From an uncultured Archangium sp. (lineage in GTDB: Bacteria > Myxococcota > Myxococcia > Myxococcales > Myxococcaceae), in contig CAIVGN010000197.1 in assembly GCA_903905455.1 (NCBI GenBank), forward strand, positions 62,001 to 126,000: 64,000 nt of DNA, read 5' to 3'. This document shows positions 1 to 64,000 of this stretch, in pieces; the first letter of the stretch is position 1, and every line of letters starts with the position of its first letter. The notes under the pieces are model-generated. The model ran no database searches. It saw only the letters and a program-made list of their open reading frames with translations, and was not told the origin of the DNA. A program made the translations under genes and the position numbers.

Positions 1-1
1 C

Positions 2-1771
2 GGCGGCGCGTCGATGTCGCAGCAGGAAGAGGCGCTGCGGCGCGGGGCGGCCATCGTCGTCGGCACCCCCGGCCGCATTCACGACCACATCCGCCGCGGC
101 AACATGAAGCTCGACCAGTGCGTCCACGCCGTCCTCGACGAGGCCGACGAGATGCTCAACCAGGGCTTCTACGAGGAGGTCACCCGCATCCTCGACTGCC
201 TCCCCAAGAAGAAGCAGGTGCTGCTCTTCTCGGCCACGGTGCCCGAGGACATTCGCCGGCTGATCTCGCGCTACACCACCGACGCCGAGACGCTGCTGCT
301 GTCGGGTGACGTGTACACCGTCGACCACATCAACCACGTCCGCTACGAGCTGTCGGACGCGTACCCCAAGCCGCGCAACCTCCTCTACGTGCTGGAGATG
401 GAAGACCCGACCAGCGCGATCATCTTCTGCAACACCCGCGACGACACCGAGCTGGTGACCGCGGTACTCAACCGCAACGGCTTCGACGCGGAGCTGCTCA
501 ACGGCGACCTCGCGCAGAAGGAACGCGAGCGCGTCATGGGCCGCGTGAAGCGGGGCGAGCTGGCCTTCATGGTCGCCACCGACATCGCCGCCCGCGGCAT
601 CGACATCAGCGACCTGAGCCACGTCATCAACTATTCGCTGCCTGAAGACCCGGCGGTGTACCTGCACCGCGTCGGCCGCACCGGCCGCATCGGCAAGAAG
701 GGCACGGCCCTCAACCTCACCTCCGGGCGCGAGCTCGCGACGCTCACCACGCTCGAGAAGAAGTTCAACGTCAAGTTCGAGAAGAAGCCCATGCCCAACG
801 CCGAAGAAGCCGCGAAGATGTGGTCCGACCGTCACGTCAAGATGATCAAGGAAGCGGCCCAGGGGAGCATCTACGAGGGCTTCCTCGCCCTCGCCAGCAC
901 CCTCAAGCTCCGGCCCGACGCCGACGAGATGATCGCCTTCATGCTGCGCTACTTCTTCACCCACCGGCGCATGGAGCAGGCCCAGGTCGTCGACGGCGTC
1001 GAGGTTCCCGCGCCCGTCGAGCAGGAGCACAAGCACTCCCGTGGCGAGAAGCCGCGCGAGGAGCGAGGCCCCCGCCGCGAAGGCGCCCGTGACGGCCGCC
1101 GCGAGCGCGACGCCCGCCCGCCCCGTGAAGAGCGCCCCCGCCGCGAGCGCGGCAGCGTCAGCGTGCACGAAGAGAAGACCGTCTCGGCCGGCACCCCGGC
1201 CGTGGCCCGCGCCGAGGGCTCGACCGACGCCCCGGTGACCGCCGCGCCCGCCGTGGAGACCACCACCGCGCCCGTGGAGTCGAAGCCCCGCGCCCCCGCC
1301 GCCGCGCCCAAGAAGCGCCTGAGCGACCGCGAGCTCTTCGAGCTGATGCAGGCCGGCAAGCCGCTGCCCCCCATCGACGACCCCACCACCGACGGTGGCG
1401 GCGAGTCGTCGTCCGAGCGCCCGCGCCGCGAGCGCGGTGAGCGGCCCGAGCGGGCTGGCCGTGGCGAGCGTCGCGAAGGCAGCGATCGCGGCCCGCGCCG
1501 TGAACGCGGCCCCCGTGAAGAAGTCGCCGTCGCGCCGGGCACCCTGCGCCTGTGGCTGAACCTCGGCAAGGCGGACGGGGTCGACGAGGCGTCGCTGGGC
1601 TCGGCCCTCTCGGCGCTCGGCGCCCCGAGCGACAAGGTCGCGAAGCTCGAGCTGCGCGGCACCTACTCGTACGTGCACGTCGCCGAGAGCGACGCGCCGG
1701 CCTTCGAGACCGCGGTGACCGGCAAGCAGCACGGGGAGAAGGCGCTGAAGATCGAGCGCGCTCGCCGCTGA
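2..1771 (+). CDS. DEAD-box ATP-dependent RNA helicase (5' end outside window)
   Basis: ATP-driven RNA unwinding enzyme, probably in ribosome assembly or RNA turnover. The reading frame is open to the left edge: GGAS just before the first Met (position 14) is the usual pre-motif Ib sequence, so the Q motif and Walker A lie upstream. Counting from that Met: TPGR at 18-21, DEAD at 42-45, SAT at 73-75, ATDIAARGID near 193 and HRVGRTGRIG near 225. Next comes an Arg/Glu/Pro-rich low-complexity linker (about 340-505) with repeated RPRRERG-like units, and a final 75-residue module resembling the DbpA RNA-binding domain. That layout fits the DeaD/CsdA/DbpA group; I cannot choose a symbol without the N-terminus. 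Confidence 0.93.
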   Translation, partial: GGASMSQQEEALRRGAAIVVGTPGRIHDHIRRGNMKLDQCVHAVLDEADEMLNQGFYEEVTRILDCLPKKKQVLLFSATVPEDIRRLISRYTTDAETLLLSGDVYTVDHINHVRYELSDAYPKPRNLLYVLEMEDPTSAIIFCNTRDDTELVTAVLNRNGFDAELLNGDLAQKERERVMGRVKRGELAFMVATDIAARGIDISDLSHVINYSLPEDPAVYLHRVGRTGRIGKKGTALNLTSGRELATLTTLEKKFNVKFEKKPMPNAEEAAKMWSDRHVKMIKEAAQGSIYEGFLALASTLKLRPDADEMIAFMLRYFFTHRRMEQAQVVDGVEVPAPVEQEHKHSRGEKPREERGPRREGARDGRRERDARPPREERPRRERGSVSVHEEKTVSAGTPAVARAEGSTDAPVTAAPAVETTTAPVESKPRAPAAAPKKRLSDRELFELMQAGKPLPPIDDPTTDGGGESSSERPRRERGERPERAGRGERREGSDRGPRRERGPREEVAVAPGTLRLWLNLGKADGVDEASLGSALSALGAPSDKVAKLELRGTYSYVHVAESDAPAFETAVTGKQHGEKALKIERARR

Positions 1772-1832
1772 GCCCACGTCGAGGCCCGTGCGTTCCCTGA
1801 AAGGGGCGCACGCGGTCTCGTTCGCCAGACCG

Positions 1833-1869
1833 ACGCCGCAGCCCTCGTCTTCGAGCGCTGCGGCGTTTT
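1833..1869 (+). terminator. Rho-independent terminator after the helicase gene
   Basis: A perfect 9-bp stem (1834-1842 pairs with 1857-1865) with a 14-nt loop is followed by TTTT at 1866-1869. It lies about 60 bp after the helicase stop codon. Confidence 0.8.
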
Positions 1870-1990
1870 CATGTGCGGAGCGTGCCTCGCGCGCGGGTGC
1901 GAGGCGCGAGGCGCGCGACCGAGAGGCCGCCCCTCGACGGTCTCGCCGGAGCTCCTGATGAACCGCGTCGCGGGCGCCCAACGGCGCTGC

Positions 1991-2015
1991 GTGGCGTGGC
2001 GTGGCGTGGCGTGGC
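1991..2015 (+). repeat. (GTGGC)x5 pentanucleotide tandem repeat
   Basis: Five exact consecutive GTGGC units, followed by the diverged unit GTGCG. The array sits at the left end of the larger direct repeat. Confidence 0.9.
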
Positions 2016-2082
2016 GTGCGGACTGAAGGACCTCGCCTCGACCAGGTCGTCGCGGTCGACGCCGTGCCGACACCGCGCGCGC
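2009..2082 (+). repeat. Direct repeat copy 1 (86-bp offset)
   Basis: This copy aligns without gaps to 2095-2168 at an offset of 86 bp. Shared blocks include GCGTGGCGTGCGGACT, CCTCGCCTCG, CAGGTCGT and GGTCGACGCCGTGCCGAC. Copy 1 carries the expanded GTGGC array at its left end; copy 2 has a single unit. Confidence 0.8.
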
Positions 2083-2094
2083 AACGGCGGCGCT

Positions 2095-2168
2095 GCGTGG
2101 CGTGCGGACTCGAGTGCCTCGCCTCGCCCAGGTCGTGGCGGTCGACGCCGTGCCGACGGCGCGCGCGC
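2095..2168 (+). repeat. Direct repeat copy 2 (86-bp offset)
   Basis: Second copy of the repeat at 2009-2082. It differs at scattered positions (for example GACTGAAGGA against GACTCGAGTG) and ends in an alternating GC run. Confidence 0.8.
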
Positions 2169-2475
2169 GCCGGCCTGGAGCTTCGTCGGCTGCAGCGTGA
2201 GCGAGGCGAGGTGGGAGGCGGTGCGCCTCGTGGTGCTGCGCCTGGGCGGGCAGCAGGGGCTCGCCGTCGCGCTCCCGGGCGCGTGGCCCGCTCAGACGAT
2301 GAGCCCGGGCGGCGTACGGAGCGCGGGATGGAGCGGCGCCTTGCCGCCGAACGCCCCAGGCCACGGGGCTGGGACGCGCTTCAGCCGGCAGAAGCCCGGC
2401 AGCAGCGGAGGAAACGCACGCTACTGGTGGTGCTGGCCCTGCTCGCGCTCCGGCGGTGAGCCGGGGCGCGCAGGT

Positions 2476-3981
<1,506 letters not shown>

Positions 3982-4036
3982 TCGGGCGCCGGCCTCTCCA
4001 AGTGCCCGGAACTTCTGACGAATCTACCTCCCGGGC

Positions 4037-4052
4037 GAAGGACGAGTCCTTC
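4037..4052. promoter_or_regulatory. Candidate operator dyad over the -10 box
   Basis: GAAGGAC-GA-GTCCTTC is a perfect 7-bp inverted repeat. It overlaps the -10 hexamer and the likely start site, a typical place for repressor binding. The regulator is unknown. Confidence 0.45.
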
Positions 4053-4077
4053 TAGGGAGGATGGCCCCGTGTGTCAA
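4049..4077 (-). promoter_or_regulatory. Sigma-70-type promoter for the glycosyltransferase gene
   Basis: On the minus strand, TTGACA (4077-4072) is followed after exactly 17 bp by TAGAAG (4054-4049). The -35 matches consensus 6 of 6 and the -10 matches 4 of 6. The predicted transcript start is about 60 bp before the ATG at 3981. Confidence 0.6.
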
Positions 4078-4133
4078 ACCCTACATTCGACTCAACAATG
4101 CGGCCTGTTTGGGAGCGCAGAAGCCCGCGACCT

Positions 4134-4736
4134 TCAGCGGCGCAGCGCGACTCCGGCGTAGGCGTCGGCGATCAGCTGCGCCTTGTGCAGCTCGCGCTCG
4201 TCGGCGACGGAGCCTTCGAGCAGCAGCGTCTGCCCGATGCACGAGACCTGCGCGTTCTTCAGCCCCTCGCGGTGCAGCGCCGCGGTGATGTTCTGGGCGA
4301 CGGCCGGGAGCACCCGGGGATCGAGGCGGGCGAGGATCTTCACGTTGGCGTCGTCGCCCACCAGGGTGCGCAGGCGGCGCAGCTCGTCGGTCGAGTCGAG
4401 CAGGCCGTCGATGACGGTCTGGCCCGCGTATTCCTCGACGCGCAGCGAGGGGTTGACCGTCGACTTCACGAGGCGCCCCAGCTCGCTGGTGTGGCCGTCG
4501 TCGACGATGATCTGCCGCGTCTCGGTGCCGTGCGCCGTCCACAGCGTGAGCGTGGTGCGGCCGCGGGCGTGGGCGGTCACCAGCAGCTCGCCCTTGGCGG
4601 TGACGGTGACGTCGGCGACGTTGGGGTCGCCGACGCCGACGCGCTTGAGGCTCTGCACCTTGAGCACGTCCTGGGTGCCCGGCGCGAGGCGTACCGGTTC
4701 GGCGGTGAGGCACAGGGCGAGGAGCGCGGTGATCAT
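4134..4736 (-). CDS. Exported CpaC-type pilus-assembly N-terminal domain protein without a secretin domain
   Basis: The protein has 200 residues with a short hydrophobic leader (about 1-12). Residues 14-90 resemble the pilus-assembly N-terminal domain found in front of CpaC/RcpA secretins (GTQDVLKVQSLKRVGVGDP, then VTVTAKGELLVTAHARGRTTLTLW). Residues 100-195 look like one or two BON-like folds (TVIDGLLDSTDELRRL; LLLEGSVADERELHKAQLIA). A CpaC secretin would continue for another 200 or more residues, but here a stop follows AGVALRR. Either it is a stand-alone accessory protein of a Tad-like secretion system or a truncated secretin; no tad genes are nearby. Confidence 0.7.
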   Translation of the reverse strand: MITALLALCLTAEPVRLAPGTQDVLKVQSLKRVGVGDPNVADVTVTAKGELLVTAHARGRTTLTLWTAHGTETRQIIVDDGHTSELGRLVKSTVNPSLRVEEYAGQTVIDGLLDSTDELRRLRTLVGDDANVKILARLDPRVLPAVAQNITAALHREGLKNAQVSCIGQTLLLEGSVADERELHKAQLIADAYAGVALRR

Positions 4737-4786
4737 CCAGGCAGTCTGGCCCGCCTCGACCCCTCTCGAACAGGTGGGCGCGAGGC

Positions 4787-5761
4787 CTACCCGGCGTGGC
4801 GCTCGACGACGACCCGGGCCGAGACCCGGGGCATGGGGCGCACGTCGACGTTCTCGAGCTCGGCCAGCGCCAGCAGCTTCTCGCAGAGGTCCTCGAAGCT
4901 CAGGCCGCGGGCCTTGGCAATCTTCGGCAGCAGCGAGCTGGGCGTCATGCCCGGCAGGGTGTTGACCTCGAGCAGCACCTCGTTGCCGATGTCCGGGCAG
5001 ATGAAGTCGATGCGCGCGGCGCCCTTGCAGCCCAGGGCGCGGTAGGCGGTCAGGGCCATGGCCTCGAGGTTGGAGGTGCGCGTGGGCGAGAGCCGGGGCG
5101 GCAGGTGGTAGCGCGCGCCGCCTTCGTACTTGGTGGTGTAGTCGAAGGTCGCGGAAGGCGAGCTGATCTCGCAGCTGCCGAGCACCTCGCCGCCCAGGAT
5201 GGCCACGGTCACCTCGCGGCCCTTCACGTAGCGCTCCACGAGCGCCTCGCCACCGTAGCGGCAGGCCGAGGCCACGGCGGGGCGCAGCTCCTCGAGGGTG
5301 TGCACCAGCGAGAGGCCGACCGACGAGCCGCCCGACGCGGGCTTGACCACGCAGGGGAAGCCCAGGTCGCAGTGCAGCTCCTCGACCTCGTCGAGCTCGG
5401 CGGTGCCGACCACGTAGCCCGCGGGGGTGGCGAGGTTGTGCTGGCGGAAGAGCTTCTTGGCGAAGCCCTTGTTCATCGCCAGGGCCGAGGCGAGCACGCC
5501 GGAGCCGGTGTACGGCAGGCCCATCACCTCGAGCAGGCCCTGCACCTTGCCGTCTTCACCCATGCGGCCATGCAGCGCGAGGAAGGCCACGTCGACGCCC
5601 GCCTGGCGCAGCGACTGGTCGAGCCCGGGGCCGGCCGTCACCCGCGTCACCGCGTGGCCCCGCTTCTCGAGGGCGGAGGCGATGGCCTCCCCCGTCTTCA
5701 TCGAGATTTCCTTCTCTTCACCCCACCCGCCCAGCAGCACTCCGACGCGTCGCTGATTCAT
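4787..5761 (-). CDS. ddl: D-alanine--D-alanine ligase
   Basis: Cytosolic ATP-grasp enzyme that joins two D-alanines for the peptidoglycan stem peptide. It has 324 residues, close to the family norm. Visible are the N-terminal GGWGEEKEIS (counterpart of the usual GGxSxE-S), LHGRMGEDG, the ATP-grasp core VKPASGGSSVGLS, the metal-binding segment RIDFICPDIGNEVLLEVN and NTLPGMTPSSL near the C-terminus. The start at 5761 has AGGAAG just upstream. The same frame stays open far upstream, but that part is antisense to the PEGA gene and is not coding. Confidence 0.95.
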   Translation of the reverse strand: MNQRRVGVLLGGWGEEKEISMKTGEAIASALEKRGHAVTRVTAGPGLDQSLRQAGVDVAFLALHGRMGEDGKVQGLLEVMGLPYTGSGVLASALAMNKGFAKKLFRQHNLATPAGYVVGTAELDEVEELHCDLGFPCVVKPASGGSSVGLSLVHTLEELRPAVASACRYGGEALVERYVKGREVTVAILGGEVLGSCEISSPSATFDYTTKYEGGARYHLPPRLSPTRTSNLEAMALTAYRALGCKGAARIDFICPDIGNEVLLEVNTLPGMTPSSLLPKIAKARGLSFEDLCEKLLALAELENVDVRPMPRVSARVVVERHAG

Positions 5762-5918
5762 GTCTTCCTGTGTCCTGTGAGCCGCGGTTTGCGCCTCGGC
5801 ACCTCGCAAAAGCAGGAGCCGTGCCGACCCCCGAAGAGGGCGGCGGCTGTACACGCTACAGGCCTGTTTCGCGATGTCGAATTTCCGACCCGGGCGGGCG
5901 CGGTCGGGGCGCCGCGCG

Positions 5919-7952
5919 TCAGTAGTTGCGCAGGTCGTCGTGGTCTTCGTCCTTCTTCTTCTTCTTTTCGGCCTCTTCGCGCTTCTTGCGCTCGTCGTCG
6001 TCGCGCTTCTTCTTCTCGGCGTCGGCGCGGGCCTTCTCTTCGTCGGCCTTCTTCTTCGCGGCCTCGTCTTCTTCCTTCTTCTTGGCCGCTTCGTCGTCGC
6101 GCTGCTTCTTCGAGAGCTTGCTGCTGTTCTTCGCGTCTTCGTCGGCCTTCTTCTTCGCGCGCGCTTCGTCGTCCTGGCGCTTCTGCTCTTCGGCCACGCG
6201 CTTCTCTTCTTCCTTCTTCTCGCGGGCCTCGTCTTCGCGCTGCTTCTTCTCGAGGGCGTCGCGCTCCTTCTTCGAGGCCTTCTTGCCGGGATCTTCCGCG
6301 GGCTTCTGGCGCGCGGCCTCCTCGGCCTCGGCGCGGCGCTTGTCGTCGGCGGCCCGGGTGGCCTCGGTTTCCTTGCGGCGGTCGTCTTCGCGCTTCTTCT
6401 CGTCTTCGCGGCGACGCTCGTCGTCCTTGCGGCGCTCTTCGGAGGCGCGGCGCTCGTCGGCGGCGCGGCGGTCGGTCTCGCGGCGCTTCGAGTCGTCGCT
6501 CGCCTTGACGCCCTGCTGTCCCGGGGCGGGGGCCGCCGGCGCGTCCTCGGCGCCGCCACCGGTGTTGGTCAGCAGCAGCACGCCGCCGGTCACCGCCGAG
6601 GCGATGCCCACGAGGTACGAGATGTCGGCCACCAGGGCGTAGGTGCGGCCGTTGGCCACCAGGCTGGCGGATTCGGGGCCCCGGGTCTGCGGCGTCTGGC
6701 GGAAGCGGTCGGCCTCGAGGTTGGCCAGCACGCCCATGGTGACGCCGGCGGCGAGGCCCGCGACGCCCACGCCGAGCAGCGCGATGCCCGCGGTGGTCTT
6801 CACCGGCGACCCGCCGCCGCCCTTGAAGTGGTGCACCGGGTCCTTGCCGTCCCGCTTGGCGTCCTTGCCGGTCAGGCCATCGAAGAAGGCGGTGAGCGCC
6901 TCGGGATCGCCGCTGGACAGGGTGCCGGTGCGGAAGGCGGCGTTGTGGCCGTCGCGCACCTCGAGGCGCAGGCCGGTGAGCTCGAGCTTCTCGCCGGCGA
7001 GGCTCTTCCTGGCCACCACCAGCAGCACCTGGTCGAGCTGGGCGGCCTTGCCCAGGGCCTGGGCCGCGGTGTCGCGCGTCGCGCCCTCGGGGTCCTTCTT
7101 GATGTCGGTGACGGCCTTCTTCCAGCCGGGCCCCAGCTCGGCCGAGGCCAGGGAGATGACCTCTTCACCGGGCGAGGCGAGGCTCTGGCCCAGCGCGTAG
7201 CCCCCCAGGGAGGCGGTCACGAAGTGCTTGGTGGACGAGACGCCGGCGATGGTCACGGGGCTCACGCCGCGGAACGCGCCGTCGACCCACACCCGGGCCC
7301 CGGGGGGCTCGGTGCGCACCAGCAGCTCGCCGCGCGCGTTGGCGGCCAGCTTGCGCTGCGTCTCGGCGAACTTGAGCAGCTCGGGGGGGAAGAACGAGGG
7401 GCTGAACTCGGCGCGGGCGGCGAGGCTGATCACCGCCTCCATGTCTTTCTTCGCGGGGCCGTTCTCACCGCCGGTGGCGTGACCGGCGGCCTTCATGGTC
7501 CAGGCGTCGAGCAGCGCGGGGAAGTCGCGCGAGAGGTCGGCGTCCTTGAGGGTCTCGAGGGCCTGGGTGAAGGACTCGGTGGCCTTGACGTTGTCGAGGT
7601 CGTCGAGCGCCTGCTTGCCGCTCTTCATCTTCTCGCGCGCCTCGTCGATGCGGGCGTCGCGCTTCTTCGCCGCGCCGGGGCTGAAGGCGTCGTGGGCGGG
7701 CACGAGGGTGAAGCGGCTGGCCCGCTCGAGGGCCTCGTCGGCCGCGCCTTCGAGGGCGCCCTGCTGCGCGGCGGCCTTGGCGTCGAGCGAGACGACCACC
7801 ACGGCGATGCGCGGGCCGGTGGCGGCCAGGATGAGCCTCGCGAGGAGCTCGGGGGGCGCCGCCGAAGCGGCCGGAGGACGCACGAGGGCCACGACGAGGA
7901 CCGCGATGAAGCACTGGAGGGCCACGGAGGCGGGCCTCTTCGACGAGCGCAT
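5919..7952 (-). CDS. PEGA-domain membrane protein with a long charged tail
   Basis: Function unknown. From a GTG at 7988 it would have 689 residues; I prefer the ATG at 7952, which puts a normal signal peptide first. In the 689-residue numbering the order is: signal/anchor 20-43, an alpha-helical region with TPR-like spacing 85-215, a PEGA domain 219-265 (GELLVRTEPPGARVWVDG), two hydrophobic helices near 395-420 and 445-470, and then about 200 residues almost entirely of K, R, E, D and A, likely a single long charged helix. It ends in DHDDLRNY, nearly the same ending as the unrelated protein encoded at 42820-43491. PEGA proteins are usually envelope-associated in myxobacteria. Confidence 0.8.
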   Translation of the reverse strand: MRSSKRPASVALQCFIAVLVVALVRPPAASAAPPELLARLILAATGPRIAVVVVSLDAKAAAQQGALEGAADEALERASRFTLVPAHDAFSPGAAKKRDARIDEAREKMKSGKQALDDLDNVKATESFTQALETLKDADLSRDFPALLDAWTMKAAGHATGGENGPAKKDMEAVISLAARAEFSPSFFPPELLKFAETQRKLAANARGELLVRTEPPGARVWVDGAFRGVSPVTIAGVSSTKHFVTASLGGYALGQSLASPGEEVISLASAELGPGWKKAVTDIKKDPEGATRDTAAQALGKAAQLDQVLLVVARKSLAGEKLELTGLRLEVRDGHNAAFRTGTLSSGDPEALTAFFDGLTGKDAKRDGKDPVHHFKGGGGSPVKTTAGIALLGVGVAGLAAGVTMGVLANLEADRFRQTPQTRGPESASLVANGRTYALVADISYLVGIASAVTGGVLLLTNTGGGAEDAPAAPAPGQQGVKASDDSKRRETDRRAADERRASEERRKDDERRREDEKKREDDRRKETEATRAADDKRRAEAEEAARQKPAEDPGKKASKKERDALEKKQREDEAREKKEEEKRVAEEQKRQDDEARAKKKADEDAKNSSKLSKKQRDDEAAKKKEEDEAAKKKADEEKARADAEKKKRDDDERKKREEAEKKKKKDEDHDDLRNY

Positions 7953-8010
7953 GCGCGCATGGTCGCTCACCCACGCGCGCGGCGCCACACTTCTTGCCCT
8001 CGGCCGGCCC

Positions 8011-8913
8011 TCAGGCCTCGTGATCAGGCTCGACGAAGCACCAGCGGATCTCGGGGGCCCGGTCGTGCACCGCCTGCTCGAAGCGGTTGATGGAGTCGAC
8101 GACCTCCCGGGTGGTCAGCCCGTCCTTCACGCGCACCTTCATCGCCACCAGCACCTCGCCGGGGCCCTGCTGCACGGTGATCAGCCGGAGCACGGCCTCG
8201 ATGTTCGGGTGCTGCGGCACGGTGGCCTTCACCGCCTCGGCGATGGTGCCGTCGGCGCTCTCGCCGATGAGCAGCGACTTGACCTCGCGGGCGAGGAACA
8301 CCGCGACGCTGATCAACACCACCCCGATGAGGATCGAGCCGATGGAGTCCCAGATGCCGTTGCCCGTCCACCAGGCCAGCAGCAGCGAGACGATGGCCAC
8401 GCTCAGGCCGAGCACCGCCGCCGAGTTCTCGCCGAAGAGGATGATGAGATCCGAGTCCTTGGTGCGCTTGAGGTACTCGACGAGCGAGAGCGCGCCGCGG
8501 CGCTTGTTCATCTCCTTGACGTTGCCCCAGGTGGCCCAGCCCTCGAGCGCCATGGAGAAGAGGAGGATGCCCAGGCCCAGCCACACGTTGTCCACGGGCT
8601 CGGGGTGCCCCAGCTTGTGCACGCCCTCGTAGATGCTGAAGACGCCGCCGCCGGAGAAGAGCAGCAGGGCCACGATGAAGCTGTAGAAGTAGAGATCGCG
8701 CCCATAGCCCAGGGGGTGCGACTCGTCGGGCGCCCGCGCCGAGTGCTTCACCCCCAGCAGCAGCAGCAGCTGGTTGCTGCAGTCGGCCGACGAGTGGAGC
8801 GTTTCGGCGAGCATCGCGCCGGAGCCCGTGAAGAAGGCCGCGACCCCCTTCGACAGGGCAATGGCGACGTTGACGGCCAACGACTGGATGATCTGTTTCG
8901 TATTTCCGGCCAC
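8011..8913 (-). CDS. Cation diffusion facilitator (CDF) family metal transporter
   Basis: Inner-membrane antiporter predicted to export Zn2+, Fe2+, Mn2+ or similar ions in exchange for protons. It has about 300 residues and five to six membrane helices. Helix II carries ETLHSSADCSNQ, close to the HxxxD metal site, and helix V carries GIWDSIGSILIG with the second-site Asp. The C-terminal 80 residues form the usual cytoplasmic ferredoxin-like domain (PNIEAVLRLITVQQGP, VAMKVRVKDGL). I chose the GTG at 8913 because AAGG lies eight bases before it; a GTG at 8922 is an alternative. It resembles the ZNT9/FieF-type branch. Confidence 0.88.
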   Translation of the reverse strand: MAGNTKQIIQSLAVNVAIALSKGVAAFFTGSGAMLAETLHSSADCSNQLLLLLGVKHSARAPDESHPLGYGRDLYFYSFIVALLLFSGGGVFSIYEGVHKLGHPEPVDNVWLGLGILLFSMALEGWATWGNVKEMNKRRGALSLVEYLKRTKDSDLIILFGENSAAVLGLSVAIVSLLLAWWTGNGIWDSIGSILIGVVLISVAVFLAREVKSLLIGESADGTIAEAVKATVPQHPNIEAVLRLITVQQGPGEVLVAMKVRVKDGLTTREVVDSINRFEQAVHDRAPEIRWCFVEPDHEA

Positions 8914-8944
8914 GCGCGGCACCTTACCGGGCGCGCGGCCAATG

Positions 8945-10279
8945 TCAGCGGTCCTTCGGTGCGCGGGCGGTGTTCCGCCCCTCGGCCTGCCCGGCGATGG
9001 AGTTCAGGTACGAGAGCGCGATGCGCAGCTGGTAGTCGGGGAGCTTGTCGGTGACGTCCCACGGCTTGAGGTTGTCGGGCAGGGAGATCTTCAACGCGGT
9101 GAAGTCGGGGCCGTCGCCCTCGCCCTTGAAGTGGCGCTTCAGGTCCTTCTCGCGCAGCTGGTCGGCCTTGGTGAGCTGGCCCCCCTCGACCTCCGGCACC
9201 ACGAAGTCCGGGAGGATGCCCTTCTCCTGGATGCTGCGGCCCGAGGGGGTGAAGTAGCGGGCGATGGTCAGCTTGAGGCCTGAGCCGTCTTCCATCTCGA
9301 TGACCGTCTGCACGCTGCCCTTGCCGAAGGTGGGCGTGCCCATCACCACGGCGCGGCGGTGGTCCTGGAGCGCGCCGGCGACGATCTCCGAGGCCGAGGC
9401 GCTGCCGGTGTTGACCAGCACCACGATGGGGTACGGCTTCTCGGTGTCGCGGTCCTTGGCGCGCTCCTCGGTCACCTGGGTGGCGTTGCGGCCGCGGGTG
9501 GAGACGATGGCCAGCCCGCCCATGAGGAACCGGTCGCTGAGGGCCACGGCCTGGTCGAGCAGCCCACCGGGGTTGTTGCGCAGGTCGAGCACCAGGCCGC
9601 GCAGCTCCTTGCCCCCGTTCTGGGCGCGGAGCTTCTCGAGCTCCTTGAAGAGCGAGGCGTCGGTGCGGTCCTGGAAGTTCTTCACCTTCACGTGGCCCAC
9701 GCCGCCGTAGAGCGCGCTCTCGACCGAGGCGATGCGAATGTGGTCGCGCACGATGGCGAACTCGCGCGGCGCGGTGAAGCCCTCGCGCATGATGGTCAGC
9801 AGCACCTTCTTGCCCGCGGGCCCGCGCATCTTCTGGATGGCCCGGGCCAGCTCCATGTTGCGCGTCGACTCGTCGTCGATCTTCACGATCTGGTCGCCGG
9901 AGCGGATGCCCGAACGCTGCGCCGGCGTGTCGTCGATGGGCGCCACCACCACCAGGTTGTCGTTCTTGCGCGCGATCTCGATGCCCAGGCCGCCGAACTC
10001 GCCCGAGGTGTCGATCTTCATCTCCTTGAAGACGTCGGGCGGCATGAACTGGGTGTGCGGGTCGAGCGTGTCGAGCATGCCCTTGATGGCGCCGTGCATG
10101 AGCTGCTGCTCGTCGACCTGCTCCACGTAGTTGTTCTGCACGTACGAGAGCACGCGCGCGAAGAGCTCGAGCTGCTTGTACGTGGCCTCGGCGCGGTTGA
10201 CCGGGGTGGGCGGGGGCGCCCCGGCGAAGGCCAGCGACGCGAATGTCGAGACGAGGAGAGCCGCGGGGCGAAACCGCAT
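8945..10279 (-). CDS. ctpA: Carboxyl-terminal processing protease (S41 family)
   Basis: Periplasmic serine protease that trims C-termini; in several proteobacteria Ctp proteases control peptidoglycan hydrolases. It has 444 residues from the ATG at 10279, chosen because AGGA lies eight bases upstream and MRFRPAALLVSTFASLAFA is a clean signal peptide. A PDZ domain spans about 90-175 (GGLGIEIARKNDNLVVVAP, SGIRSGDQIVKID). The S41 core follows, with DLRNNPGG, the nucleophile Ser in TGSASASEI and the general-base Lys in FGKGSVQ. It lies downstream of mepA on the same strand, close to envC, an association known from other proteobacteria. Confidence 0.93.
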   Translation of the reverse strand: MRFRPAALLVSTFASLAFAGAPPPTPVNRAEATYKQLELFARVLSYVQNNYVEQVDEQQLMHGAIKGMLDTLDPHTQFMPPDVFKEMKIDTSGEFGGLGIEIARKNDNLVVVAPIDDTPAQRSGIRSGDQIVKIDDESTRNMELARAIQKMRGPAGKKVLLTIMREGFTAPREFAIVRDHIRIASVESALYGGVGHVKVKNFQDRTDASLFKELEKLRAQNGGKELRGLVLDLRNNPGGLLDQAVALSDRFLMGGLAIVSTRGRNATQVTEERAKDRDTEKPYPIVVLVNTGSASASEIVAGALQDHRRAVVMGTPTFGKGSVQTVIEMEDGSGLKLTIARYFTPSGRSIQEKGILPDFVVPEVEGGQLTKADQLREKDLKRHFKGEGDGPDFTALKISLPDNLKPWDVTDKLPDYQLRIALSYLNSIAGQAEGRNTARAPKDR

Positions 10280-10354
10280 GGGCCGCATCCTACGGGGCAA
10301 TGCCCTGTCTCCGCATGCGCGTGATGTCTGCCCGTGTAGGCAGGCGTGACGCGT

Positions 10355-11479
10355 TCAGGACTTCGGCGGCGGCTCCGGCGGCAGGCACCGGGGCGGGACG
10401 ACCAACGGGGGCGGCACGGGACAGCTGGTGCAGGGCCCGCGGAGCGGAATGTTGAGGGTACGGCCGACGCGCAGCGCGGAGCTGCTGAGGCCGTTCGCCT
10501 TCTGGATCAGCTTCACCGACGAGTTGAAGCGCGTGGCCAGGCCGCCGAGCGTGTCGCCCTTGTTCACCCGGTGGATGACCAGGTTCTGCTCGGGCTGCCG
10601 GGCCAGCAGCGGCAAGATGCGGCGCCCCAGCTCCTGGCTGCGGCCACCGAAGTAGCGCACGTGGAAGTGATCGCGGTGCCGGCGCGCGTGGCGAATCATC
10701 GACTCGTTGCCGGCGTGGAAGAGGCGATCGAGCCACGCCTGGTCTTCGCCCTGCTTGAGCGCGTAGTCGTAGAGCCGGGCCTGGATGCGCTTGTCCACGA
10801 GGATGAACTGCACGTCACCCTTGACGAGCAGCGCCTTCACCAGCGCCCAGTTGAGCTCGAGATCCATCGCCAGCTCGCGCTTCTTCGAGAGGTGGCCGGG
10901 GTCTTCGCCGCGCGGGTAGTAGAAGCCCAGGTCGACGTCGCGCCCGGCCTGGTGGCTCTGGTGCGGGCGCAGGTAGCCGCCGTTCTTCTTGCCGACGTGG
11001 TTGACCCGCAGCGGAGGGGCGTGGGGGAACTGCTCGTGCACCGCCTCGGCCGCGGCGGCGAGGAAGTCGACGGTCTCCTGCGTGCCCCAGGCGTTGCTGG
11101 GATCGACGAGCAGCCACTTCGGAGACGGGCTGAGCTGCACGCCGTTGACGAGGCGACCGGCCTCGGTGAGGCCCACGCTGATGGTGCCCAGCTGCTCGGG
11201 CGCCTCGACCCACAGGCGCGTCAGCTCCTCGTCGCTCAGGTCACAGGAGTAGAGGATGCCCGCGTCGGCCATGGCCGCGGTGCGCGGGTCGACCACGTCC
11301 GCCTCGGCGTTGTCGGCGGCCGCGTCGTCGGTCGCCTCGGCAGCGTCGTCGGTGTCGCTGGCCGCCGCGTCGAGCGGGGCCTGGGCCAGCACGTCACCCG
11401 CATCCCCCGGCTCGTCACCGCCATCGGCCGCGAAGGCCGACACGGACAGCACCAGGGTGAGGAGGACGGCGCGGCGCAT
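10355..11479 (-). CDS. mepA: MepA-like (M74) peptidoglycan endopeptidase with C-terminal LysM
   Basis: Predicted periplasmic zinc enzyme cutting peptidoglycan cross-links. It has 374 residues from the ATG at 11479, where GAAGG lies upstream and a signal peptide begins. After an Asp/Ala-rich spacer (about 20-65), the catalytic domain carries HQSHQAGRDVDLGFYY (His and Asp ligands) and RHRDHFHVRYFG (the HxH pair), the penicillin-insensitive endopeptidase signatures. A LysM domain follows (VIHRVNKGDTLGGLATRF), then a Pro-rich tail. The LysM fusion is absent from E. coli MepA and should tether the enzyme to glycan strands. Confidence 0.9.
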   Translation of the reverse strand: MRRAVLLTLVLSVSAFAADGGDEPGDAGDVLAQAPLDAAASDTDDAAEATDDAAADNAEADVVDPRTAAMADAGILYSCDLSDEELTRLWVEAPEQLGTISVGLTEAGRLVNGVQLSPSPKWLLVDPSNAWGTQETVDFLAAAAEAVHEQFPHAPPLRVNHVGKKNGGYLRPHQSHQAGRDVDLGFYYPRGEDPGHLSKKRELAMDLELNWALVKALLVKGDVQFILVDKRIQARLYDYALKQGEDQAWLDRLFHAGNESMIRHARRHRDHFHVRYFGGRSQELGRRILPLLARQPEQNLVIHRVNKGDTLGGLATRFNSSVKLIQKANGLSSSALRVGRTLNIPLRGPCTSCPVPPPLVVPPRCLPPEPPPKS

Positions 11480-11516
11480 CGAAGGGGCACCTTCTCGCTT
11501 CAATCGACCGCGACCG

Positions 11517-12401
11517 TCAAGCCCGCCCCAGTCCGCGGCTGGCCGCGAAGGTCTCGAGGCGCTCCACGAAGGCCCGCGGGTGCTCCATCTGCGGCATGTG
11601 GCCAAAGCCCTTCACCTCGTGAATCTCGGCGTGGGCCGGGAGGTGGGCGCGGAAGAAGTCGAGGCCCTCGTAGGGGAGGAGCTTCTCGCTCTGGCCCCAG
11701 ATGAGCAGCGTGGGCATGGGCAGCGCGGCGAGGTTCGCGGGGTCCACCATGTCGGCCGGCGAGACCTGGCGCACCAGGCTCTTGACGGTGTCGGTGCTCA
11801 CCATCTTGCGCAGCTCGTCGGCGAAGAGCATCAGCGAGAGCGGCGGCCGGGCGAAGAGCTTGTTGGCCAGCACCCTCGCCTCCTTCGCGTCGTTGACGTG
11901 GAAGCTCTGCAGCAGCTGGCCGAAGCGCGCGTCGCTGACCTTCGCGCCCGCGGGCGACACCAGGCCCAGGGCCCGGAGCGCCTCGGGCTCGCGGAAGGCC
12001 ACGTTGAGGGCCATGCCCCCGCCCAGCGAATTGCCCACCAGGAACACCGGCTCGCCGATGACCGTGCGCCGGAACTCGAGGATCAGCTCGACGTACTCGG
12101 TCAGCGCCAGCGGCCCCTGCGAGGGCACCGGGGAGAAGCCGTTGCCCGGCAGGTCGAGGGCGAGCACCGACCCGAAGCGCTTCGAGAGCGGCTTCAGGGT
12201 GCGGAAGAAGGCGTTGGCCGAGCTGCCCAGGCCGTGCACGAAGAGCAGCGGAGGCCCGGCGCCTCCACCCTGGGCCCGGTAGTAGTGCACGTCGACCCCG
12301 CGCAGCCGCACCACCTGGCTCTCGACGCCGCTGGCCACCAGAGAACGACGAATGAGGCGGTTCGCGAGCGACAGCCATTCCATGCCCACGACTTGTGACA
12401 C
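11517..12401 (-). CDS. Alpha/beta-fold hydrolase
   Basis: Hydrolase of 294 residues with unknown substrate, probably an ester or acyl compound. FVHGLGSS forms the oxyanion-hole strand, GNSLGG holds the nucleophile Ser and GFGHMPQMEHP the catalytic His. The acid position, usually WGxxDxxxP, reads WGQSEKLLP, so Glu seems to replace Asp. The start is a GTG at 12401; an ATG at 12383 is possible and neither has a strong ribosome site. It sits between mepA and envC on the same strand and may be co-transcribed with them. Confidence 0.85.
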   Translation of the reverse strand: MSQVVGMEWLSLANRLIRRSLVASGVESQVVRLRGVDVHYYRAQGGGAGPPLLFVHGLGSSANAFFRTLKPLSKRFGSVLALDLPGNGFSPVPSQGPLALTEYVELILEFRRTVIGEPVFLVGNSLGGGMALNVAFREPEALRALGLVSPAGAKVSDARFGQLLQSFHVNDAKEARVLANKLFARPPLSLMLFADELRKMVSTDTVKSLVRQVSPADMVDPANLAALPMPTLLIWGQSEKLLPYEGLDFFRAHLPAHAEIHEVKGFGHMPQMEHPRAFVERLETFAASRGLGRA

Positions 12402-12417
12402 GGATCGCCGCGGCGAG

Positions 12418-13518
12418 TCACTCCTCGGGCTTGAGCCAGGGGAGGGGGTCGACGGCCTGCCCCCCCTTGCGGATCTCGAAGTAGAGGAAGCTGCCCTTGA
12501 GGCTGCCGGTGTCTCCCACCTGGCCGATGGTCTCGCCCTCTTCCACCGCGTTGCCCACGTCGACCTGGGTGTTGGCGAGGTGCGCGTAGAGCGAGTGGAA
12601 GTTGCCGCCGTGGTCGACGATCACCAGGTTGCCGTAGCCCTTGAGCCAGCCGGCGAAGACCACGTTGCCGCTGCCCACGGTGTGCACCTGGGCGCCTTCG
12701 CCGGCGCGGATGTCGAGGCCCTTCTGCACGGTGACGGTGTTGAAGCGCGGGTTGACGATCTTCCCGAAGCCGACCTCCACCGTGCCCGTGGTGGGGAACG
12801 GGAGCTGGCCCTTGCGCGCGCGGAAGCCCGAGGTGCCCACGGTGCTCTGCATGTCGCTGACCATGCCGGCGAGCTCCTTCTCGGTCTGCTCCAGCTCGGC
12901 GATGACGCGGCTCATGCGGTTCTGCTCGGCGCTCACGCTGGCGAGGAGGTCCTTGAAGCGCACCAGCCGCGCCTGCCCCACCGCCTGCTCGGTGCGCAGC
13001 GCGCGCAGGTAGCGCTGGCCGGTGGCCTCGAGGCGCTCCAGGCGGCGCGATTGGCGGCGCTGCCAGGACGAGAAGACCGCCAGCTCGTCGAGCTCCCGCA
13101 CGTCGCTCTCGACGAGGGTGCGGAACGCGCGCTGGCGCTTGATGAGCGTGGCGAAGTCACCGGCGCTCAAGAGCACGCCCAGCGAGTCCTGCTTCTGCAG
13201 CCGGTAGAGGGTGACCAGCTTGGGCGAGATGCGCCGCTGCTGCGCGAGCAACTCGGCCTGCACCAGCGAGGCCTCCTTGCGCGACTCGGCCACCTGCCGG
13301 GTGACGCGGGCCACGTTGCGCTCCAGCTGGGCGGCTCGCTGGGTGGAGTCGCGGGCGAGGCGCTCGAGGGTATCGAGCAGGGTGAGGAGATCCTTCTTCT
13401 CGTCGCCGATGGCGTCGAAGGCGGTCTTCTCGGCCGCGAGCCGGGCCTCGAGCTCCGCGTGTTCGTCTTCGACGTCGCTGCCCGCGGTGAGCAGCAGCGC
13501 GACCAGGAGCGCGGTCAT
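12418..13518 (-). CDS. envC: Murein hydrolase activator EnvC (degenerate LytM)
   Basis: Periplasmic partner of FtsEX that switches on cell-separation amidases. It has 366 residues: short leader (1-13), long coiled coil (about 17-230) and a C-terminal M23/LytM fold. The zinc site is broken. The first ligand His is Gln (QKGLDI), and the final HxH-type His is Tyr (LYFEIR), although YAHL is kept. Loss of the zinc ligands is the hallmark of EnvC-type activators as opposed to active M23 enzymes. Its start overlaps the ftsX stop by 4 nt, giving a translationally coupled ftsX-envC pair. Confidence 0.9.
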   Translation of the reverse strand: MTALLVALLLTAGSDVEDEHAELEARLAAEKTAFDAIGDEKKDLLTLLDTLERLARDSTQRAAQLERNVARVTRQVAESRKEASLVQAELLAQQRRISPKLVTLYRLQKQDSLGVLLSAGDFATLIKRQRAFRTLVESDVRELDELAVFSSWQRRQSRRLERLEATGQRYLRALRTEQAVGQARLVRFKDLLASVSAEQNRMSRVIAELEQTEKELAGMVSDMQSTVGTSGFRARKGQLPFPTTGTVEVGFGKIVNPRFNTVTVQKGLDIRAGEGAQVHTVGSGNVVFAGWLKGYGNLVIVDHGGNFHSLYAHLANTQVDVGNAVEEGETIGQVGDTGSLKGSFLYFEIRKGGQAVDPLPWLKPEE

Positions 13519-14414
13519 ACGCGCAGGAACCTCCGCACCGCGATGAAGCTGCCAGTCAGGCCGAGGGCGACGCCCAGGCCCAGCTGCTCGAGCGCGAGGC
13601 GACCCCAGGCCACGACGAAGCGCCCGTCGATCATCAGGAAGCCCACGAGGTCGCCGCCGTCGCGCTCGAGCCAGCGGATGACGCCGTACACCCCGGCGAG
13701 GGCCACCCCGCCGGAGATCACGCCCTGCAGCGCGCCCTCGATGAGGAAGGGCATGCGCACGAAGCGATCGGTGCCGCCCACGAGCTTCTGGATCTCGATC
13801 TCCTCGCGGCGCGCGAAGATCGCCAGCTGCAGCGTGGCGGACACCACGATGACGGTGGTGAGGAAGACGAGGGCGAAGACGATGAGCCCGGCCAGGCGCA
13901 GCGCCCGGGCGATGACGCTCAGCCGCTCGAGCGCCTCTTCGCCGTAGTCGACGCCGGTGACGAAGGGCAGCGCACGCGTCCGCTCGGCGAGCGTCTTGAG
14001 CGCCACCGGGTCACGCGAGCTCGGGGGCAGCTTGAGCTCGAGGCTCCACGGCAGCGGGTTGTCGCCCAGCTCGGTCAGCGACCTGCCCTGTTCCCCGAGC
14101 TGCGCGGCGAGGCGCCCGAGGGCGACGGCCGGCGAGATGCGCGTCAGGGTGCCGGAGGTGCGGGCCACGAGCGCCTTCTCGAGCTCCGCGACCTTGTCCT
14201 CCGGGCTGTCGGGGCCGAGGTACACCGTGAACTCCACTTCGCCGCCCAGCGAGGCCACCAACGCGTCGAGTTGCGCGGCGGCGATGCGCGCCAGCCCGAA
14301 GCCCACGAGCGACAGCGCGAGCGCGGCGATGGCGATGACGTGGACGAAGGGCGAGCGCACCATGCTGCCGATGGCGGTCCGGACGAAGTAGGCGAGCCGG
14401 GCTCTGGTGCTCAC
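13515..14414 (-). CDS. ftsX: Cell division protein FtsX
   Basis: Inner-membrane subunit of the ABC-like FtsEX complex, which couples FtsE ATP hydrolysis to EnvC in the periplasm. It has 299 residues: TM1 near 22-45, a periplasmic loop (about 46-170), then three helices near 175-200, 225-250 and 265-290, the normal FtsX layout. Motifs include SVIARALRLAG and ATLQLAIFARREEIEIQKLVGG, the cytoplasmic coupling segment. It overlaps envC by 4 nt. Unusually, ftsE is not adjacent but begins 2.4 kb away, with two unrelated genes between. Confidence 0.93.
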   Translation of the reverse strand: MSTRARLAYFVRTAIGSMVRSPFVHVIAIAALALSLVGFGLARIAAAQLDALVASLGGEVEFTVYLGPDSPEDKVAELEKALVARTSGTLTRISPAVALGRLAAQLGEQGRSLTELGDNPLPWSLELKLPPSSRDPVALKTLAERTRALPFVTGVDYGEEALERLSVIARALRLAGLIVFALVFLTTVIVVSATLQLAIFARREEIEIQKLVGGTDRFVRMPFLIEGALQGVISGGVALAGVYGVIRWLERDGGDLVGFLMIDGRFVVAWGRLALEQLGLGVALGLTGSFIAVRRFLRV

Positions 14415-14494
14415 GAGGGCGCACAGTTTGGCCCGGATTCCGCGCGGGCGCGCGGGTGATGATCGTTCTGCGGGTCCCCGGCACCTGAAGCGGC

Positions 14495-15139
14495 ATGATC
14501 CGTTCAGCCCTGCTCGTCGTGTCGGCCGTCTCGCTGCTGGGGTGTCACGTGCTCGACGGAGGCCCCGAGGTGTCCGAGACCCGGACCGTCGAGGCCTTCA
14601 CCCGCCTGCGCGTCGACGACGGCATCCCCGCGAAGTGGAGCCCCGGCGCGCCGCAGGTGACGCTCAACGCGCCGCAGAAGGTGGTGGAGAACCTCGAGAC
14701 CGTGGTGAAGGACGGCCAGCTCATCGTGCGCCTCAAGCCGGGCGTCATCGTCAACTCGTTCGACCAGGGCACCGAGGTGCTCATCACCGGCGCCCAGCCC
14801 ACGGCCCTCGAGGCCACGGGAGGGAGCGAGTTGAGCGCCACCGGCCTCGACGCGAGCCCCCTGCGCGTCAACGCCTCGGGTGGCAGCCGGGTCACGCTCG
14901 GCGGGCGCGCCGCGGACCTGCGGCTGGGCGTGTCAGGGGCCTCGAAGGTCTCGGCGCTGCAGCTCGCCGCCGAGGTGGTCAGCGTCGACGTCTCGGGAGC
15001 CTCGACGGCGGAGGTCAGCGCGAGCACCACCGTGGAGGGCTCGGTCTCGGGTGCCAGCCGGGTGGTGGTCTCGGGCGCGGCCGACGTCACGAGGGTCAGC
15101 ACCACCGGCGCCTCGTCGCTCTCGCACGCGGCTCAGTGA
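14495..15139 (+). CDS. Head-GIN-domain (DUF2807) lipoprotein
   Basis: Putative surface or periplasmic lipoprotein of 214 residues. The leader ends in SLLGC (lipobox, Cys about 17). The rest is the repetitive beta-helix of DUF2807 proteins, with recurring units such as ASGGSRVTLGG, VSGASKVSAL, VSGASTAEVSA and VSGASRVVVSG. Biochemical role unknown. It is divergent from ftsX (80-bp gap) and converges with the next gene, whose coding end overlaps it by 7 bp. It helps separate ftsX from ftsE. Confidence 0.85.
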   Translation: MIRSALLVVSAVSLLGCHVLDGGPEVSETRTVEAFTRLRVDDGIPAKWSPGAPQVTLNAPQKVVENLETVVKDGQLIVRLKPGVIVNSFDQGTEVLITGAQPTALEATGGSELSATGLDASPLRVNASGGSRVTLGGRAADLRLGVSGASKVSALQLAAEVVSVDVSGASTAEVSASTTVEGSVSGASRVVVSGAADVTRVSTTGASSLSHAAQ

Positions 15140-16044
15140 GGCGCCTGGCGCTGGAACGCGAGGCGCACCTCGTCGAGCAGCAGCCGCAGCTTCGGTGACT
15201 CGGTGGTGGGAATCACGAAGCCCGGGTCCGCGGAGTTGAGCTTCTGCATCGAGATGCGCGCTTCTGCCTCGTCGCCGAGCTGGAGCCGGGCCTGCGCCTG
15301 GTTCAGGTAGAGGGCCGCACGCTCGGGTTCGGCGAGCCCCGGCCGGCCCGCCATGACCTCACCTCCCGAGTGGGTGAAGGCCTGCTCGATGAGCGCGAGG
15401 GCCCGCTCGAAGTTGCCAGCGTCTACTTCCGCGTGAACGGTACGCGCCCTGCCGCCGTCGACGTTCCGGAAGTGCTCAAGCGCGGCCTCGGTGCGCGGGC
15501 CGAAGAGGCCGGGCCCCGAGGCCACGTCGGCCTCCGTGAGCTGCCCCGCCTGCACCAGGGCGCGCTGCAGGTGCTCCACGGCAGGCCCGCGATCGCCCCG
15601 CGAGAGCCCCACCGCGGCCCGGGCCACCTCGACGGGGGACGCCGACGGCCCCTCGAACGCCCAGCGCGTCCTCGGGCCGAGCACGCCGTCGGCCTTCACG
15701 CCCAGCTCGCGCTGCAAGGCCACCAGCGCCGCCTCGGTGGCGGGCCCGAACGTGCCCCGGCCATGGGCGAGGACTTCAGCAGAGAGGTGACCGCGCGCCA
15801 CGAGGGTGTCCTGCAGTTGGGCCACCTCGGGGCCGTGCGCGCCGCGGGCGAGATCGGCGTCGGGCAGGTGCCCGGCTTCGGCCGCGACGATGTTCATCGG
15901 CTCCATGGGCAGCGTGCGCGGCGTGAAGGGCTCGAGCTGGTTGGGCTGGGGCGCGGGCGGCAGCGACGGCGACGGCGCGACGAGGGGCGGTTCGGCGTCA
16001 GCCACGACGCCGGGGAGCGGCAGGTTCGAAGGGATGGAGGACAT
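15133..16044 (-). CDS. Peptidoglycan-binding domain protein
   Basis: Protein of 303 residues with a Pro-rich N-terminus and no obvious signal peptide. Two PG_binding_1 repeats are visible: one around 65-130 (GAHGPEVAQLQDTL, GTFGPATEAALVALQRELG, DGVLGPRT) and one around 145-195 (RGDRGPAVEHLQRAL, GLFGPRTEAALEHFR). The C-terminal 100 residues look TPR-like (ALYLNQAQARLQLGDEAEARI). It probably binds peptidoglycan, but export without a signal peptide is unexplained. It lies downstream of ftsE on the same strand. Confidence 0.75.
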   Translation of the reverse strand: MSSIPSNLPLPGVVADAEPPLVAPSPSLPPAPQPNQLEPFTPRTLPMEPMNIVAAEAGHLPDADLARGAHGPEVAQLQDTLVARGHLSAEVLAHGRGTFGPATEAALVALQRELGVKADGVLGPRTRWAFEGPSASPVEVARAAVGLSRGDRGPAVEHLQRALVQAGQLTEADVASGPGLFGPRTEAALEHFRNVDGGRARTVHAEVDAGNFERALALIEQAFTHSGGEVMAGRPGLAEPERAALYLNQAQARLQLGDEAEARISMQKLNSADPGFVIPTTESPKLRLLLDEVRLAFQRQAPH

Positions 16045-16134
16045 GGGCCGCGCCGGTTTGCAGGTCGCGCGCCAGCTCGAAGTTCCCGAAATCGCTCGAC
16101 GGATCCCGCGCTCAGGGTCTCGCGGCAGAGACGG

Positions 16135-16833
16135 TCACTGATCGTGGGCCATGAGCTTCGCGGCCTTCTCACCGCGGGTGTCGGCGACGAGCGAGCCGCG
16201 CTCGAGGCGCAGGGTGCGCTTCTCGTAGCGCTCGATGAGCGAGGCGTCGTGGGTGGCGACGATGACCGTGGTGCCGCGCGCGTTCACGTCGCACAGCAGG
16301 TCCATGATCTCCACGGTGAGCGCGGGGTCGAGGTTGCCGGTGGGCTCGTCGGCGAGCAGCATCGCCGGGTCGTTGACCAGGGCCCGGGCCAGCGAGACGC
16401 GCTGCTGCTCACCACCCGAGAGCTTGAGCGGCGAGACGTCGGCCTTGTGCTCGAGACCTACGCGCCGCAGCATCTTCAGCGAGCGCTCGCGCACCTCGTC
16501 GCGCGAGACGCCGAGCACGTCGAGCGTGAAGCCCACGTTCTCGGCCACGGTGCGCGTGGGGAGCAACTTGAAGTCCTGGAACACCACGCCGATGTTGCGG
16601 CGGAGGTAGGGGATGGACGACTCGCGGACCCGCGCGATGTTCCGCCCCGCGATGAGGATCTGCCCCTTGCTCGGCCGCTCGGCGAGGAACATCAGCTTGA
16701 GCAGCGTCGACTTGCCGGCGCCCGACGGGCCGGTGAGGAAGACGAACTCCGCCTTGTCGATGTCGAGGTTGATGTCCGTCAGCACGGCCGGGTCGCCCGG
16801 GTACGCCTTGGTGACGTGGAACATCTGGATCAT
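16135..16833 (-). CDS. ftsE: Cell division ATP-binding protein FtsE
   Basis: Cytosolic ATPase of the FtsEX complex, which recruits and activates EnvC at the septum. It has 232 residues. Walker A GPSGAGKS (about 35-42), Q-loop VVFQDFKLL, ABC signature LSGGEQQR, Walker B MLLADEP and the switch His in ATHD are all intact. FtsE differs from other small ABC ATPases by the segment after the Q-loop and its short length. It follows the MBL-fold gene by 24 bp, so it probably shares a transcript with the acyl-CoA dehydrogenase/ETF genes rather than with ftsX. Confidence 0.92.
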   Translation of the reverse strand: MIQMFHVTKAYPGDPAVLTDINLDIDKAEFVFLTGPSGAGKSTLLKLMFLAERPSKGQILIAGRNIARVRESSIPYLRRNIGVVFQDFKLLPTRTVAENVGFTLDVLGVSRDEVRERSLKMLRRVGLEHKADVSPLKLSGGEQQRVSLARALVNDPAMLLADEPTGNLDPALTVEIMDLLCDVNARGTTVIVATHDASLIERYEKRTLRLERGSLVADTRGEKAAKLMAHDQ

Positions 16834-16857
16834 CGCGGGGCCGAGGCTCCCACGACT

Positions 16858-17880
16858 TCAGCGCGCGGCGTAGCGGACAATCTCGGCGCCCGGGTCCACC
16901 ACGGCCACCCGGCCCTGGTCCTCGAGCACCTCCACGTTGGCCAGGACCTCCGAGAGCATCAGCACCAGCCTCGGGAGATCGCGGCGCAGGTACAGCGTGG
17001 GCAGCAACTCGAAGATGCTCGCGGGGGACTCGGCGAGGCGCGCGTGGAGCTTGCCCTGGCGCCGCCCATAGAACTCGAAGAGCCCATCGAGCAGCTCGCG
17101 GTGCCCCGTGAAGGCCGGCCCGTGGCCCGGGAGGATCGCGTGCACCTCGAGGTCGCGCACCCAGCGCGCCCCGTCCAGGTAGCGGCTCAGCGCGCGGAAC
17201 TTGGAGGCGCCTTCGCCCTGGCAGAAGTCGAGCACCGGGTTGGGCGAGACACGGGCCAGCACGTGGTCGTCGGCGAAGAAGAAGCGCGGTTCTTCGGCCC
17301 ACAGGCACACCAGGCCCGGGGTGTGCCCCGGCAGGTGTTTGACCACCGCGTCGAAGTGGCGAAAGTGGAGCGCGTCGCCGTCGTGCAGCGCGCGCAGCCG
17401 CGCGCGCTCGACGTAGCGCACGGTGTTCCCGCTGCGATCCGCGCCGGCCTGCATCAGCGCCAGCGTGTCCGCGGGCACGCCCAGGCGCAGGAAGTAGCCC
17501 TGGTGCTTGCGCAAGAGCGTGCCGAAGCGCGCCTCGCCCAGGACCTTGTCGACGTCGGCGTCGTGCACGAAGACCGGCGCCCCGCTCTCTTCGCTCAGCA
17601 GCTGCGCGTTGCCGAAGTGATCGAGGTGCCCGTGGCTGACGATGATGCGCGAGAGGTTGCGCAGATCGAGGCCCCACTCCGAGGCCTGGCCCCTGAGCGC
17701 GGCGAGGCCGTCGCTGGTGCCGATGCCGGTGTCGAAGAGGGTGTTGCGGCCGTCGGCGTCTTCGATGACGTAGACGTTGGCGGGCCCACCCGCCTCGAGA
17801 AACGGGACTGGAATCTCGAGGCGGTGGATGCCCAGCGCGTGGAGCGACGCGTCGTTGAGGTCGACGGTCGCTCCGTACAT
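16858..17880 (-). CDS. MBL-fold metallo-hydrolase
   Basis: Metallo-beta-lactamase-fold hydrolase of 340 residues with unknown substrate, possibly a thioester or lactone. Zinc motif SHGHLDHFGN (HxHxDH), a further His in LPGHTPG, the bridging Asp in FFADDH and His in ILPGHGP are present. The C-terminal 90 residues are helical. The start at 17880 lies 4 bp after the etfA stop, so it is translated from the ETF transcript. This neighbourhood suggests a role in acyl-CoA metabolism, which remains an inference. Confidence 0.88.
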   Translation of the reverse strand: MYGATVDLNDASLHALGIHRLEIPVPFLEAGGPANVYVIEDADGRNTLFDTGIGTSDGLAALRGQASEWGLDLRNLSRIIVSHGHLDHFGNAQLLSEESGAPVFVHDADVDKVLGEARFGTLLRKHQGYFLRLGVPADTLALMQAGADRSGNTVRYVERARLRALHDGDALHFRHFDAVVKHLPGHTPGLVCLWAEEPRFFFADDHVLARVSPNPVLDFCQGEGASKFRALSRYLDGARWVRDLEVHAILPGHGPAFTGHRELLDGLFEFYGRRQGKLHARLAESPASIFELLPTLYLRRDLPRLVLMLSEVLANVEVLEDQGRVAVVDPGAEIVRYAAR

Positions 17881-17884
17881 CGGG

Positions 17885-18850
17885 TTACTTCGTGGCCTTG
17901 ATGGCGGCCTGCAGCTCGGGCATCGCCTTGAAGAGGTCGGCGACCAACCCGTAGTCGGCGATCTGGAAGATGGGCGCGTCACCGTCCTTGTTGATGGCGA
18001 CGATGGTCTTGCTGCCCTTCATGCCGGCCACGTGCTGGATGGCGCCGGAGATGCCCGCGGCCACGTACAGCGCCGGGGCGACGACCTTGCCGGTCTGGCC
18101 GATCTGCAGGTCGTTGGGCTGCCAGCCCGCATCGCACACCGCGCGCGACGCACCGACGGCCGCGCCGAGCTCGTCGGCGAGCCCTTCGATGGGCTTGAAG
18201 TCACCCTTGGTGCCGCGGCCACCGGCCACGACCACGCGGGCCTCGGTGAGGGCCGGGCGGGCGCTCTTCACTTCCTTGAAGTCGACGAACTTCGAGTACT
18301 GCTTGTCGGCCGCCGGGGCCGCGAACGCCTTCACTTCGCCCGCCCCGCTCTTCTCGGCGGCGGCGAACTCGGTGGTGCGCGCGGTGAAGCACTTCACGGC
18401 GCCCGCGAGCTTCACGGTGGCGATGACCGCGCCGGCCCACATGGGGCGGGTGACGGTGACGTCGGCGCCCGAGCCGTCGACCGAGAGGATCTCGGAGGCC
18501 ATCGGGGCCTTGAGCTTGGCGGCGACGCGCGGGAGCACGTCACGGCCGATGGCCGTCGCGCCTGCGCCCACCCACTCGGCGCCGATGGCGGTGGCCGCCG
18601 CGGCGATGGCCGGCGCCCAGTTCTCGGCGATGGGGTGCTCGAGCTGCGGGGCCGAGGCCGCGTGCACGACCTTCACGCCGTACTCCTTGACCGCCTCGGC
18701 GAGCGCGGTGGCGTCCTTCGCGAGGACGATGGCGTGCACATCGCCGCCCGTGGCCTTGGCGAGCTGGTGACCGGCGGTGATGGCGTTGAGGGTGGCCTTG
18801 CGGAGCGACCCGTTGGTGTTGGCTTCGACGACGATGAGAACGTTGCCCAT
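17885..18850 (-). CDS. etfA: Electron transfer flavoprotein subunit alpha
   Basis: FAD-carrying subunit that takes electrons from acyl-CoA dehydrogenases and passes them to ETF:quinone oxidoreductase. It has 321 residues, the normal length. The C-terminal FAD domain is clear: VVVAGGRGTKG, GASRAVCDAGW, QIGQTGKVVAPALYVAAGI, SGAIQHVAGMKGS and INKDGDAPIFQIADYGLV. It follows etfB by 31 bp in the usual B-A order. Confidence 0.97.
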   Translation of the reverse strand: MGNVLIVVEANTNGSLRKATLNAITAGHQLAKATGGDVHAIVLAKDATALAEAVKEYGVKVVHAASAPQLEHPIAENWAPAIAAAATAIGAEWVGAGATAIGRDVLPRVAAKLKAPMASEILSVDGSGADVTVTRPMWAGAVIATVKLAGAVKCFTARTTEFAAAEKSGAGEVKAFAAPAADKQYSKFVDFKEVKSARPALTEARVVVAGGRGTKGDFKPIEGLADELGAAVGASRAVCDAGWQPNDLQIGQTGKVVAPALYVAAGISGAIQHVAGMKGSKTIVAINKDGDAPIFQIADYGLVADLFKAMPELQAAIKATK

Positions 18851-18881
18851 GGTGTTTTCTTGGTTCCTTGAGGGGGTGCGA

Positions 18882-19685
18882 TCAGATCGCCTTGGCTTCG
18901 GTCTTGAGCTTCTCGACGAGCGCGGCCACGTCGGGCACCTTGATGCCGGCCTTGCGCGCGGGCGGGTGCGCCATCCTGGTCACCGTGAGCTTGGGGGTCA
19001 TGTCGACGCCCAGGGCCGCGGGGGTGTGCTCCTCGATGGGCTTGCTCTTGGCCTTCATGATGCCGGGCAGCGACGCGTAGCGCGGCTGGTTGAGGCGCAG
19101 CTCGGTGGTGGCCACGCAGGGCAGCGGGCTCTCGATGGTCTGCAGGCCGCCGTCGACCTCGCGCACCACGGTGATGCTCTTGCCGTCGGCCGCGAGCTTG
19201 ATGGCCGGGGTCTTCGACTTCTCGGCGTCGGACTCGAGCGACTCCTCCTTCGACGCGAAGGTGGCCTGCGACCAGCCCAGCCACTCCGAGAGGTACGAGC
19301 CCACCTGGCTCTGCTCGTCGTCGATGGCCTGCTTGCCGAGGATGCAGAGGTCGGGCTTTTCCTTCTCCACGATCTTCTGCAGGCACGCGGCGACGCCCAG
19401 CTGGTCCATCGGGCCTGTGTGGTTGACCCACACGGCGCGGGTGGCGCCCATGGCGAGCGCGTGGCGCAGCTGCTCGTGCACGTCCTTGGTGCCCACGGAC
19501 ACGACCACCACTTCGCCGCCGTGCTTGGCGACGAGGCGCAGCGCCTCTTCGACGCCGATCTCATCGAAGGGGTTGATCTTGTACTTGAGGCCTTCGGCGA
19601 CGATGCCGGTGCCCTGCGGGTTCACCTTGATCTTCGACTCGTAGTCTTCGACGCGCTTGGCGGTGACCAGGATCTTCAGAGGCAT
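18882..19685 (-). CDS. etfB: Electron transfer flavoprotein subunit beta
   Basis: AMP-binding partner of EtfA. It has 267 residues from the ATG at 19685, preceded by AAGGAG at eight bases. The family signature is present near 190-215: VATTELRLNQPRYASLPGI followed by MKAKSKPI. NPFDEIGVEEALRL near residue 40 is also typical. It lies 126 bp downstream of the acyl-CoA dehydrogenase gene, with a strong hairpin between. Confidence 0.97.
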   Translation of the reverse strand: MPLKILVTAKRVEDYESKIKVNPQGTGIVAEGLKYKINPFDEIGVEEALRLVAKHGGEVVVVSVGTKDVHEQLRHALAMGATRAVWVNHTGPMDQLGVAACLQKIVEKEKPDLCILGKQAIDDEQSQVGSYLSEWLGWSQATFASKEESLESDAEKSKTPAIKLAADGKSITVVREVDGGLQTIESPLPCVATTELRLNQPRYASLPGIMKAKSKPIEEHTPAALGVDMTPKLTVTRMAHPPARKAGIKVPDVAALVEKLKTEAKAI

Positions 19686-19763
19686 CTGGGAGGCTCCTTC
19701 GAATGAAGCGGCGCTGATTTGACGCGCCGCATTGTGTGAAACCGATTTATGAATCAACGCGCG

Positions 19764-19793
19764 GCGGTGCAACGAGAAGAGATGTTGCACCGC
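19764..19793. promoter_or_regulatory. 10-bp perfect stem-loop between the acyl-CoA dehydrogenase and etfB genes
   Basis: GCGGTGCAAC and GTTGCACCGC form a perfect inverted repeat around a 10-nt loop. No T-run follows on either strand, so it is not a classical terminator. It could be a regulator site for etfBA or a transcript-processing or stabilising hairpin. Confidence 0.45.
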
Positions 19794-19811
19794 AACACGC
19801 GAGGGGGCTGG

Positions 19812-20954
<1,143 letters not shown>

Positions 20955-21024
20955 GGGCCGGGGGCCTACCATGACCCCGTGGTGCGTGGCCTTCCTGATG
21001 CGCGAAGCGTCGCCTGAAGGAAGG

Positions 21025-21053
21025 TTGACCCCGCCCGGGAGCGGGCGAATACT
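21025..21053 (+). promoter_or_regulatory. Sigma-70-type promoter for the Ig-like lipoprotein, with a dyad in its spacer
   Basis: TTGACC (21025-21030), a 17-bp spacer, then AATACT (21048-21053). The spacer holds the inverted repeat CGCCCG-GGAG-CGGGCG at 21032-21047, which fills it almost completely. The ATG at 21087 is about 34 bp downstream of the -10. Confidence 0.5.
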
Positions 21054-21086
21054 CGCAGGCTTCTGGCCCCCCTTGAAGAGGCACCA

Positions 21087-23801
21087 ATGCTCCGCTCCGT
21101 GAAGCCCCTGTGGTTCGTCTCAACGATGACCGTTCTCGCCGCGTGCGGTCCCATGACCGTCGAGCCCGAGTTCAGCATGACCGCGAGTCCCCGCACGCTC
21201 GACGGCAACCGCCAGAAGTCGACGCTCAAGATCCTCGCCACCGACGACAAGAGCAAGCCGGGCACCGGCAGCGTGCGCGTCACCTCGACGGCCGGATCGA
21301 TGAAGGACGGCGAAGAGGTCACCCTCGTCGGCGGCGAAGGCACCGCGGAGTTCGGCTGCGATCGCGCCACCGACGTCAACTGCGCGGGCACGGTGAAGCT
21401 CACCGCCGAGTGGGTGGTCAGCGGGAAGCTCAACACCGCGACCACCTCGGTGACCATCACCCCGCCGGTGATCGTCTTGCCGGACGCCGGGGTCTCGCTG
21501 ACGGCCTCGCGCTCACAGATCGGCCTCGGCCTGGGCAACACGGTCGACCTCGTGGCCACCTACGCCATCGACGGCGTCCCGGCCGCCTCGAGCCCGGTGA
21601 CCATGAGCGCCTCCATCGGCACCCTGCTCTTCACCGACGGCGGCCCCTTCGTTTCCCCGGCGACCACGGACAGCGCCGGCCAGGTGCGCGCGGTGTTGAC
21701 CGAGAACGGAGTGACGGGCGTGGCGAACATCACGGCGGCGGGCGCCACGGGCCGCTCGGGCAACGCCAGCGTCACCATCTACGCCCCCGACGCGAGCGTG
21801 GTGCTGACCACCGACCGCACGCTGTTGACGGTGGGGTTCAACGAGCTCGCGCAGCTCACCGTGTCGCAGACGCTCGACAACCGGGTGGTCCCCGGTCGCC
21901 TGCTCCAGCTCGAGACCACGGCCGGCAAGCTGATGGAGACCGACGGCGGAGCCTTCGTCTCGCCGTCGCGGACCGACCTGGACGGCCGCATCCACGCGAT
22001 CCTCGCCGACACCGGCTCGAGCGCGCTGGCGACGGTGACGGCGACCGACCCCACCTTCGGCCGCTCGAGCTCCGTGGCCATCACCCTCGCCCCGCCTGAC
22101 GCGGGCGTGTTCATCACGGCCGACAAGCCGCGCGTGTACATCGGCGTCGGCGACAGCACGCCGGTCGCGGCCCGCCTGGTCGCCAACGGCGCGCCGGCGG
22201 TCGGTCGCAACCTCCAGGTCAGCACCACGCTCGGCACCCTCAGCCTCTCGGACGGCGGCGTGTTCTCGGGCGCGGGCATCACCGGGGCGAACGGCGCGCT
22301 CGGCCTCGAGCTGCACGAGGCGGGCATCGACGGCGTGGCGACGCTCACCGTGACCGACCCCCAGTCGGCGCGCACGGCGACCACCAACGTCGACATCCTG
22401 CGCATCGGCACCATCAACTACACCTCGACCAACTGCGGCCCGACGCTCAACTGCACGGTGATGGGCATCCGCAACTCGGGCTTCAACACCCAGGCGACCC
22501 TCCGCTTCACGGTGCGCGACGCGCGGACCACGCCGCAGCCGGTGATCGGCGTGCGCGTGACCTTCGTGCTCAACAACGCCCCCGCGGGCACGCTGGTGAC
22601 GGCCAACGGCATCACCGACGTCAACGGCAACGTCGACGCGGTGGTGACCTCGGGTAACAGCATCGGCTCGTTCTCGGTCACCGCCACGGTGATCAACGGG
22701 GTCTCGGCGAGCAGCCCCACCATCGGCGTGCGCGGCGCGACGCCCTCGAGCAAGGGCTTCCAGTTCCAGTGCTCGAAGGTCAACCTGCCGGTCTACCGCT
22801 CGACGACCCCCCCGCTGGTGATCCCCGTGCCCTGCACGGTCATCCTCGTCGACCGCAACAGCAACCCGGTGGGCACCGGCACCTCGGTGCAGTTCCTCGC
22901 GGAGGCCGGCAACATTCCCAACAGCGCGGTCACGCAAGCCTACGTGCCACCCAACGGGATCAACGAAGGCCGCGGCATGGTGGCCTTCGACACCAGCGGC
23001 ACCTTCCCCGCCGTCGACGTCGACTTCCTGACGGCCAACCCGACCCAGTTCCCGTTCGCCCGGCAGCTCGAGCCCAGCCGCGCCGACGGCCTGCTGACGC
23101 GCAACCCGCGCGACGGCCTGGTCACGCTCATCGCCTACACCGACGGTGAAGAATGGTTCGACGACTCGAACGCCAACGGCGTGCGCGACACGGGTGAACA
23201 GTTCATCGACCAGGGCGAGCCCTTCGTGGACTCCAACGACGACGACGTGCGCCAGAACGGCGAGAACTACATCGACGTCGACGGCAACGGCGCGTGGACG
23301 CCCCCGAACGGCACCTGGGAGGCGAGCACCAAGATCTGGACCAAGACCTACCTGCTGTACACGGACTACTCGGAGCCCTCGATCGCCTTCTTCAACCCCA
23401 CCACGTTCAACGTCGCCAAGGGAACGTCGGTGCCGATCGACGTGTACATGCCCGACAAGAACTGGAACGTGGTCGAGCAGGGCAGCACCCTGGCCATCAC
23501 CCGCACCTCCAACCGCGGCAGCGTCACCATCGCCACGCGGCTCGATCTCGACAGCTACGGGTTCGTGATGGAACCGCGCCGGCTCACCAACCCCACCGGC
23601 GCCGCGGACTGCACGCCCGGCCTGCCCACCTGCGTGTTCCGCACCGCGTTCGGCACCTGGGCCCGGGGGCCGGTCGGCCTCCTGACGCTCGTCGGCGCCT
23701 CCATCACGGACGCCAACCCCGCCGAAATGGACACCATCACCGTGCGCACCACCGTGCGCGGGGCCACGGTGCCGGCGAACGTGAGCGGCATCTTCCAGTG
23801 A
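21087..23801 (+). CDS. Large lipoprotein with tandem Ig-like (Big_1/invasin-type) domains
   Basis: Probable outer-membrane or surface lipoprotein of 904 residues; function unknown, adhesion-like architecture. The leader ends in VLAAC (Cys about 20). At least three repeats of about 110 residues follow, each starting DAG/DAS-V and holding a DGGxFxSP or DGGVFSG turn and a G-x-A-x-(I/V)T-A/V end (about 135-235, 240-345, 345-440). A further Ig-like domain spans 460-560. Residues 690-740 hold two Asp/Asn-rich loops (DDSNANGVRDTGE, DSNDDDVRQNGE, DVDGNGAW), resembling EF-hand or dockerin-type calcium loops. GAGG five bases before the ATG supports the start. Confidence 0.85.
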   Translation: MLRSVKPLWFVSTMTVLAACGPMTVEPEFSMTASPRTLDGNRQKSTLKILATDDKSKPGTGSVRVTSTAGSMKDGEEVTLVGGEGTAEFGCDRATDVNCAGTVKLTAEWVVSGKLNTATTSVTITPPVIVLPDAGVSLTASRSQIGLGLGNTVDLVATYAIDGVPAASSPVTMSASIGTLLFTDGGPFVSPATTDSAGQVRAVLTENGVTGVANITAAGATGRSGNASVTIYAPDASVVLTTDRTLLTVGFNELAQLTVSQTLDNRVVPGRLLQLETTAGKLMETDGGAFVSPSRTDLDGRIHAILADTGSSALATVTATDPTFGRSSSVAITLAPPDAGVFITADKPRVYIGVGDSTPVAARLVANGAPAVGRNLQVSTTLGTLSLSDGGVFSGAGITGANGALGLELHEAGIDGVATLTVTDPQSARTATTNVDILRIGTINYTSTNCGPTLNCTVMGIRNSGFNTQATLRFTVRDARTTPQPVIGVRVTFVLNNAPAGTLVTANGITDVNGNVDAVVTSGNSIGSFSVTATVINGVSASSPTIGVRGATPSSKGFQFQCSKVNLPVYRSTTPPLVIPVPCTVILVDRNSNPVGTGTSVQFLAEAGNIPNSAVTQAYVPPNGINEGRGMVAFDTSGTFPAVDVDFLTANPTQFPFARQLEPSRADGLLTRNPRDGLVTLIAYTDGEEWFDDSNANGVRDTGEQFIDQGEPFVDSNDDDVRQNGENYIDVDGNGAWTPPNGTWEASTKIWTKTYLLYTDYSEPSIAFFNPTTFNVAKGTSVPIDVYMPDKNWNVVEQGSTLAITRTSNRGSVTIATRLDLDSYGFVMEPRRLTNPTGAADCTPGLPTCVFRTAFGTWARGPVGLLTLVGASITDANPAEMDTITVRTTVRGATVPANVSGIFQ

Positions 23802-23823
23802 GCTGACGCGCCCCGCGTCCCCC

Positions 23824-23857
23824 AAGCCTCCGCGTCCCCGTGGCGCGGAGGCTTTTT
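23824..23857 (+). terminator. Rho-independent terminator after the Ig-like lipoprotein
   Basis: GCCTCCGCG (23826-23834) pairs perfectly with CGCGGAGGC (23844-23852), followed by TTTTT (23853-23857). It lies 25 bp past the stop codon. Confidence 0.85.
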
Positions 23858-23895
23858 CATGCCCTCCGTGGGCCGCCCGGGCTAAGCGCCGCCGC

Positions 23896-24906
23896 ATGGC
23901 GCGCCCCCGCACGAAGCCCGACGCCCGCAAGCAGACCAGGCAGGGCGCCCTCGCCTACGCGCGGCAGGTGCTCACGCAGGAGGCCCGCGCCATCGACTCG
24001 TTGTGCACCCGCCTGGGCGACGACTTCTTCACGGCCCTCGAGGCGCTGCAACAGACCAAGGGCCGCGTGGTGTGCACCGGCATCGGCAAGCCGGGCTTCA
24101 TCGCCCAGAAGCTCTCGGCCACCCTGGCCTCCACCGGCGTGCCCTCGCTCTACCTGCACCCCGCCGAGGCGGCGCACGGAGACCTGGGCCGCGTGGCGAA
24201 GGGAGACGTGGTGGTGGCGCTCTCGAACTCCGGCGCCACCGAAGAGGTGGTGCGGTTGCTGGTGCCGCTCAAGCGCCTCGGGGTGACGATCATCGCCATC
24301 ACCGGCGACGTCGACTCGCCGCTGGCCCAGGGCGCCGACGTGGTGGTCGACCTGGGGCCCATCGACGAGGCCTGCCCGATGGGGCTGGTGCCCACGGCGT
24401 CGTCGGCGGCCCTGCACGCGGTGTGCGACGCGCTGGCCATGACCCTCGCCTGGCGCCGGGAGTTCAACGAGGCGGAGTACGCCCTGTACCACCCGGGCGG
24501 AAAGCTCGGCCGCAGCGTGATGAAGGTGCGCGAGGTGATGCGCACCGGCGAGGCCAACCCGCTCATTGGCCACACGGCCACGCTGGAAGAGGTGGTGGTG
24601 GTGATGACACGCACCCGGGGGCGTCCCGGCGCGGCCAACGTCATCGACGGCAAGGGCCGGCTGGTGGGCATCTTCACCGACGGTGACCTGCGGCGCCTGG
24701 CCGAGAAGCACGAACTGGACCTGACGCGGCGGATCTCCGAGGTGATGTTCAAGCGCCCGCGGTGCATCGGCCCCGAAGAACTGGTGCTCGCGGCAGCGGC
24801 GTTGATGCGCGAGCTGCAGATTGATCAGCTGCCGGTGGTCGACGCCGAAGGGCGCGCCGTGGGGCTGCTCGACGTCCAGGACGTGCTGGCCGCCCGGCTC
24901 GGCTGA
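23896..24906 (+). CDS. kdsD: Arabinose-5-phosphate isomerase (KdsD/KpsF/GutQ family)
   Basis: Converts ribulose-5-phosphate to arabinose-5-phosphate, the first step toward Kdo for LPS. It has 336 residues: a SIS sugar-isomerase domain (about 40-200) with GIGKPGFIAQKLSATLASTG, HGDLGRV and LSNSGATEEV, the turn YHPGGKLGRS, then two CBS domains (about 205-270 and 275-335; FTDGDLRRL, LPVVDAEGRAVGLLDVQD). This is the full length and domain order of KdsD. Other kds/lpx genes are not in the window. Confidence 0.93.
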   Translation: MARPRTKPDARKQTRQGALAYARQVLTQEARAIDSLCTRLGDDFFTALEALQQTKGRVVCTGIGKPGFIAQKLSATLASTGVPSLYLHPAEAAHGDLGRVAKGDVVVALSNSGATEEVVRLLVPLKRLGVTIIAITGDVDSPLAQGADVVVDLGPIDEACPMGLVPTASSAALHAVCDALAMTLAWRREFNEAEYALYHPGGKLGRSVMKVREVMRTGEANPLIGHTATLEEVVVVMTRTRGRPGAANVIDGKGRLVGIFTDGDLRRLAEKHELDLTRRISEVMFKRPRCIGPEELVLAAAALMRELQIDQLPVVDAEGRAVGLLDVQDVLAARLG

Positions 24907-25128
24907 CCGGGTCGGGGCGACAGACATCTGACGTCCGGCCGGACCTGCGCGAGTGTGGCCAGACCTCACCCGGGTCTGCCCGACCCGCTACCCCATGAGC
25001 GAACCCCGCAGGATGTGGCGATCCTCCGCCCCTGATCCGGAGGCATGGCGGTTGCTCAAGACCCCGACGGACGGAAGCAGCCTCTGGTGCCGTGGGGGTA
25101 TTGGGGCTGCGTCTGCGGAGGCGTCGTC

Positions 25129-25578
25129 GTGAGCGAATTCCCGTCACCTGATTCGTTGGCTTCAATGGTCAACAGCGTGACCACCACCATGATGAACGTG
25201 AAGTTCGCGCTCGTCCCGATGGCGGAACAGACGGTGCCCTTTCGCCGGGCGGTGCTCCCCATCTCGGGGCCGGTGCCCGTCTCGGTGGTGGTCACCGGAG
25301 ATCAAGCCAGTTGCCAGGCGCTGGGGGCGCGGCTGTTCATGGTCACCCCGCAGGACGTCGACATCTCGATGATGGAAGACACGCTGCGCGAGCTGGCGAA
25401 CATCACCGCGGGGCAGGTCAAGCGCGCGATGTCGCTCGACTCGGCGCTGGGCCTGCCGCGCATCGTCAAGGGGACCGACCCATGGTCAGGCACCGTCGGC
25501 GGCCAACAACTGATCGTGCTGCGAGCCGAGAGCGCAGACATTCACCTCGAAGTGCAGATTGCAATGCACACGAGCTGA
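25129..25578 (+). CDS. CheX-like chemotaxis phosphatase domain protein
   Basis: Protein of 149 residues resembling the CheX/CheC/FliY phosphatase fold, which dephosphorylates CheY-type regulators. The helix MEDTLRELANITAGQVKRAM carries the E-x-x-N catalytic pair. The start is a GTG at 25129 with GGAGG seven bases upstream; an ATG at 25045 has its GGAGG too close. The gene lies 36 bp before a double-REC protein, its likely substrate. Confidence 0.75.
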   Translation: MSEFPSPDSLASMVNSVTTTMMNVKFALVPMAEQTVPFRRAVLPISGPVPVSVVVTGDQASCQALGARLFMVTPQDVDISMMEDTLRELANITAGQVKRAMSLDSALGLPRIVKGTDPWSGTVGGQQLIVLRAESADIHLEVQIAMHTS

Positions 25579-25614
25579 CCGCCCACCCGTTTTCATTGAA
25601 GAGAGGAACCAGTC

Positions 25615-26775
25615 ATGTCGCGAATTCTGACGGTGGATGACAGCAAGGCGATCCGCATGATCGTCTCGAAGCAGGTGGCGGAGCTTGGCTTCGAGGTGGA
25701 CGAGGCGGAGGACGGCATCCAGGGCCTGGCGAAGCTCGAGGAGCTCACCTACGACCTGGTGGTGCTCGACGTCACCATGCCCAACCTCGACGGGCCGGGC
25801 ATGCTGGCCAAGATGCGCGAGGCGGGCAACAAGACGCCGGTGCTGATGCTCACCAGCGAATCGAAGAAGAGCATCATGGTGGACGTGATGAAGGCCGGCA
25901 TCGAGGACTACATCTTGAAGCCCTTCAAGCCCGAGGAGCTCAAGGCCAAGGTGCTCAAGGTGCTCAAGCTGTCCGGGCCGGTGGGCAGCCCCGTCTCGTC
26001 GGGCGGTGGCGGGGTGACGGCCTCGTCGAACACGGCGGCGTCGCTGGGCCGCGTGGACCCCACGGGCAAGCAGTTCATCGACATTCTCGTCATCGACGAC
26101 ATGGAGAACGTGCACAAGAAGCTCAAGACCCTGGTCCCGGCCCACGTGACCGTGGGCAGCGCGATGAGCGCCGCGGCCGCGCTGTCCATGTGCCGCGAGA
26201 AGGTCTTCCGCGTGGTATTCCTCGACACCGACATTCCCGACGTGAACTCGGCGGCGCTGATGAACCAACTGCGCACGCTGCAGCAGCACGCGGCCTTCCT
26301 CGCGCTGGCGCTGCGCACGCCCAACGACGTGCAGAAAGAGCAGCAGGCGCTGGGCTTCGACGACGTGATCTTCAAGCCCTTCGACAAGGACAGCATCGAC
26401 GACTTCCTGATCCGCTACTTCAACGACCAGGAGCTGGTGGTGGCCGAGGAGAACCTGGTGAAGATCGGCTCGTTCACCGGCAAGGAAGACCGCATCGAGA
26501 AGTACTTCGCGCGCGTCACCAAGTTGCTCGAGGAGAACATCGAGAAGCTCGCCGCGGCCTGCTTCGACGAGGTGATCGTCGACCTGACGAACTCGCCCAT
26601 CAAGTCCGACCGCACGCCCCGCCTGGTCCTCGACATCAAGAAGGAAGCCAGCAAGCGCGGCATCGAAGTGAAGTTGGTGGCCGGCGCCGAGGTCTCGGTG
26701 CTGCTCAAGAAGTTCGACGAGACCGCCAAGCTCGTCATTTGCCCCTCGGTGCACGAGGCGCGCCGGGCCGCCTGA
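25615..26775 (+). CDS. Double response-regulator protein with a C-terminal STAS-like domain
   Basis: Cytosolic signalling protein of 386 residues. REC1 (1-120) is CheY-like: DD at 8-9, phospho-acceptor Asp in VVLDVTMP, Thr in LMLTSE and Lys in LKPFKPEE. A Gly/Ser linker follows, then REC2 (about 155-275), which also keeps DD, an Asp in VVFLDTDIPD, Thr in LALRTP and Lys in FKPFDKD. Residues 320-386 (EVIVDLTNSPIKSD, ASKRGIEVKLVAGAEVSVLLKKF, PSVHEARRA) have STAS shape, suggesting a partner-switch output instead of DNA binding. Ribosome site GAGAGGA is present. It is the centre of a CheX-REC-HDOD operon. Confidence 0.85.
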   Translation: MSRILTVDDSKAIRMIVSKQVAELGFEVDEAEDGIQGLAKLEELTYDLVVLDVTMPNLDGPGMLAKMREAGNKTPVLMLTSESKKSIMVDVMKAGIEDYILKPFKPEELKAKVLKVLKLSGPVGSPVSSGGGGVTASSNTAASLGRVDPTGKQFIDILVIDDMENVHKKLKTLVPAHVTVGSAMSAAAALSMCREKVFRVVFLDTDIPDVNSAALMNQLRTLQQHAAFLALALRTPNDVQKEQQALGFDDVIFKPFDKDSIDDFLIRYFNDQELVVAEENLVKIGSFTGKEDRIEKYFARVTKLLEENIEKLAAACFDEVIVDLTNSPIKSDRTPRLVLDIKKEASKRGIEVKLVAGAEVSVLLKKFDETAKLVICPSVHEARRAA

Positions 26776-26796
26776 CTGCCCGACAAGGACTGAGCC

Positions 26797-27669
26797 ATGT
26801 CGACCCCCGTCGCCGACCGCCTTGCCCAGGAGGCGCAGACCATCCTGGAGAAGCGGATCGCCGACAACCAGCTGAACCTCCCACCGCCGCCAGCGGTGGT
26901 GATGAAGGCGATGGCGCTGCTGCGAGAGCCCAACCCATCGCCCAAGGACACCGCGTCGCTCATCGAACGTGATGCCACCGTGGCCGCGCGCGTGCTGCGA
27001 GCCGCCAACCTGGTTCAAGGCAATTCAGAGAAGGCGCGCAGCCTGCCGCAAGCCATGACCCGCCTGGGCGCCGAGCGCCTGCGCGCGGCCCTGGTCGAGG
27101 CGAGCGCGCACCGGCTCTTCGAGTCGCGAGATCAACGCATCGTCGACGCCACCCGGGGGCTGTGGGAACACGCCCTGGGCGTGGCCATGCTCTCGCGCGA
27201 CGTCGCGGCCCTGTGCGGCGTGGCCGAGACCGAGGCCGCCTACCTCGGAGGGCTGCTGCACGACATCGGCAAGCCGGTGGTGGCGTGGCTGCTGCTGGAG
27301 GCGGAGAAGTCGGTGGTCGGCACCCGCACCAACGTGTGGATCGACCCCGAGGTGTGGATCGAGGTGGTCAACCGCGTGCACCGCCCCATCGGCGTGGCGC
27401 TGTCCACCAAGTGGGGCTTCCCCGAGTCGATCACCAGCGCCATCCAGGACTGCAACGAATACAACGGCAGCGATCGCCTCTCGGTGCCCAACTGCGTGCG
27501 CTTCGCCAACGCGCTCACCAAGCGCGAGGGCCTCTACGTCGGCAAGTTCGACGCCTCCGACATGGACGCCATGGTGATGATCGGCCGGTCGCTGCTGGGC
27601 ATCGACGACAACGTGCTCTCGCGACTCTCGGGTGGCCTGGCCGAGCGCGTGCGCATGCTCATGGGCTGA
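26797..27669 (+). CDS. HDOD domain protein (first of a convergent pair)
   Basis: Protein of 290 residues. The HDOD domain (about 25-230) contains LPPPPAVVMKAM, SLIERDATVAARVLRAAN, MTRLGAERLRAALVEASA and the HD-type LLHDIGKPVVAW. HDOD proteins are signalling modules; most have lost phosphodiesterase activity and act through protein contacts. It follows the double-REC gene by 21 bp, so input from that regulator is likely. The C-terminus is helical (SLLGIDDNVLSRL). Confidence 0.88.
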   Translation: MSTPVADRLAQEAQTILEKRIADNQLNLPPPPAVVMKAMALLREPNPSPKDTASLIERDATVAARVLRAANLVQGNSEKARSLPQAMTRLGAERLRAALVEASAHRLFESRDQRIVDATRGLWEHALGVAMLSRDVAALCGVAETEAAYLGGLLHDIGKPVVAWLLLEAEKSVVGTRTNVWIDPEVWIEVVNRVHRPIGVALSTKWGFPESITSAIQDCNEYNGSDRLSVPNCVRFANALTKREGLYVGKFDASDMDAMVMIGRSLLGIDDNVLSRLSGGLAERVRMLMG

Positions 27670-27723
27670 GGCCGGACCCGGGGAGCCGCGAGGCCCCCCG
27701 TCGATCCAGCGACCCCTGCAACC

Positions 27724-28584
27724 TCAGGCCGCGCGCGCGCGACCGCCGACCGCGGCCAGCAGCTCGCGCATGCGGTCGATCTCCGGCTTCGCGCTCTCCA
27801 CCAGGGCGCCGACGCGCTCCTCGCTCAGGCTCAGGCGCTCGAGCGACTCGAGGTCGAACTCCACCGAGTCGAGGCCCTCACCGAAGCCCGCGACGTGGGC
27901 CGCGATGTCGGCGACGTGCACCACCGTCGAGAGGTAGCGCAAGGTGGCCGTCGGCGCGTCGCCGGGCGCGTGGTGCCAGCGGGAGGCCCCGCCGATGTCC
28001 CGGGGCAGGTTCCACTTGCTGCACAACGCTTCCCCGAGCTCGGCGTGGCTGGTGCCCAGCAGCTCGAGTTCCAGCTCCACGGTGGCGAGGCCCCCGGGGC
28101 GCACCGCGAGCGCGTCGTTCGAGTCGAGCCACCCGGCGACGACGACCTTCCCCAGGTCGTGGAGCAGCCCCGCGGTGAAGGCCAGGTCGGGGTAGGTGAA
28201 GCCCGCTTCGCGACCCACGCGATCGGCGAGCACGGCCACGGCAATGGAATGGGCCCAGTAGTCTTCGGAGGTGGTGCCGTAGCCGCTGAGTCGCGCGGGG
28301 ATGGCCTTGGCGAACGCCGCGGTGGCCGCCACCTCGAAGACGCGGCGCATGCCCATGCGGGTGATGGCCTCGCGCACCGAGGTGATCTCCCGCGAGCCCC
28401 GGTAGTAGGCGGAGTTCGCGGAGCGCAGCAGGTTCGCCGTGAGCCCCACGTCGGGGCGCACCACCCGCTCGAAGTCGGCCATGGTGGTCTTCGGATCGTT
28501 GATCAGGCCGAAGACCTGGGACACGGCCGTGGGCACGGTGGGAATGGTGTCGATGCGTTCGACGATGTCAGTGGCGACGGACAT
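27724..28584 (-). CDS. HDOD domain protein (second of a convergent pair)
   Basis: Protein of 286 residues from the ATG at 28584. It has the same architecture as the HDOD protein encoded just across the convergent gap: IPTVPTAVSQVFGLI, RVVRPDVGLTANLLRSAN, AITRMGMRRVFEVAA and LLHDLGKVVVAGW. The sequence is too different for a recent duplication. Its start lies 5 bp after the stop of the MinD/FlhG-like gene, so the two are co-transcribed. Confidence 0.88.
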   Translation of the reverse strand: MSVATDIVERIDTIPTVPTAVSQVFGLINDPKTTMADFERVVRPDVGLTANLLRSANSAYYRGSREITSVREAITRMGMRRVFEVAATAAFAKAIPARLSGYGTTSEDYWAHSIAVAVLADRVGREAGFTYPDLAFTAGLLHDLGKVVVAGWLDSNDALAVRPGGLATVELELELLGTSHAELGEALCSKWNLPRDIGGASRWHHAPGDAPTATLRYLSTVVHVADIAAHVAGFGEGLDSVEFDLESLERLSLSEERVGALVESAKPEIDRMRELLAAVGGRARAA

Positions 28585-28589
28585 GGGGT

Positions 28590-29387
28590 TCAGCTCCCGG
28601 ACGAAAGCAGGGCCTCGTTGAACCACAGCCCGCCCGTCGGGGCGCGCGGCGGCGAGGCGAGGAGGGTCTGCGCCAGGCGCTCGTAGGCGCGGCTGGCCGG
28701 GCTGGTCGGCGCGAGCTCGACGAGCGGGCGCCCGGCCATGGCGGCCCGGCGGATGTTCTGATCGTCGGGGATGTTGGCCACCAGGCGCAGCCGCACGCCG
28801 CAGAACGAGGCCGACTGCTGGAGCTTGGCGAAGATGGCCTGGGCCGTGCGGGAGGTGCGCACGCAGTTGACCACCACGTCGACCTCGCGCACCGAGGCCT
28901 TGGCCCCCAGCGCCTTGATCAACACCACCGCGTCGGCGATGGAGGTCGGCTCGTCGGTGACCACCAGCAGCGAGACCTCGCCCGCCGAGGCGAAGAACAG
29001 CACGTCGTCGCCCACGCCCGAGCCCACGTCGACCACCACCGCGTCGAAGCGAGGCAGCAGCTGCTCCCAGGCCGAGGTCAGCGCCAGGCGCGTGGCGTCA
29101 TCCAGCTGGGCCAGGCGCCGCTCGCCCTGGCCACCGGCGAGCAACGACAGCCGGGGCCCCACCTGGCAGAGCACCTCCTCGAGGGGCGCCCCGTCGAGGA
29201 GATCGCCCAGGTTCAGGAGGGGCCTTACGCCCAGCAACACGTCGACGTTCGACAGGCCCCCGTCGGCGTCGATGACCAGCACGCGTTGTCCCTCGCGCGC
29301 AAAGAGCGTCGAGAGATTGGCGGCGAGGTGAGACTTCCCCACACCACCCTTCCCACTCGTCACACTTACGACTCGCACCCGTGCCAT
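28590..29387 (-). CDS. MinD/ParA-family ATPase (FlhG-like)
   Basis: Cytosolic, probably membrane- or pole-associated P-loop ATPase of 265 residues. The deviant Walker A is KGGVGKSHLAANLS (about 13-26), with VLIDADGGLSNVDVLLG (Walker A') and FDAVVVDVGSGVGDD (switch II). No C-terminal amphipathic MinD helix stands out. The length and the DGGLSNVD motif resemble FlhG/YlxH, which positions flagella, but no flagellar genes are nearby. In myxobacteria such ATPases can serve motility or polarity systems. Co-transcription with an HDOD gene suggests a shared signalling task. Confidence 0.85.
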   Translation of the reverse strand: MARVRVVSVTSGKGGVGKSHLAANLSTLFAREGQRVLVIDADGGLSNVDVLLGVRPLLNLGDLLDGAPLEEVLCQVGPRLSLLAGGQGERRLAQLDDATRLALTSAWEQLLPRFDAVVVDVGSGVGDDVLFFASAGEVSLLVVTDEPTSIADAVVLIKALGAKASVREVDVVVNCVRTSRTAQAIFAKLQQSASFCGVRLRLVANIPDDQNIRRAAMAGRPLVELAPTSPASRAYERLAQTLLASPPRAPTGGLWFNEALLSSGS

Positions 29388-29440
29388 GCGGCACCGATTT
29401 GCAAGTGCTGCGCCTTCTGCCGATCAGCCGGCCAGACCGA

Positions 29441-29866
29441 TCAGCCGCCGGTCCCGCTCAGGCGAAGGCTCGGAAGTGCAGCGTCGGCGTCGTGGGAAAA
29501 GGTCACCTGGGTCGCCTGGGCCCCTACCCCGGCCGGGGCAAAGGTGACGGTCGCGGTCACGGACGAACCAGGGGCCAGCTCGGCCGAGGCGTCGCGGATG
29601 AACCACGAGCCGTTGCCAGCGGAACCCAGGGAAGCGCCCACCACGTTCATGGCGTCGATGCCCACGTTGGTGGCCCGCACCACGATGGGGCGCTGAGTGC
29701 CGACGGTCACCGTGCCGACGTCGAAGGCGAGATCGAGGGCCGGCGCCTGGGCGTCGCCATCGACCGAGAGGTGGAGCACCCCGCGCTTGGTGCTCTTGAC
29801 GACCTGCGGCTGGCAGGCGCTGAGGACCGCGAGGCCCGCGGCCAGGAGGCCCAGGCGCAGCTTCAC
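29441..29866 (-). CDS. Small lipoprotein with an ASH-like Ig fold
   Basis: Lipoprotein of 141 residues. The leader ends in LSAC (Cys about 18). The remainder resembles one immunoglobulin-like domain of the ASPM/SPD-2/Hydin or 'choice-of-anchor D' type: LDLAFDVGTVTVG, PIVVRATNVGIDAM, LAPGSSVTATVTFAPAG, LPSLRLSGTGG. No function is known. Its ATG overlaps the stop of the preceding TPR gene by 4 nt, so it is translationally coupled. Confidence 0.75.
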   Translation of the reverse strand: MKLRLGLLAAGLAVLSACQPQVVKSTKRGVLHLSVDGDAQAPALDLAFDVGTVTVGTQRPIVVRATNVGIDAMNVVGASLGSAGNGSWFIRDASAELAPGSSVTATVTFAPAGVGAQATQVTFSHDADAALPSLRLSGTGG

Positions 29867-31038
29867 AGCTTGCCTTCGAGCTTCGGCGCGAACGAGGGCA
29901 CGGTCTCCTTGAGGCGCTGCCAGACGGCCTTGGCGCCCTCGGGGTCGCCCTTGGCCTTGAGGACGTCACCCAACTCCGAGATCGCGGCGGGGTTCTCAGA
30001 GGCGACGCGCCACACGTTGTCGGCCATGGGCTGGCGGTTGAGGCGGATCATCGTCCACGCCATTCCGGCGCGGAGCCGCGCGTTGTCCGGCTGGAAGGGC
30101 ATCACCTGCCTGTAGGCGGTCAGCGCGTCCTGGAAGCGGCCGCGGGCCAGGTGCTCCTCGGCGTCGGACACCAGCTTGGCGAAGTTGGCTTCCATCTCCG
30201 GGGTGCGGGGCGCGTTCTGGAAGGCCTCCATGGTCTCCTTGGTCAGCACCGGGGGCATGCCCGCGGGGCGCGCGACGGGCGCGGGCGGCGGCGGCGCGGC
30301 GGCGGCGACCTGCTGGGCGGTGACGGTCAGCTTCGAGAGGCCGCCGGCCTCGAGGGCCGCGGTGGTGCGCGCGAGCAGGCGCTTGGCGTTGGGGGCCCGG
30401 GGCGAGGTGGGCGCGTCGGTGAGGAAGCGCTCGAAGTCGGCCTTGGCGCGGCGCAGGGCGGCGAGGTCGTCACCCAGGGTGTCGAGGGTCACGGCGGCGC
30501 GGCCATAGCGCGCATCGACGTTCACCTCGGAGGTCTCGAGGGCCCGCGAGTAGGTCAGCACCGCCCCGGCGGCGTCGGAGAGGAGGAACTGGCTGTTGCC
30601 CAGCAGGACCTCGACCTCCATCAGCGGCGCGAGGGCCGCGCTCAGGCACGAGACGGCGCCGGCCGCGTTCTTCGCGGTGGCGAGCCCACGGGCCTTTTCG
30701 GCGAGCGAGGCCAGGGTGCTGGCGGCGGTCGGCTCACAGCCCACCGAGGCCGGCGTGGGGAGCGCCTTGCTGCCCAACAGCTTGCGCTGCGCGAGGAAGA
30801 GGGTGCGCGCGTCTTCGGCGCCGGCGACGGCCTGCTTGAAGAAGAGCTGGGCGTCGGCGTAGCGGCCCTGGCCGAAGTACAGGCGCCCCAGCGAGGCGGC
30901 GATCTCGAAGGGCTTGTCCTTCTCCTTGAGGCCCGCGGTGGTGTCGAGCTTCTGCACCAGCTCGTTGACGGTGGGCGGGGTCTTCGAAGGCTGCGCGGGG
31001 GCGGCCTGGGCCAGCAAGAGAAGGACGAGGGCGTTCAC
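29863..31038 (-). CDS. Exported TPR-repeat protein
   Basis: Protein of 391 residues starting at a GTG, with a leader VLLLLAQAAPAQP. TPR-like units appear near 45-75 (SLGRLYFGQGRYADAQLFFK), 145-180 (LTYSRALETSEVNVDARYGRA) and 285-340 (AEEHLARGRFQDALTAYRQ). A Pro/Ala-rich linker (about 240-260) lies between. It is probably a periplasmic scaffold; partner unknown. The next gene encodes the coupled small lipoprotein. Confidence 0.75.
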   Translation of the reverse strand: MNALVLLLLAQAAPAQPSKTPPTVNELVQKLDTTAGLKEKDKPFEIAASLGRLYFGQGRYADAQLFFKQAVAGAEDARTLFLAQRKLLGSKALPTPASVGCEPTAASTLASLAEKARGLATAKNAAGAVSCLSAALAPLMEVEVLLGNSQFLLSDAAGAVLTYSRALETSEVNVDARYGRAAVTLDTLGDDLAALRRAKADFERFLTDAPTSPRAPNAKRLLARTTAALEAGGLSKLTVTAQQVAAAAPPPPAPVARPAGMPPVLTKETMEAFQNAPRTPEMEANFAKLVSDAEEHLARGRFQDALTAYRQVMPFQPDNARLRAGMAWTMIRLNRQPMADNVWRVASENPAAISELGDVLKAKGDPEGAKAVWQRLKETVPSFAPKLEGKL

Positions 31039-31070
31039 GGCGCGTCACGTAGCACCGGGAACTTCGGCTG

Positions 31071-32222
31071 TCAGCGCAGGCCCTCGATGACCCAGCAGCG
31101 CCGGCCGTGAGACCGGGCAGTCCGACAATGGGCGACAGCCTCGGGGGGGCCTCCCGCCTCCTCGAGGGCGTCGGCCAGCACCAGCAACCGGGGGGCCGTG
31201 GGGGCCTCGGGCAGGGCCGCGCGGTGCCCCAGCGTGCCCGTGAGCCAGTGGAGCGCGCAGGGCCCGGGAGCGCCGCCGAGCGCCGGCAGGGTCAAGGCGA
31301 CGCGGGCCCCGGGGTGCCAGGCGTGGGTGGGCTGGTCGAGCGAGGCCAGCTCCGCGCCGGTGGCCAGCGAGAACACGCGGGTGGTCTGGCCGAGCATCAG
31401 CAGGTGGTTTCCATCGGTGGCCAGCTGGCGCGGCGAGAGCCCGGGGAAGGCGCGCTCGATCTTCCGGGTGGCGAGGTCGACGATGAGCACGCCCTCGGAG
31501 TGGGCGAGGAACGAATCCTCGGCGTCCTCCGGTTGCTGCCCGCGCAGGGCAATGCGGCCCTCGTCGAGCCAGCACACGTCGTCGTCCCACCACTCGGCGA
31601 AGAGCGAGTCGTGGAGTTCGGGCGGGGCATCGGCGCGCGACGTGAGCCAGGCCTCCACGTCCATCACCCGCAGCGCCCCGACCGGCTGCCAGTGCCAGCC
31701 GAAGCTGGCGAGCTGCCGGCCGCTGGGGGACGGGGTGGCGTGACCGAAGAAGTAGTCGAGGTCGGTGTCGTCGCCCGCGGGCGCGAGGCGCTCGAGCGAG
31801 GGCAGCGCGAAGGCCTCGAGGCGGTTCCAGGCGGTGGCGGTGATCAGCACGTCGCGCTCGCCGCTCTTCACCAGGGCCAGCGCCCAGCCCGAGGCGTCGG
31901 CGTGGTAGTCGGCCCGGACCAGGGCGCGCAGCAGCGTCCCCTGGGCCACGTCGTACAGCGCGCCCTCGAGGCCGCGGGTCTGCACCACCGCGAGGTACCG
32001 GCCATCGGCCGAAGCCACCAGCGTCGCCGACTCGCCGACCGGCAACGCGAAGGGCAACCGGGTCTCGAAGAACGTGGCGCCGTCGTCGAGATCGACGCCC
32101 CGCAACACGCCGTCGTGGGTGGCGAGGAACCAGCGGGGTCGATCTGCTTCGGAGGCCGGGCACACACCCGCGACGCCAGCCTCCAGCCCCGTGAGGGACA
32201 CCGGCGCACTGCACCACTTCAT
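31071..32222 (-). CDS. Beta-propeller-like protein with an apparent TIGR02996-like tail
   Basis: Cytosolic protein of 383 residues without a signal peptide; function unknown. Repeated strands with WD/PQQ-like spacing (WFLATHDGVLRGVDLDDG, TLVASADGRYLAVVQ, GRQLASFGWHWQPVG, GNHLLMLGQTTRVFSLATG) suggest a propeller. The last 38 residues (LLVLADALEEAGGPPEAVAHC, then SHGRRCWVIEGL) look like the repeat-companion domain TIGR02996 of myxobacteria and planctomycetes; I recognise this by eye only. Its ATG overlaps the folK stop by 4 nt, making it the last gene of the lysine/folate operon. Confidence 0.65.
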   Translation of the reverse strand: MKWCSAPVSLTGLEAGVAGVCPASEADRPRWFLATHDGVLRGVDLDDGATFFETRLPFALPVGESATLVASADGRYLAVVQTRGLEGALYDVAQGTLLRALVRADYHADASGWALALVKSGERDVLITATAWNRLEAFALPSLERLAPAGDDTDLDYFFGHATPSPSGRQLASFGWHWQPVGALRVMDVEAWLTSRADAPPELHDSLFAEWWDDDVCWLDEGRIALRGQQPEDAEDSFLAHSEGVLIVDLATRKIERAFPGLSPRQLATDGNHLLMLGQTTRVFSLATGAELASLDQPTHAWHPGARVALTLPALGGAPGPCALHWLTGTLGHRAALPEAPTAPRLLVLADALEEAGGPPEAVAHCRTARSHGRRCWVIEGLR

Positions 32223-32719
32223 GTCGACTGCGGACGGCCCCGGGGCGCGGGACTGACCGGGAGGGCCCGCCACAGCTGCCGCGCGGTCCGTCGCAGCCCG
32301 GGGTGCCACGCCTCGGGCGCGAGGGTCACCAGCGGCTCGAGCACGAAGCGGCGCTCATGCAGGCGCGGGTGCGGCACGGTGAGCAGGTCGCTGTCGAGGA
32401 CGGCCTCGCCGTGGAGCAGGAGATCGAGATCGATGAGCCGCGGCGCCCAGCGGGTGGTGAGCACCCGGCCCATGTCGCGTTCGATGAACTTGAGGGCGCG
32501 GAACAGCCCGAGCGGCGTGAGCACCGTGTCGAGCGCGTCGACGGAGTTCAGGTACGGCGGCTGCGGCGTGGGGTCCTCCGCGGGCAGGAGCGCGGGGGTC
32601 TCGAGCACGGGACCCGCGCGGTGGGCCCCCAGCAGCGCGAGCCGACGGCGGGCCTCGAGCAGGTTCTCGAGGCGATGGCCGAGGTTGGTGCCGAGCGCGA
32701 CGTAGCAGCGCACGGTCAC
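32219..32719 (-). CDS. folK: 2-amino-4-hydroxy-6-hydroxymethyldihydropteridine diphosphokinase
   Basis: Pyrophosphorylates 6-hydroxymethyl-7,8-dihydropterin in folate synthesis. It has 166 residues, normal for HPPK. Motifs: YVALGTNLGHRLENL at the N-terminus, PPYLNSVDAL in the middle and RWAPRLIDLDLLL, the PROSITE-type HPPK signature, then PHPRLHERRFVLEPL. It overlaps both neighbours by 4 nt. Pairing with dap genes is not the usual folate context; folA and thyA lie 27 kb away in this window. Confidence 0.95.
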   Translation of the reverse strand: MTVRCYVALGTNLGHRLENLLEARRRLALLGAHRAGPVLETPALLPAEDPTPQPPYLNSVDALDTVLTPLGLFRALKFIERDMGRVLTTRWAPRLIDLDLLLHGEAVLDSDLLTVPHPRLHERRFVLEPLVTLAPEAWHPGLRRTARQLWRALPVSPAPRGRPQST

Positions 32720-33480
32720 GCGTGCGCGACCGGGTTGCGGAGCACGCCGATGCCTTCGAGCTCCACCTCCACCACGTCACCCGCGTGCAGCGGGCCGACG
32801 CCCGACGGGGTGCCGGTGCTCACCAGGTCTCCGGGAAGGAGCGTCATCACGTGCGAGATGAAGGACACCAACTGCGCCGCCTGGTGCACCATGTCCGAGG
32901 TGCGCCCATCTTGCTTGACCACCCCGTTCACGCGGCACTGCACGCGCAGGTCGTCGGGCGAGAGCCCCGTGACCATCACCGGGCCGCAGCAGGCGAAGGT
33001 GTCGTAGCCCTTGGCGCGGGTGTGCTGCACCTCGCGCTTCTGGATGTCGCGGGCGGTGACGTCGTTGAAGCAGGTGAGCGCGAAGATCGCGGCCCGGGCC
33101 TCTTCGACGGTGGCGCGCGTCAGCTTGCGACCGATGACCAGGGCCAGCTCGGCCTCGTAGTGCACCTCCTGGCTCGCGGGGGGCAGGATGATCTTCGCCT
33201 CGTGCGCGTTGAGCGCGGTCATGGGCTTGGTGAAGATCAACGGCTCGACGGGCACCGACTTGCCCATCTCCTCGGCGTGCTTGCGGTAGTTCTGGCCAAT
33301 GGCCACCACCTTCGAGGCGTCGCTCACCGGCAGCCACCTCGCCTCGGCGCGCGGCACCACCTGGCCGGTGGGAAAGCTGGCCAGGTCCCACGGAGCGCCG
33401 GAGAGCACGACGAAGGTGCCCTGCTCTTCCCGGGCGTAGACGGCCCGACCATCGACCTCGAGGCGCGCGAAGACAGCCAT
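32716..33480 (-). CDS. Fumarylacetoacetate hydrolase family protein
   Basis: Protein of 254 residues from the FAH superfamily (hydrolases, decarboxylases or isomerases acting on oxo-acids). Visible are AIGQNYRKHAEEMG, PLIFTKPMTALN, the metal-binding EAELALVIGRK and the C-terminal LLPGDLVSTGTPSGVGPL. The specific substrate is unknown; acylpyruvase or oxaloacetate decarboxylase-type activity is common in this subgroup. Its ATG shares one base with the dapB stop (TGATG), and its stop overlaps folK by 4 nt. Confidence 0.88.
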   Translation of the reverse strand: MAVFARLEVDGRAVYAREEQGTFVVLSGAPWDLASFPTGQVVPRAEARWLPVSDASKVVAIGQNYRKHAEEMGKSVPVEPLIFTKPMTALNAHEAKIILPPASQEVHYEAELALVIGRKLTRATVEEARAAIFALTCFNDVTARDIQKREVQHTRAKGYDTFACCGPVMVTGLSPDDLRVQCRVNGVVKQDGRTSDMVHQAAQLVSFISHVMTLLPGDLVSTGTPSGVGPLHAGDVVEVELEGIGVLRNPVAHA

Positions 33481-34286
33481 CACTTCACCCCCAGGACGTC
33501 GGTCATGTCGTAGAGGCCCGCGGGCTTGCCCACGAGCCACTTCGCGGCGCGCAGGGCCCCGCGGCCGAACTGCTCGCGGCTGGTGGCGCGGTGGGTGAGC
33601 TCCACGCGCTCACCGTCACCGAAGAAGAACACGGTGTGCTCGCCGACCACGTCACCGCCGCGCACGGACTGCACGCCGATCTCCTTGCGGGGGCGCTCGC
33701 CTACCTGCCCCACGCGCGAGGTGCAGATGTCGTCGCGCTCGCGGCCCAGGGACTTCGCCAGCTCCTCGGCCAGGCGCATGGCCGTGCCCGAGGGCGCGTC
33801 CTTCTTCATGCGGTGGTGGGTCTCGACGATCTCCACGTCGAAGTCCTCGCCCAGGCGCCGCGCCAGCGTCGCCGCGAGCTCGATGACCAGGTTCACGCCG
33901 ACCGACATGTTGGGCGCCATCACCAGGGGGATGCGCTTCCCGGCCTCGGCCATGGCGGCCTTCGCCTCGGGAGAGAAGCCGGTGCTCCCGACGACGAGCG
34001 GCACGCCGGCCTCCGCGCACTGCCGCGCGTGGTGCACCGAGGCCTCGGGGGTCGTGAAGTCGATGACCACGTGGGCGCGGCCCAGCACCTGGTCCAGCGA
34101 GTCGACGGTCGACAGCTCCAGCGGCGCGAGGTGCGCGGCGAGGCCCAGGTCGAGGCCGATGGCGGCGCTGCCCGGCTTGTCGGTGCCTCCGTGGAGCACG
34201 AACTCCGGGTTGTCACGAATGAGCCGTGTCAGCATCGCGCCCATGCGGCCGGACACGCCGGTGATCACCGTGCGAATCGGCGTCAT
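33480..34286 (-). CDS. dapB: 4-hydroxy-tetrahydrodipicolinate reductase
   Basis: NAD(P)H-dependent second step of the lysine/meso-DAP branch after aspartate semialdehyde. It has 268 residues: Rossmann start VITGVSGRMGAMLTRLI, VIDFTTPEASVHH, VGSTGFS, the active-site segment VEIVETHHRMKKDAPSGTA with the catalytic His pair and Lys, and a C-terminal VLGVK. It overlaps dapA by 4 nt. Confidence 0.97.
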   Translation of the reverse strand: MTPIRTVITGVSGRMGAMLTRLIRDNPEFVLHGGTDKPGSAAIGLDLGLAAHLAPLELSTVDSLDQVLGRAHVVIDFTTPEASVHHARQCAEAGVPLVVGSTGFSPEAKAAMAEAGKRIPLVMAPNMSVGVNLVIELAATLARRLGEDFDVEIVETHHRMKKDAPSGTAMRLAEELAKSLGRERDDICTSRVGQVGERPRKEIGVQSVRGGDVVGEHTVFFFGDGERVELTHRATSREQFGRGALRAAKWLVGKPAGLYDMTDVLGVK

Positions 34287-35176
34287 GACGCCTTCCGCGA
34301 GAGGAGCCCCAGCTTGCCCAGCTCCTCCTGGAGCCTGGCCGCGTTGCCCTCGGTCATGGGCGTCAGCGGGGGGCGGATCTCGGTGCCGAAGAGGCCCATC
34401 TGGTGCAGCGCCATCTTCACGGGGATGGGGTTCGACTCGATGAACAGCAACCGGTGGAGCGGCTGCATCGACAGCTGCAGGCGACGTGCGCCCTCGATGT
34501 CGCCCTGGAGCGCGGCGGCGCAGAGGTCGGCCATGAGGCGCGGCGCGACGTTCGACGAGACGGAGATGACGCCCCGGCCGCCCGAGAAGATGAACGGCGC
34601 GACCACGAAGTCGTCACCCGAGAGCAGCGTGATGCGATCGCCGACCTGCTCGAAGACGTCCAGGGTGCGCAGGATGTTGCCGGTCGCTTCCTTCAGCGCG
34701 ACGACCTCCTTCACGTCGAGCAGCCGCTTCACCGTCTCGGGGAGCAGGTCGACGCCGGTTCGGCCCGGCACGTTGTAGGCGATGATCGGGTAGCCGGGGT
34801 GCGCCTGGGCGACGAGCCGGTAGTGCTCCACGAGGCCGGCCTGGGTGGGCTTGTTGTAATAGGGGGTGACGATCAACGTGCCGTCGGCGCCGAGCTCGCG
34901 CGCGGTCTTCACGCCCTCGATGGTCTCGGCGGTGGAGTTGCTGCCCGCCCCGGCGAAGACCTTCGCGCGGCCCCGGTTGGCCTTGATGCACACCTCGATG
35001 GCGCGGCGGCGCTCGGGCGCGGTCATGGTGACCGCTTCCCCGGTGGTGCCCATGGGCACGAGCACCGAGGTGCCGTTGGTGACCTGGTACTCCACGAGCG
35101 CCTCGTAGGCGCCCTCGTCGAGCTTGCCGTCCTTGAAGGGGGTGGCGAGCGCAGTCATCGAGCCTTGCAACGTCAT
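34283..35176 (-). CDS. dapA: 4-hydroxy-tetrahydrodipicolinate synthase
   Basis: Condenses pyruvate with aspartate semialdehyde. It has 297 residues, a TIM barrel. MGTTGEAVTM holds the Thr of the proton relay, IAYNVPGRTGVDL the Tyr and VALKEATGN the Schiff-base Lys. The length is standard. It overlaps lysA upstream and dapB downstream by 4 nt each. Confidence 0.97.
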   Translation of the reverse strand: MTLQGSMTALATPFKDGKLDEGAYEALVEYQVTNGTSVLVPMGTTGEAVTMTAPERRRAIEVCIKANRGRAKVFAGAGSNSTAETIEGVKTARELGADGTLIVTPYYNKPTQAGLVEHYRLVAQAHPGYPIIAYNVPGRTGVDLLPETVKRLLDVKEVVALKEATGNILRTLDVFEQVGDRITLLSGDDFVVAPFIFSGGRGVISVSSNVAPRLMADLCAAALQGDIEGARRLQLSMQPLHRLLFIESNPIPVKMALHQMGLFGTEIRPPLTPMTEGNAARLQEELGKLGLLSRKAS

Positions 35177-36414
35177 GGGGTCTCTCCTCTCCAGAGATCT
35201 TCGAGTGCCTCGCGCTTGCGCACGACGCGGTAGTCATCGCCGTCGACCAGCACTTCCGCGGGTCGCTGGCGCGAGTTGTAGGTGCTTGCCATGGACATGC
35301 CGTAGGCGCCGGCGGTCTTGACGGCGAGCAGGTCGCCGCCCTGCAGCGGTGCCAGCGAGCGGGCATGGCCGAGCACGTCGCTCGATTCGCAGACGGGGCC
35401 GACGATCTCCACCGTGGCCTTCGCGCCGCGCCGTGGCTTGACCGCCACGATGTCGTGGTGCGCCTCGTAGAGCGCGGGCCGCAGCAGGTCGTTCATGCCC
35501 GCATCCACGATGACGAAGCGCTTGGCCGGGGTCTGCTTGCGGAAGAGCACGCGGGTCAGCAGCACGCCGGCGTTGGCCACCAGCACCCGGCCCGGCTCGA
35601 GCACCAGCGTCGCGCCCAGCGTCTTGGTGGCCGAGAGCACCGCGCGCGCGTAGGCGGCGACGCCGGGAGGCTTCTCGCTCGAGTAGGTCACGCCGAGGCC
35701 GCCGCCCACGTCGAGGTGCGTGAGGGGGAAGCCCTGGGCCTTGAGCTCGGCATAGAGCCCACCGACGCGGGTGATGGCCTCTTTGACCGGGCGCGCGTCG
35801 GTGAGCTGGCTGCCGATGTGACAGTCGACGCCGACGGCGGTGAGCCCCTTCATGCGGCGCGACGCACGGTACAGGGCGACGGCCTCCTCGAAGGGCACGC
35901 CGAACTTCGAGGTCTTGAGCCCGGTGGCGATGTAGCGGTGCGTCTTCGCGTCGACGTCGGGGTTGACCCGCAGCGAGAACGGCGCGCGAACGCCCAGGCC
36001 GCGGCCCACACGATCGAGCAGCGCGAGCTCCTCGGCACTCTCCACGTTGAACATCAAGATGCCCGCGCGCAGGGCCGCGACCATCTCGTCTTCCCGCTTG
36101 CCCACGCCCGAGAACACGACCTTCTTCGCGTCGCCGCCGGCCTTCAGCACCCGCGCCAGCTCGCCCCCGGAGACGATGTCGAAGCCCGCGCCGCCCTTCG
36201 CGAAGAGCGAGAGCACGGCGAGCGTGGAGTTGGCCTTCACCGAGTAGCAGATGACGGTGGGCACCGAGGCGAAGGCCTCGCGCACCACGCCTAAGTGCCG
36301 CTCGAGCGTCGCCCGCGAATAGACGTAGGTCGGAGTACCCACCTCGTCGGCGATGCGGCAGAGGGCCACGCCTTCGGCCCACAGGGCGCCGCGCTGCTCG
36401 TGGAAGTGGTTCAC
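35173..36414 (-). CDS. lysA: Diaminopimelate decarboxylase
   Basis: PLP enzyme converting meso-DAP to L-lysine. It has 413 residues. The Schiff-base Lys lies in CYSVKANSTLAVL. GFDIVSGGELARVLKAG, VDCHIGSQLTD, DVGGGLGV and the catalytic Cys in GPVCESSDVLG are all present. The start is a GTG at 36414 (VNHFHEQ) that overlaps the stop of the small lipoprotein gene as GTGA; the frame continues five codons further but lacks a better site. The lptM-lysA order is seen in many proteobacteria. Confidence 0.96.
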   Translation of the reverse strand: MNHFHEQRGALWAEGVALCRIADEVGTPTYVYSRATLERHLGVVREAFASVPTVICYSVKANSTLAVLSLFAKGGAGFDIVSGGELARVLKAGGDAKKVVFSGVGKREDEMVAALRAGILMFNVESAEELALLDRVGRGLGVRAPFSLRVNPDVDAKTHRYIATGLKTSKFGVPFEEAVALYRASRRMKGLTAVGVDCHIGSQLTDARPVKEAITRVGGLYAELKAQGFPLTHLDVGGGLGVTYSSEKPPGVAAYARAVLSATKTLGATLVLEPGRVLVANAGVLLTRVLFRKQTPAKRFVIVDAGMNDLLRPALYEAHHDIVAVKPRRGAKATVEIVGPVCESSDVLGHARSLAPLQGGDLLAVKTAGAYGMSMASTYNSRQRPAEVLVDGDDYRVVRKREALEDLWRGETP

Positions 36415-36551
36415 CGCTTCCCTCCGCAACAGCCGGCGTCGGGCGCGTCGATGAGGGACGACGCAGGTTCATCGAGCGGCGGGCGGGGAGGCCCCTTGAT
36501 GCCGCAGGCCGTGAGCCCGAGGAGGACGACGATGAGCAGGACCGGACGCAT
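36411..36551 (-). CDS. lptM: LptM-like small lipoprotein
   Basis: A 46-residue lipoprotein. The leader MRPVLLIVVLLGLTAC is followed by GIKGPPRPP, the short conserved motif of LptM (YifL), which assists maturation of the LptDE LPS transporter in E. coli. It ends CCGGKR. Position immediately before lysA with a 4-nt overlap matches the usual genomic context of this family. The gene is short enough to be missed by automatic callers. Confidence 0.8.
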   Translation of the reverse strand: MRPVLLIVVLLGLTACGIKGPPRPPLDEPASSLIDAPDAGCCGGKR

Positions 36552-36597
36552 GGCGCGCGGCACCCTGCCCGCGCGACCACCCGAGCGCAAGCTCACC

Positions 36598-38463
36598 TCA
36601 GAAGCGGATGCCGACGACCGCGCGCAGCGCCTGGGCATTCTCGGAGGGGATGCGATTGCCGGCGATGGTGGTGCCCGGGCCCGAGTCGAGGCCATCGCGC
36701 TTCATGAAGCCCTCGAGCGGGAAGAGGATGCCGTACTGGAGCTGGCCGAAGAACCCGTCCTCGGTCTCGTAGCGGACGCCGCCGTTGATCTCGATGCCCA
36801 GCGAGTTGCCGGCCTCGGTGTAGCGGGCGCCGGGGGTCGACTCGACGAAGATGGCGCGCGAGTAGATGAGCGCGGCGTAGGCCTCGAAGCCCTGGGTGAT
36901 GCGGTACTTCGCGCGGGGCTTGAAATAGAGGCTGTCCGTCACGCCGCCGAGGATCTCCCGGTAGAGGATCATGTCGACCCGGTAGTCCTTGTTGAACCGG
37001 AAGTTGTTGATCTCGTTGTCGCTGCAGCCCGAGTCGCAGCGGTACTGCGGGCCGTCGGTGTCGCCCAGCTCCGTGGCGCCGTTCGCGCCTGAGCCCTTGC
37101 GGCGGGGCGCGTTGCCGAAGCCCGCGGCCTTGTCACCCGACGCGAAGCCGACCTCGCCACCGATCTCGAGGTCGCCGTTGAGCAGCTTGACCTCGCCCTG
37201 GATGACGCCGCCGAACTGGTACACGTAGAGCGCCTGGTTGGCGTCGGTGGCGGCCGCGGACAGCGCGCGGCTCTGCATGCCACCTAAGATCGCGGCGGCT
37301 TCCATCTCGATGCGGAACTCCTTGCGCTCGATCTTCGCCCACAGGTCGGGGATGAAGAGGTCGGCCTTGCGGAGCACCGCGGGCTGCGAGACGCCGCTCT
37401 GGGCGCTGCCTTCGGTGGTGGCCAGCGGGGCGGAGAGCGTGTCCACCGCGTCGTTGCGCTGCGTGCGGTAGGTGAAGTGCAGGCCGTAGTTGAAGACGAA
37501 GCTGCCGGAGTTGAGGCGCGCGGTGCGCTCCTGCTCGGTGTCGCGGCGCTGCACCGCGAGGATGTAGCTGTGCGCGTCGTCTGAGTTCGAGAGGTCGAAG
37601 GGCTGGCCACCTTCGAGCGTGCGCGGGGACGACGGGCCTTCGACGTTAAAGTCGAGCATCGGGGTGATGTAGAAGCCGGGCAGCGGTTCGGCGGTGAAGC
37701 TCACGCGATCGACCGTGTCGCCGTAGTCGTTATCGATGCCGCTGCCGTCGTTGTAGAGCATGCCGAGGCCCCAGTGGCTGGGCATGCGGCCGAAGCGCAG
37801 GATGCCGACGGGCGTCGAGACCTCGCCCCACACGCGCTTGACGGCGATGGAGTCCTGGAGGCTGTTGATGCCGCTGCGCTGCGTGGTCTGGCTGGCCGAG
37901 AAGATCGAGAACTCGTTGCGGTCCGACCAGTAGCCGTTGCCGGCGTTGCGCGAGTACGCGTAGTCGGGGGTGCTGCCCCAGATGAGGTTGTCGAGCGCGT
38001 CGACCTGGGCGCGGATGCGCACCTCTTCGGAGACGTTGATGGTCGGCTCGAAGCGGAAGCGCATGTTCACGCCGGCCTGGGTGCGCTCGTTGAGGCTCGA
38101 GGGCGACCGGGGGAACAGCGCGTAGCCGGCCGAGTCCGTGCCGCGGCCGAGATCGAACTTGTAGAAGAGCTCGGGGCGGGCGCGCAGGTAGCCGTCGAAG
38201 GTGACCAGCTCGAGCTTGCGCTTCTCGTCGACCCAGTCCTCCTGCCAGCCCTGGGCGACGGACTGGGTCGCCAGCTGGGCACGCATCTCCTCGCGGAGCT
38301 CCTTCACTTCGCGGCGGGCGGCCTCGAGGCGGGCGTCGAACTCCTTGCGGAGGTCCTCGCTGGAAGCGGCGGGCGCAGCCGTCGGAGCCGTGGTGCCGGC
38401 ATCAGCCTGAGCAAAGACGAAGGTAGACGACAGCGCGATGGCCGCCAGCAGGACGCGATGCAT
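36598..38463 (-). CDS. Outer-membrane beta-barrel protein (TIGR04551-like)
   Basis: Protein of 621 residues with signal peptide 1-18. A coiled-coil segment follows (about 38-70, EDLRKEFDARLEAARREVKE), recalling the periplasmic stalk of some porins. The rest is a long series of amphipathic strands rich in Tyr, Phe and Gly. It ends AVVGIRF, with the terminal Phe of BAM-inserted barrels. The sequence resembles the TIGR04551 family, which I associate with myxobacteria. Transport substrate is unknown. A terminator-like hairpin lies 22 nt before its ATG. Confidence 0.8.
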   Translation of the reverse strand: MHRVLLAAIALSSTFVFAQADAGTTAPTAAPAASSEDLRKEFDARLEAARREVKELREEMRAQLATQSVAQGWQEDWVDEKRKLELVTFDGYLRARPELFYKFDLGRGTDSAGYALFPRSPSSLNERTQAGVNMRFRFEPTINVSEEVRIRAQVDALDNLIWGSTPDYAYSRNAGNGYWSDRNEFSIFSASQTTQRSGINSLQDSIAVKRVWGEVSTPVGILRFGRMPSHWGLGMLYNDGSGIDNDYGDTVDRVSFTAEPLPGFYITPMLDFNVEGPSSPRTLEGGQPFDLSNSDDAHSYILAVQRRDTEQERTARLNSGSFVFNYGLHFTYRTQRNDAVDTLSAPLATTEGSAQSGVSQPAVLRKADLFIPDLWAKIERKEFRIEMEAAAILGGMQSRALSAAATDANQALYVYQFGGVIQGEVKLLNGDLEIGGEVGFASGDKAAGFGNAPRRKGSGANGATELGDTDGPQYRCDSGCSDNEINNFRFNKDYRVDMILYREILGGVTDSLYFKPRAKYRITQGFEAYAALIYSRAIFVESTPGARYTEAGNSLGIEINGGVRYETEDGFFGQLQYGILFPLEGFMKRDGLDSGPGTTIAGNRIPSENAQALRAVVGIRF

Positions 38464-38483
38464 GAGCAGCGTTCTCCGAAGGG

Positions 38484-38518
38484 TAAGAAACGCGCGGGGT
38501 GTAGCCCACCCCCGCGCC
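38484..38518 (-). terminator. Rho-independent terminator after mce, in the leader of the barrel gene
   Basis: On the minus strand GCGCGGGG (38517-38510) pairs with CCCCGCGC (38499-38492) around a 10-nt loop, followed by TTTCTT (38490-38485). It should end the mutM-mce transcript 60-100 bp after the mce stop. Because it ends only 22 nt before the next ATG, it could also act as an attenuator. Confidence 0.65.
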
Positions 38519-38580
38519 AGAAGGGCACTCTTTTTCCAGAGTTGCGCGTACGGCTGGCCGCTCGACCGATTTCGAGAAGC

Positions 38581-39006
38581 TCAGTGCGCCCGGGGGCCCT
38601 GGCGCAGCTCGGTGAGCACGCCGTGTGCCCCCTTGGGGTGAATGAAGGCCACCTGGGCCCCGCCGGCGCCGATCTTGGGCGTCTCGTCGAGCAACTGGGC
38701 GCCCTTGGCCTTGAGCTCGGCGAGCGTGGCCACGATGTCGTCGACCTCGATGCAGACGTGGTGGAGCCCCTCGCCGCGCTTCTCGAGGAACTTCGCGACG
38801 CTGGAGCTGGGATCCGTGGGGCACAGCAGTTCGATGCGGCCCATGCCGTGACCGAAGATGGCGGTGCGCACCTTCTGCTCGGCGACCACCTCGAGCTCCG
38901 GCGGCGCGAAGCCCAGCACGTCGACGTAGTACTGCACGGCGACCTCGAGATCCTTCACGGCGATGGCGACGTGCTCGAGGCCCTTGGCTTTTCCGGTGGG
39001 GTGCAT
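38581..39006 (-). CDS. mce: Methylmalonyl-CoA epimerase (glyoxalase/VOC fold)
   Basis: Interconverts (R)- and (S)-methylmalonyl-CoA in propionyl-CoA metabolism. It has 141 residues with two VOC modules: LEHVAIAVKDLEVAVQYYVD at the N-terminus with the metal His, and GLHHVCIEVDDIVATLAELK in the middle. GAQVAFIHPKGAHGVLTEL carries the C-terminal Glu ligand. The length is typical. Its ATG shares one base with the mutM stop. The cobalamin adenosyltransferase gene at 58.98-59.53 kb would supply the cofactor for the mutase, which is not in the window. Confidence 0.9.
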   Translation of the reverse strand: MHPTGKAKGLEHVAIAVKDLEVAVQYYVDVLGFAPPELEVVAEQKVRTAIFGHGMGRIELLCPTDPSSSVAKFLEKRGEGLHHVCIEVDDIVATLAELKAKGAQLLDETPKIGAGGAQVAFIHPKGAHGVLTELRQGPRAH

Positions 39007-39830
39007 CAGGTGCTCCGCGGGTGGAGAGGCTGGCAGGTGGGACAGAAGTGCGTGGTGCGGCCAGCCTGGGTGAACGACTTCACGAGGGTCTTGCACTTGC
39101 GGCACGGCGTGCCATCGCGCCCGTAGATCAGGAACGGGTTCTTCGCGCCGGGTTCCTCGACGTACTCGATGTCGTCGGAGCCGCCTTCCTGGTCGAGGGC
39201 GAACTGGATGGTGGCGACGATGGCCTTGTGCAGCGCCTTCCACTCCGCGGGGCTCAACGAGGCCGGGGTGCGCGAGGGGTGCAGGTGGGAGCGGAACAGC
39301 GCCTCGGCCGCGTGGATGTTGCCCAGGCCCGCGAGGCGCTCCTGGTCCATCAGCGCGACCTTCAGGGGCCGCTTCGACTTGCCCAGCGCGGTCTGCAGGG
39401 CGGCGACGTCGAAGGTGTCCACCAGCGGGTCGAGGCCCAGCTTGGCGACGGCCGGACGGTTGGCGAGCTCCGAGGCCGGCACCGCGTCGATGAAGCCGAA
39501 CATGCGCGGGTCTTGAAAGTGGATGACGTCGCCCGAGTCGAGGAAGAAGCGCGCGCGGCTCCAGCGCACCTCTTCGCCCTTCGGCCGCTTGAGGAACTTG
39601 CCGGTCATGCCCAGGTGGGCGACGAAGCCCAGCTTGTCGGAGAAGGCGAGCGAGAGGTACTTGCCGCGGCGATCGAGGTGCGTCAGCGAGCCCTTGAGCG
39701 CGGCGAAGATGCCTACGTCCGAGTCGCGAAAGGTCCGCACCTTCTCGGCCTCGGTGCGCACGAGCTTGTGCCCCTTGAACCAGCGGGACAGCGCGCGCTT
39801 CGCGAACTCGACTTCTGGCAACTCCGGCAT
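39006..39830 (-). CDS. mutM: Formamidopyrimidine-DNA glycosylase
   Basis: Base-excision repair glycosylase/AP lyase for 8-oxoguanine and ring-opened purines. It has 274 residues. MPELPEVE supplies the catalytic Pro and Glu; the Lys in LDRRGKYLSL is the beta-turn Lys. The H2TH region reads LAGLGNIHAAEALFRSHLHP, with His and Ala where Tyr and Asp are commoner. The C-terminal zinc finger is intact (CRKCKTLVKS, FCPTCQ). Divergent from the CocE-type gene. Confidence 0.95.
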   Translation of the reverse strand: MPELPEVEFAKRALSRWFKGHKLVRTEAEKVRTFRDSDVGIFAALKGSLTHLDRRGKYLSLAFSDKLGFVAHLGMTGKFLKRPKGEEVRWSRARFFLDSGDVIHFQDPRMFGFIDAVPASELANRPAVAKLGLDPLVDTFDVAALQTALGKSKRPLKVALMDQERLAGLGNIHAAEALFRSHLHPSRTPASLSPAEWKALHKAIVATIQFALDQEGGSDDIEYVEEPGAKNPFLIYGRDGTPCRKCKTLVKSFTQAGRTTHFCPTCQPLHPRST

Positions 39831-39883
39831 GCGGCGCGTGTAACCGACTTGCGGTGGGCACGCGAGGCTGACAGGTACGTCGC

Positions 39884-41650
39884 GTGAAGCGCACTCTGGC
39901 GATCGTCTTCGTGGTGCTGGTGGTGGTCCTCGGCAGCGCGTTGTGGAAGCGCCACGAGCTGTTCCGCCGCGCCGCGCGCATGCCCGAGTTCACCGCCCCC
40001 GGCAGCGTGGACTCGGTGGTCGAAGTGCCCATGCGCGACGGGGTGACGCTGCACACCGAGATCTTCCTGCCCGAGGGCGTGACGAAGGCGCCGACCATCC
40101 TCGTGCGCAGCCCCTACGAGTACCTCAAGCCCGTCGAGAAGCTGCAGTGCCAGACCATGACCCGCTACGGCTACGCGTGCGTGCTCCAGGACGTGCGCGG
40201 CCAGATGGACAGCGGCGGCGAATGGGAGCCCATCGTGCACGAGCACGACGACGGCCTCGACACCCTCGCGTGGCTGGTGAAGCAGCCCTTCGTCGACGGG
40301 AACATCGCCATGCGCGGCCCCAGCTACCTGACCTGCACCCAGTGGGCGATGGCCGACGCGCTGCCGCCCGAGGTCAAGACCCTGGTGCCCTCGGTCTTCG
40401 GCACCGACCTGCGCAAGGTGTTCTACGAGCGCGGGCTGTTCCGCCACGACATCCTCACGGCGTGGGCGACGCTGATGCCCGGGCGCGGCATGCGGCAGCT
40501 GGCCGGCAACGACTACCTCGCGGCCTCGAAGTACCTGCCGCCCATCGACGCCGACGAGAAGTTCATGACCAAGAAGGTCAGCTGGTACCGCGAGGCGCTC
40601 AAGGCCTCGTCCCCTTCCGATCCGTACTGGGACTCCGAGCAGATGCGCGCCTTCCGCGCGATGCCCGAGAAGGCCACGGTGCCCATGCTCTTCGTGGGCG
40701 CGTTCTTCGACCCGTTCTTCATGGCCCACCGCGACACGTGGGACCGGCTCGCCACGAAGGACCAGAGCGTGTTCGCCATCGGGCCGTGGAACCACCTGGG
40801 CATCACCTCGGGTGACTTCGACTTCTCCGGGGCGCCGGGCCGGCTCGATCAATGGCCGCTGATGCTCGAGTGGTTCGATCACACCCTCAAGGGACAGCCG
40901 CTCAAGACGCTCAAGCCGGGCACGGTGCGTACCTTCGGCGTCGGTGACACGGCCTGGGTCGAGCATGCGAAGTGGCCGGAGGAGATCCCGCTCACCACCC
41001 TGCACCTCGGTGGCGCGGCGCAGTCGAACACCTGCGCGGGCGGCACGCTGACGGCGACGACCTCGGCGAGCGAGAAGACCGGCTTCACCTTCGACCCCGG
41101 AAACCCGGTGCCCACGCAGGGTGGCGCGGCGCTGCTCTCGTTCGCCTTCTTCCGCACCCTGGGCATCACGCCGGGGCCGGTGGAGCAGGGGCAGACCTGC
41201 GCGCGCGACGACGTGCTCACCTTCCGGTCCGAGCCGGTGACGACGGCGCAGCGGCTCTCGGGCTCAGGTCACCTCGTGCTGCGCGTGAGGTCTTCGGCGC
41301 CCGACACGGCCTTCGTGGCGCGGTTGATCGCCGAACAGAACGGCCAGGCGCTGCTGGTGCGCGAAGACGCCGCGACGCTGGCGTGGCCGCGCGGGGACGT
41401 GACCGAGGTGCAGTACACGGTGCCCGGGACGCCGGCCGAGGTGATCATCGACTTCTGGCCCATCGAGTGGGTGTTGCCCGCGGGTGGCCGCTGGCGCGTG
41501 GACGTGACGTCGTCGAGCTTCCCTGCCCTCCACGTGCACTCCAACCGCGCGGGCCCGTGGGAAGAACAGACCGGCTTCGACGTGGCGAAGCAGACAGTAG
41601 AGCTGGGTGACGGCCTGACCCGACTCGAGTTGCCGCTCACGGCGCCATGA
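39884..41650 (+). CDS. CocE/NonD-family hydrolase with N-terminal membrane anchor
   Basis: Hydrolase of 588 residues related to cocaine esterase, glutaryl-7-ACA acylase and X-Pro dipeptidyl peptidase. A membrane anchor or signal (5-22) is followed by the catalytic domain with VPMRDGVTLHTEIF, GYACVLQDVRGQMDSGGEW and the nucleophile Ser in RGPSYLTCTQW. The normal GxSYxG ends here in Thr, an oddity. The Asp in VGAFFDPFFMAH and His in IGPWNHLG complete the triad. The C-terminal third is the jelly-roll domain (FRSEPVTTAQRLSGSGHL). The start is a GTG at 39884. Substrate unknown. Confidence 0.88.
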   Translation: MKRTLAIVFVVLVVVLGSALWKRHELFRRAARMPEFTAPGSVDSVVEVPMRDGVTLHTEIFLPEGVTKAPTILVRSPYEYLKPVEKLQCQTMTRYGYACVLQDVRGQMDSGGEWEPIVHEHDDGLDTLAWLVKQPFVDGNIAMRGPSYLTCTQWAMADALPPEVKTLVPSVFGTDLRKVFYERGLFRHDILTAWATLMPGRGMRQLAGNDYLAASKYLPPIDADEKFMTKKVSWYREALKASSPSDPYWDSEQMRAFRAMPEKATVPMLFVGAFFDPFFMAHRDTWDRLATKDQSVFAIGPWNHLGITSGDFDFSGAPGRLDQWPLMLEWFDHTLKGQPLKTLKPGTVRTFGVGDTAWVEHAKWPEEIPLTTLHLGGAAQSNTCAGGTLTATTSASEKTGFTFDPGNPVPTQGGAALLSFAFFRTLGITPGPVEQGQTCARDDVLTFRSEPVTTAQRLSGSGHLVLRVRSSAPDTAFVARLIAEQNGQALLVREDAATLAWPRGDVTEVQYTVPGTPAEVIIDFWPIEWVLPAGGRWRVDVTSSSFPALHVHSNRAGPWEEQTGFDVAKQTVELGDGLTRLELPLTAP

Positions 41651-41726
41651 GCACTCGCGTCGCCCTCACCAGCGGCCCGCTCCGTGGTGGATGGACGCAC
41701 CAGCCCAGCGCATGTGAGGATTGAGG

Positions 41727-42170
41727 ATGCGGTCGATCCTTCTCATTTCCGTCCTGGTGATGCTGTCGTGCTCAAGCTCGTCACCTGTGACCTGCGACGG
41801 AGGTGACTGCAATCAACGTCTGGAAGATGGTGGCTTCACGCCACACACCTTCGACGGGGGCGACTGCCATCAACCGCTGGAAGATGGTGGCTTCACGCCT
41901 CACGACCCGCACGAACTTCCGTGTGGAGCGCCCGGAGATACCTGCGCGCAGTTCATCTGGGACGACCCGTGTCCGACGACGTGTGCGTGCGGCGCCGACG
42001 GCGGGTGGAGCTGTGCGCGCGTTTGCCCGCCTGCGGAGCCCTGCCGCGTGAGCGGGTACTGTCCGCTCTACTCCCAGCCCACGACGTGCGAGACGTACGA
42101 CGCCGGCTGCGGCCTGGTCTGCCATTGCCTGTATGGCCACGTGTCCCAGTGCGCCGTGCGTTGTGAGTGA
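41727..42170 (+). CDS. Cysteine-rich lipoprotein with an internal tandem duplication
   Basis: Lipoprotein of 147 residues from the ATG at 41727, with GAGGA seven bases upstream. The leader MRSILLISVLVMLSC is a clear lipobox. A 19-residue unit (DGGDCNQRLEDGGFTPHTF) is repeated in tandem with few changes. About 15 further Cys follow in patterns such as CPTTCACGADGGWSCARVC and CGLVCHCLYGHVSQC, suggesting a disulfide-rich secreted domain. No homologue is recognised. Confidence 0.65.
   Translation: MRSILLISVLVMLSCSSSSPVTCDGGDCNQRLEDGGFTPHTFDGGDCHQPLEDGGFTPHDPHELPCGAPGDTCAQFIWDDPCPTTCACGADGGWSCARVCPPAEPCRVSGYCPLYSQPTTCETYDAGCGLVCHCLYGHVSQCAVRCE
41796..41909 (+). repeat. 57-bp tandem duplication inside the Cys-rich lipoprotein gene
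   Basis: Two adjacent in-frame units, 41796-41852 and 41853-41909. They share blocks such as CTGGAAGATGGTGGCTTCAC exactly. The high identity, including silent sites, suggests a recent event. Confidence 0.85.
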
Positions 42171-42178
42171 GGCGCGGC

Positions 42179-42772
42179 TCACGGCGCCGCCATCACCTCG
42201 AAGGCCTCGTCGGTCGCCAGGCTGCCCGGGGTGACGAGGTATTGATCAGCCAGGACCCCCTGCTGCGCAGCCCACGCGAGCTCAGGCGGCGTCAGCGCGA
42301 GTGACTTCACCTGCTCCTGCGTACCCACCGAGAGGTCCGCGCCCCGGGCGAAGGCCTTCACCACCAGCTCGCTGCAATAGAGCGAGGCGTCGTCCCAGCG
42401 GTACTTCGCGTCGTAGGGCTTGCCGAGCTCCTTCTTCGCGGCGGTCACCACGCGACGCCTGGCCGCCTCGTCGAGGCCCCTGGGGCGGAGCACCAGCATC
42501 TTCCCGCCCTCCCCTCGCTTGATCCACGCGTCGATCGGCGTCCGCGACACCGGCTGCACTGCCTCGATGACGAACACCCCGTCCTTCGCCACCTCGACCA
42601 CACCCACATGGGAATACGGGGATCGGCTCGCCTTGCGGATCAGCGCCGCCCGCTCGGACCTCGAGGCCTGCAGCACCACGTCGGCGTCCTGGAACGAAAC
42701 TCCGGGGGGTTGCGTCCCCGCGGACACGGCCATGAGGACGCCCAGACACATCACACGGAACAAAAGGCCCAT
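42179..42772 (-). CDS. YiiX/permuted NlpC-P60-like cysteine hydrolase
   Basis: Exported enzyme of 197 residues from the ATG at 42772; the leader is hydrophobic. It matches the YiiX/YebB-type permuted papain fold: SFQDADVVLQ, the His in SRSPYSHVGVVEV, and the Cys in KYRWDDASLYCSELVVKAF. The order His-then-Cys is the permuted arrangement. E. coli YiiX-type enzymes act on peptidoglycan or lipid-linked substrates; the target here is unknown. It converges with the lipoprotein gene and diverges from the charged protein gene. Confidence 0.82.
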   Translation of the reverse strand: MGLLFRVMCLGVLMAVSAGTQPPGVSFQDADVVLQASRSERAALIRKASRSPYSHVGVVEVAKDGVFVIEAVQPVSRTPIDAWIKRGEGGKMLVLRPRGLDEAARRRVVTAAKKELGKPYDAKYRWDDASLYCSELVVKAFARGADLSVGTQEQVKSLALTPPELAWAAQQGVLADQYLVTPGSLATDEAFEVMAAP

Positions 42773-42819
42773 GGCCTTCGTCGTGAGCAACGTTCGTGCC
42801 CCCGGTGAGGTGTAGGCTC

Positions 42820-43491
42820 ATGTTCGTGTCCCGCGTTCTCTTCGCGCTGCTCCTGTCGCTCCCGTTCGCCGCCTTCGCGCAGAGTGAGTGCGAGGACCCC
42901 TACCTCGAGTGCAAGGACGACTGCCTCATCGAGTTCGGTGGCTCGGTGCGCGTCGAGGTGAAGAAGAAGTACGACAAGTGCCTGAAGAAGTGCACCAAGG
43001 TCGCCAACCGTTGCACCGAGGCGGCCATGGAGACCAAGGCCAGCAACCTCGACGAAGGCGCGCTCGAGGGGAACCCTACCAGCGACGAGGTGGACTCGCA
43101 CGGGCTCCCGACCCGCACGGCCAGCAAGAAGAAGAAGAAGGTCGTCGCCGCCGAAGAGTCCTCGAGCAGCACCGGTGACGACGAGCCCGCGAAGCCGAAG
43201 GAGGCGCTCACCGAGGGTGACGTCCCGCGGTCGAACCGCACCACGCTCAAGACCGACGAAGCCCCGCCGCCTCCGAAGAAGCACGAAGAGTCCCGCGACG
43301 AGCCCGCGAAGAAGGAGGTCATCGAGATGCGGATGACCCCCAAGAAGGACGACGAGGACCTGCGCGACGACAAGGCGCGCGCCTCACGGGAAGAGGAGCC
43401 GGCGCCTCCTCCGAAGAAGAAAGAGAAGAAGCGCGACGAGCCGCCCCCGAAGAAGCAGGAAGAAGATCACGACGACCTGCGCAACTTCTGA
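42820..43491 (+). CDS. Secreted highly charged protein with C-terminal DHDDLRNF
   Basis: Protein of 223 residues from the ATG at 42820 with a standard signal peptide (about 1-20). Residues 21-75 contain six Cys (CEDPYLECKDDCLIEF, KYDKCLKKCTKVANRCTEA), apparently a small helical disulfide domain. The rest is disordered and rich in K, E, D and P. It ends EEDHDDLRNF, and an internal KKDDEDLRDDKA is a partial copy. The ending is shared with the PEGA protein encoded at 5919-7952, although the two are otherwise unrelated. No function is recognised. Confidence 0.72.
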   Translation: MFVSRVLFALLLSLPFAAFAQSECEDPYLECKDDCLIEFGGSVRVEVKKKYDKCLKKCTKVANRCTEAAMETKASNLDEGALEGNPTSDEVDSHGLPTRTASKKKKKVVAAEESSSSTGDDEPAKPKEALTEGDVPRSNRTTLKTDEAPPPPKKHEESRDEPAKKEVIEMRMTPKKDDEDLRDDKARASREEEPAPPPKKKEKKRDEPPPKKQEEDHDDLRNF

Positions 43492-44124
43492 TCAGAGGTT
43501 GTCGTAGCGGTACACCTTGTCGATGGCGCTCGCGTCTTCCACGCGCATCAGCGGCTTCAAGATGCCCGTCTCGAGGCCGTACACCCAGCCGTGAATCGTC
43601 GGCCGCTGGTGGTACTGCCACGACTTCTGGATGATCGAGGTCTTCGCCAGGTTGAGGACCTGCTCCTGCACGTTGAGCTCGACGAGGCGATCGACGCGCG
43701 TGTCCTCGTCGGTGATGGCCATCAGCTCGTGCTCATGGAAACGGAAGACGTCTTCGATGTTGCGCAGCCAGTTGTTGATGATGCCCAGGTTCTGGTGCCC
43801 CGCTGCCGCGCGCACGCCGCCGCAGCCGTAGTGGCCGCAGACGATGATGTGCTTCACGTGCAGCACGTTGACCGCGTACTCCAGCACCGAGAGCAGGTTG
43901 AGATCGGTGTGCACCACCATGTTGGCGATGTTGCGGTGCACGAAGACCTCGCCGGGCTGCGTGCCGGTGATCACGTTGGCCGCGACGCGCGAGTCGCTGC
44001 ACCCCACCCAGAGGATCTCCGGCTGCTGGAGGTTCGCGAGGCGCTTGAAGTATTCGGGGTCTTCGCGCACACGTTCCGCGGCCCACGCCTTATTGCTGTC
44101 GAGGATTCGGTTCAGGTCGCCCAT
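43492..44124 (-). CDS. can: Beta-class carbonic anhydrase
   Basis: Zinc enzyme interconverting CO2 and bicarbonate. It has 210 residues from the ATG at 44124; an in-frame start at 44145 would add seven. Zinc ligands: Cys in WVGCSDSR (with the Asp-Arg dyad), and His and Cys in VCGHYGCGGVRAA. VHRNIANMV and ILKPLMRVEDA are also typical of Can-type enzymes. Its stop abuts the stop of the charged-protein gene with no spacing. Confidence 0.95.
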   Translation of the reverse strand: MGDLNRILDSNKAWAAERVREDPEYFKRLANLQQPEILWVGCSDSRVAANVITGTQPGEVFVHRNIANMVVHTDLNLLSVLEYAVNVLHVKHIIVCGHYGCGGVRAAAGHQNLGIINNWLRNIEDVFRFHEHELMAITDEDTRVDRLVELNVQEQVLNLAKTSIIQKSWQYHQRPTIHGWVYGLETGILKPLMRVEDASAIDKVYRYDNL

Positions 44125-44141
44125 GGGGATATTTGCCCCAT
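44123..44141. promoter_or_regulatory. Palindrome between the carbonic anhydrase and ttcA genes
   Basis: ATGGGG-N7-CCCCAT is a perfect 6-bp inverted repeat with an A/T-rich centre. It covers the likely carbonic anhydrase start codon and lies 37 bp before the ttcA start. It may be an operator or a leader hairpin masking the start site. Confidence 0.35.
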
Positions 44142-44177
44142 ACACCAGCAGCGCCCAGATGCCCCGAGGTGATCGTC

Positions 44178-45038
44178 ATGTCTGAAGCGCTCGAGCTGAA
44201 GCTGCTGTCGCGCGTCATCCGCACCATCCACACCCACGGGCTGCTGCGCGAGGGGGACAAGGTGATGGTGTGCCTCTCGGGCGGCAAGGACAGCTACACG
44301 CTGCTGCACCTGCTGGAGCGCGCGCGCCGGAAGTTGCCGATGAAGTTCGAGCTGGTCGCGGTGCACCTCGACCAACAGCAGCCGGGGTACGACGGCGCGC
44401 CGTTGCGCCACTGGCTCGAGGGCTGCGGGGTGCCCTTCGAGATCCTCTCGGAGAACACCTACGCGGAGGTCGTCGCGCGCACGAAGGAAGGGGGCACCTT
44501 CTGCGCGGCCTGCAGCCGGTTGCGGCGCGGCATCCTCTACACCGCGGCGCAGCGCCTGGGCGCGACGCGCATCGCGCTGGGGCACCACCGGGAAGACACC
44601 CTCGAGACCTTCCTGCTCAACCTCGTCTACTCGGGGCGCATGCAGGCCATGCCCGCGGGCTACCGCACCGACGACGGGAGGTTCGAGGTCATCCGCCCGA
44701 TGATCGAGTGCGCCGAGTCGGACATCGCCACGTTCGCCGCGGCCCAGCGCTTCCCGATTCTCCCGTGCAACCTGTGTGGCTCGCAGAAGGACCTCAAGCG
44801 CGAGTCGATGAACGCGTTGCTCACGCAGCTCGAGGCGATGAACCCCCACGTGCGGCAGTCGATGCTCGGGGCGCTGTCGAACGTGCGCGCCACGCACCTG
44901 CTGGACACCGACGTCGCCGAGGCCTGGGCGGTGCGCCCGGCACACCTCGCGGCGCGCAGTGAAGCGAAGGACACGAAGGCCCGCTTCGCCGCCCTGCCCG
45001 TGCACTCCAGCGTCGACCGGCTGCTCGCCCCGCCCTGA
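44178..45038 (+). CDS. ttcA: tRNA 2-thiocytidine(32) synthetase TtcA
   Basis: Cytosolic Fe-S enzyme that thiolates C32 of certain tRNAs using ATP. It has 286 residues. PP-loop SGGKDSYTLLHLL (about 36-48), the first Cys pair in FCAACSRLRRG and the second in LPCNLCGSQKDLKR are intact, as is GHHREDTLETFLLN. The start ATG follows GAGGTGA at six bases. The last 15 codons (HSSVDRLLAPP) lie inside a repeat whose other copies are at 46.04 and 57.03 kb. Confidence 0.95.
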   Translation: MSEALELKLLSRVIRTIHTHGLLREGDKVMVCLSGGKDSYTLLHLLERARRKLPMKFELVAVHLDQQQPGYDGAPLRHWLEGCGVPFEILSENTYAEVVARTKEGGTFCAACSRLRRGILYTAAQRLGATRIALGHHREDTLETFLLNLVYSGRMQAMPAGYRTDDGRFEVIRPMIECAESDIATFAAAQRFPILPCNLCGSQKDLKRESMNALLTQLEAMNPHVRQSMLGALSNVRATHLLDTDVAEAWAVRPAHLAARSEAKDTKARFAALPVHSSVDRLLAPP

Positions 45039-45068
45039 TCAACGCGGCGCGAGGCCCACGCCGGCGAG
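44994..45068 (+). repeat. Island-border repeat, copy A (ttcA 3' end / EamA 3' remnant)
   Basis: Holds the last 15 codons of ttcA plus 30 bp that on the minus strand read L-A-G-V-G-L-A-P-R-stop, almost identical to the end of the EamA protein encoded at 57.05 kb (LAGVRLAQR). It matches copy B (46042-46116) at about 65 of the first 73 positions and copy C (57031-57078) at 44 of 48, counted by eye. Confidence 0.8.
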
Positions 45069-45272
45069 AGGGTCTCACCCTTTCCGACAATCGAGCTCCC
45101 CTCGCCAGCCCCGGACAGAAAGCGCTGCACGGCGAACTGCGCTTCATGACCACCCCCAACGTCGCGCATCCCGGGTGCGACGAAGTTCACAAGGGAGCCC
45201 GGCGCCAGGCCGCGACCCTCAGCGCGCGACTTGGCGGCCACCAAGTCGCCTCAGCTGAGGCAAGCTGCGGAA

Positions 45273-45971
45273 ATGCTCACCTTGCTGCTGCTGGCCGCCG
45301 CGCCTGTGCTCCCCGCTCCCTTCGAGAAGCTCGAGCCCGTGTGTCTCAACGCGAGTTGCTCGCTGGTGGTCTACGCAAACAAGGGCACCCTCACGGCGCC
45401 GAAGAAGGAGGTCGAAGGCGAGGAGGCCGTCGCGCTGGGCGTCATGACCTTCGGCGCGGGCAAGAAGCGCTGCGTGCAGTTCTCGATGGGGCCCAGCGAC
45501 GACCCGCAGCTGGTCATCTCGCCGGAGGCCGCCTGCCAGCCTGGCAGCACCCTCGAGCCCGAGCTGACGGTCGGCGGCCAGCAGTTCATCCTGCCTGGCA
45601 CGAACGTGCTGTACGCGCTGGGTTCCAGCAACGCGAAGTTCACGCTGCGGCAAAAGTTCGTGCTCGGCGACAAGGGCTGGAAGCCCGCACCGCAGCCGTT
45701 CTTCTACGTAGGCGAGAAGGTGAAGGTGCCCGCGAAGAACGCGCTGGGTGAGCCGGTGACGTCAGTCCCGCTGCTCGCAGAGCGGAAGGTGGGCGCCGAG
45801 GTGGTGGTGAACGTCGCGCCCGGACAGACGGTCGAGATTCTCGTCGCCGAGCCAGACCGCTCCGCGCAGTGGTTCCTGGTGCGCACCGAGCTCGGATTGG
45901 TGGGTTGGTTTCACTCGCCCGGCTCCAACGTGATGCCGGACGTGCTCGGGCTCTCCTACCACGGTGACTGA
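45273..45971 (+). CDS. Secreted protein with SH3-like C-terminus
   Basis: Protein of 232 residues from the ATG at 45273 with a signal peptide (MLTLLLLAAAPVLPAP). The middle is beta-rich (SLVVYANKGTLTAPKKEVEGE, FSMGPSDDPQLVISPEAAC). The last 60 residues (EVVVNVAPGQTVEILVAEPD, then WFLVRTELGLVGWFHSPG) have the shape of a bacterial SH3 domain, a common wall-binding module. No specific homologue is recognised. It is the only gene between repeat copies A and B. Confidence 0.65.
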   Translation: MLTLLLLAAAPVLPAPFEKLEPVCLNASCSLVVYANKGTLTAPKKEVEGEEAVALGVMTFGAGKKRCVQFSMGPSDDPQLVISPEAACQPGSTLEPELTVGGQQFILPGTNVLYALGSSNAKFTLRQKFVLGDKGWKPAPQPFFYVGEKVKVPAKNALGEPVTSVPLLAERKVGAEVVVNVAPGQTVEILVAEPDRSAQWFLVRTELGLVGWFHSPGSNVMPDVLGLSYHGD

Positions 45972-46485
45972 AGCGCCCCTCAGCGACCGCTTCAGGCGCG
46001 CACACCCTTCGGTGACACGAGGACTCACAGGCCTTCTCGAGCTGTCCGCGCACGCCAGCGTCGATCGGCTGCTCGCCCCGCCCCGAGCAACGCGGCGCGA
46101 GGCGCACGCCGGTGCCCACGCCCACTGCCACCGCCCGCGAGAGCGAATGCGTGCTGCCCGCACGCAGGGTGACGGTCGGACCCTGCGCGTGCTGCGAGGG
46201 TCACACGGCGCCGGGCACCACCCATACGCCGCAAGCCAACGTGCTCCACAGCGACGGTTTCATCGGTTCCCCGGGGGGTGGTGTTCGTTTCTTGAGCGGG
46301 CTTTACGCTTCCCTCTCGGCGAGGCCGACACGTCGAGGCTTTTTCTCGATGCGTTCGCCAGGCCGCGCGAATAGGGAGCCGGCGAAGCGCGTGGCGCAGC
46401 GAGGACGAGGGAGGTTCCCACCCTGCCCGGCGCGACGGTGCGCTAGAGTGACCCCTCTGCAACATTCAGCTGGAAGGACACACGT
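45972..46485. other. 514-bp gap holding repeat copy B; no gene seen
   Basis: Frames are open but have no start context or recognisable product. Apart from copy B at its left part, the right half (about 46240-46350) is less G+C-rich than the surroundings. That half may contain the promoter of the binding-protein/kinase pair; I could not identify convincing -35 and -10 boxes. Confidence 0.45.
46042..46116 (+). repeat. Island-border repeat, copy B
   Basis: Translates as HASVDRLLAPPRA in the ttcA-tail frame, so the ttcA stop is lost. The minus strand reads GVRLAPRCS, so the EamA stop is lost too. It is a non-functional duplicate of the ttcA/eamA 3' junction, 1048 bp to the right of copy A without gaps in the alignment. 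Confidence 0.75.
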
Positions 46486-47658
46486 GTGCTGAATAGCTTG
46501 AGCCTTGCGCTGCTGGTCCTCTCAGCCACCCCCCCTGCCTTGCCGGCGGCCCCCGCCCCACCCGTGCAGGTCGGTCTGGACGCGGAGTTCAGCCTCGACA
46601 ACAGCATCTCGGCACAGGCCATCGAGCAGGGCCTGCGCATCGCGATGGCCGAGATCAACGCCCAGGGTGGTGTGCTGGGTGGCCGTAAGCTGGAACTGGT
46701 CACGCGCGACAACGGCTCGATCCCCGCACGCGGCGTCAAGAACATCCGCGAGTTCGCGCAGATGCCCGACCTGGTAGCCGTCTTCGGGGGAAGGTTCAGC
46801 CCGGTGCTGCTGGAAGAGCTGCCCACCGTCAACGAGACAGGCCTGCTCCTCATGGCGCCGTGGTCATCCGCCGATCCGATCACTCAGAACGCCCTGACCC
46901 CCAACCCGGTGTTTCGCCTGTCCCTGAAGGACAGCCTCGCCGTGCCGAAGATGCTGCAGTTCGCGGCCCAGCGCGGCCTGAAGAAGGTGGGGCTGCTGCT
47001 CACCAACACCGGCTGGGGCCGCAGCAACAAGGCAGCGGCAGACGGCTACGCGAAGACGCACAAGACGCCCGAGATCGTCCACACGGCCTGGTACAACTTC
47101 AAGGACACGACGCTGGTCGACAAGTACGAATCACTGCTCAAGGCCGGAGCGGCCGCCGTCATCCTCGTGGCCAACGACGACGAGGCGGCCACGCTGGTGC
47201 GGGAGATCGCGGCCCTGCCGCCGGCCCAGCGCGTGCCCATCCTGAGTCACTGGGGCGTCGCCGGCGGCCGGTTCGTCGAACAGGCCGGCCCCGCGCTGTC
47301 GCAGCTGGATTTCACCATCATCCAGACCTTCAGCTTCTTCAATGCCAAGCCAGACGCGCTCAAGCGCTTCTTCGCCAGCGGCAAGGCTTTTGGCCTGGAG
47401 AAGCCCATCGATGTGCGCGCGGCTGTGGGCGTGGCTCACGCCTATGACCTCGTCCACCTGCTCGCAGTCGCCATTGACCAGGCCGGGACCACCGACCGAG
47501 CCAAAGTGCGCGACGCGCTGGAACACCTGCCCCGCCACCAGGGACTCATCAGGACCTATGAGCATCCCTTCAGCCCCAGCAACCACGATGCACTCGGGCC
47601 AGAGCAGCTGCTGATGACCCGGTATCGCGAGGATGGAGCCCTCGTCCCGCTCCCGTGA
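46486..47658 (+). CDS. ABC-type branched-chain-amino-acid-like periplasmic binding protein
   Basis: Peripla_BP_6 protein of 390 residues with a signal peptide ending ALPAAPAPP. VQVGLDAEFSLDNSISAQ, GLRIAMAEINAQGGVLGGRK, VKNIREFAQ, VAVFGGRFSPVLLEELP and DRAKVRDALEHLPRHQGLI follow the leucine-binding-protein fold. No permease or ATPase genes accompany it; instead the hybrid kinase gene starts inside its stop codon. I therefore infer a sensory co-receptor in place of a transporter subunit. The start is a GTG at 46486 with GGAAGGA upstream. Confidence 0.88.
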   Translation: MLNSLSLALLVLSATPPALPAAPAPPVQVGLDAEFSLDNSISAQAIEQGLRIAMAEINAQGGVLGGRKLELVTRDNGSIPARGVKNIREFAQMPDLVAVFGGRFSPVLLEELPTVNETGLLLMAPWSSADPITQNALTPNPVFRLSLKDSLAVPKMLQFAAQRGLKKVGLLLTNTGWGRSNKAAADGYAKTHKTPEIVHTAWYNFKDTTLVDKYESLLKAGAAAVILVANDDEAATLVREIAALPPAQRVPILSHWGVAGGRFVEQAGPALSQLDFTIIQTFSFFNAKPDALKRFFASGKAFGLEKPIDVRAAVGVAHAYDLVHLLAVAIDQAGTTDRAKVRDALEHLPRHQGLIRTYEHPFSPSNHDALGPEQLLMTRYREDGALVPLP

Positions 47659-50192
47659 GCAACGCCGTCCAGGCGCCCAGCCTCGCGCAACGCATCGCGC
47701 TGTTCAGCGCGGGCCTGCTCGTGGCCTTCATCCTGGCGCTGGGCGGCATCTCCTGGCTGCTGATCCGCAGCGAGCAGGCCAACGCGCAGCGCCAGTTGCT
47801 GGACCGTGACCTCCAACTGCAATCCAGCCGCATCGGCAACCTGATCAGCACCCTCCACGGCGGCATGGCGGATGTGGCGCGCAGCAGCCTGATCTCCACC
47901 GCGCTGGTCGATAGCCTCGGCAAAGAGGCCTACCTCATTCCCTACCTGCAGGGCCTGCGGCGCATCGACGGGATCCCCATCTCCCTGGCCTTCACCGACT
48001 TCGAAGGCAAGGAGATCGCGCGTAACGGCAACCCCGGTCTCACCGATGCGGATTTCGACTGGCTGCGCACGCTGCTGGCCGACCCGACCCGTCCGACCGC
48101 GACCATCCTGGGCCGAGGCGACGCCGCGGAGCTGCGCGTCGCAGAGCTGATCTACTACTCGCGCACCCGGACACCCGAAGGCGCCCTGGTCTATCGCCTG
48201 AAGCTCAGCGACCTCTCCGGCGCCGATGCCCCGCTGCACTGGCTCGGCGACGGCTACACGCCAGATCAAAGCGCCATTTCCCGAACGCTCACCGTTCCCG
48301 ACGCCCTGCAGCCTCTGGGCCTCGAACTGTCCCTGCACGACGGCAAGGTCGTCCCCCTGGCGGCGGACCGGGTGCTGCTGCTGTTCCTGGGGATGACGCT
48401 GCTGGCCATCGGCCTGGCCATCTGGGCCACGCGTCGCATCGCCGAACACCTCACGCGCGACCTGAAGCAGCTGTCGGGCTTTGCGACGGACGTCATCGCC
48501 CATGGCCTGGGTGACCAACGCGCCAACCCCAGCGGCACCCGCGACATCCGGCAACTGGCGGACGCCATCAACAGCATGCTGGACCGGCTGAAGACCCAGC
48601 ACGAACAACTGCAGCAGGAGAGCGAGGCGCAGTTCCGCAGCCTGGTCGAAAACATGCCCGGCGCCGCCTACCGCTGTGACGCACTGGACATCGGGCGGCT
48701 GGACTACGTCAGCCCTGGCATCGAGGACCTGACCGGCCATCCGCCCGGCGATTTCATCCACAACCGCCGCACGTTCACGGACATCGTCCATCCGGAGGAC
48801 CGGGCACAGCGCCAGATCTCCCCCGAGAGCCCGACCCACGTGTGGGAGTACCGCATCCTGCATGCCAGTGGCGAGAGCCGCTGGATCTGGGAGCGCAATC
48901 ACCTGCGCGAGAGCGCCGATGGCCAGTCACATTTCCTGGAAGGTGTGCTGGTCGACATCAGCGAACGCAAGAGCGTGGAGCAGACGCTGCTGAAGGCCAA
49001 GGGCATGGCCGAGTCAGCCAACCTGGCCAAGACGCAGTTCCTGGCCACCATGTCGCATGAGCTGCGCACGCCGATGAGCGGCATCCTCGGCATGGCGCAG
49101 CTGCTGATGGCCCACGATCTCTCGACGACCAAACGGCTCGAATACACCCGCACCGTGCTGGACTCCGGCCAGATCCTGCTGGTGCTGCTCAATGACATCC
49201 TCGACCTCTCGCGCATCGAGGCGGGGCGGCTGGAGATCAAAGAATCAGCCCTCAGTCCCGAGCGGATCTGCCAGGACATTGCCGCGTTGTTTGCCGCCTC
49301 CGCGCGGAGCAAACACCTGCAGGTCAACTGCCGCTGGAACGGTCCGGCCGGGCAGTCCTACCTCGGCGACTCGGTGCGCCTGCGGCAGATGCTCTCCAAC
49401 CTGCTCAGCAACGCCGTGAAGTTCACCGAAGAGGGCCGCATCGACATCGAGGCCAGCGAGGTGGGCCGCGTCGATGGACACGCCACGCTGGAGTTCTCGG
49501 TCACGGATACCGGCATCGGCATCGAGAACGCCAAGATCGGCCTGCTGTTCCAGCCTTTCTCGCAAGTCGACAACTCCAATACCCGGCGCCATGGCGGCTC
49601 GGGACTGGGCCTCTCCATCGTGAACAACCTCGCCCTGCTCATGGGCGGGTCCGTGGGTGTGGAGGCCCGTCCCGGCGAAGGTTCGCGGTTCTGGTTCCGC
49701 GTGCAGGCCACGCCCACCATCGAACTGGCCATCGACGACTCCGGTCGCACCCGAGCCGAGGTCCTCGGTGCGCGCGAGGCACTGCCTGCGACCAGGGCCG
49801 CCGGCTGTCGGGTCATGGTCGTCGAAGACAACCCCACCGTACGCAAGGTGGTGGAAGCCATGCTCGCCAACTGCCACATGCAGTCCAGCGCCTATGCCAA
49901 CGGCGAGGAAGCCCTGGCCGCCATCACCGCCGGGGCCGACCCCCAGATCGTCCTGATGGACTGCCAGATGCCGGTGATGGACGGCTATGCCGCCACCTCG
50001 GCGATCCGCGCGTGGGAGCAGGCCCGCGGACGGCCGCGCGTTCCGATCGTGGCCCTGACCGCCAGCGCCTTCGAGCAGGACCGCGAGAAGTGCATCGCCG
50101 CCGGCATGGACGACTTCCTGACCAAGCCCGTGGACCTGGACGAACTCCTCCGCGCCGTAGACGCGTGGGTCCGGATCAAATCCGCGGCTTGA
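47655..50192 (+). CDS. Hybrid sensor histidine kinase (HAMP-PAS-HisKA-HATPase-REC)
   Basis: Inner-membrane kinase of 845 residues. TM1 10-33, periplasmic sensor about 34-235, TM2 236-258, HAMP about 258-310, PAS about 328-435 (FRSLVENMPGAAYRC), HisKA with phospho-His in MSHELRTPMSGIL (near 465), HATPase with LLSNAVKFTEEG, DTGIGIE and GGSGLGLSI (570-680), and REC 718-842 with VVEDN, Asp in VLMDCQMPVMDG and Lys in LTKPVD. The GTG overlaps the binding-protein stop by 4 nt. Ser is written mostly AGC and Asp often GAT, unlike the TCG/GAC habit of flanking genes, which suggests transfer from another proteobacterium. Confidence 0.93.
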   Translation: MSNAVQAPSLAQRIALFSAGLLVAFILALGGISWLLIRSEQANAQRQLLDRDLQLQSSRIGNLISTLHGGMADVARSSLISTALVDSLGKEAYLIPYLQGLRRIDGIPISLAFTDFEGKEIARNGNPGLTDADFDWLRTLLADPTRPTATILGRGDAAELRVAELIYYSRTRTPEGALVYRLKLSDLSGADAPLHWLGDGYTPDQSAISRTLTVPDALQPLGLELSLHDGKVVPLAADRVLLLFLGMTLLAIGLAIWATRRIAEHLTRDLKQLSGFATDVIAHGLGDQRANPSGTRDIRQLADAINSMLDRLKTQHEQLQQESEAQFRSLVENMPGAAYRCDALDIGRLDYVSPGIEDLTGHPPGDFIHNRRTFTDIVHPEDRAQRQISPESPTHVWEYRILHASGESRWIWERNHLRESADGQSHFLEGVLVDISERKSVEQTLLKAKGMAESANLAKTQFLATMSHELRTPMSGILGMAQLLMAHDLSTTKRLEYTRTVLDSGQILLVLLNDILDLSRIEAGRLEIKESALSPERICQDIAALFAASARSKHLQVNCRWNGPAGQSYLGDSVRLRQMLSNLLSNAVKFTEEGRIDIEASEVGRVDGHATLEFSVTDTGIGIENAKIGLLFQPFSQVDNSNTRRHGGSGLGLSIVNNLALLMGGSVGVEARPGEGSRFWFRVQATPTIELAIDDSGRTRAEVLGAREALPATRAAGCRVMVVEDNPTVRKVVEAMLANCHMQSSAYANGEEALAAITAGADPQIVLMDCQMPVMDGYAATSAIRAWEQARGRPRVPIVALTASAFEQDREKCIAAGMDDFLTKPVDLDELLRAVDAWVRIKSAA

Positions 50193-50308
50193 AGGACCGG
50201 GGGCTGGCCTCGAGCCTCGAGGCCGTGTGGCCGAAGCTGTCACGCACCCGCACGGTGAAGGAAGGCGCGAGCACCCCACTACCGAACTGCCGGCGCAGCC
50301 TCAGGCCC

Positions 50309-51229
50309 TCACGAGAAGGTCGTCCTGGTGAGCGCCTCGGAGCGACTCCACAGCTCGGCCGCCGACTTCTCGTCGCGCGACTTCGCGTTCGAGCCCACCT
50401 TCTTCGGGTAGCCGTACTGCTGCATGAGGCCGTCGGGGCCGAAGTAGTCGCCTGACGTCACGTCGGGCGCGCTCGCGGCGTACAGCGTGGGCAGCGCCCC
50501 CATCTCCGCGCTCTGGGCCATGATGCTGTTGCCCAAGTTCATGAACCACGCGCCGAACTTCGAGCCCGTCATCTGCGCGCCGACGCCCTGCAGGTTGGTC
50601 GCCGCGTAGCCGGGGTGCGCCGCAGCGACGATGGTCTTCTTGCCCGCCGCAGCGAAGCGACGCGCCGCCTCGTAGGTGAAGAGCAGGTTCGCCAGCTTGG
50701 CCTGCCCGTAGCGACCCCACGCCGAGTACGACTTCTCGCCCATCAGGTCGTCGAAGTGCATGGCGCCCCAACGATGCGCCGAGGAGGCGACCACCACCAG
50801 GCGCGGCGCCGTCGCCGCCTCGAGCAGCGGCAGCACGCGCAGGGCGAGCGAGAAGTGACCGAGGTGGTTGGTGCCGAGCTGCATCTCGAAGCCATCGGCC
50901 GTCAGCCGCCGGGGGATGGCCATGATGCCGGCGTTGTTCACCAACCCGTCGACCACCGGGTGCTCGGCGGCGAGTGCTTCGGAGAACCTCGCGATGGAGT
51001 CGAGCGACGCGAGGTCGAGCGTCATCAGCTTCAGCTTCGCCGCCGGCGCCATCCGGCGAACTTCGTCGGCGGCGGCGGAGGCGCGCTTCGGGTCACGGCA
51101 CGCCATCACCACCAACGCGCCCTTGAGCGCGAGGCCCCGGGTCGTCTCGAAGCCCAGGCCCGAGTTGGCACCCGTCACCACCCAGGTCCGCCCCTCGAGG
51201 GAGGGCATCTGCTCACGCGTCCATGTCAT
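50309..51229 (-). CDS. Short-chain dehydrogenase/reductase
   Basis: NAD(P)-dependent oxidoreductase of 306 residues, retinol-dehydrogenase-like in layout. Cofactor site TGANSGLGFE, NNAGIMAIP, catalytic Ser in VVASSAHRWG and the Tyr/Lys pair in YGQAKLANLLF are present, then HPGYAATNL. The substrate is unknown. The start ATG at 51229 begins MTWTREQMPSLEGR; the longer open frame upstream is antisense to a lipoprotein gene. Confidence 0.92.
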   Translation of the reverse strand: MTWTREQMPSLEGRTWVVTGANSGLGFETTRGLALKGALVVMACRDPKRASAAADEVRRMAPAAKLKLMTLDLASLDSIARFSEALAAEHPVVDGLVNNAGIMAIPRRLTADGFEMQLGTNHLGHFSLALRVLPLLEAATAPRLVVVASSAHRWGAMHFDDLMGEKSYSAWGRYGQAKLANLLFTYEAARRFAAAGKKTIVAAAHPGYAATNLQGVGAQMTGSKFGAWFMNLGNSIMAQSAEMGALPTLYAASAPDVTSGDYFGPDGLMQQYGYPKKVGSNAKSRDEKSAAELWSRSEALTRTTFS

Positions 51230-51463
51230 GGCGCGCCTTCTACCTTCAGGCCTGCGCGAGCGCGCGGAGATCCAACCGGGCTCCCCCGGCGAGCGCGCCC
51301 TCGCGCGCGGTGAAGCGTCGGCCCGCGCGAGCGCGAACAGGTCTGCACGAAGCGTCGCGCTCGGCAGGCACGACGACCTGAAGGACGCCGACGGCTCGAC
51401 TGCGCCGCGCCGGCGGGGCGCACCCCTGATTGCTCTGGGCCTTGGCGCATGGTGAGTTCTTCC

Positions 51464-52189
51464 ATGCGTTTTTCCTGGCTCGCGTCGCTGGTCGTCACGC
51501 TGTTCACCTCGCTGGGGTGTGAGGTCGCGGTCGAAAAGGACGCAGGCTGTCCCTCGACCGGGGTGCCCAACAGCAACAACGTCGTCGGCATCAACTCGCC
51601 CACGCTCTACGACTGCTCCGTCGCGGCCTGCGCGCCGCTGTCGGTCTGTAACGAGTCGACCGTGCCGAGCACGTCTGGCCAGACGCCCCTCTGCCCGCTG
51701 GGCGAGACCTCTTGCAGCGACGGCATCGACAACAACCGCAACGGCTTCCTGGACTGTGAAGACTGCGGGTGCTGCGCCGACCCCAACTGCGCGAACTCGG
51801 TGGCCTGCGGGTGCGAGCAGATTCCCGCGAAGCTCTCGTTCGCCGGGTACGCGAAGGTCGACGGCGGCGGCGTGCCCGCGTGCGTGGCCAGCGCCGACAG
51901 GATCGTCGTCGCCCAGAATGGCTGCTACGCGTGGTTCTCCTCTCGCACCCCCGCAGGTGCGCTGCGACAGGCCGTCGGCCCGCAGACGATCGCGCGCACC
52001 GGGCCCCACCGCTACCACGTGGCCTGGTCGGAGACGGGTGGCGACCTCACCGTCACCGAGACCAACGCCTACGCCCTCGACATCGACACCGAGGCCGGCG
52101 TCGTCACCGGCACCTGGCTGCAGACAGAGAACACGCTGCACCCCAGCTCCAACGTTCGCTACCCCCTGTGTGGACTGAAGGCGGAATGA
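51464..52189 (+). CDS. Lipoprotein with Myxococcus-type metal-binding motif
   Basis: Lipoprotein of 241 residues from the ATG at 51464; the leader ends TSLGC. Residues about 50-110 are Cys-rich and contain CSDGIDNNRNGFLDCEDCGCC, the Asp/Asn-rich loop typical of the putative metal-binding motif of myxobacterial secreted proteins. The C-terminal half looks like one beta-sandwich. It is the first of three lipoprotein genes with 4-nt overlaps. Confidence 0.75.
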   Translation: MRFSWLASLVVTLFTSLGCEVAVEKDAGCPSTGVPNSNNVVGINSPTLYDCSVAACAPLSVCNESTVPSTSGQTPLCPLGETSCSDGIDNNRNGFLDCEDCGCCADPNCANSVACGCEQIPAKLSFAGYAKVDGGGVPACVASADRIVVAQNGCYAWFSSRTPAGALRQAVGPQTIARTGPHRYHVAWSETGGDLTVTETNAYALDIDTEAGVVTGTWLQTENTLHPSSNVRYPLCGLKAE

Positions 52190-53217
52190 AGATGAGGATC
52201 CTTCGACTGCTGTGCCTCGCCGCGCTCTCCCTGACGGCCTGCGGCCCGGACACCCGGCCCTTCAAGCTCGTCACCAGCGCCGACCTCACCCCCACTGGTC
52301 TCGTCGACGCCGACGGCATCTTCGGCGTGGTGGCCAACGACGACCTGGTGGTGGTCGGGCGGCGGCGCGGCGAGCTGCTCGTCTTCGACGGCAACCAGGC
52401 CTTTCTCACCACCAAGCCGCTCGAGGACCAGGCCCTCAGCCGCGTCTCGCTCGACGACACCACGGGCGCTGGCTGTCTGGCGATGCGCGGCACCACTGTC
52501 TACGCGGGGCTCGCGGGCAACACGCTCAAGGTCATCTCCCTGGCGGACCCGAAGAAGCCGGTCATCACCGACAGCCTCATCATCATTCCCCTCCCTGTCG
52601 TCGCGACCCTCAACTCGCACTTCCTCTTCATCAGCAGCCGGGTGCGCACCCAGGCCATCGATCTCTCGACCTCGCCGCCGACCGTCGTCTCGCCCGAGCT
52701 GCCCCTGACGTCGGTCCTCGCGTTGGCCGCGAGCGACACGCACCTCTACTCGAGCGACATGAGCCGCGAGGCGGCCATCGACGTGTGGGCGCTCGACGCG
52801 AAGGGCGGGGCGGCGCACGAGCAGCGCGTCCCGGTCACCTCGCGCATCACCGCGCTGACCGTGCACGGCTCGACCCTCTACGCCGCGAATGCGGGTGTGT
52901 TGGCGCTCTTCGACCTCACCAGCGCAGACGGCCCGAAGGCGCTCAACCCGAAGCCTGGAATCGTGCGGCATACCCAGACCTGGACCCGCGGGGAAGGCAT
53001 GCAGGGGGTCGCGGTGATGGGAACCCAGAACGCCGTGGGGCCGTCCAACGGGCCGGTCTTCTACGATCTCTCGAAGCCCGAGGCCGTGGAGGGCGCGAGC
53101 ACGGATGACGTGATGCTGGCCGGTGGCGAGCTGGAGCTGCAGAACTACGCCGCTGCGACACGGGCCCGCTTCTGGACGGCTGGCGAGACGAAGGTCTTCG
53201 TCTTCGGCCGCGAGTGA
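52186..53217 (+). CDS. Beta-propeller-like lipoprotein
   Basis: Lipoprotein of 343 residues; the leader MKMRILRLLCLAALSLTAC is clear. Repeated units (VVANDDLVVVGRRRGELLVFD, AMRGTTVYAGLAGNTLKVISL, TALTVHGSTLYAANAGVLALFD) have the spacing of LVIVD or YVTN propellers. Function unknown. The ATG overlaps the previous stop as ATGA, and its own stop overlaps the next start. Confidence 0.72.
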   Translation: MKMRILRLLCLAALSLTACGPDTRPFKLVTSADLTPTGLVDADGIFGVVANDDLVVVGRRRGELLVFDGNQAFLTTKPLEDQALSRVSLDDTTGAGCLAMRGTTVYAGLAGNTLKVISLADPKKPVITDSLIIIPLPVVATLNSHFLFISSRVRTQAIDLSTSPPTVVSPELPLTSVLALAASDTHLYSSDMSREAAIDVWALDAKGGAAHEQRVPVTSRITALTVHGSTLYAANAGVLALFDLTSADGPKALNPKPGIVRHTQTWTRGEGMQGVAVMGTQNAVGPSNGPVFYDLSKPEAVEGASTDDVMLAGGELELQNYAAATRARFWTAGETKVFVFGRE

Positions 53218-54788
53218 CCCTCATGAGAGCCGCACAAGTACTCGCGCTCGGCTGCCTGCTCGCCGCCTGCGAGGTCAAGAAGGAGCCCGTCGACGCGGGG
53301 CCCCGCACCATTTACTGGTCGGTCGAGCTGGTCGGGCGAGACCTGGGTCCCACCCAGGTGGTGCGCCTCCCGCCGAGCGTGCCGTACAAGATCTTCGATG
53401 ACGGCACCATCCTCGCGGTCGACCGCGCGAAGGTCGCGAAGTTGCGAGCTCCACAGACCGGGGTGTGGACGGCGATCCCACTGCCCACCCTCGCCGAACA
53501 GGCCGCGGGTGCGGCCCTCACCCAGGACCTTTCCGTCACCTGGTACCAGGACGCCAGGAACTATGGCGGCGTCGGATTCACCACGGGTTCCTCCGAGTAC
53601 GGCTGGGCGAAGGTCGACGGCGTGTTGCACCAGTGTTCGACCGGCGCATGCACCCCCGTGGCGCTGCTCGACGGAGGGGTGCTCGTGGTGCGGGCGCTCG
53701 ATCGATACTTCGGAACCTGGACCCCCGGTGAACACCCCGCCACTCCCGGCAGCATCATCGACAGTACCGACATCCACACCGCCGGTGACCTCGGGCTCCC
53801 GTGCTGGGTGCCGAGCAAGGTCAGCACCAACGGAAGGATCTGGCTCTCGAAGGCCTGCGACGCGAACGTTCCTCCCATCGTCATCATCGACTACCAGGCT
53901 GGAGGGCAGCAGCTCGACCTCGGCTACTCGCAGTTCGACGACGGCTTCACGGGCGGAAACAGCGGTCCTGGCACCTGCTGCGCGGTCGGCGACATGAACG
54001 CCAACGGCGACCTCCTCGGTCGAAAAGCAGGGTACCCCGTCATCAAGCGGGGCACCGAGTACGAGCGCGTCGCGGAGACCAGCGGCTACGCCTTCTTCCT
54101 CAACAAGCGGGGTGACGTCATCTACCGCGACGACTCGAACTCCACCCACATGCGGCTGGCGGGCGAGACGTTCGACTTCGCGCCCGACAACTACAACGAG
54201 GTCGTCAGCCAGTTGGTGGACGAGACCGGACCGCAGTCCGTCGACAACTACCTGCTCGAGCGTGGGCTCTACCTGGGCGAACAGGGGCAGCTGCTCTTCT
54301 GGAGCAGGGCCGGGCTCTACCTGGCCACGCCCTCGACGGTGCGCCACTTGAACTGCACCCGCCGCGGGACGTTCACCTTCACGCCTCGAGAGGGAACTGG
54401 AACTCCGGCGCGGCAGCCCCTGCTCGTCAAGGCCGCGACCGGGCGCTTCTCGGCCTCGCAGCTCGAGATCTCGATCCTGCGCACCGTCGTGAACGACTGT
54501 GGCGCCACGACCGATGAGGTGCGCGTCACCGCCGCCAGCGGCGCTCAGTTCGTCGAGGGGGGCGTGGTGCCTGCGAGGACGTCGGTCGGCGTCGGCGGCA
54601 GCGTCATCACCGCGAGCGCCGTGTTCATCGACGCGAACGACAACCACGCCCTGGCCACCAACGGCGGGTTCCGCATCTCGAACGTGACCGACGCAGGCTT
54701 CACCGCCACGGCGGAGGGGCTGGTGGTGGAGAACGTCGACGGCACCGAGGTCTATGACGTCAGCGGGGAGATCCTCGTCACCCCGTGA
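53214..54788 (+). CDS. Large lipoprotein of unknown function
   Basis: Lipoprotein of 524 residues from a GTG at 53214 that overlaps the previous stop as GTGA; an ATG at 53223 gives a cleaner leader. Lipobox LLAAC. The body is beta-rich with many Asp/Gly turns (GDMNANGDLLGRKAG, FLNKRGDVIYRDDSN), resembling HAF/propeller repeats that report variable text-like loops. The last 130 residues resemble an Ig-like domain (VRVTAASGAQFVEGGVVPA, then TSVGVGGSVITASAVFIDAN). No homologue is named. Confidence 0.7.
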   Translation: MTLMRAAQVLALGCLLAACEVKKEPVDAGPRTIYWSVELVGRDLGPTQVVRLPPSVPYKIFDDGTILAVDRAKVAKLRAPQTGVWTAIPLPTLAEQAAGAALTQDLSVTWYQDARNYGGVGFTTGSSEYGWAKVDGVLHQCSTGACTPVALLDGGVLVVRALDRYFGTWTPGEHPATPGSIIDSTDIHTAGDLGLPCWVPSKVSTNGRIWLSKACDANVPPIVIIDYQAGGQQLDLGYSQFDDGFTGGNSGPGTCCAVGDMNANGDLLGRKAGYPVIKRGTEYERVAETSGYAFFLNKRGDVIYRDDSNSTHMRLAGETFDFAPDNYNEVVSQLVDETGPQSVDNYLLERGLYLGEQGQLLFWSRAGLYLATPSTVRHLNCTRRGTFTFTPREGTGTPARQPLLVKAATGRFSASQLEISILRTVVNDCGATTDEVRVTAASGAQFVEGGVVPARTSVGVGGSVITASAVFIDANDNHALATNGGFRISNVTDAGFTATAEGLVVENVDGTEVYDVSGEILVTP

Positions 54789-54914
54789 GCAGGCATGGCG
54801 TCAGCCTTGGCGGCTTGTGCCCCCACGCCATCGGGTGGGGGACTCGAGCCGGAGGAGCGCCTGGCGAGGCGAGGACGATTCGCGAGCTCGGGTCGTCATG
54901 CGCCAGTGCACGAG

Positions 54915-55784
54915 TCAGGGAATGGGGCAGAACGTCGGCTCGCCAGCGAGCTCTCGGCGCCACAGCACGCGGGTGCTCACCCCGCTGAGGAAGTAGCGGG
55001 TGAAGCCGCCGCAGTTCGCCGGGCCTTCGAGCTTGCTGGAGACCTTCAGCTTCACGCCGCCCAGCGCATCGACGGGAACAGGCCAGCCCGGCGCGCGCGC
55101 ATCTACGAAGTTCATGCAGGGGTAGGGCCCCGAACGCGTCGCGGAGAGTTCACCCAGAGTGCACGTGCTCGGGTCGAACGGGAGCTCGCCGCACTCACTG
55201 GCCGCCGGGTCTGCCTCGCGCCGAGGCCCGCCCGACACGAGGTCCGAGGCGTTCCACACCAACTGAATGCCGGACGCCGTCGCGCGCGCGAGCACCGACA
55301 GCGCATTCGCTCGAGGGGGCACGCGGAGCGCCAGCTCGCAGGTCTTCGCGTGGCCCGACGCGGACTCGACGAACACCACCCGCACCTTGCCGCCGTGCGA
55401 GCTCACCGCAGAGTAGAGGAACGGCCCCGTCGCCCCGATGGTGGCGTTCGAGTTCGAGAAGTCAGCGACGCGGAAGCGCTCCTTGCCCGTGTGGCCGTCA
55501 AAGGCAACGAGCACCTGGTTCGCGTCGAGCGCAAACACCACCCCGCGCGCGAGGTCGACCCAGGCCTTGCCCGAGGTCAGCGGCCGCAGCACGGGCACCA
55601 GCCCGGGGATGACTGGGCCCTCCACGGGCGCAGTGGGAACCGGCGCGGGCTGAGGCGGTAACGCCACGATGACCGGCCTCGCCGCCGGCGCGGTCGGAGC
55701 CGGCGCCGGAGCAACGGGAGGGGGGCTGCGCACGGTGGCGCAGGCCGTCGAGAGGAGGACCAACGTCAGGGGGAGGCGAAGCAT
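54915..55784 (-). CDS. Pro-rich lipoprotein with PQQ-like segment
   Basis: Lipoprotein of 289 residues; leader MLRLPLTLVLLSTAC. A Pro/Ala/Val linker (about 20-65) leads to beta strands such as VDLARGVVFALDANQVLVAFD, then GHTGKERFRVADFS, close to a PQQ/YVTN propeller blade. Four to six Cys lie in the C-terminal half. Function unknown. It converges with the three-gene lipoprotein operon (126-bp gap). Confidence 0.7.
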   Translation of the reverse strand: MLRLPLTLVLLSTACATVRSPPPVAPAPAPTAPAARPVIVALPPQPAPVPTAPVEGPVIPGLVPVLRPLTSGKAWVDLARGVVFALDANQVLVAFDGHTGKERFRVADFSNSNATIGATGPFLYSAVSSHGGKVRVVFVESASGHAKTCELALRVPPRANALSVLARATASGIQLVWNASDLVSGGPRREADPAASECGELPFDPSTCTLGELSATRSGPYPCMNFVDARAPGWPVPVDALGGVKLKVSSKLEGPANCGGFTRYFLSGVSTRVLWRRELAGEPTFCPIP

Positions 55785-55823
55785 CCGGCCATCGACACCC
55801 AGCGCACCGCTGAATTCAAGCGC

Positions 55824-56006
55824 TCAATGCAGCCGCGTCCAGTCGACCACGGGGACGACCTCCCTTGCGATGCGGTGCTCGACCGAGACCCACGGCCAGA
55901 TGATGTCGCCACCACGACTGGGCGCTGACGTGACACACCCACACGGCATCAGGCGCAAGCCGCGAGCCCACTTCTTGCTGCTGAAGCCGGGCTTCACCAC
56001 CTTCAT
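55824..56006 (-). CDS. Possible 60-residue protein
   Basis: A frame from the ATG at 56006 with strong G/C in third positions. It encodes a basic N-terminus, MPCGCVTSAP, and a Trp-rich middle (DIIWPWVSVEHRI). No ribosome site is visible. The surrounding 368-bp stretch (55785-56152) holds nothing else I can name, so this is a guess based on composition. Confidence 0.25.
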   Translation of the reverse strand: MKVVKPGFSSKKWARGLRLMPCGCVTSAPSRGGDIIWPWVSVEHRIAREVVPVVDWTRLH

Positions 56007-56152
56007 ACTTGCGCGCGCGCGTGCGAAGACTGTCGGAGTCGCGGCAGTGGGCCACGCCACGGCGGTCGGCGCAGGCCCTTGCGGCGCGCAGCGACTTCGC
56101 CTGCTCGCGCTCCAACCAGGGGCCTGCGTCATTCTCGAGGAGGGTGCCCGTG

Positions 56153-56746
56153 ATGCTCAGCCTGTGGGCCCTCCTCAGGGTGGTGAACGTCATCTTCCTC
56201 ACCCTGACGGTGGTGTTCGCCAACGGCCTTCGGCTCAAGGTCACGGGAATTGCGCTCGGCGCAGGCCCGCGACTGCTTCGCCGTTCGGTCGCTGGCGTCG
56301 AGGTCTCTGTGGGCCCCCTGCGGTGGTCGGGCTTCGGGAAGTTCTCGGGAGACGCAGGGCGCGAGTCACTCCCGCCCCGGAAGCGGCTGGTCGCGAGTCC
56401 TGGGCCCTTCGGGATACTGGTGGCGGTGGGTCTCCTCGGTGGCGTGCCGCCAGGCCTGCTGCCGACGTTCGTCGCGCACTTCTTCGAAGGCGCCCTTCAA
56501 CCGTTTGCCGTCGCGCGCCCGCTGTTGCTGGCCTCGGCCGAGTTCGCGCACGCGCAGCCCGGTCAGGCCTTCCTCGGAACGCTGAACTTCATGCCTATTC
56601 CTTCGTTGGCCGGCTGGCAGTTCGTGGGAATCGTCGCAAGGAGACGACTCGAGAGGACGTCGATGGTCGGCATGTTCGGTTTCTTCCCGGCCACGGCGAA
56701 CTGGCTCGTGGCCTTCGTCAGCGCCCTCGTCACGACCGCCCGCTGA
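56153..56746 (+). CDS. M50-like membrane protein lacking the zinc motif
   Basis: Membrane protein of 197 residues. The start ATG follows GAGGAGGG at eight bases. The layout echoes site-2-protease relatives. A first helix ends LTVVFANGLRLKVTG where HExGH would sit; LGAGPRLLRRSVAGVEVSVGP matches the 'GFGP' strand after it; LGTLNFMPIPSLAGW matches the N-x-x-P-I-P-x-L-D-G segment, with the Asp replaced by Ala. With neither His pair nor Asp it should have no zinc protease activity. The resemblance is by eye and could be wrong; otherwise it is an uncharacterised membrane protein. Confidence 0.55.
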   Translation: MLSLWALLRVVNVIFLTLTVVFANGLRLKVTGIALGAGPRLLRRSVAGVEVSVGPLRWSGFGKFSGDAGRESLPPRKRLVASPGPFGILVAVGLLGGVPPGLLPTFVAHFFEGALQPFAVARPLLLASAEFAHAQPGQAFLGTLNFMPIPSLAGWQFVGIVARRRLERTSMVGMFGFFPATANWLVAFVSALVTTAR

Positions 56747-57048
56747 AACAAGCAGTGCCGGGAGCACGAAGCGCCGGCCAGCAGGTTCGTCGAACCTGGA
56801 AATGCGATGGGAAGCGTCGACCTGGTTGGGGAGCGCTCGACGCCCACTTCATTCCCTCAGTCTTCGCGGCAGCGTTGCAAGCCGCGTTGAGGCAGCGACC
56901 CTGGGACGCTCGCATTCAAGCGGAGACGAATGGGGGGGGGCGCGTCTGGTCACACGCTTGTGTCACCCGATGCGCCCACCGCCCGGAGGAGCGCGCAGCG
57001 GCAGACGTTGGCAACGCAAGGCTGGAGTTCCTGCGCGCCCCGCCGTGA
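56747..57048. other. 302-bp gap with a 9-G run and repeat copy C
   Basis: No gene is seen. A G9 homopolymer lies at 56932-56940. The right end (57031 onward) is repeat copy C. A long plus-strand frame covers this gap but has no start context or product. Confidence 0.45.
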
Positions 57049-57078
57049 TCAACGCTGCGCGAGGCGCACGCCGGCGAG
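57031..57078 (+). repeat. Island-border repeat, copy C (EamA 3' end / ttcA remnant)
   Basis: Holds the last nine codons and stop of the EamA gene (minus strand, LAGVRLAQR) plus 18 bp reading L-R-A-P-P-stop on the plus strand, nearly the ttcA ending LLAPP-stop. It matches copy A at 44 of 48 positions without gaps. Upstream of 57031 no ttcA similarity is seen. Confidence 0.78.
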
Positions 57079-57930
57079 CACCAGCACCCCGCCGATCGCC
57101 ACTTCCCAGCCCAGCGGCTCGTCGAGCAGCGCCCAGGCCAGCAACGCCGTGGCCACCGGTTGGAAGTTCGAGAACACCGCGACCCGAGACGCGGGCACCC
57201 GGCCCAGGGCGAAGCTCCACAGCGCGTACGAGACGACGGAACTGAGCAACACCAGGAACGCCAGACACCACCAGCCCACCGGCGTGATGGCCACCAGCGC
57301 CTCGGTGGTCACCACGAAGGGCACTACCGGCAGCATCAGCACCCCGCCGACGATCATGCTCCAGGCCGCCGTCCGCAGGCCTCCGTGCTCGGCGGAGAAG
57401 GGGCGGCTCTCCGTGGTCCACACCACCCAGGCCGCGACCGCTCCGAGGATGAAGAGATCGCCCACCAACGGACCCCTTGCGTCTTGCAGCCCCCGCCCCA
57501 GCAGCAGCACCAGCACGCCGGCGAACGCCAGCGCGATGCCTACGAAGCGGATGGGCTTGGCCTGCTCCCGCTTGAGCGCGATGCCCAACAGGTACACGCC
57601 GATGGGGGTCAGCGCGTAGAGCAGGCCGCCGTGGGTCGCCCGGGAGCGCGCGAGGCCGTAGAGAAAGAGGCCCTGGTTCACCGGACCGGCGAGCAGGCCG
57701 AAGACGAGGAGCTTGCCCCAGTCCTTGCGCGGCGGGAGGCGGTGCTCGCGGAAGAACGGGAGGAGCAACAGGAAGACCGCGGCGGCCAGGACCAACCGCA
57801 ATGTCGCCAGGAGCACCGGCGCGATGACCAGGGTCGCCTGCTTCGCCGCGAGGTGCGTTCCCGCGCTGATGGCGATCTGGACGAGGATCGCACCGAGCAC
57901 GACGCGGGGCAGCGGTTGGGCGGTCGACAC
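57049..57930 (-). CDS. EamA/DMT-family transporter
   Basis: Inner-membrane permease of 293 residues with about ten helices in two EamA repeats (about 8-140 and 150-290), the RhaT/YdcZ-like layout. LATLRLVLAAAVFLLLLP, LLYALTPIGVYLLG, VVSYALWSFALGRVPASR and PVATALLAWALLDEPLGW are typical. The substrate, probably a small metabolite or amino acid, is unknown. It lies 12 bp downstream of queG on the same strand. Its 3' end is part of repeat copy C. Confidence 0.9.
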   Translation of the reverse strand: MSTAQPLPRVVLGAILVQIAISAGTHLAAKQATLVIAPVLLATLRLVLAAAVFLLLLPFFREHRLPPRKDWGKLLVFGLLAGPVNQGLFLYGLARSRATHGGLLYALTPIGVYLLGIALKREQAKPIRFVGIALAFAGVLVLLLGRGLQDARGPLVGDLFILGAVAAWVVWTTESRPFSAEHGGLRTAAWSMIVGGVLMLPVVPFVVTTEALVAITPVGWWCLAFLVLLSSVVSYALWSFALGRVPASRVAVFSNFQPVATALLAWALLDEPLGWEVAIGGVLVLAGVRLAQR

Positions 57931-57942
57931 CAGGGGCCTTTG

Positions 57943-58980
57943 TCAGCGGTGGGGAGGCAGCGCCACGGGATTTGCGGTGGGGCTCGCGTCCAGGCGCGAC
58001 ACCGCCCAGGCCGCGGCCTCGCGAACGAAGGCGTTGGCGTCGGCGCTCAACTGCAGCAGCAGTTCGCGGGCCCCCTCGTCACGCACCGCGCCCAGCGCAT
58101 ACGCCGCGTTCCTTCTCAGCCCGTCGTAGCCCGCGCGCGCGAGGGCGGAGCCCGGCACCCACGCGTCGAACTCGGCCCTGGTCATGCCGGCCATCGCCCG
58201 CACCGACTGGCTGGCGAGCAGCCGCGGCTCGAAGCGCGCCCCGGCCTTCACCGGCGTCACGTTCAAGGGGCACACGTCCTGGCAGATGTCGCAGCCGAAG
58301 ATGAACCCCTGGAGAGCCGGCCGCAGCCGCTCGGGCACCGACTGCGCGTTCTCGATGGTCTGGTACGAGAGACACGCCCCGGCATCCACCACCCGGTCGG
58401 CGACCAGGGCGGAGGTCGGGCACGCGTCGATGCAGATGCGACACCGTCCGCACGGGTCTTCGTCGAGGGCGCTCGCGTAGGCGTCGACCTCGACGTCGAG
58501 GATCATCGTGGAGAGCACCACGTACGAGCCGAACTCGCGCGTGGTGAAGCAGCCGTTCTTGGTCACCGTGCCCAGGCCCGCGCGCACCGCCCAGACCTTC
58601 TCCATCACCGGGTTGGCGTCGACGGCGCCGTAGTCCGTCACGCCCGGGAACGCCTGCTTGAGCGTCCGTCGCAGGGTGCGCAGCCGGTCGCGCATCGTCG
58701 CGTGGTAGTCGCGGCCCCGCGCGTAGCGGGCGATGGGCGAGGCCACGTCGGTGTGCCAGTAGTTGCACGCCAACGAGATCACGCTCTTCGCGCCGGGGAG
58801 CAGCCTGGTGACGTCCAGCCGCTCGTCGACGCGCTCGGCCATCCAATCGAGATCGGCGTGGTGCCCCGCGCTCAGCCAATCGAGCAGCGTCTCGCGGGGG
58901 ATGGGCTCGGCCCGCGCGAGGCCCACCAGCTCGAAGCCGGCGGCCTTCGCCAGGGCGGTGATGGCCGACGCGGAGATCAA
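57943..58980 (-). CDS. queG: Epoxyqueuosine reductase QueG
   Basis: Cobalamin- and Fe-S-dependent enzyme for the last step of queuosine synthesis in tRNA. It has 345 residues. The two 4Fe-4S clusters bind through CGRCRICIDACP and CDICQDVCP. MERVDERLDVTRLLPGAKS-type N-terminal motifs fit, and the last 60 residues are HEAT-like (RRNAAYALGAVRDEGARELL). I place the start at a TTG at 58980 that overlaps the adenosyltransferase stop as TTGA; there is no nearby ATG in frame. Having a cobalamin gene upstream fits its cofactor need. Confidence 0.93.
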   Translation of the reverse strand: MISASAITALAKAAGFELVGLARAEPIPRETLLDWLSAGHHADLDWMAERVDERLDVTRLLPGAKSVISLACNYWHTDVASPIARYARGRDYHATMRDRLRTLRRTLKQAFPGVTDYGAVDANPVMEKVWAVRAGLGTVTKNGCFTTREFGSYVVLSTMILDVEVDAYASALDEDPCGRCRICIDACPTSALVADRVVDAGACLSYQTIENAQSVPERLRPALQGFIFGCDICQDVCPLNVTPVKAGARFEPRLLASQSVRAMAGMTRAEFDAWVPGSALARAGYDGLRRNAAYALGAVRDEGARELLLQLSADANAFVREAAAWAVSRLDASPTANPVALPPHR

Positions 58981-59531
58981 CCGTGCTTCGGCGCGACCCA
59001 GGGAACGTCCTTCACCCCGGCCTTGAAGTTCGCGTAGCGGGCCATGGAGAAGAGGAGATCCGACAGGCGGTTCAGGTACACCTCGACGTGCTTGTCCACG
59101 AGGCCCGCGCGGTGCAGCGGCACCACGTGGCGCTCGGCGCGACGGCACACGGTGCGCGCGAGGTGGAGCACCGAGGCTGCCTTCGAGCCGCCGGGGAGGA
59201 TGAAGGCGGTGAGCGGCGCGAGCTCGAGATCGTACGAGTCCATGGCCTGCTCCATGGCGGTGACCCAGGCGTCCTGCACCTGGGGAATGTGCGCCGAGGC
59301 CTTGCTGTCGAGCGGGGTGGCGAGCATCGAGCCAATGGTGAAGAGCTGGTCTTGCAGCGTCTGCGCGAGGGGGTCCAGGGTGCCGAGGCCTTCAGCGCGG
59401 GCCATGCCCAGCACCGAGTTGAGCTCGTCGATCTGCCCGTACGCCTCGACGCGGGAGTCGTCCTTGTGGACGCGCCCGCCACCGAACAGGGCCGTGTCTC
59501 CGTCGTCACCGGTCTTCGTGTAGATCTTCAT
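58977..59531 (-). CDS. pduO: Cob(I)alamin adenosyltransferase, PduO type
   Basis: Makes adenosylcobalamin from cob(I)alamin and ATP. It has 184 residues. YTKTGDDGDTALFGGGRV forms the nucleotide loop; DELNSVLGMARAE, ILPGGSKAASVLHLARTVCR, RAERHVV and YLNRLSDLLFSMARYAN follow the PduO/MMAB pattern. Adenosylcobalamin would feed methylmalonyl-CoA mutase (compare mce at 38.6 kb). It is followed directly by the cobalamin-using QueG. Confidence 0.95.
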   Translation of the reverse strand: MKIYTKTGDDGDTALFGGGRVHKDDSRVEAYGQIDELNSVLGMARAEGLGTLDPLAQTLQDQLFTIGSMLATPLDSKASAHIPQVQDAWVTAMEQAMDSYDLELAPLTAFILPGGSKAASVLHLARTVCRRAERHVVPLHRAGLVDKHVEVYLNRLSDLLFSMARYANFKAGVKDVPWVAPKHG

Positions 59532-59543
59532 GGGGCGCTGGAC

Positions 59544-60020
59544 CTAACGCCCAGCGCGGACCAGATCAACGAAGGTGACTCCCGGAGTGCTGCCGGGCTC
59601 ACTTTTCACCTCGCGCCAGGCCCCGTCCTCGAGCGGAGGGAAGAAGGTGTCGGCCTCTACCTCCCGGTCGAGCTGGGTGAGGAAGAGGTGGGTCACCCGC
59701 GGCAGCGCCTCGGCATAGAGCTGCGCGCCGCCGATGATGAACGGCAGGGCGTCGTCCTTGACCAGCTCCAGCGCGACCTCGAGCGAAGGCACCACGTCGC
59801 AGCCCTCGAAACGCAGCGCCTGGCGGGAGATGACCACGTTCCTGCGCCCGGGCAACGCGCGGCCGATGGACTCGTGCGTCTTGCGCCCCATGAGGATCGC
59901 GTGGCCCATGGTGAGCGCCTTGAAGCGCTTCAGGTCTTCGGGCACGTGCCACGGCAACGCCCCGCGCAGGCCGATGCCCCCGTTCTTCGACAACGCGACG
60001 ATCAGCGCGAGCGGCGGCAT
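59544..60020 (-). CDS. folA: Dihydrofolate reductase
   Basis: NADPH-dependent reduction of dihydrofolate. It has 158 residues. LIVALSKNGGIGLRGALPWH, EDLKRFKALTMGHAILMGRK, THESIGRALPGRRNVVISR and LPFIIGGAQLYAEALP are all the expected DHFR segments. The catalytic acid is the Glu in HVPEDLKRF. It starts 1 bp after the thyA stop, the classical thyA-folA pair. Confidence 0.97.
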   Translation of the reverse strand: MPPLALIVALSKNGGIGLRGALPWHVPEDLKRFKALTMGHAILMGRKTHESIGRALPGRRNVVISRQALRFEGCDVVPSLEVALELVKDDALPFIIGGAQLYAEALPRVTHLFLTQLDREVEADTFFPPLEDGAWREVKSEPGSTPGVTFVDLVRAGR

Positions 60021-60021
60021 G

Positions 60022-60870
60022 TCAGATGGCCACCGGCGCCTTGATGGCCGGGTGCGGGTCGTAACCTTCGAGCGTGAAGTCCTCGAACTGGAAGTCGAAG
60101 AGCCCCTCGCGCGCGGGGTTGAGCTTCAGCTTCGGCAGCGGGCGCGGGCTGCGCGAGAGCTGCTCCTTCGCCTGCTCGAGGTGGTTCGAATAGAGGTGCA
60201 CGTCACCGAAACTGTGCACGAAGTCGCCCGGGGTGTTGCCCGTGGCGTGGGCCATCATCAGGGTGAGCAGCGCGTAGCTGGCGATGTTGAAGGGCACACC
60301 CAGGAAGAGGTCGGCGCTGCGCTGGTAGAGGTGGCAGCTCAGCTCGCCGTCCTGCACGTGGAACTGGAAGAGCGTGTGGCACGGAGGCAGCGCGACCTCG
60401 TCGGCTTCCTTCGGGTTCCAGCCAGTGACCAGGTGCCGGCGCGAGTACGGCTTCTCGCGCAGGTCGCGGACCACGCGGGCGAGCTGATCGACGCCGTCCT
60501 TCGCGTACGAGCCGTCGGGGCTCTTCGTCGCCCCGAAGTTGCGCCACTGGTGGCCATAGACCGGGCCGAGATCTCCCGCCTGGCGCCCGAAGCGCGCGGT
60601 CTGCTCGGCCGTCGCCCACTCGTCCCAGATGGTGACGCCCACGTCGTGCAGCGGCTTGACCTGGGTCTCCCCGCGCACGAACCACAGCAGCTCGTGAACG
60701 ATGGACTTGAGGTGCACCTTCTTCGTGGTCAGCAGCGGGAACGCGTCCCGGAGATCGAAGCGCAGCTGGCCTCCGAAGAGCCCGCGGGTGCCGACGCCGG
60801 TCCGGTCCTTTCGCTCGCGCCCCTTCTCGAGCACTTCCTTGAGCAGCCCTAAGTACGCGGCTTCAGACAT
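60022..60870 (-). CDS. thyA: Thymidylate synthase
   Basis: Methylates dUMP with 5,10-methylenetetrahydrofolate, yielding dihydrofolate for the FolA encoded next. It has 282 residues. [33 protein letters not shown], the nucleophile Cys in [10 protein letters not shown] and [19 protein letters not shown] are present. It is the first gene of a five-gene operon (thyA-folA-pduO-queG-eamA). Confidence 0.98.
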
Positions 60871-60900
60871 GGCGCTCCCCTAGCACGCCTCCCAGGCCTC

Positions 60901-60925
60901 CATTTTGACTTCCATTCTCAAAATG
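60901..60925. promoter_or_regulatory. Perfect 8-bp dyad before the iron permease (candidate iron-regulator box)
   Basis: CATTTTGA-N9-TCAAAATG, AT-rich in an otherwise GC-rich gap. It lies 16 bp before the FTR1 start and 31 bp before thyA, which is divergent. Reading the minus strand, TTTTGAGAATGG has Fur-like flavour, but it is not a consensus Fur box. Confidence 0.5.
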
Positions 60926-60940
60926 AGGTCTAAGCGAAGC

Positions 60941-62737
60941 ATGCGGTTCCTGGGTGCCCTCCTGTTGGTGATCAGCGCGTCGTCGTGGGCCCAGGCCGTA
61001 CCGTCGCAGGGCTGGCACCGCGTGGTGGGGCTGCTCGAGTACCTCGAGGGCGACTACGCGCACGCGCAGGGCGACCCGGGAGAGCTGGAGGAGCAGCGCG
61101 GGCTGGCGGACGAAGCGGTGAAGCAGCTCGAGTCGATGTCGGCGCCGGCGTACCTCGAGGTGGCCCGGCGCATCCAGGCAGGCATCACCGAAGGCAGGCC
61201 GGCTTCCGAGGTGACGCCGCTGTGTGGAGAGTTGGCGCGCACCATCATTCGCGAGCAGGCGCTGGTGCAGGCCCCCAGGCAGGTCCCCTCGCTCACCGAA
61301 GGACAGCGGCACTTCGAGGCGACCTGCGCGAGCTGTCACGGGGTGACCGGGGCTGCCGACACCGAGGCCGCGAAGCACCTCGACCCACCGCCCGCGAACT
61401 TCCAGGACCCGGTGCGCATGGCCGCGCTCACGCCGTACAAGGTCTTCAACACCACCACCTTCGGCATCCAGGGCACGGGCATGGCCGGCTTCCCCTCGCT
61501 GCCCGAGGACGTGCGCTGGGCCCAGGCGTTTCACGTGTTCACGCTGCGGCAACCGCGGTGCGATCACCTGCCGCCCCCCGCCAGCCTCGCCGAGCTCGCG
61601 ACGTCGACCGACACCCAGCTCGCCGCGAAGTTCGGCGCCACCGAGGTCGCCTGCCTGCGACGCGTGCTCCCCCGGGTGGACCCGTTGGCCGTCGCCCAGG
61701 CCGGCCTCGATGACGCGCTGACCCGCTACGCGAAGGGCGACCCCGAGGGCGCGCGCCAGGCCGTGGTCGACGCGTACCTCGAGGGCCTCGAGCCGGTGGA
61801 GCCCACGCTGCGCGCCCGCGACCCGGCGCTGGTCGGCCAGCTCGAGGCGGCCTTCACCCGCGCGCGCCTCGCCGCCCAGAGCGGCCGCTACTTCGAGGCC
61901 GAGGTGCTGCAGACCAAGGTGCTGCTGGAGAAGGCCCAGACCGGCACCAGCGCCTCGAGCTTCTGGTCGGTGTTCTTCGCAGCCCTGTTCATCTTGCTGC
62001 GCGAGGGCTTCGAGGCGGTGATCGTCGTCGGGGCGCTGTTGGCGGTGCTCCAGAAGATGCACGCCCCCGAGCAGGCGCGCGTGGTGCACGCGGGCTGGGT
62101 GTCGGCGCTGTTCGCCGGGGCGCTGGCGTTCCTCTTCGGCCAGGCCTTCTTCGGGGGCGCGAACCGCGAGTGGCTCGAGACCCTCGTGGCCCTCGCGGCG
62201 GTGGGGCTGCTGCTCTACGCGGCGCTGTGGCTCAACGCGCGGGCGAACGTGAGCCGCTACATGGGCGAGCTGCGCGGGAAGATGACCGCGGCCGTGGGTG
62301 CCGGAAGCACCGCGAGCCTGTTCTTCATCTCGTTCTCCTCGGCGGGCCGCGAGAGCCTCGAGACCGCCCTCTTCCTGCAGGGGCTCGCGGGCGACTCGCG
62401 CTCGGGCGTGGCCTGGGGCGCGCTCGCCGGGCTCGGCGCGTTGCTGGGCCTGGTGGTGATGGTGCGCACCGTGGGCTTCCGCTTGCCGATGAAGACCCTC
62501 TTCAGCGCCTCGACGACGCTGCTGGTGGTCACCGCGGTGATGCTGCTGGGCAAGGGGATGCACGGGCTGCAGGAGCTCGGCGTGCTGCCGCTGGCGCCGG
62601 TGCCCTTCGTGAAGCTCGAGGCGCTGGGCCTGTTTCCCGACGCGTGGAGCCTCGGACCTCAGCTGGTGTTGGCGCTGCTCCCGCTCGCGTGGAGCGCGGC
62701 GCATCGCAAGCCGCCCGCCGCGCTGCCGCAGGCGTGA
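60941..62737 (+). CDS. Cytochrome c/FTR1 family iron permease
   Basis: Membrane protein of 598 residues. Signal peptide MRFLGALLLVISASSWAQA, periplasmic helical region, a cytochrome c domain with heme site CASCH (near 127) and distal Met candidates, then about seven membrane helices of the FTR1 fold. LLREGFEAV (REGFE, near 353) is the iron-binding motif; the second site reads GRESLETAL (RESLE in place of REGLE). Iron uptake coupled to heme-mediated redox is inferred from this fusion. I chose the ATG at 60941; upstream starts at 60905 and 60923 fall inside the dyad. Confidence 0.92.
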   Translation: MRFLGALLLVISASSWAQAVPSQGWHRVVGLLEYLEGDYAHAQGDPGELEEQRGLADEAVKQLESMSAPAYLEVARRIQAGITEGRPASEVTPLCGELARTIIREQALVQAPRQVPSLTEGQRHFEATCASCHGVTGAADTEAAKHLDPPPANFQDPVRMAALTPYKVFNTTTFGIQGTGMAGFPSLPEDVRWAQAFHVFTLRQPRCDHLPPPASLAELATSTDTQLAAKFGATEVACLRRVLPRVDPLAVAQAGLDDALTRYAKGDPEGARQAVVDAYLEGLEPVEPTLRARDPALVGQLEAAFTRARLAAQSGRYFEAEVLQTKVLLEKAQTGTSASSFWSVFFAALFILLREGFEAVIVVGALLAVLQKMHAPEQARVVHAGWVSALFAGALAFLFGQAFFGGANREWLETLVALAAVGLLLYAALWLNARANVSRYMGELRGKMTAAVGAGSTASLFFISFSSAGRESLETALFLQGLAGDSRSGVAWGALAGLGALLGLVVMVRTVGFRLPMKTLFSASTTLLVVTAVMLLGKGMHGLQELGVLPLAPVPFVKLEALGLFPDAWSLGPQLVLALLPLAWSAAHRKPPAALPQA

Positions 62738-62738
62738 G

Positions 62739-64000
62739 TCACCACTCCACGAGGCCCCACAGCGAGGTGAACTCGTCGGTCCACAGCGGGCCTTCCTGCA
62801 CCGTGGCCAGCGTGGAGGCGTCGTCCTTCGGCACCTCGATGCGCAGCGCCTCGGGGTCCTTCGAGAGCAGCACCCACAACGAGCTCAGCGCCCAGTCCTC
62901 GCCGCGGTCCACGTCCACCACGAGCGAGTGCAGCCCCAGCTCCCGGGCCAGGCGGGCCACCACGGGCAGGAGCCGCAGGTACCGGTTCGAGACGTGCAGC
63001 GCGAGCACGCCGCCGGGCTCGAGGTGCGACTGGTAGAGCAGGAAGGCCTCCTTCGTCAGGAGGTGCGTAGGCACCGAGTCGCCGCTGAATGCGTCGACGA
63101 TGAAGATGTCGTAGGCGTTGGAGGGCTCGGTCTCCAGCGAGGTGCGCGCGTCGCCCAGGGCCACCTCGGGCCGGGTGGGCGCGTCGGTGAGGTAGGTGAA
63201 GTAGCCGCCTTCGCCCTGGGCCAGCGCCACCACGTTGGGGCTGATCTCGTAGAAGCGGAAGGTGTCGCCGGGCTTCACGTACGCCGCGAGCGTGCCCACG
63301 CCCAGGCCGATGGTGCCCACGTGGACCGGCTCGGTGCGCGAGCGCAGCAGGCGCCCCACCCCGCTGGCCGGCGCGAAGTAGGTCGTCGCCAACCGGCGCT
63401 TGGTGGGGTCGGCGAGCTGCGAGCCGTGGAGCACCCGGCCGTGCATCAGCGCCAGGCCCCGGGCGTCCTTTTCCACGCGCAGTACGCCGAAGAAGTCGCG
63501 CCGCGTCTCGAGCACCTCGAGGCCCTTGAGCTTGATGCTCCAGCCGAAGAACACCACCAGCACCACGGCCGCGGCGAGCATGGCCTTGCCCGCGCGCGTG
63601 GGCGCCGTGCCCCGCGCCACCTCCACGGCCACCCACAGCACCAGGGCGCCCGCGGCGAGGGGCAGCTCGTAGAAGTCCTTGAGCACGCGCGGCGCGACGA
63701 TGGCCACCAGCAGCCCGCCCACGGCGCCGCCCACCGAGGCCGCCAGGTAGAAGGCCGTGAGGTGCTCGCCCGCCGGCCGCTGCCGCACCAGCTCGCCGTG
63801 CGCGGTGATGCACGCCACCGCGAGGAACCCGAGGTAGCCCACCAGCGCCACCAGGGCCGAGGGCTCGGTCGGGTAGAGCAACAGGCCCGCGACGAAGAGG
63901 CCCATCACCACCAGCAACGGCAGCGCCCACGCGCGGCGATACCAGCGGTCGCTGTCGAAGGTGATCACGAAACTCGCCAGGTAGATGACCAGCGGCAACA
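62739..64000 (-). CDS. Membrane-bound spermidine-synthase-like protein (5' end outside window)
   Basis: The window holds at least 419 codons; the frame stays open to the right edge, so the N-terminus and more helices are likely missing. Six or more helices (YLASFVITF, LPLLVVMGLFVAGLLLY, AVGGLLVAIVAP, AMLAAAVVLVVFFGW) precede a SAM-binding polyamine-synthase fold with VGTIGLGVGTLAAYVKPGD, FYEISPNVVALA and YDIFIVDAFSGDSVPTHL. Such fused proteins are common, but their substrate is seldom known. It converges with the FTR1 gene with a 1-bp gap. Confidence 0.88.
   Translation of the reverse strand, partial: LPLVIYLASFVITFDSDRWYRRAWALPLLVVMGLFVAGLLLYPTEPSALVALVGYLGFLAVACITAHGELVRQRPAGEHLTAFYLAASVGGAVGGLLVAIVAPRVLKDFYELPLAAGALVLWVAVEVARGTAPTRAGKAMLAAAVVLVVFFGWSIKLKGLEVLETRRDFFGVLRVEKDARGLALMHGRVLHGSQLADPTKRRLATTYFAPASGVGRLLRSRTEPVHVGTIGLGVGTLAAYVKPGDTFRFYEISPNVVALAQGEGGYFTYLTDAPTRPEVALGDARTSLETEPSNAYDIFIVDAFSGDSVPTHLLTKEAFLLYQSHLEPGGVLALHVSNRYLRLLPVVARLARELGLHSLVVDVDRGEDWALSSLWVLLSKDPEALRIEVPKDDASTLATVQEGPLWTDEFTSLWGLVEW

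Follow-up and report, generated by a model that had tools for sequence, protein, structure and literature searches.

The 12-kb block that separates ttcA from eamA in the genome of an uncultured Archangium sp. has a well supported history of insertion at a former gene junction. We lean, at somewhat better than even confidence, towards a fuller account: ectopic DNA entered the ttcA-eamA junction at least twice, with the target duplicated on each occasion, through break repair or template switching. The window examined here is a stretch of 64,000 nucleotides (positions 62,001 to 126,000 of contig C197; other contigs and genomes are given as C and G numbers). The locus comprises the following features, with the strand given where one applies.

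44178–45038, plus strand: ttcA (tRNA 2-thiocytidine synthetase), the intact left neighbour (NCBIfam NF007972, E 8e-100; 85% in G003, 83% in G005).
44994–45068: junction copy A, 45 nt of the ttcA 3' end and 30 nt of the eamA 3' end.
45069–46041: insert X, 973 bp between copies A and B, without terminal inverted repeats.
45231–45971, plus strand: the one gene of X, encoding a secreted protein with a weak SH3-like C-terminus and no homologue in congeners.
46042–46112: junction copy B, a ttcA tail and an eamA tail outside both genes.
46113–57030: insert Y, 10.9 kb, with no counterpart at the locus in G003 or G005.
46486–47658, plus strand: periplasmic ligand-binding protein (Peripla_BP_6), best relatives 48–51%, in another family of the order.
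47655–50192, plus strand: hybrid sensor kinase (HAMP, PAS, HisKA, HATPase, receiver), overlapping the ligand-binding gene.
50309–51229, minus strand: SDR oxidoreductase (NF004846), the sole orthologue in its own genome.
51246–51323, minus strand: relic of the C-terminal tail of squalene synthase, immediately ahead of the SDR gene, an arrangement shared with congeners.
51449–52189, plus strand: secreted protein with a disulfide-repeat-like motif.
52186–53217, plus strand: lipoprotein-like gene with a paralogue on contig C189 of the same genome (56% in amino acids, 70% in DNA).
53214–54788, plus strand: orphan secreted protein.
54915–55784, minus strand: near-orphan secreted protein with a single weak match, in G005.
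56009–56746, plus strand: M50-protease-like membrane protein (weak, under the Pfam cut-off), possibly a remnant.
57031–57078: junction copy C, 18 nt of the ttcA 3' end and 30 nt of the eamA 3' end.
57049–57930, minus strand: eamA, the intact right neighbour (PF00892, E 9e-42; up to 69% identity in outgroups).

An earlier sequence-only reading had the block bracketed by two repeats made of the two gene ends. Both repeats are real, and alignment confirmed their identity at 44 of 48 positions, but a third copy, B, had been overlooked. Copy B matches A at 90% over 71 bp and C at 89% over 44 bp, and divides the block into X and Y, giving the layout ttcA-J-X-J-Y-J-eamA, where J is the junction. As that reading had also described, ttcA is intact at A (its end, 45038, lies inside the copy), where only the tail of eamA is present, and eamA is intact at C (end at 57049, again inside the copy), where only the tail of ttcA is present. 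The stop codons of the two genes directly adjoin, TGA abutting TCA. The ttcA tail of the repeat is conserved in the congeners G003 and G005, and G022 and G018 conserve the eamA tail, so the repeat consists of true gene ends. With copy A as query, the 8.6 Mb of the same genome (251 contigs) yielded three copies (E 7e-33, 2e-21 and 6e-13, the last from A to C) and no further A-like copy, the next match having E 0.007. The genome-wide search that the earlier reading had called for thus found the junction three times, always at this locus, and a dispersed repeat was rejected. Misassembly was also rejected, since the longest exact match among the copies is 18 bp, too short for an assembler error as judged from the assembly sequence. 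The copies are 8–10% diverged, so any microhomology at the joints is no longer readable. Gapped-alignment extension past the repeat ends did no better than shuffled sequences, the exceptions being a marginal score on the left side of copy C and, for one repeat pair on C72, an excess on the upstream side. No tRNA, tmRNA or RNA-family site was found.

Three of five congeners carry a ttcA of the window type, and in all three queG follows after roughly 0.1–0.65 kb with no block in between. In congeners eamA had no match under the 1e-40 cut-off. In outgroups, which have no window-type ttcA, eamA adjoins queG (G022, G027) or a carbonic-anhydrase gene (G018). The comparison proposed earlier, for relatives with ttcA and eamA adjacent and a single junction, thus turned up none among the sampled genomes, only ttcA-queG and the two outgroup arrangements of eamA. 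Taken together with copy B, these two sets of neighbours make it very probable that ttcA and eamA formerly lay side by side in convergent orientation. The simplest ancestral order for the window lineage is carbonic anhydrase-ttcA-eamA-queG, which is seen in no sampled genome. Since the congeners are collinear and the relatives lack the block, the block is specific to the window lineage; its absence from G003 and G005 also bears out the earlier reading against the possibility that all relatives carry the same 12 kb. That reading was right in proposing a lineage-specific insertion with a duplicated junction, but a single insertion does not suffice: three junction copies require at least two steps.

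The block encodes no protein of the integrase, excisionase, transposase, phage structural or transfer classes, in agreement with the earlier statement that no integrase is present. No site-specific recombinase was found in the block either, and the flanking genes are syntenic with those of congeners. A phage origin was rejected because the matches were generic kinase and SDR ones alone. Base composition gave no sign of foreign DNA: GC is uniform through the block, and the SDR gene has a GC3 of 0.938 against a contig mean of 0.92. The earlier description of the cargo as foreign-looking holds only in part: GC3 is slightly low in most block genes, but GC is uniform and at least one gene, the SDR gene, is native. 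The pair of ligand-binding and kinase genes is found also in G059 and G050, of other families of the order, and may be imported. The lipoprotein-like gene (52186–53217) has no paralogue in the other genomes searched. Source loci could be assigned to the SDR segment and, loosely, through the paralogues on C189 (for one block gene) and C55 (for an insert on C72, see below); for most block genes other than the SDR segment no source locus was detectable.

The SDR gene is native to the lineage. Its orthologue is present in all five congeners (65–75% in four, 56% in G001), and three of them (G003, G004 and G005) have it next to the squalene-synthase gene, with a large conserved gene on its other side. 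These two flanking genes were read here as squalene/phytoene synthase and squalene-hopene cyclase, respectively, from sequence motifs and not from a profile search. The squalene cluster of the window genome itself, on contig C182, keeps these neighbours and has no SDR gene. It retains a 3' SDR remnant (about 27440–27560) that matches nucleotides 791–866 of the congener gene, with a score of 54–55 against a shuffled maximum of 33. Conversely, the block holds the synthase-tail relic GRRFTAREGALAGGARLDLRALA, to be compared with the synthase C-terminus GRLFEGLHHELDVGARLDLKALA. Among 1294 gene tails of the same genome the synthase of that genome ranks best for this relic, and the relic's protein score is 51 to this enzyme and 31–36 to the congener enzymes. 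The presence of a synthase tail and a 3' SDR end at both loci shows that the move was a copying of the segment, followed by deletion of the original. An SDR tree places the block copy among the congeners, at the end of a long branch. This branch, together with the fact that the block gene and the C182 remnant no longer match each other significantly, shows the copies to be old.

The same contig offers, at nagZ, a second and independent example of this architecture, for which the empty site is clean. Contig C197 (134 kb) is near-fully collinear with G003:C1 and G005:C114, and the insertions longer than 4 kb specific to the window lineage are the ttcA/eamA block and C197:26771–31240, besides a complex interval (7–15 kb). 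The second insertion sits between nagZ and an aspartyl-protease-like gene, 76 kb from the block; in G003 and G005 the two genes are 154 bp and 76 bp apart, respectively. With its repeats it spans C197:26668–31343 (∼31–35 kb left of the window start), and it adds 4.5 kb with a VanY-type carboxypeptidase gene. The repeat, 103 bp long and identical at 98 of 103 positions (95%), runs from the 3' end of nagZ across the spacer into the first codons of the gene that follows, and its junction score was 90.5 against a null maximum of 37.5. A target duplication around the insert and a single target copy in relatives are thus both present at nagZ; at the window locus relatives lack the block, but they have lost eamA as well. 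The test that scored gaps for junction repeats passed over the window block, for which queG served as right anchor. Most of the lineage-specific gaps longer than 0.7 kb in the three genomes had no junction repeat, so junction duplication is not the sole route of gene gain.

Within 1.61 Mb of sequence from the window genome, five further gene-tail repeats surround inserts, namely the one at nagZ and four on C72 and C46.

C72, 26860 and 36069: 112 bp, 80%, gene-tail repeat around a 9-kb insert.
C72, 46018 and 47758: 111 bp, 81%, gene-tail repeat around an insert.
C72, 64313 and 65801: 64 bp, 97%, an extra duplicated piece of the same gene.
C46, 93359 and 95115: 73 bp, 89%, the tail of a receiver-like fragment.

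The repeats vary in length between 48 and 112 bp and their sequences are unrelated from site to site with no evident shared core, which speaks against a single site-specific recombinase. No terminal inverted repeats were found in any of these inserts, the window block included, and neither these nor the short fixed duplication of a transposon or insertion sequence is seen. The 9-kb insert on C72 has a paralogous three-gene cluster on C55; for the C72 cases relatives offer no empty site to compare, as AceK has a different setting there. No gene-tail repeat of this kind turned up in G003, G005 and G002, but the 0.52 Mb covered is too small a sample to establish a difference. The inserts with their flanking repeats occupy C72:26860–36180, 46018–47868 and 62774–65864 and C46:93359–95187, and contain an EGF/IPT protein operon, a GyrB-like DUF7919 gene, a Uma2 nuclease gene and a GSDH-like gene. 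Many other direct repeats were set aside as copies of a dispersed palindromic element (CCCTCTCCC..GGGGAGAGGG) or as paralogous domains. It is doubtful, though possible, that the lineage gains genes by a recurrent mobile-element-free copy-paste that puts ectopic segments of kilobase length at gene boundaries, duplicates 50–110 bp of the boundary each time and leaves ∼4 scars per Mb.

The junction copies also bear on the order of events. They differ at six variable positions within their shared 44 bp, and one codon of the eamA tail reads CCG in A and B and CAG in C, G022 and G018. Since C has the ancestral base and A and B the derived one, X was probably added after Y, by duplication of a junction that had already changed, as far as this one site can tell.

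A repair or template-switching route is moderately supported for the block. Repair would start from a break or a stalled fork at the ttcA-eamA junction; the broken end would copy ectopic DNA as template and re-join the original locus ∼50–100 bp behind its point of departure, so that the junction would be copied again. Such a departure and upstream return of a fork would give J-insert-J with a J of any length and would leave no inverted repeats, whatever the cargo, which could also be native DNA. A second round of insertion and duplication would then yield ttcA-J-X-J-Y-J-eamA. The inserted DNA would come partly from the same genome, as the SDR segment with its synthase tail suggests; templating from the same genome is seen for this segment, while for the majority of the other block genes no source could be traced. 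The duplicated tail leaves both neighbours intact, which may explain why such insertions survive at gene ends.

A different origin for the same layout would be a tandem array of integrative elements whose att site is the ttcA 3' end and whose integrase has been lost, with A as attL, B as an internal att and C as attR. Genomic islands and cis-mobilizable elements have attL and attR flanks at gene 3' ends, and the block shares with them direct repeats that equal a gene 3' end, an intact target gene and an internal copy as in a tandem array. Unlike genomic islands, the block has no recombinase or excisionase and no phage structural or transfer gene, its repeats have no core in common with the same-architecture repeats elsewhere, and its cargo is partly native, including the SDR segment; we therefore regard this origin as unlikely. 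The Rac prophage of E. coli does integrate in ttcA, but at the 5' end of the gene and with intR and an excisionase, and is unrelated (PMC4632033).

Staggered breaks offer another way to duplicate a junction. In rice, natural insertions with tandem target duplication have been attributed to patch-mediated double-strand-break repair (Vaughn and Bennetzen 2014, as cited in PMC7407515), and, as summarised there, they resemble the block in being ectopic DNA bracketed by a target duplication with no mobile element. The rice inserts are eukaryotic and measure 10–1000 bp in that summary (PMC7407515), whereas those described here are 1–11 kb and carry whole genes. Staggered-break patch repair as described for rice would leave the scar seen here, since it duplicates tens to hundreds of bases of the target. 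That imported or broken-off DNA was inserted twice, independently, by such end joining and with no template copying nevertheless appears improbable, the segment from the genome's own squalene locus being unexplained unless a chromosomal fragment was captured. Single-crossover (Campbell) integration of circular or imported DNA bearing a piece of the ttcA-eamA junction would likewise yield J-insert-J and, in repeated rounds, the observed J-X-J-Y-J. The donor must already join X or Y to a J fragment, 50–110 bp of homology is short for RecA, and the event would have to recur at unrelated junctions, so this is a distinctly improbable source of the block. Homology-facilitated illegitimate recombination, which pairs homology on one side with an illegitimate joint on the opposite side (PMC3240628), is similar to our preferred repair reading in that non-mobile DNA is joined at an illegitimate end; the two-sided junction duplication lies outside its description (PMC3240628). 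A literature search found no bacterial description of the junction-duplication signature, which is weak evidence of absence.

Much of the strain-specific DNA between core genes of bacteria bears no sign of its route of arrival, and junction duplications of 50–110 bp would be a scar from which one non-mobile route could be read. The interest of the block lies in the recurrence of this scar and in a cargo segment that can be traced as an internal copy; the SDR case illustrates how such a block can receive a copy of a native gene whose original is then lost. Should the signature hold across genomes, gains of genes through repair would become directly countable.

Several further observations were made. 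The gap at window positions 38463–38642 (C197:100463–100642) is wider in two congeners, G003 having 5.5 kb there and G005 8.7 kb, and has no junction repeats. The palindromic intergenic element mentioned above (CCCTCTCCC...GGGGAGAGGG) is REP-like and lies near many gene ends on C189, C198, C107 and C55, and also in G003 and G005. A 78-bp intergenic element with the inverted repeat GTCATCAAAATTGACAAC occurs at C72:88776–88853 and 123244–123321; it is AT-rich in a GC-rich genome and a possible operator. The window genome has a second ttcA on contig C248 (2719–3450), 48% identical to the window copy, and this more distant type is the sole ttcA in most relatives searched.
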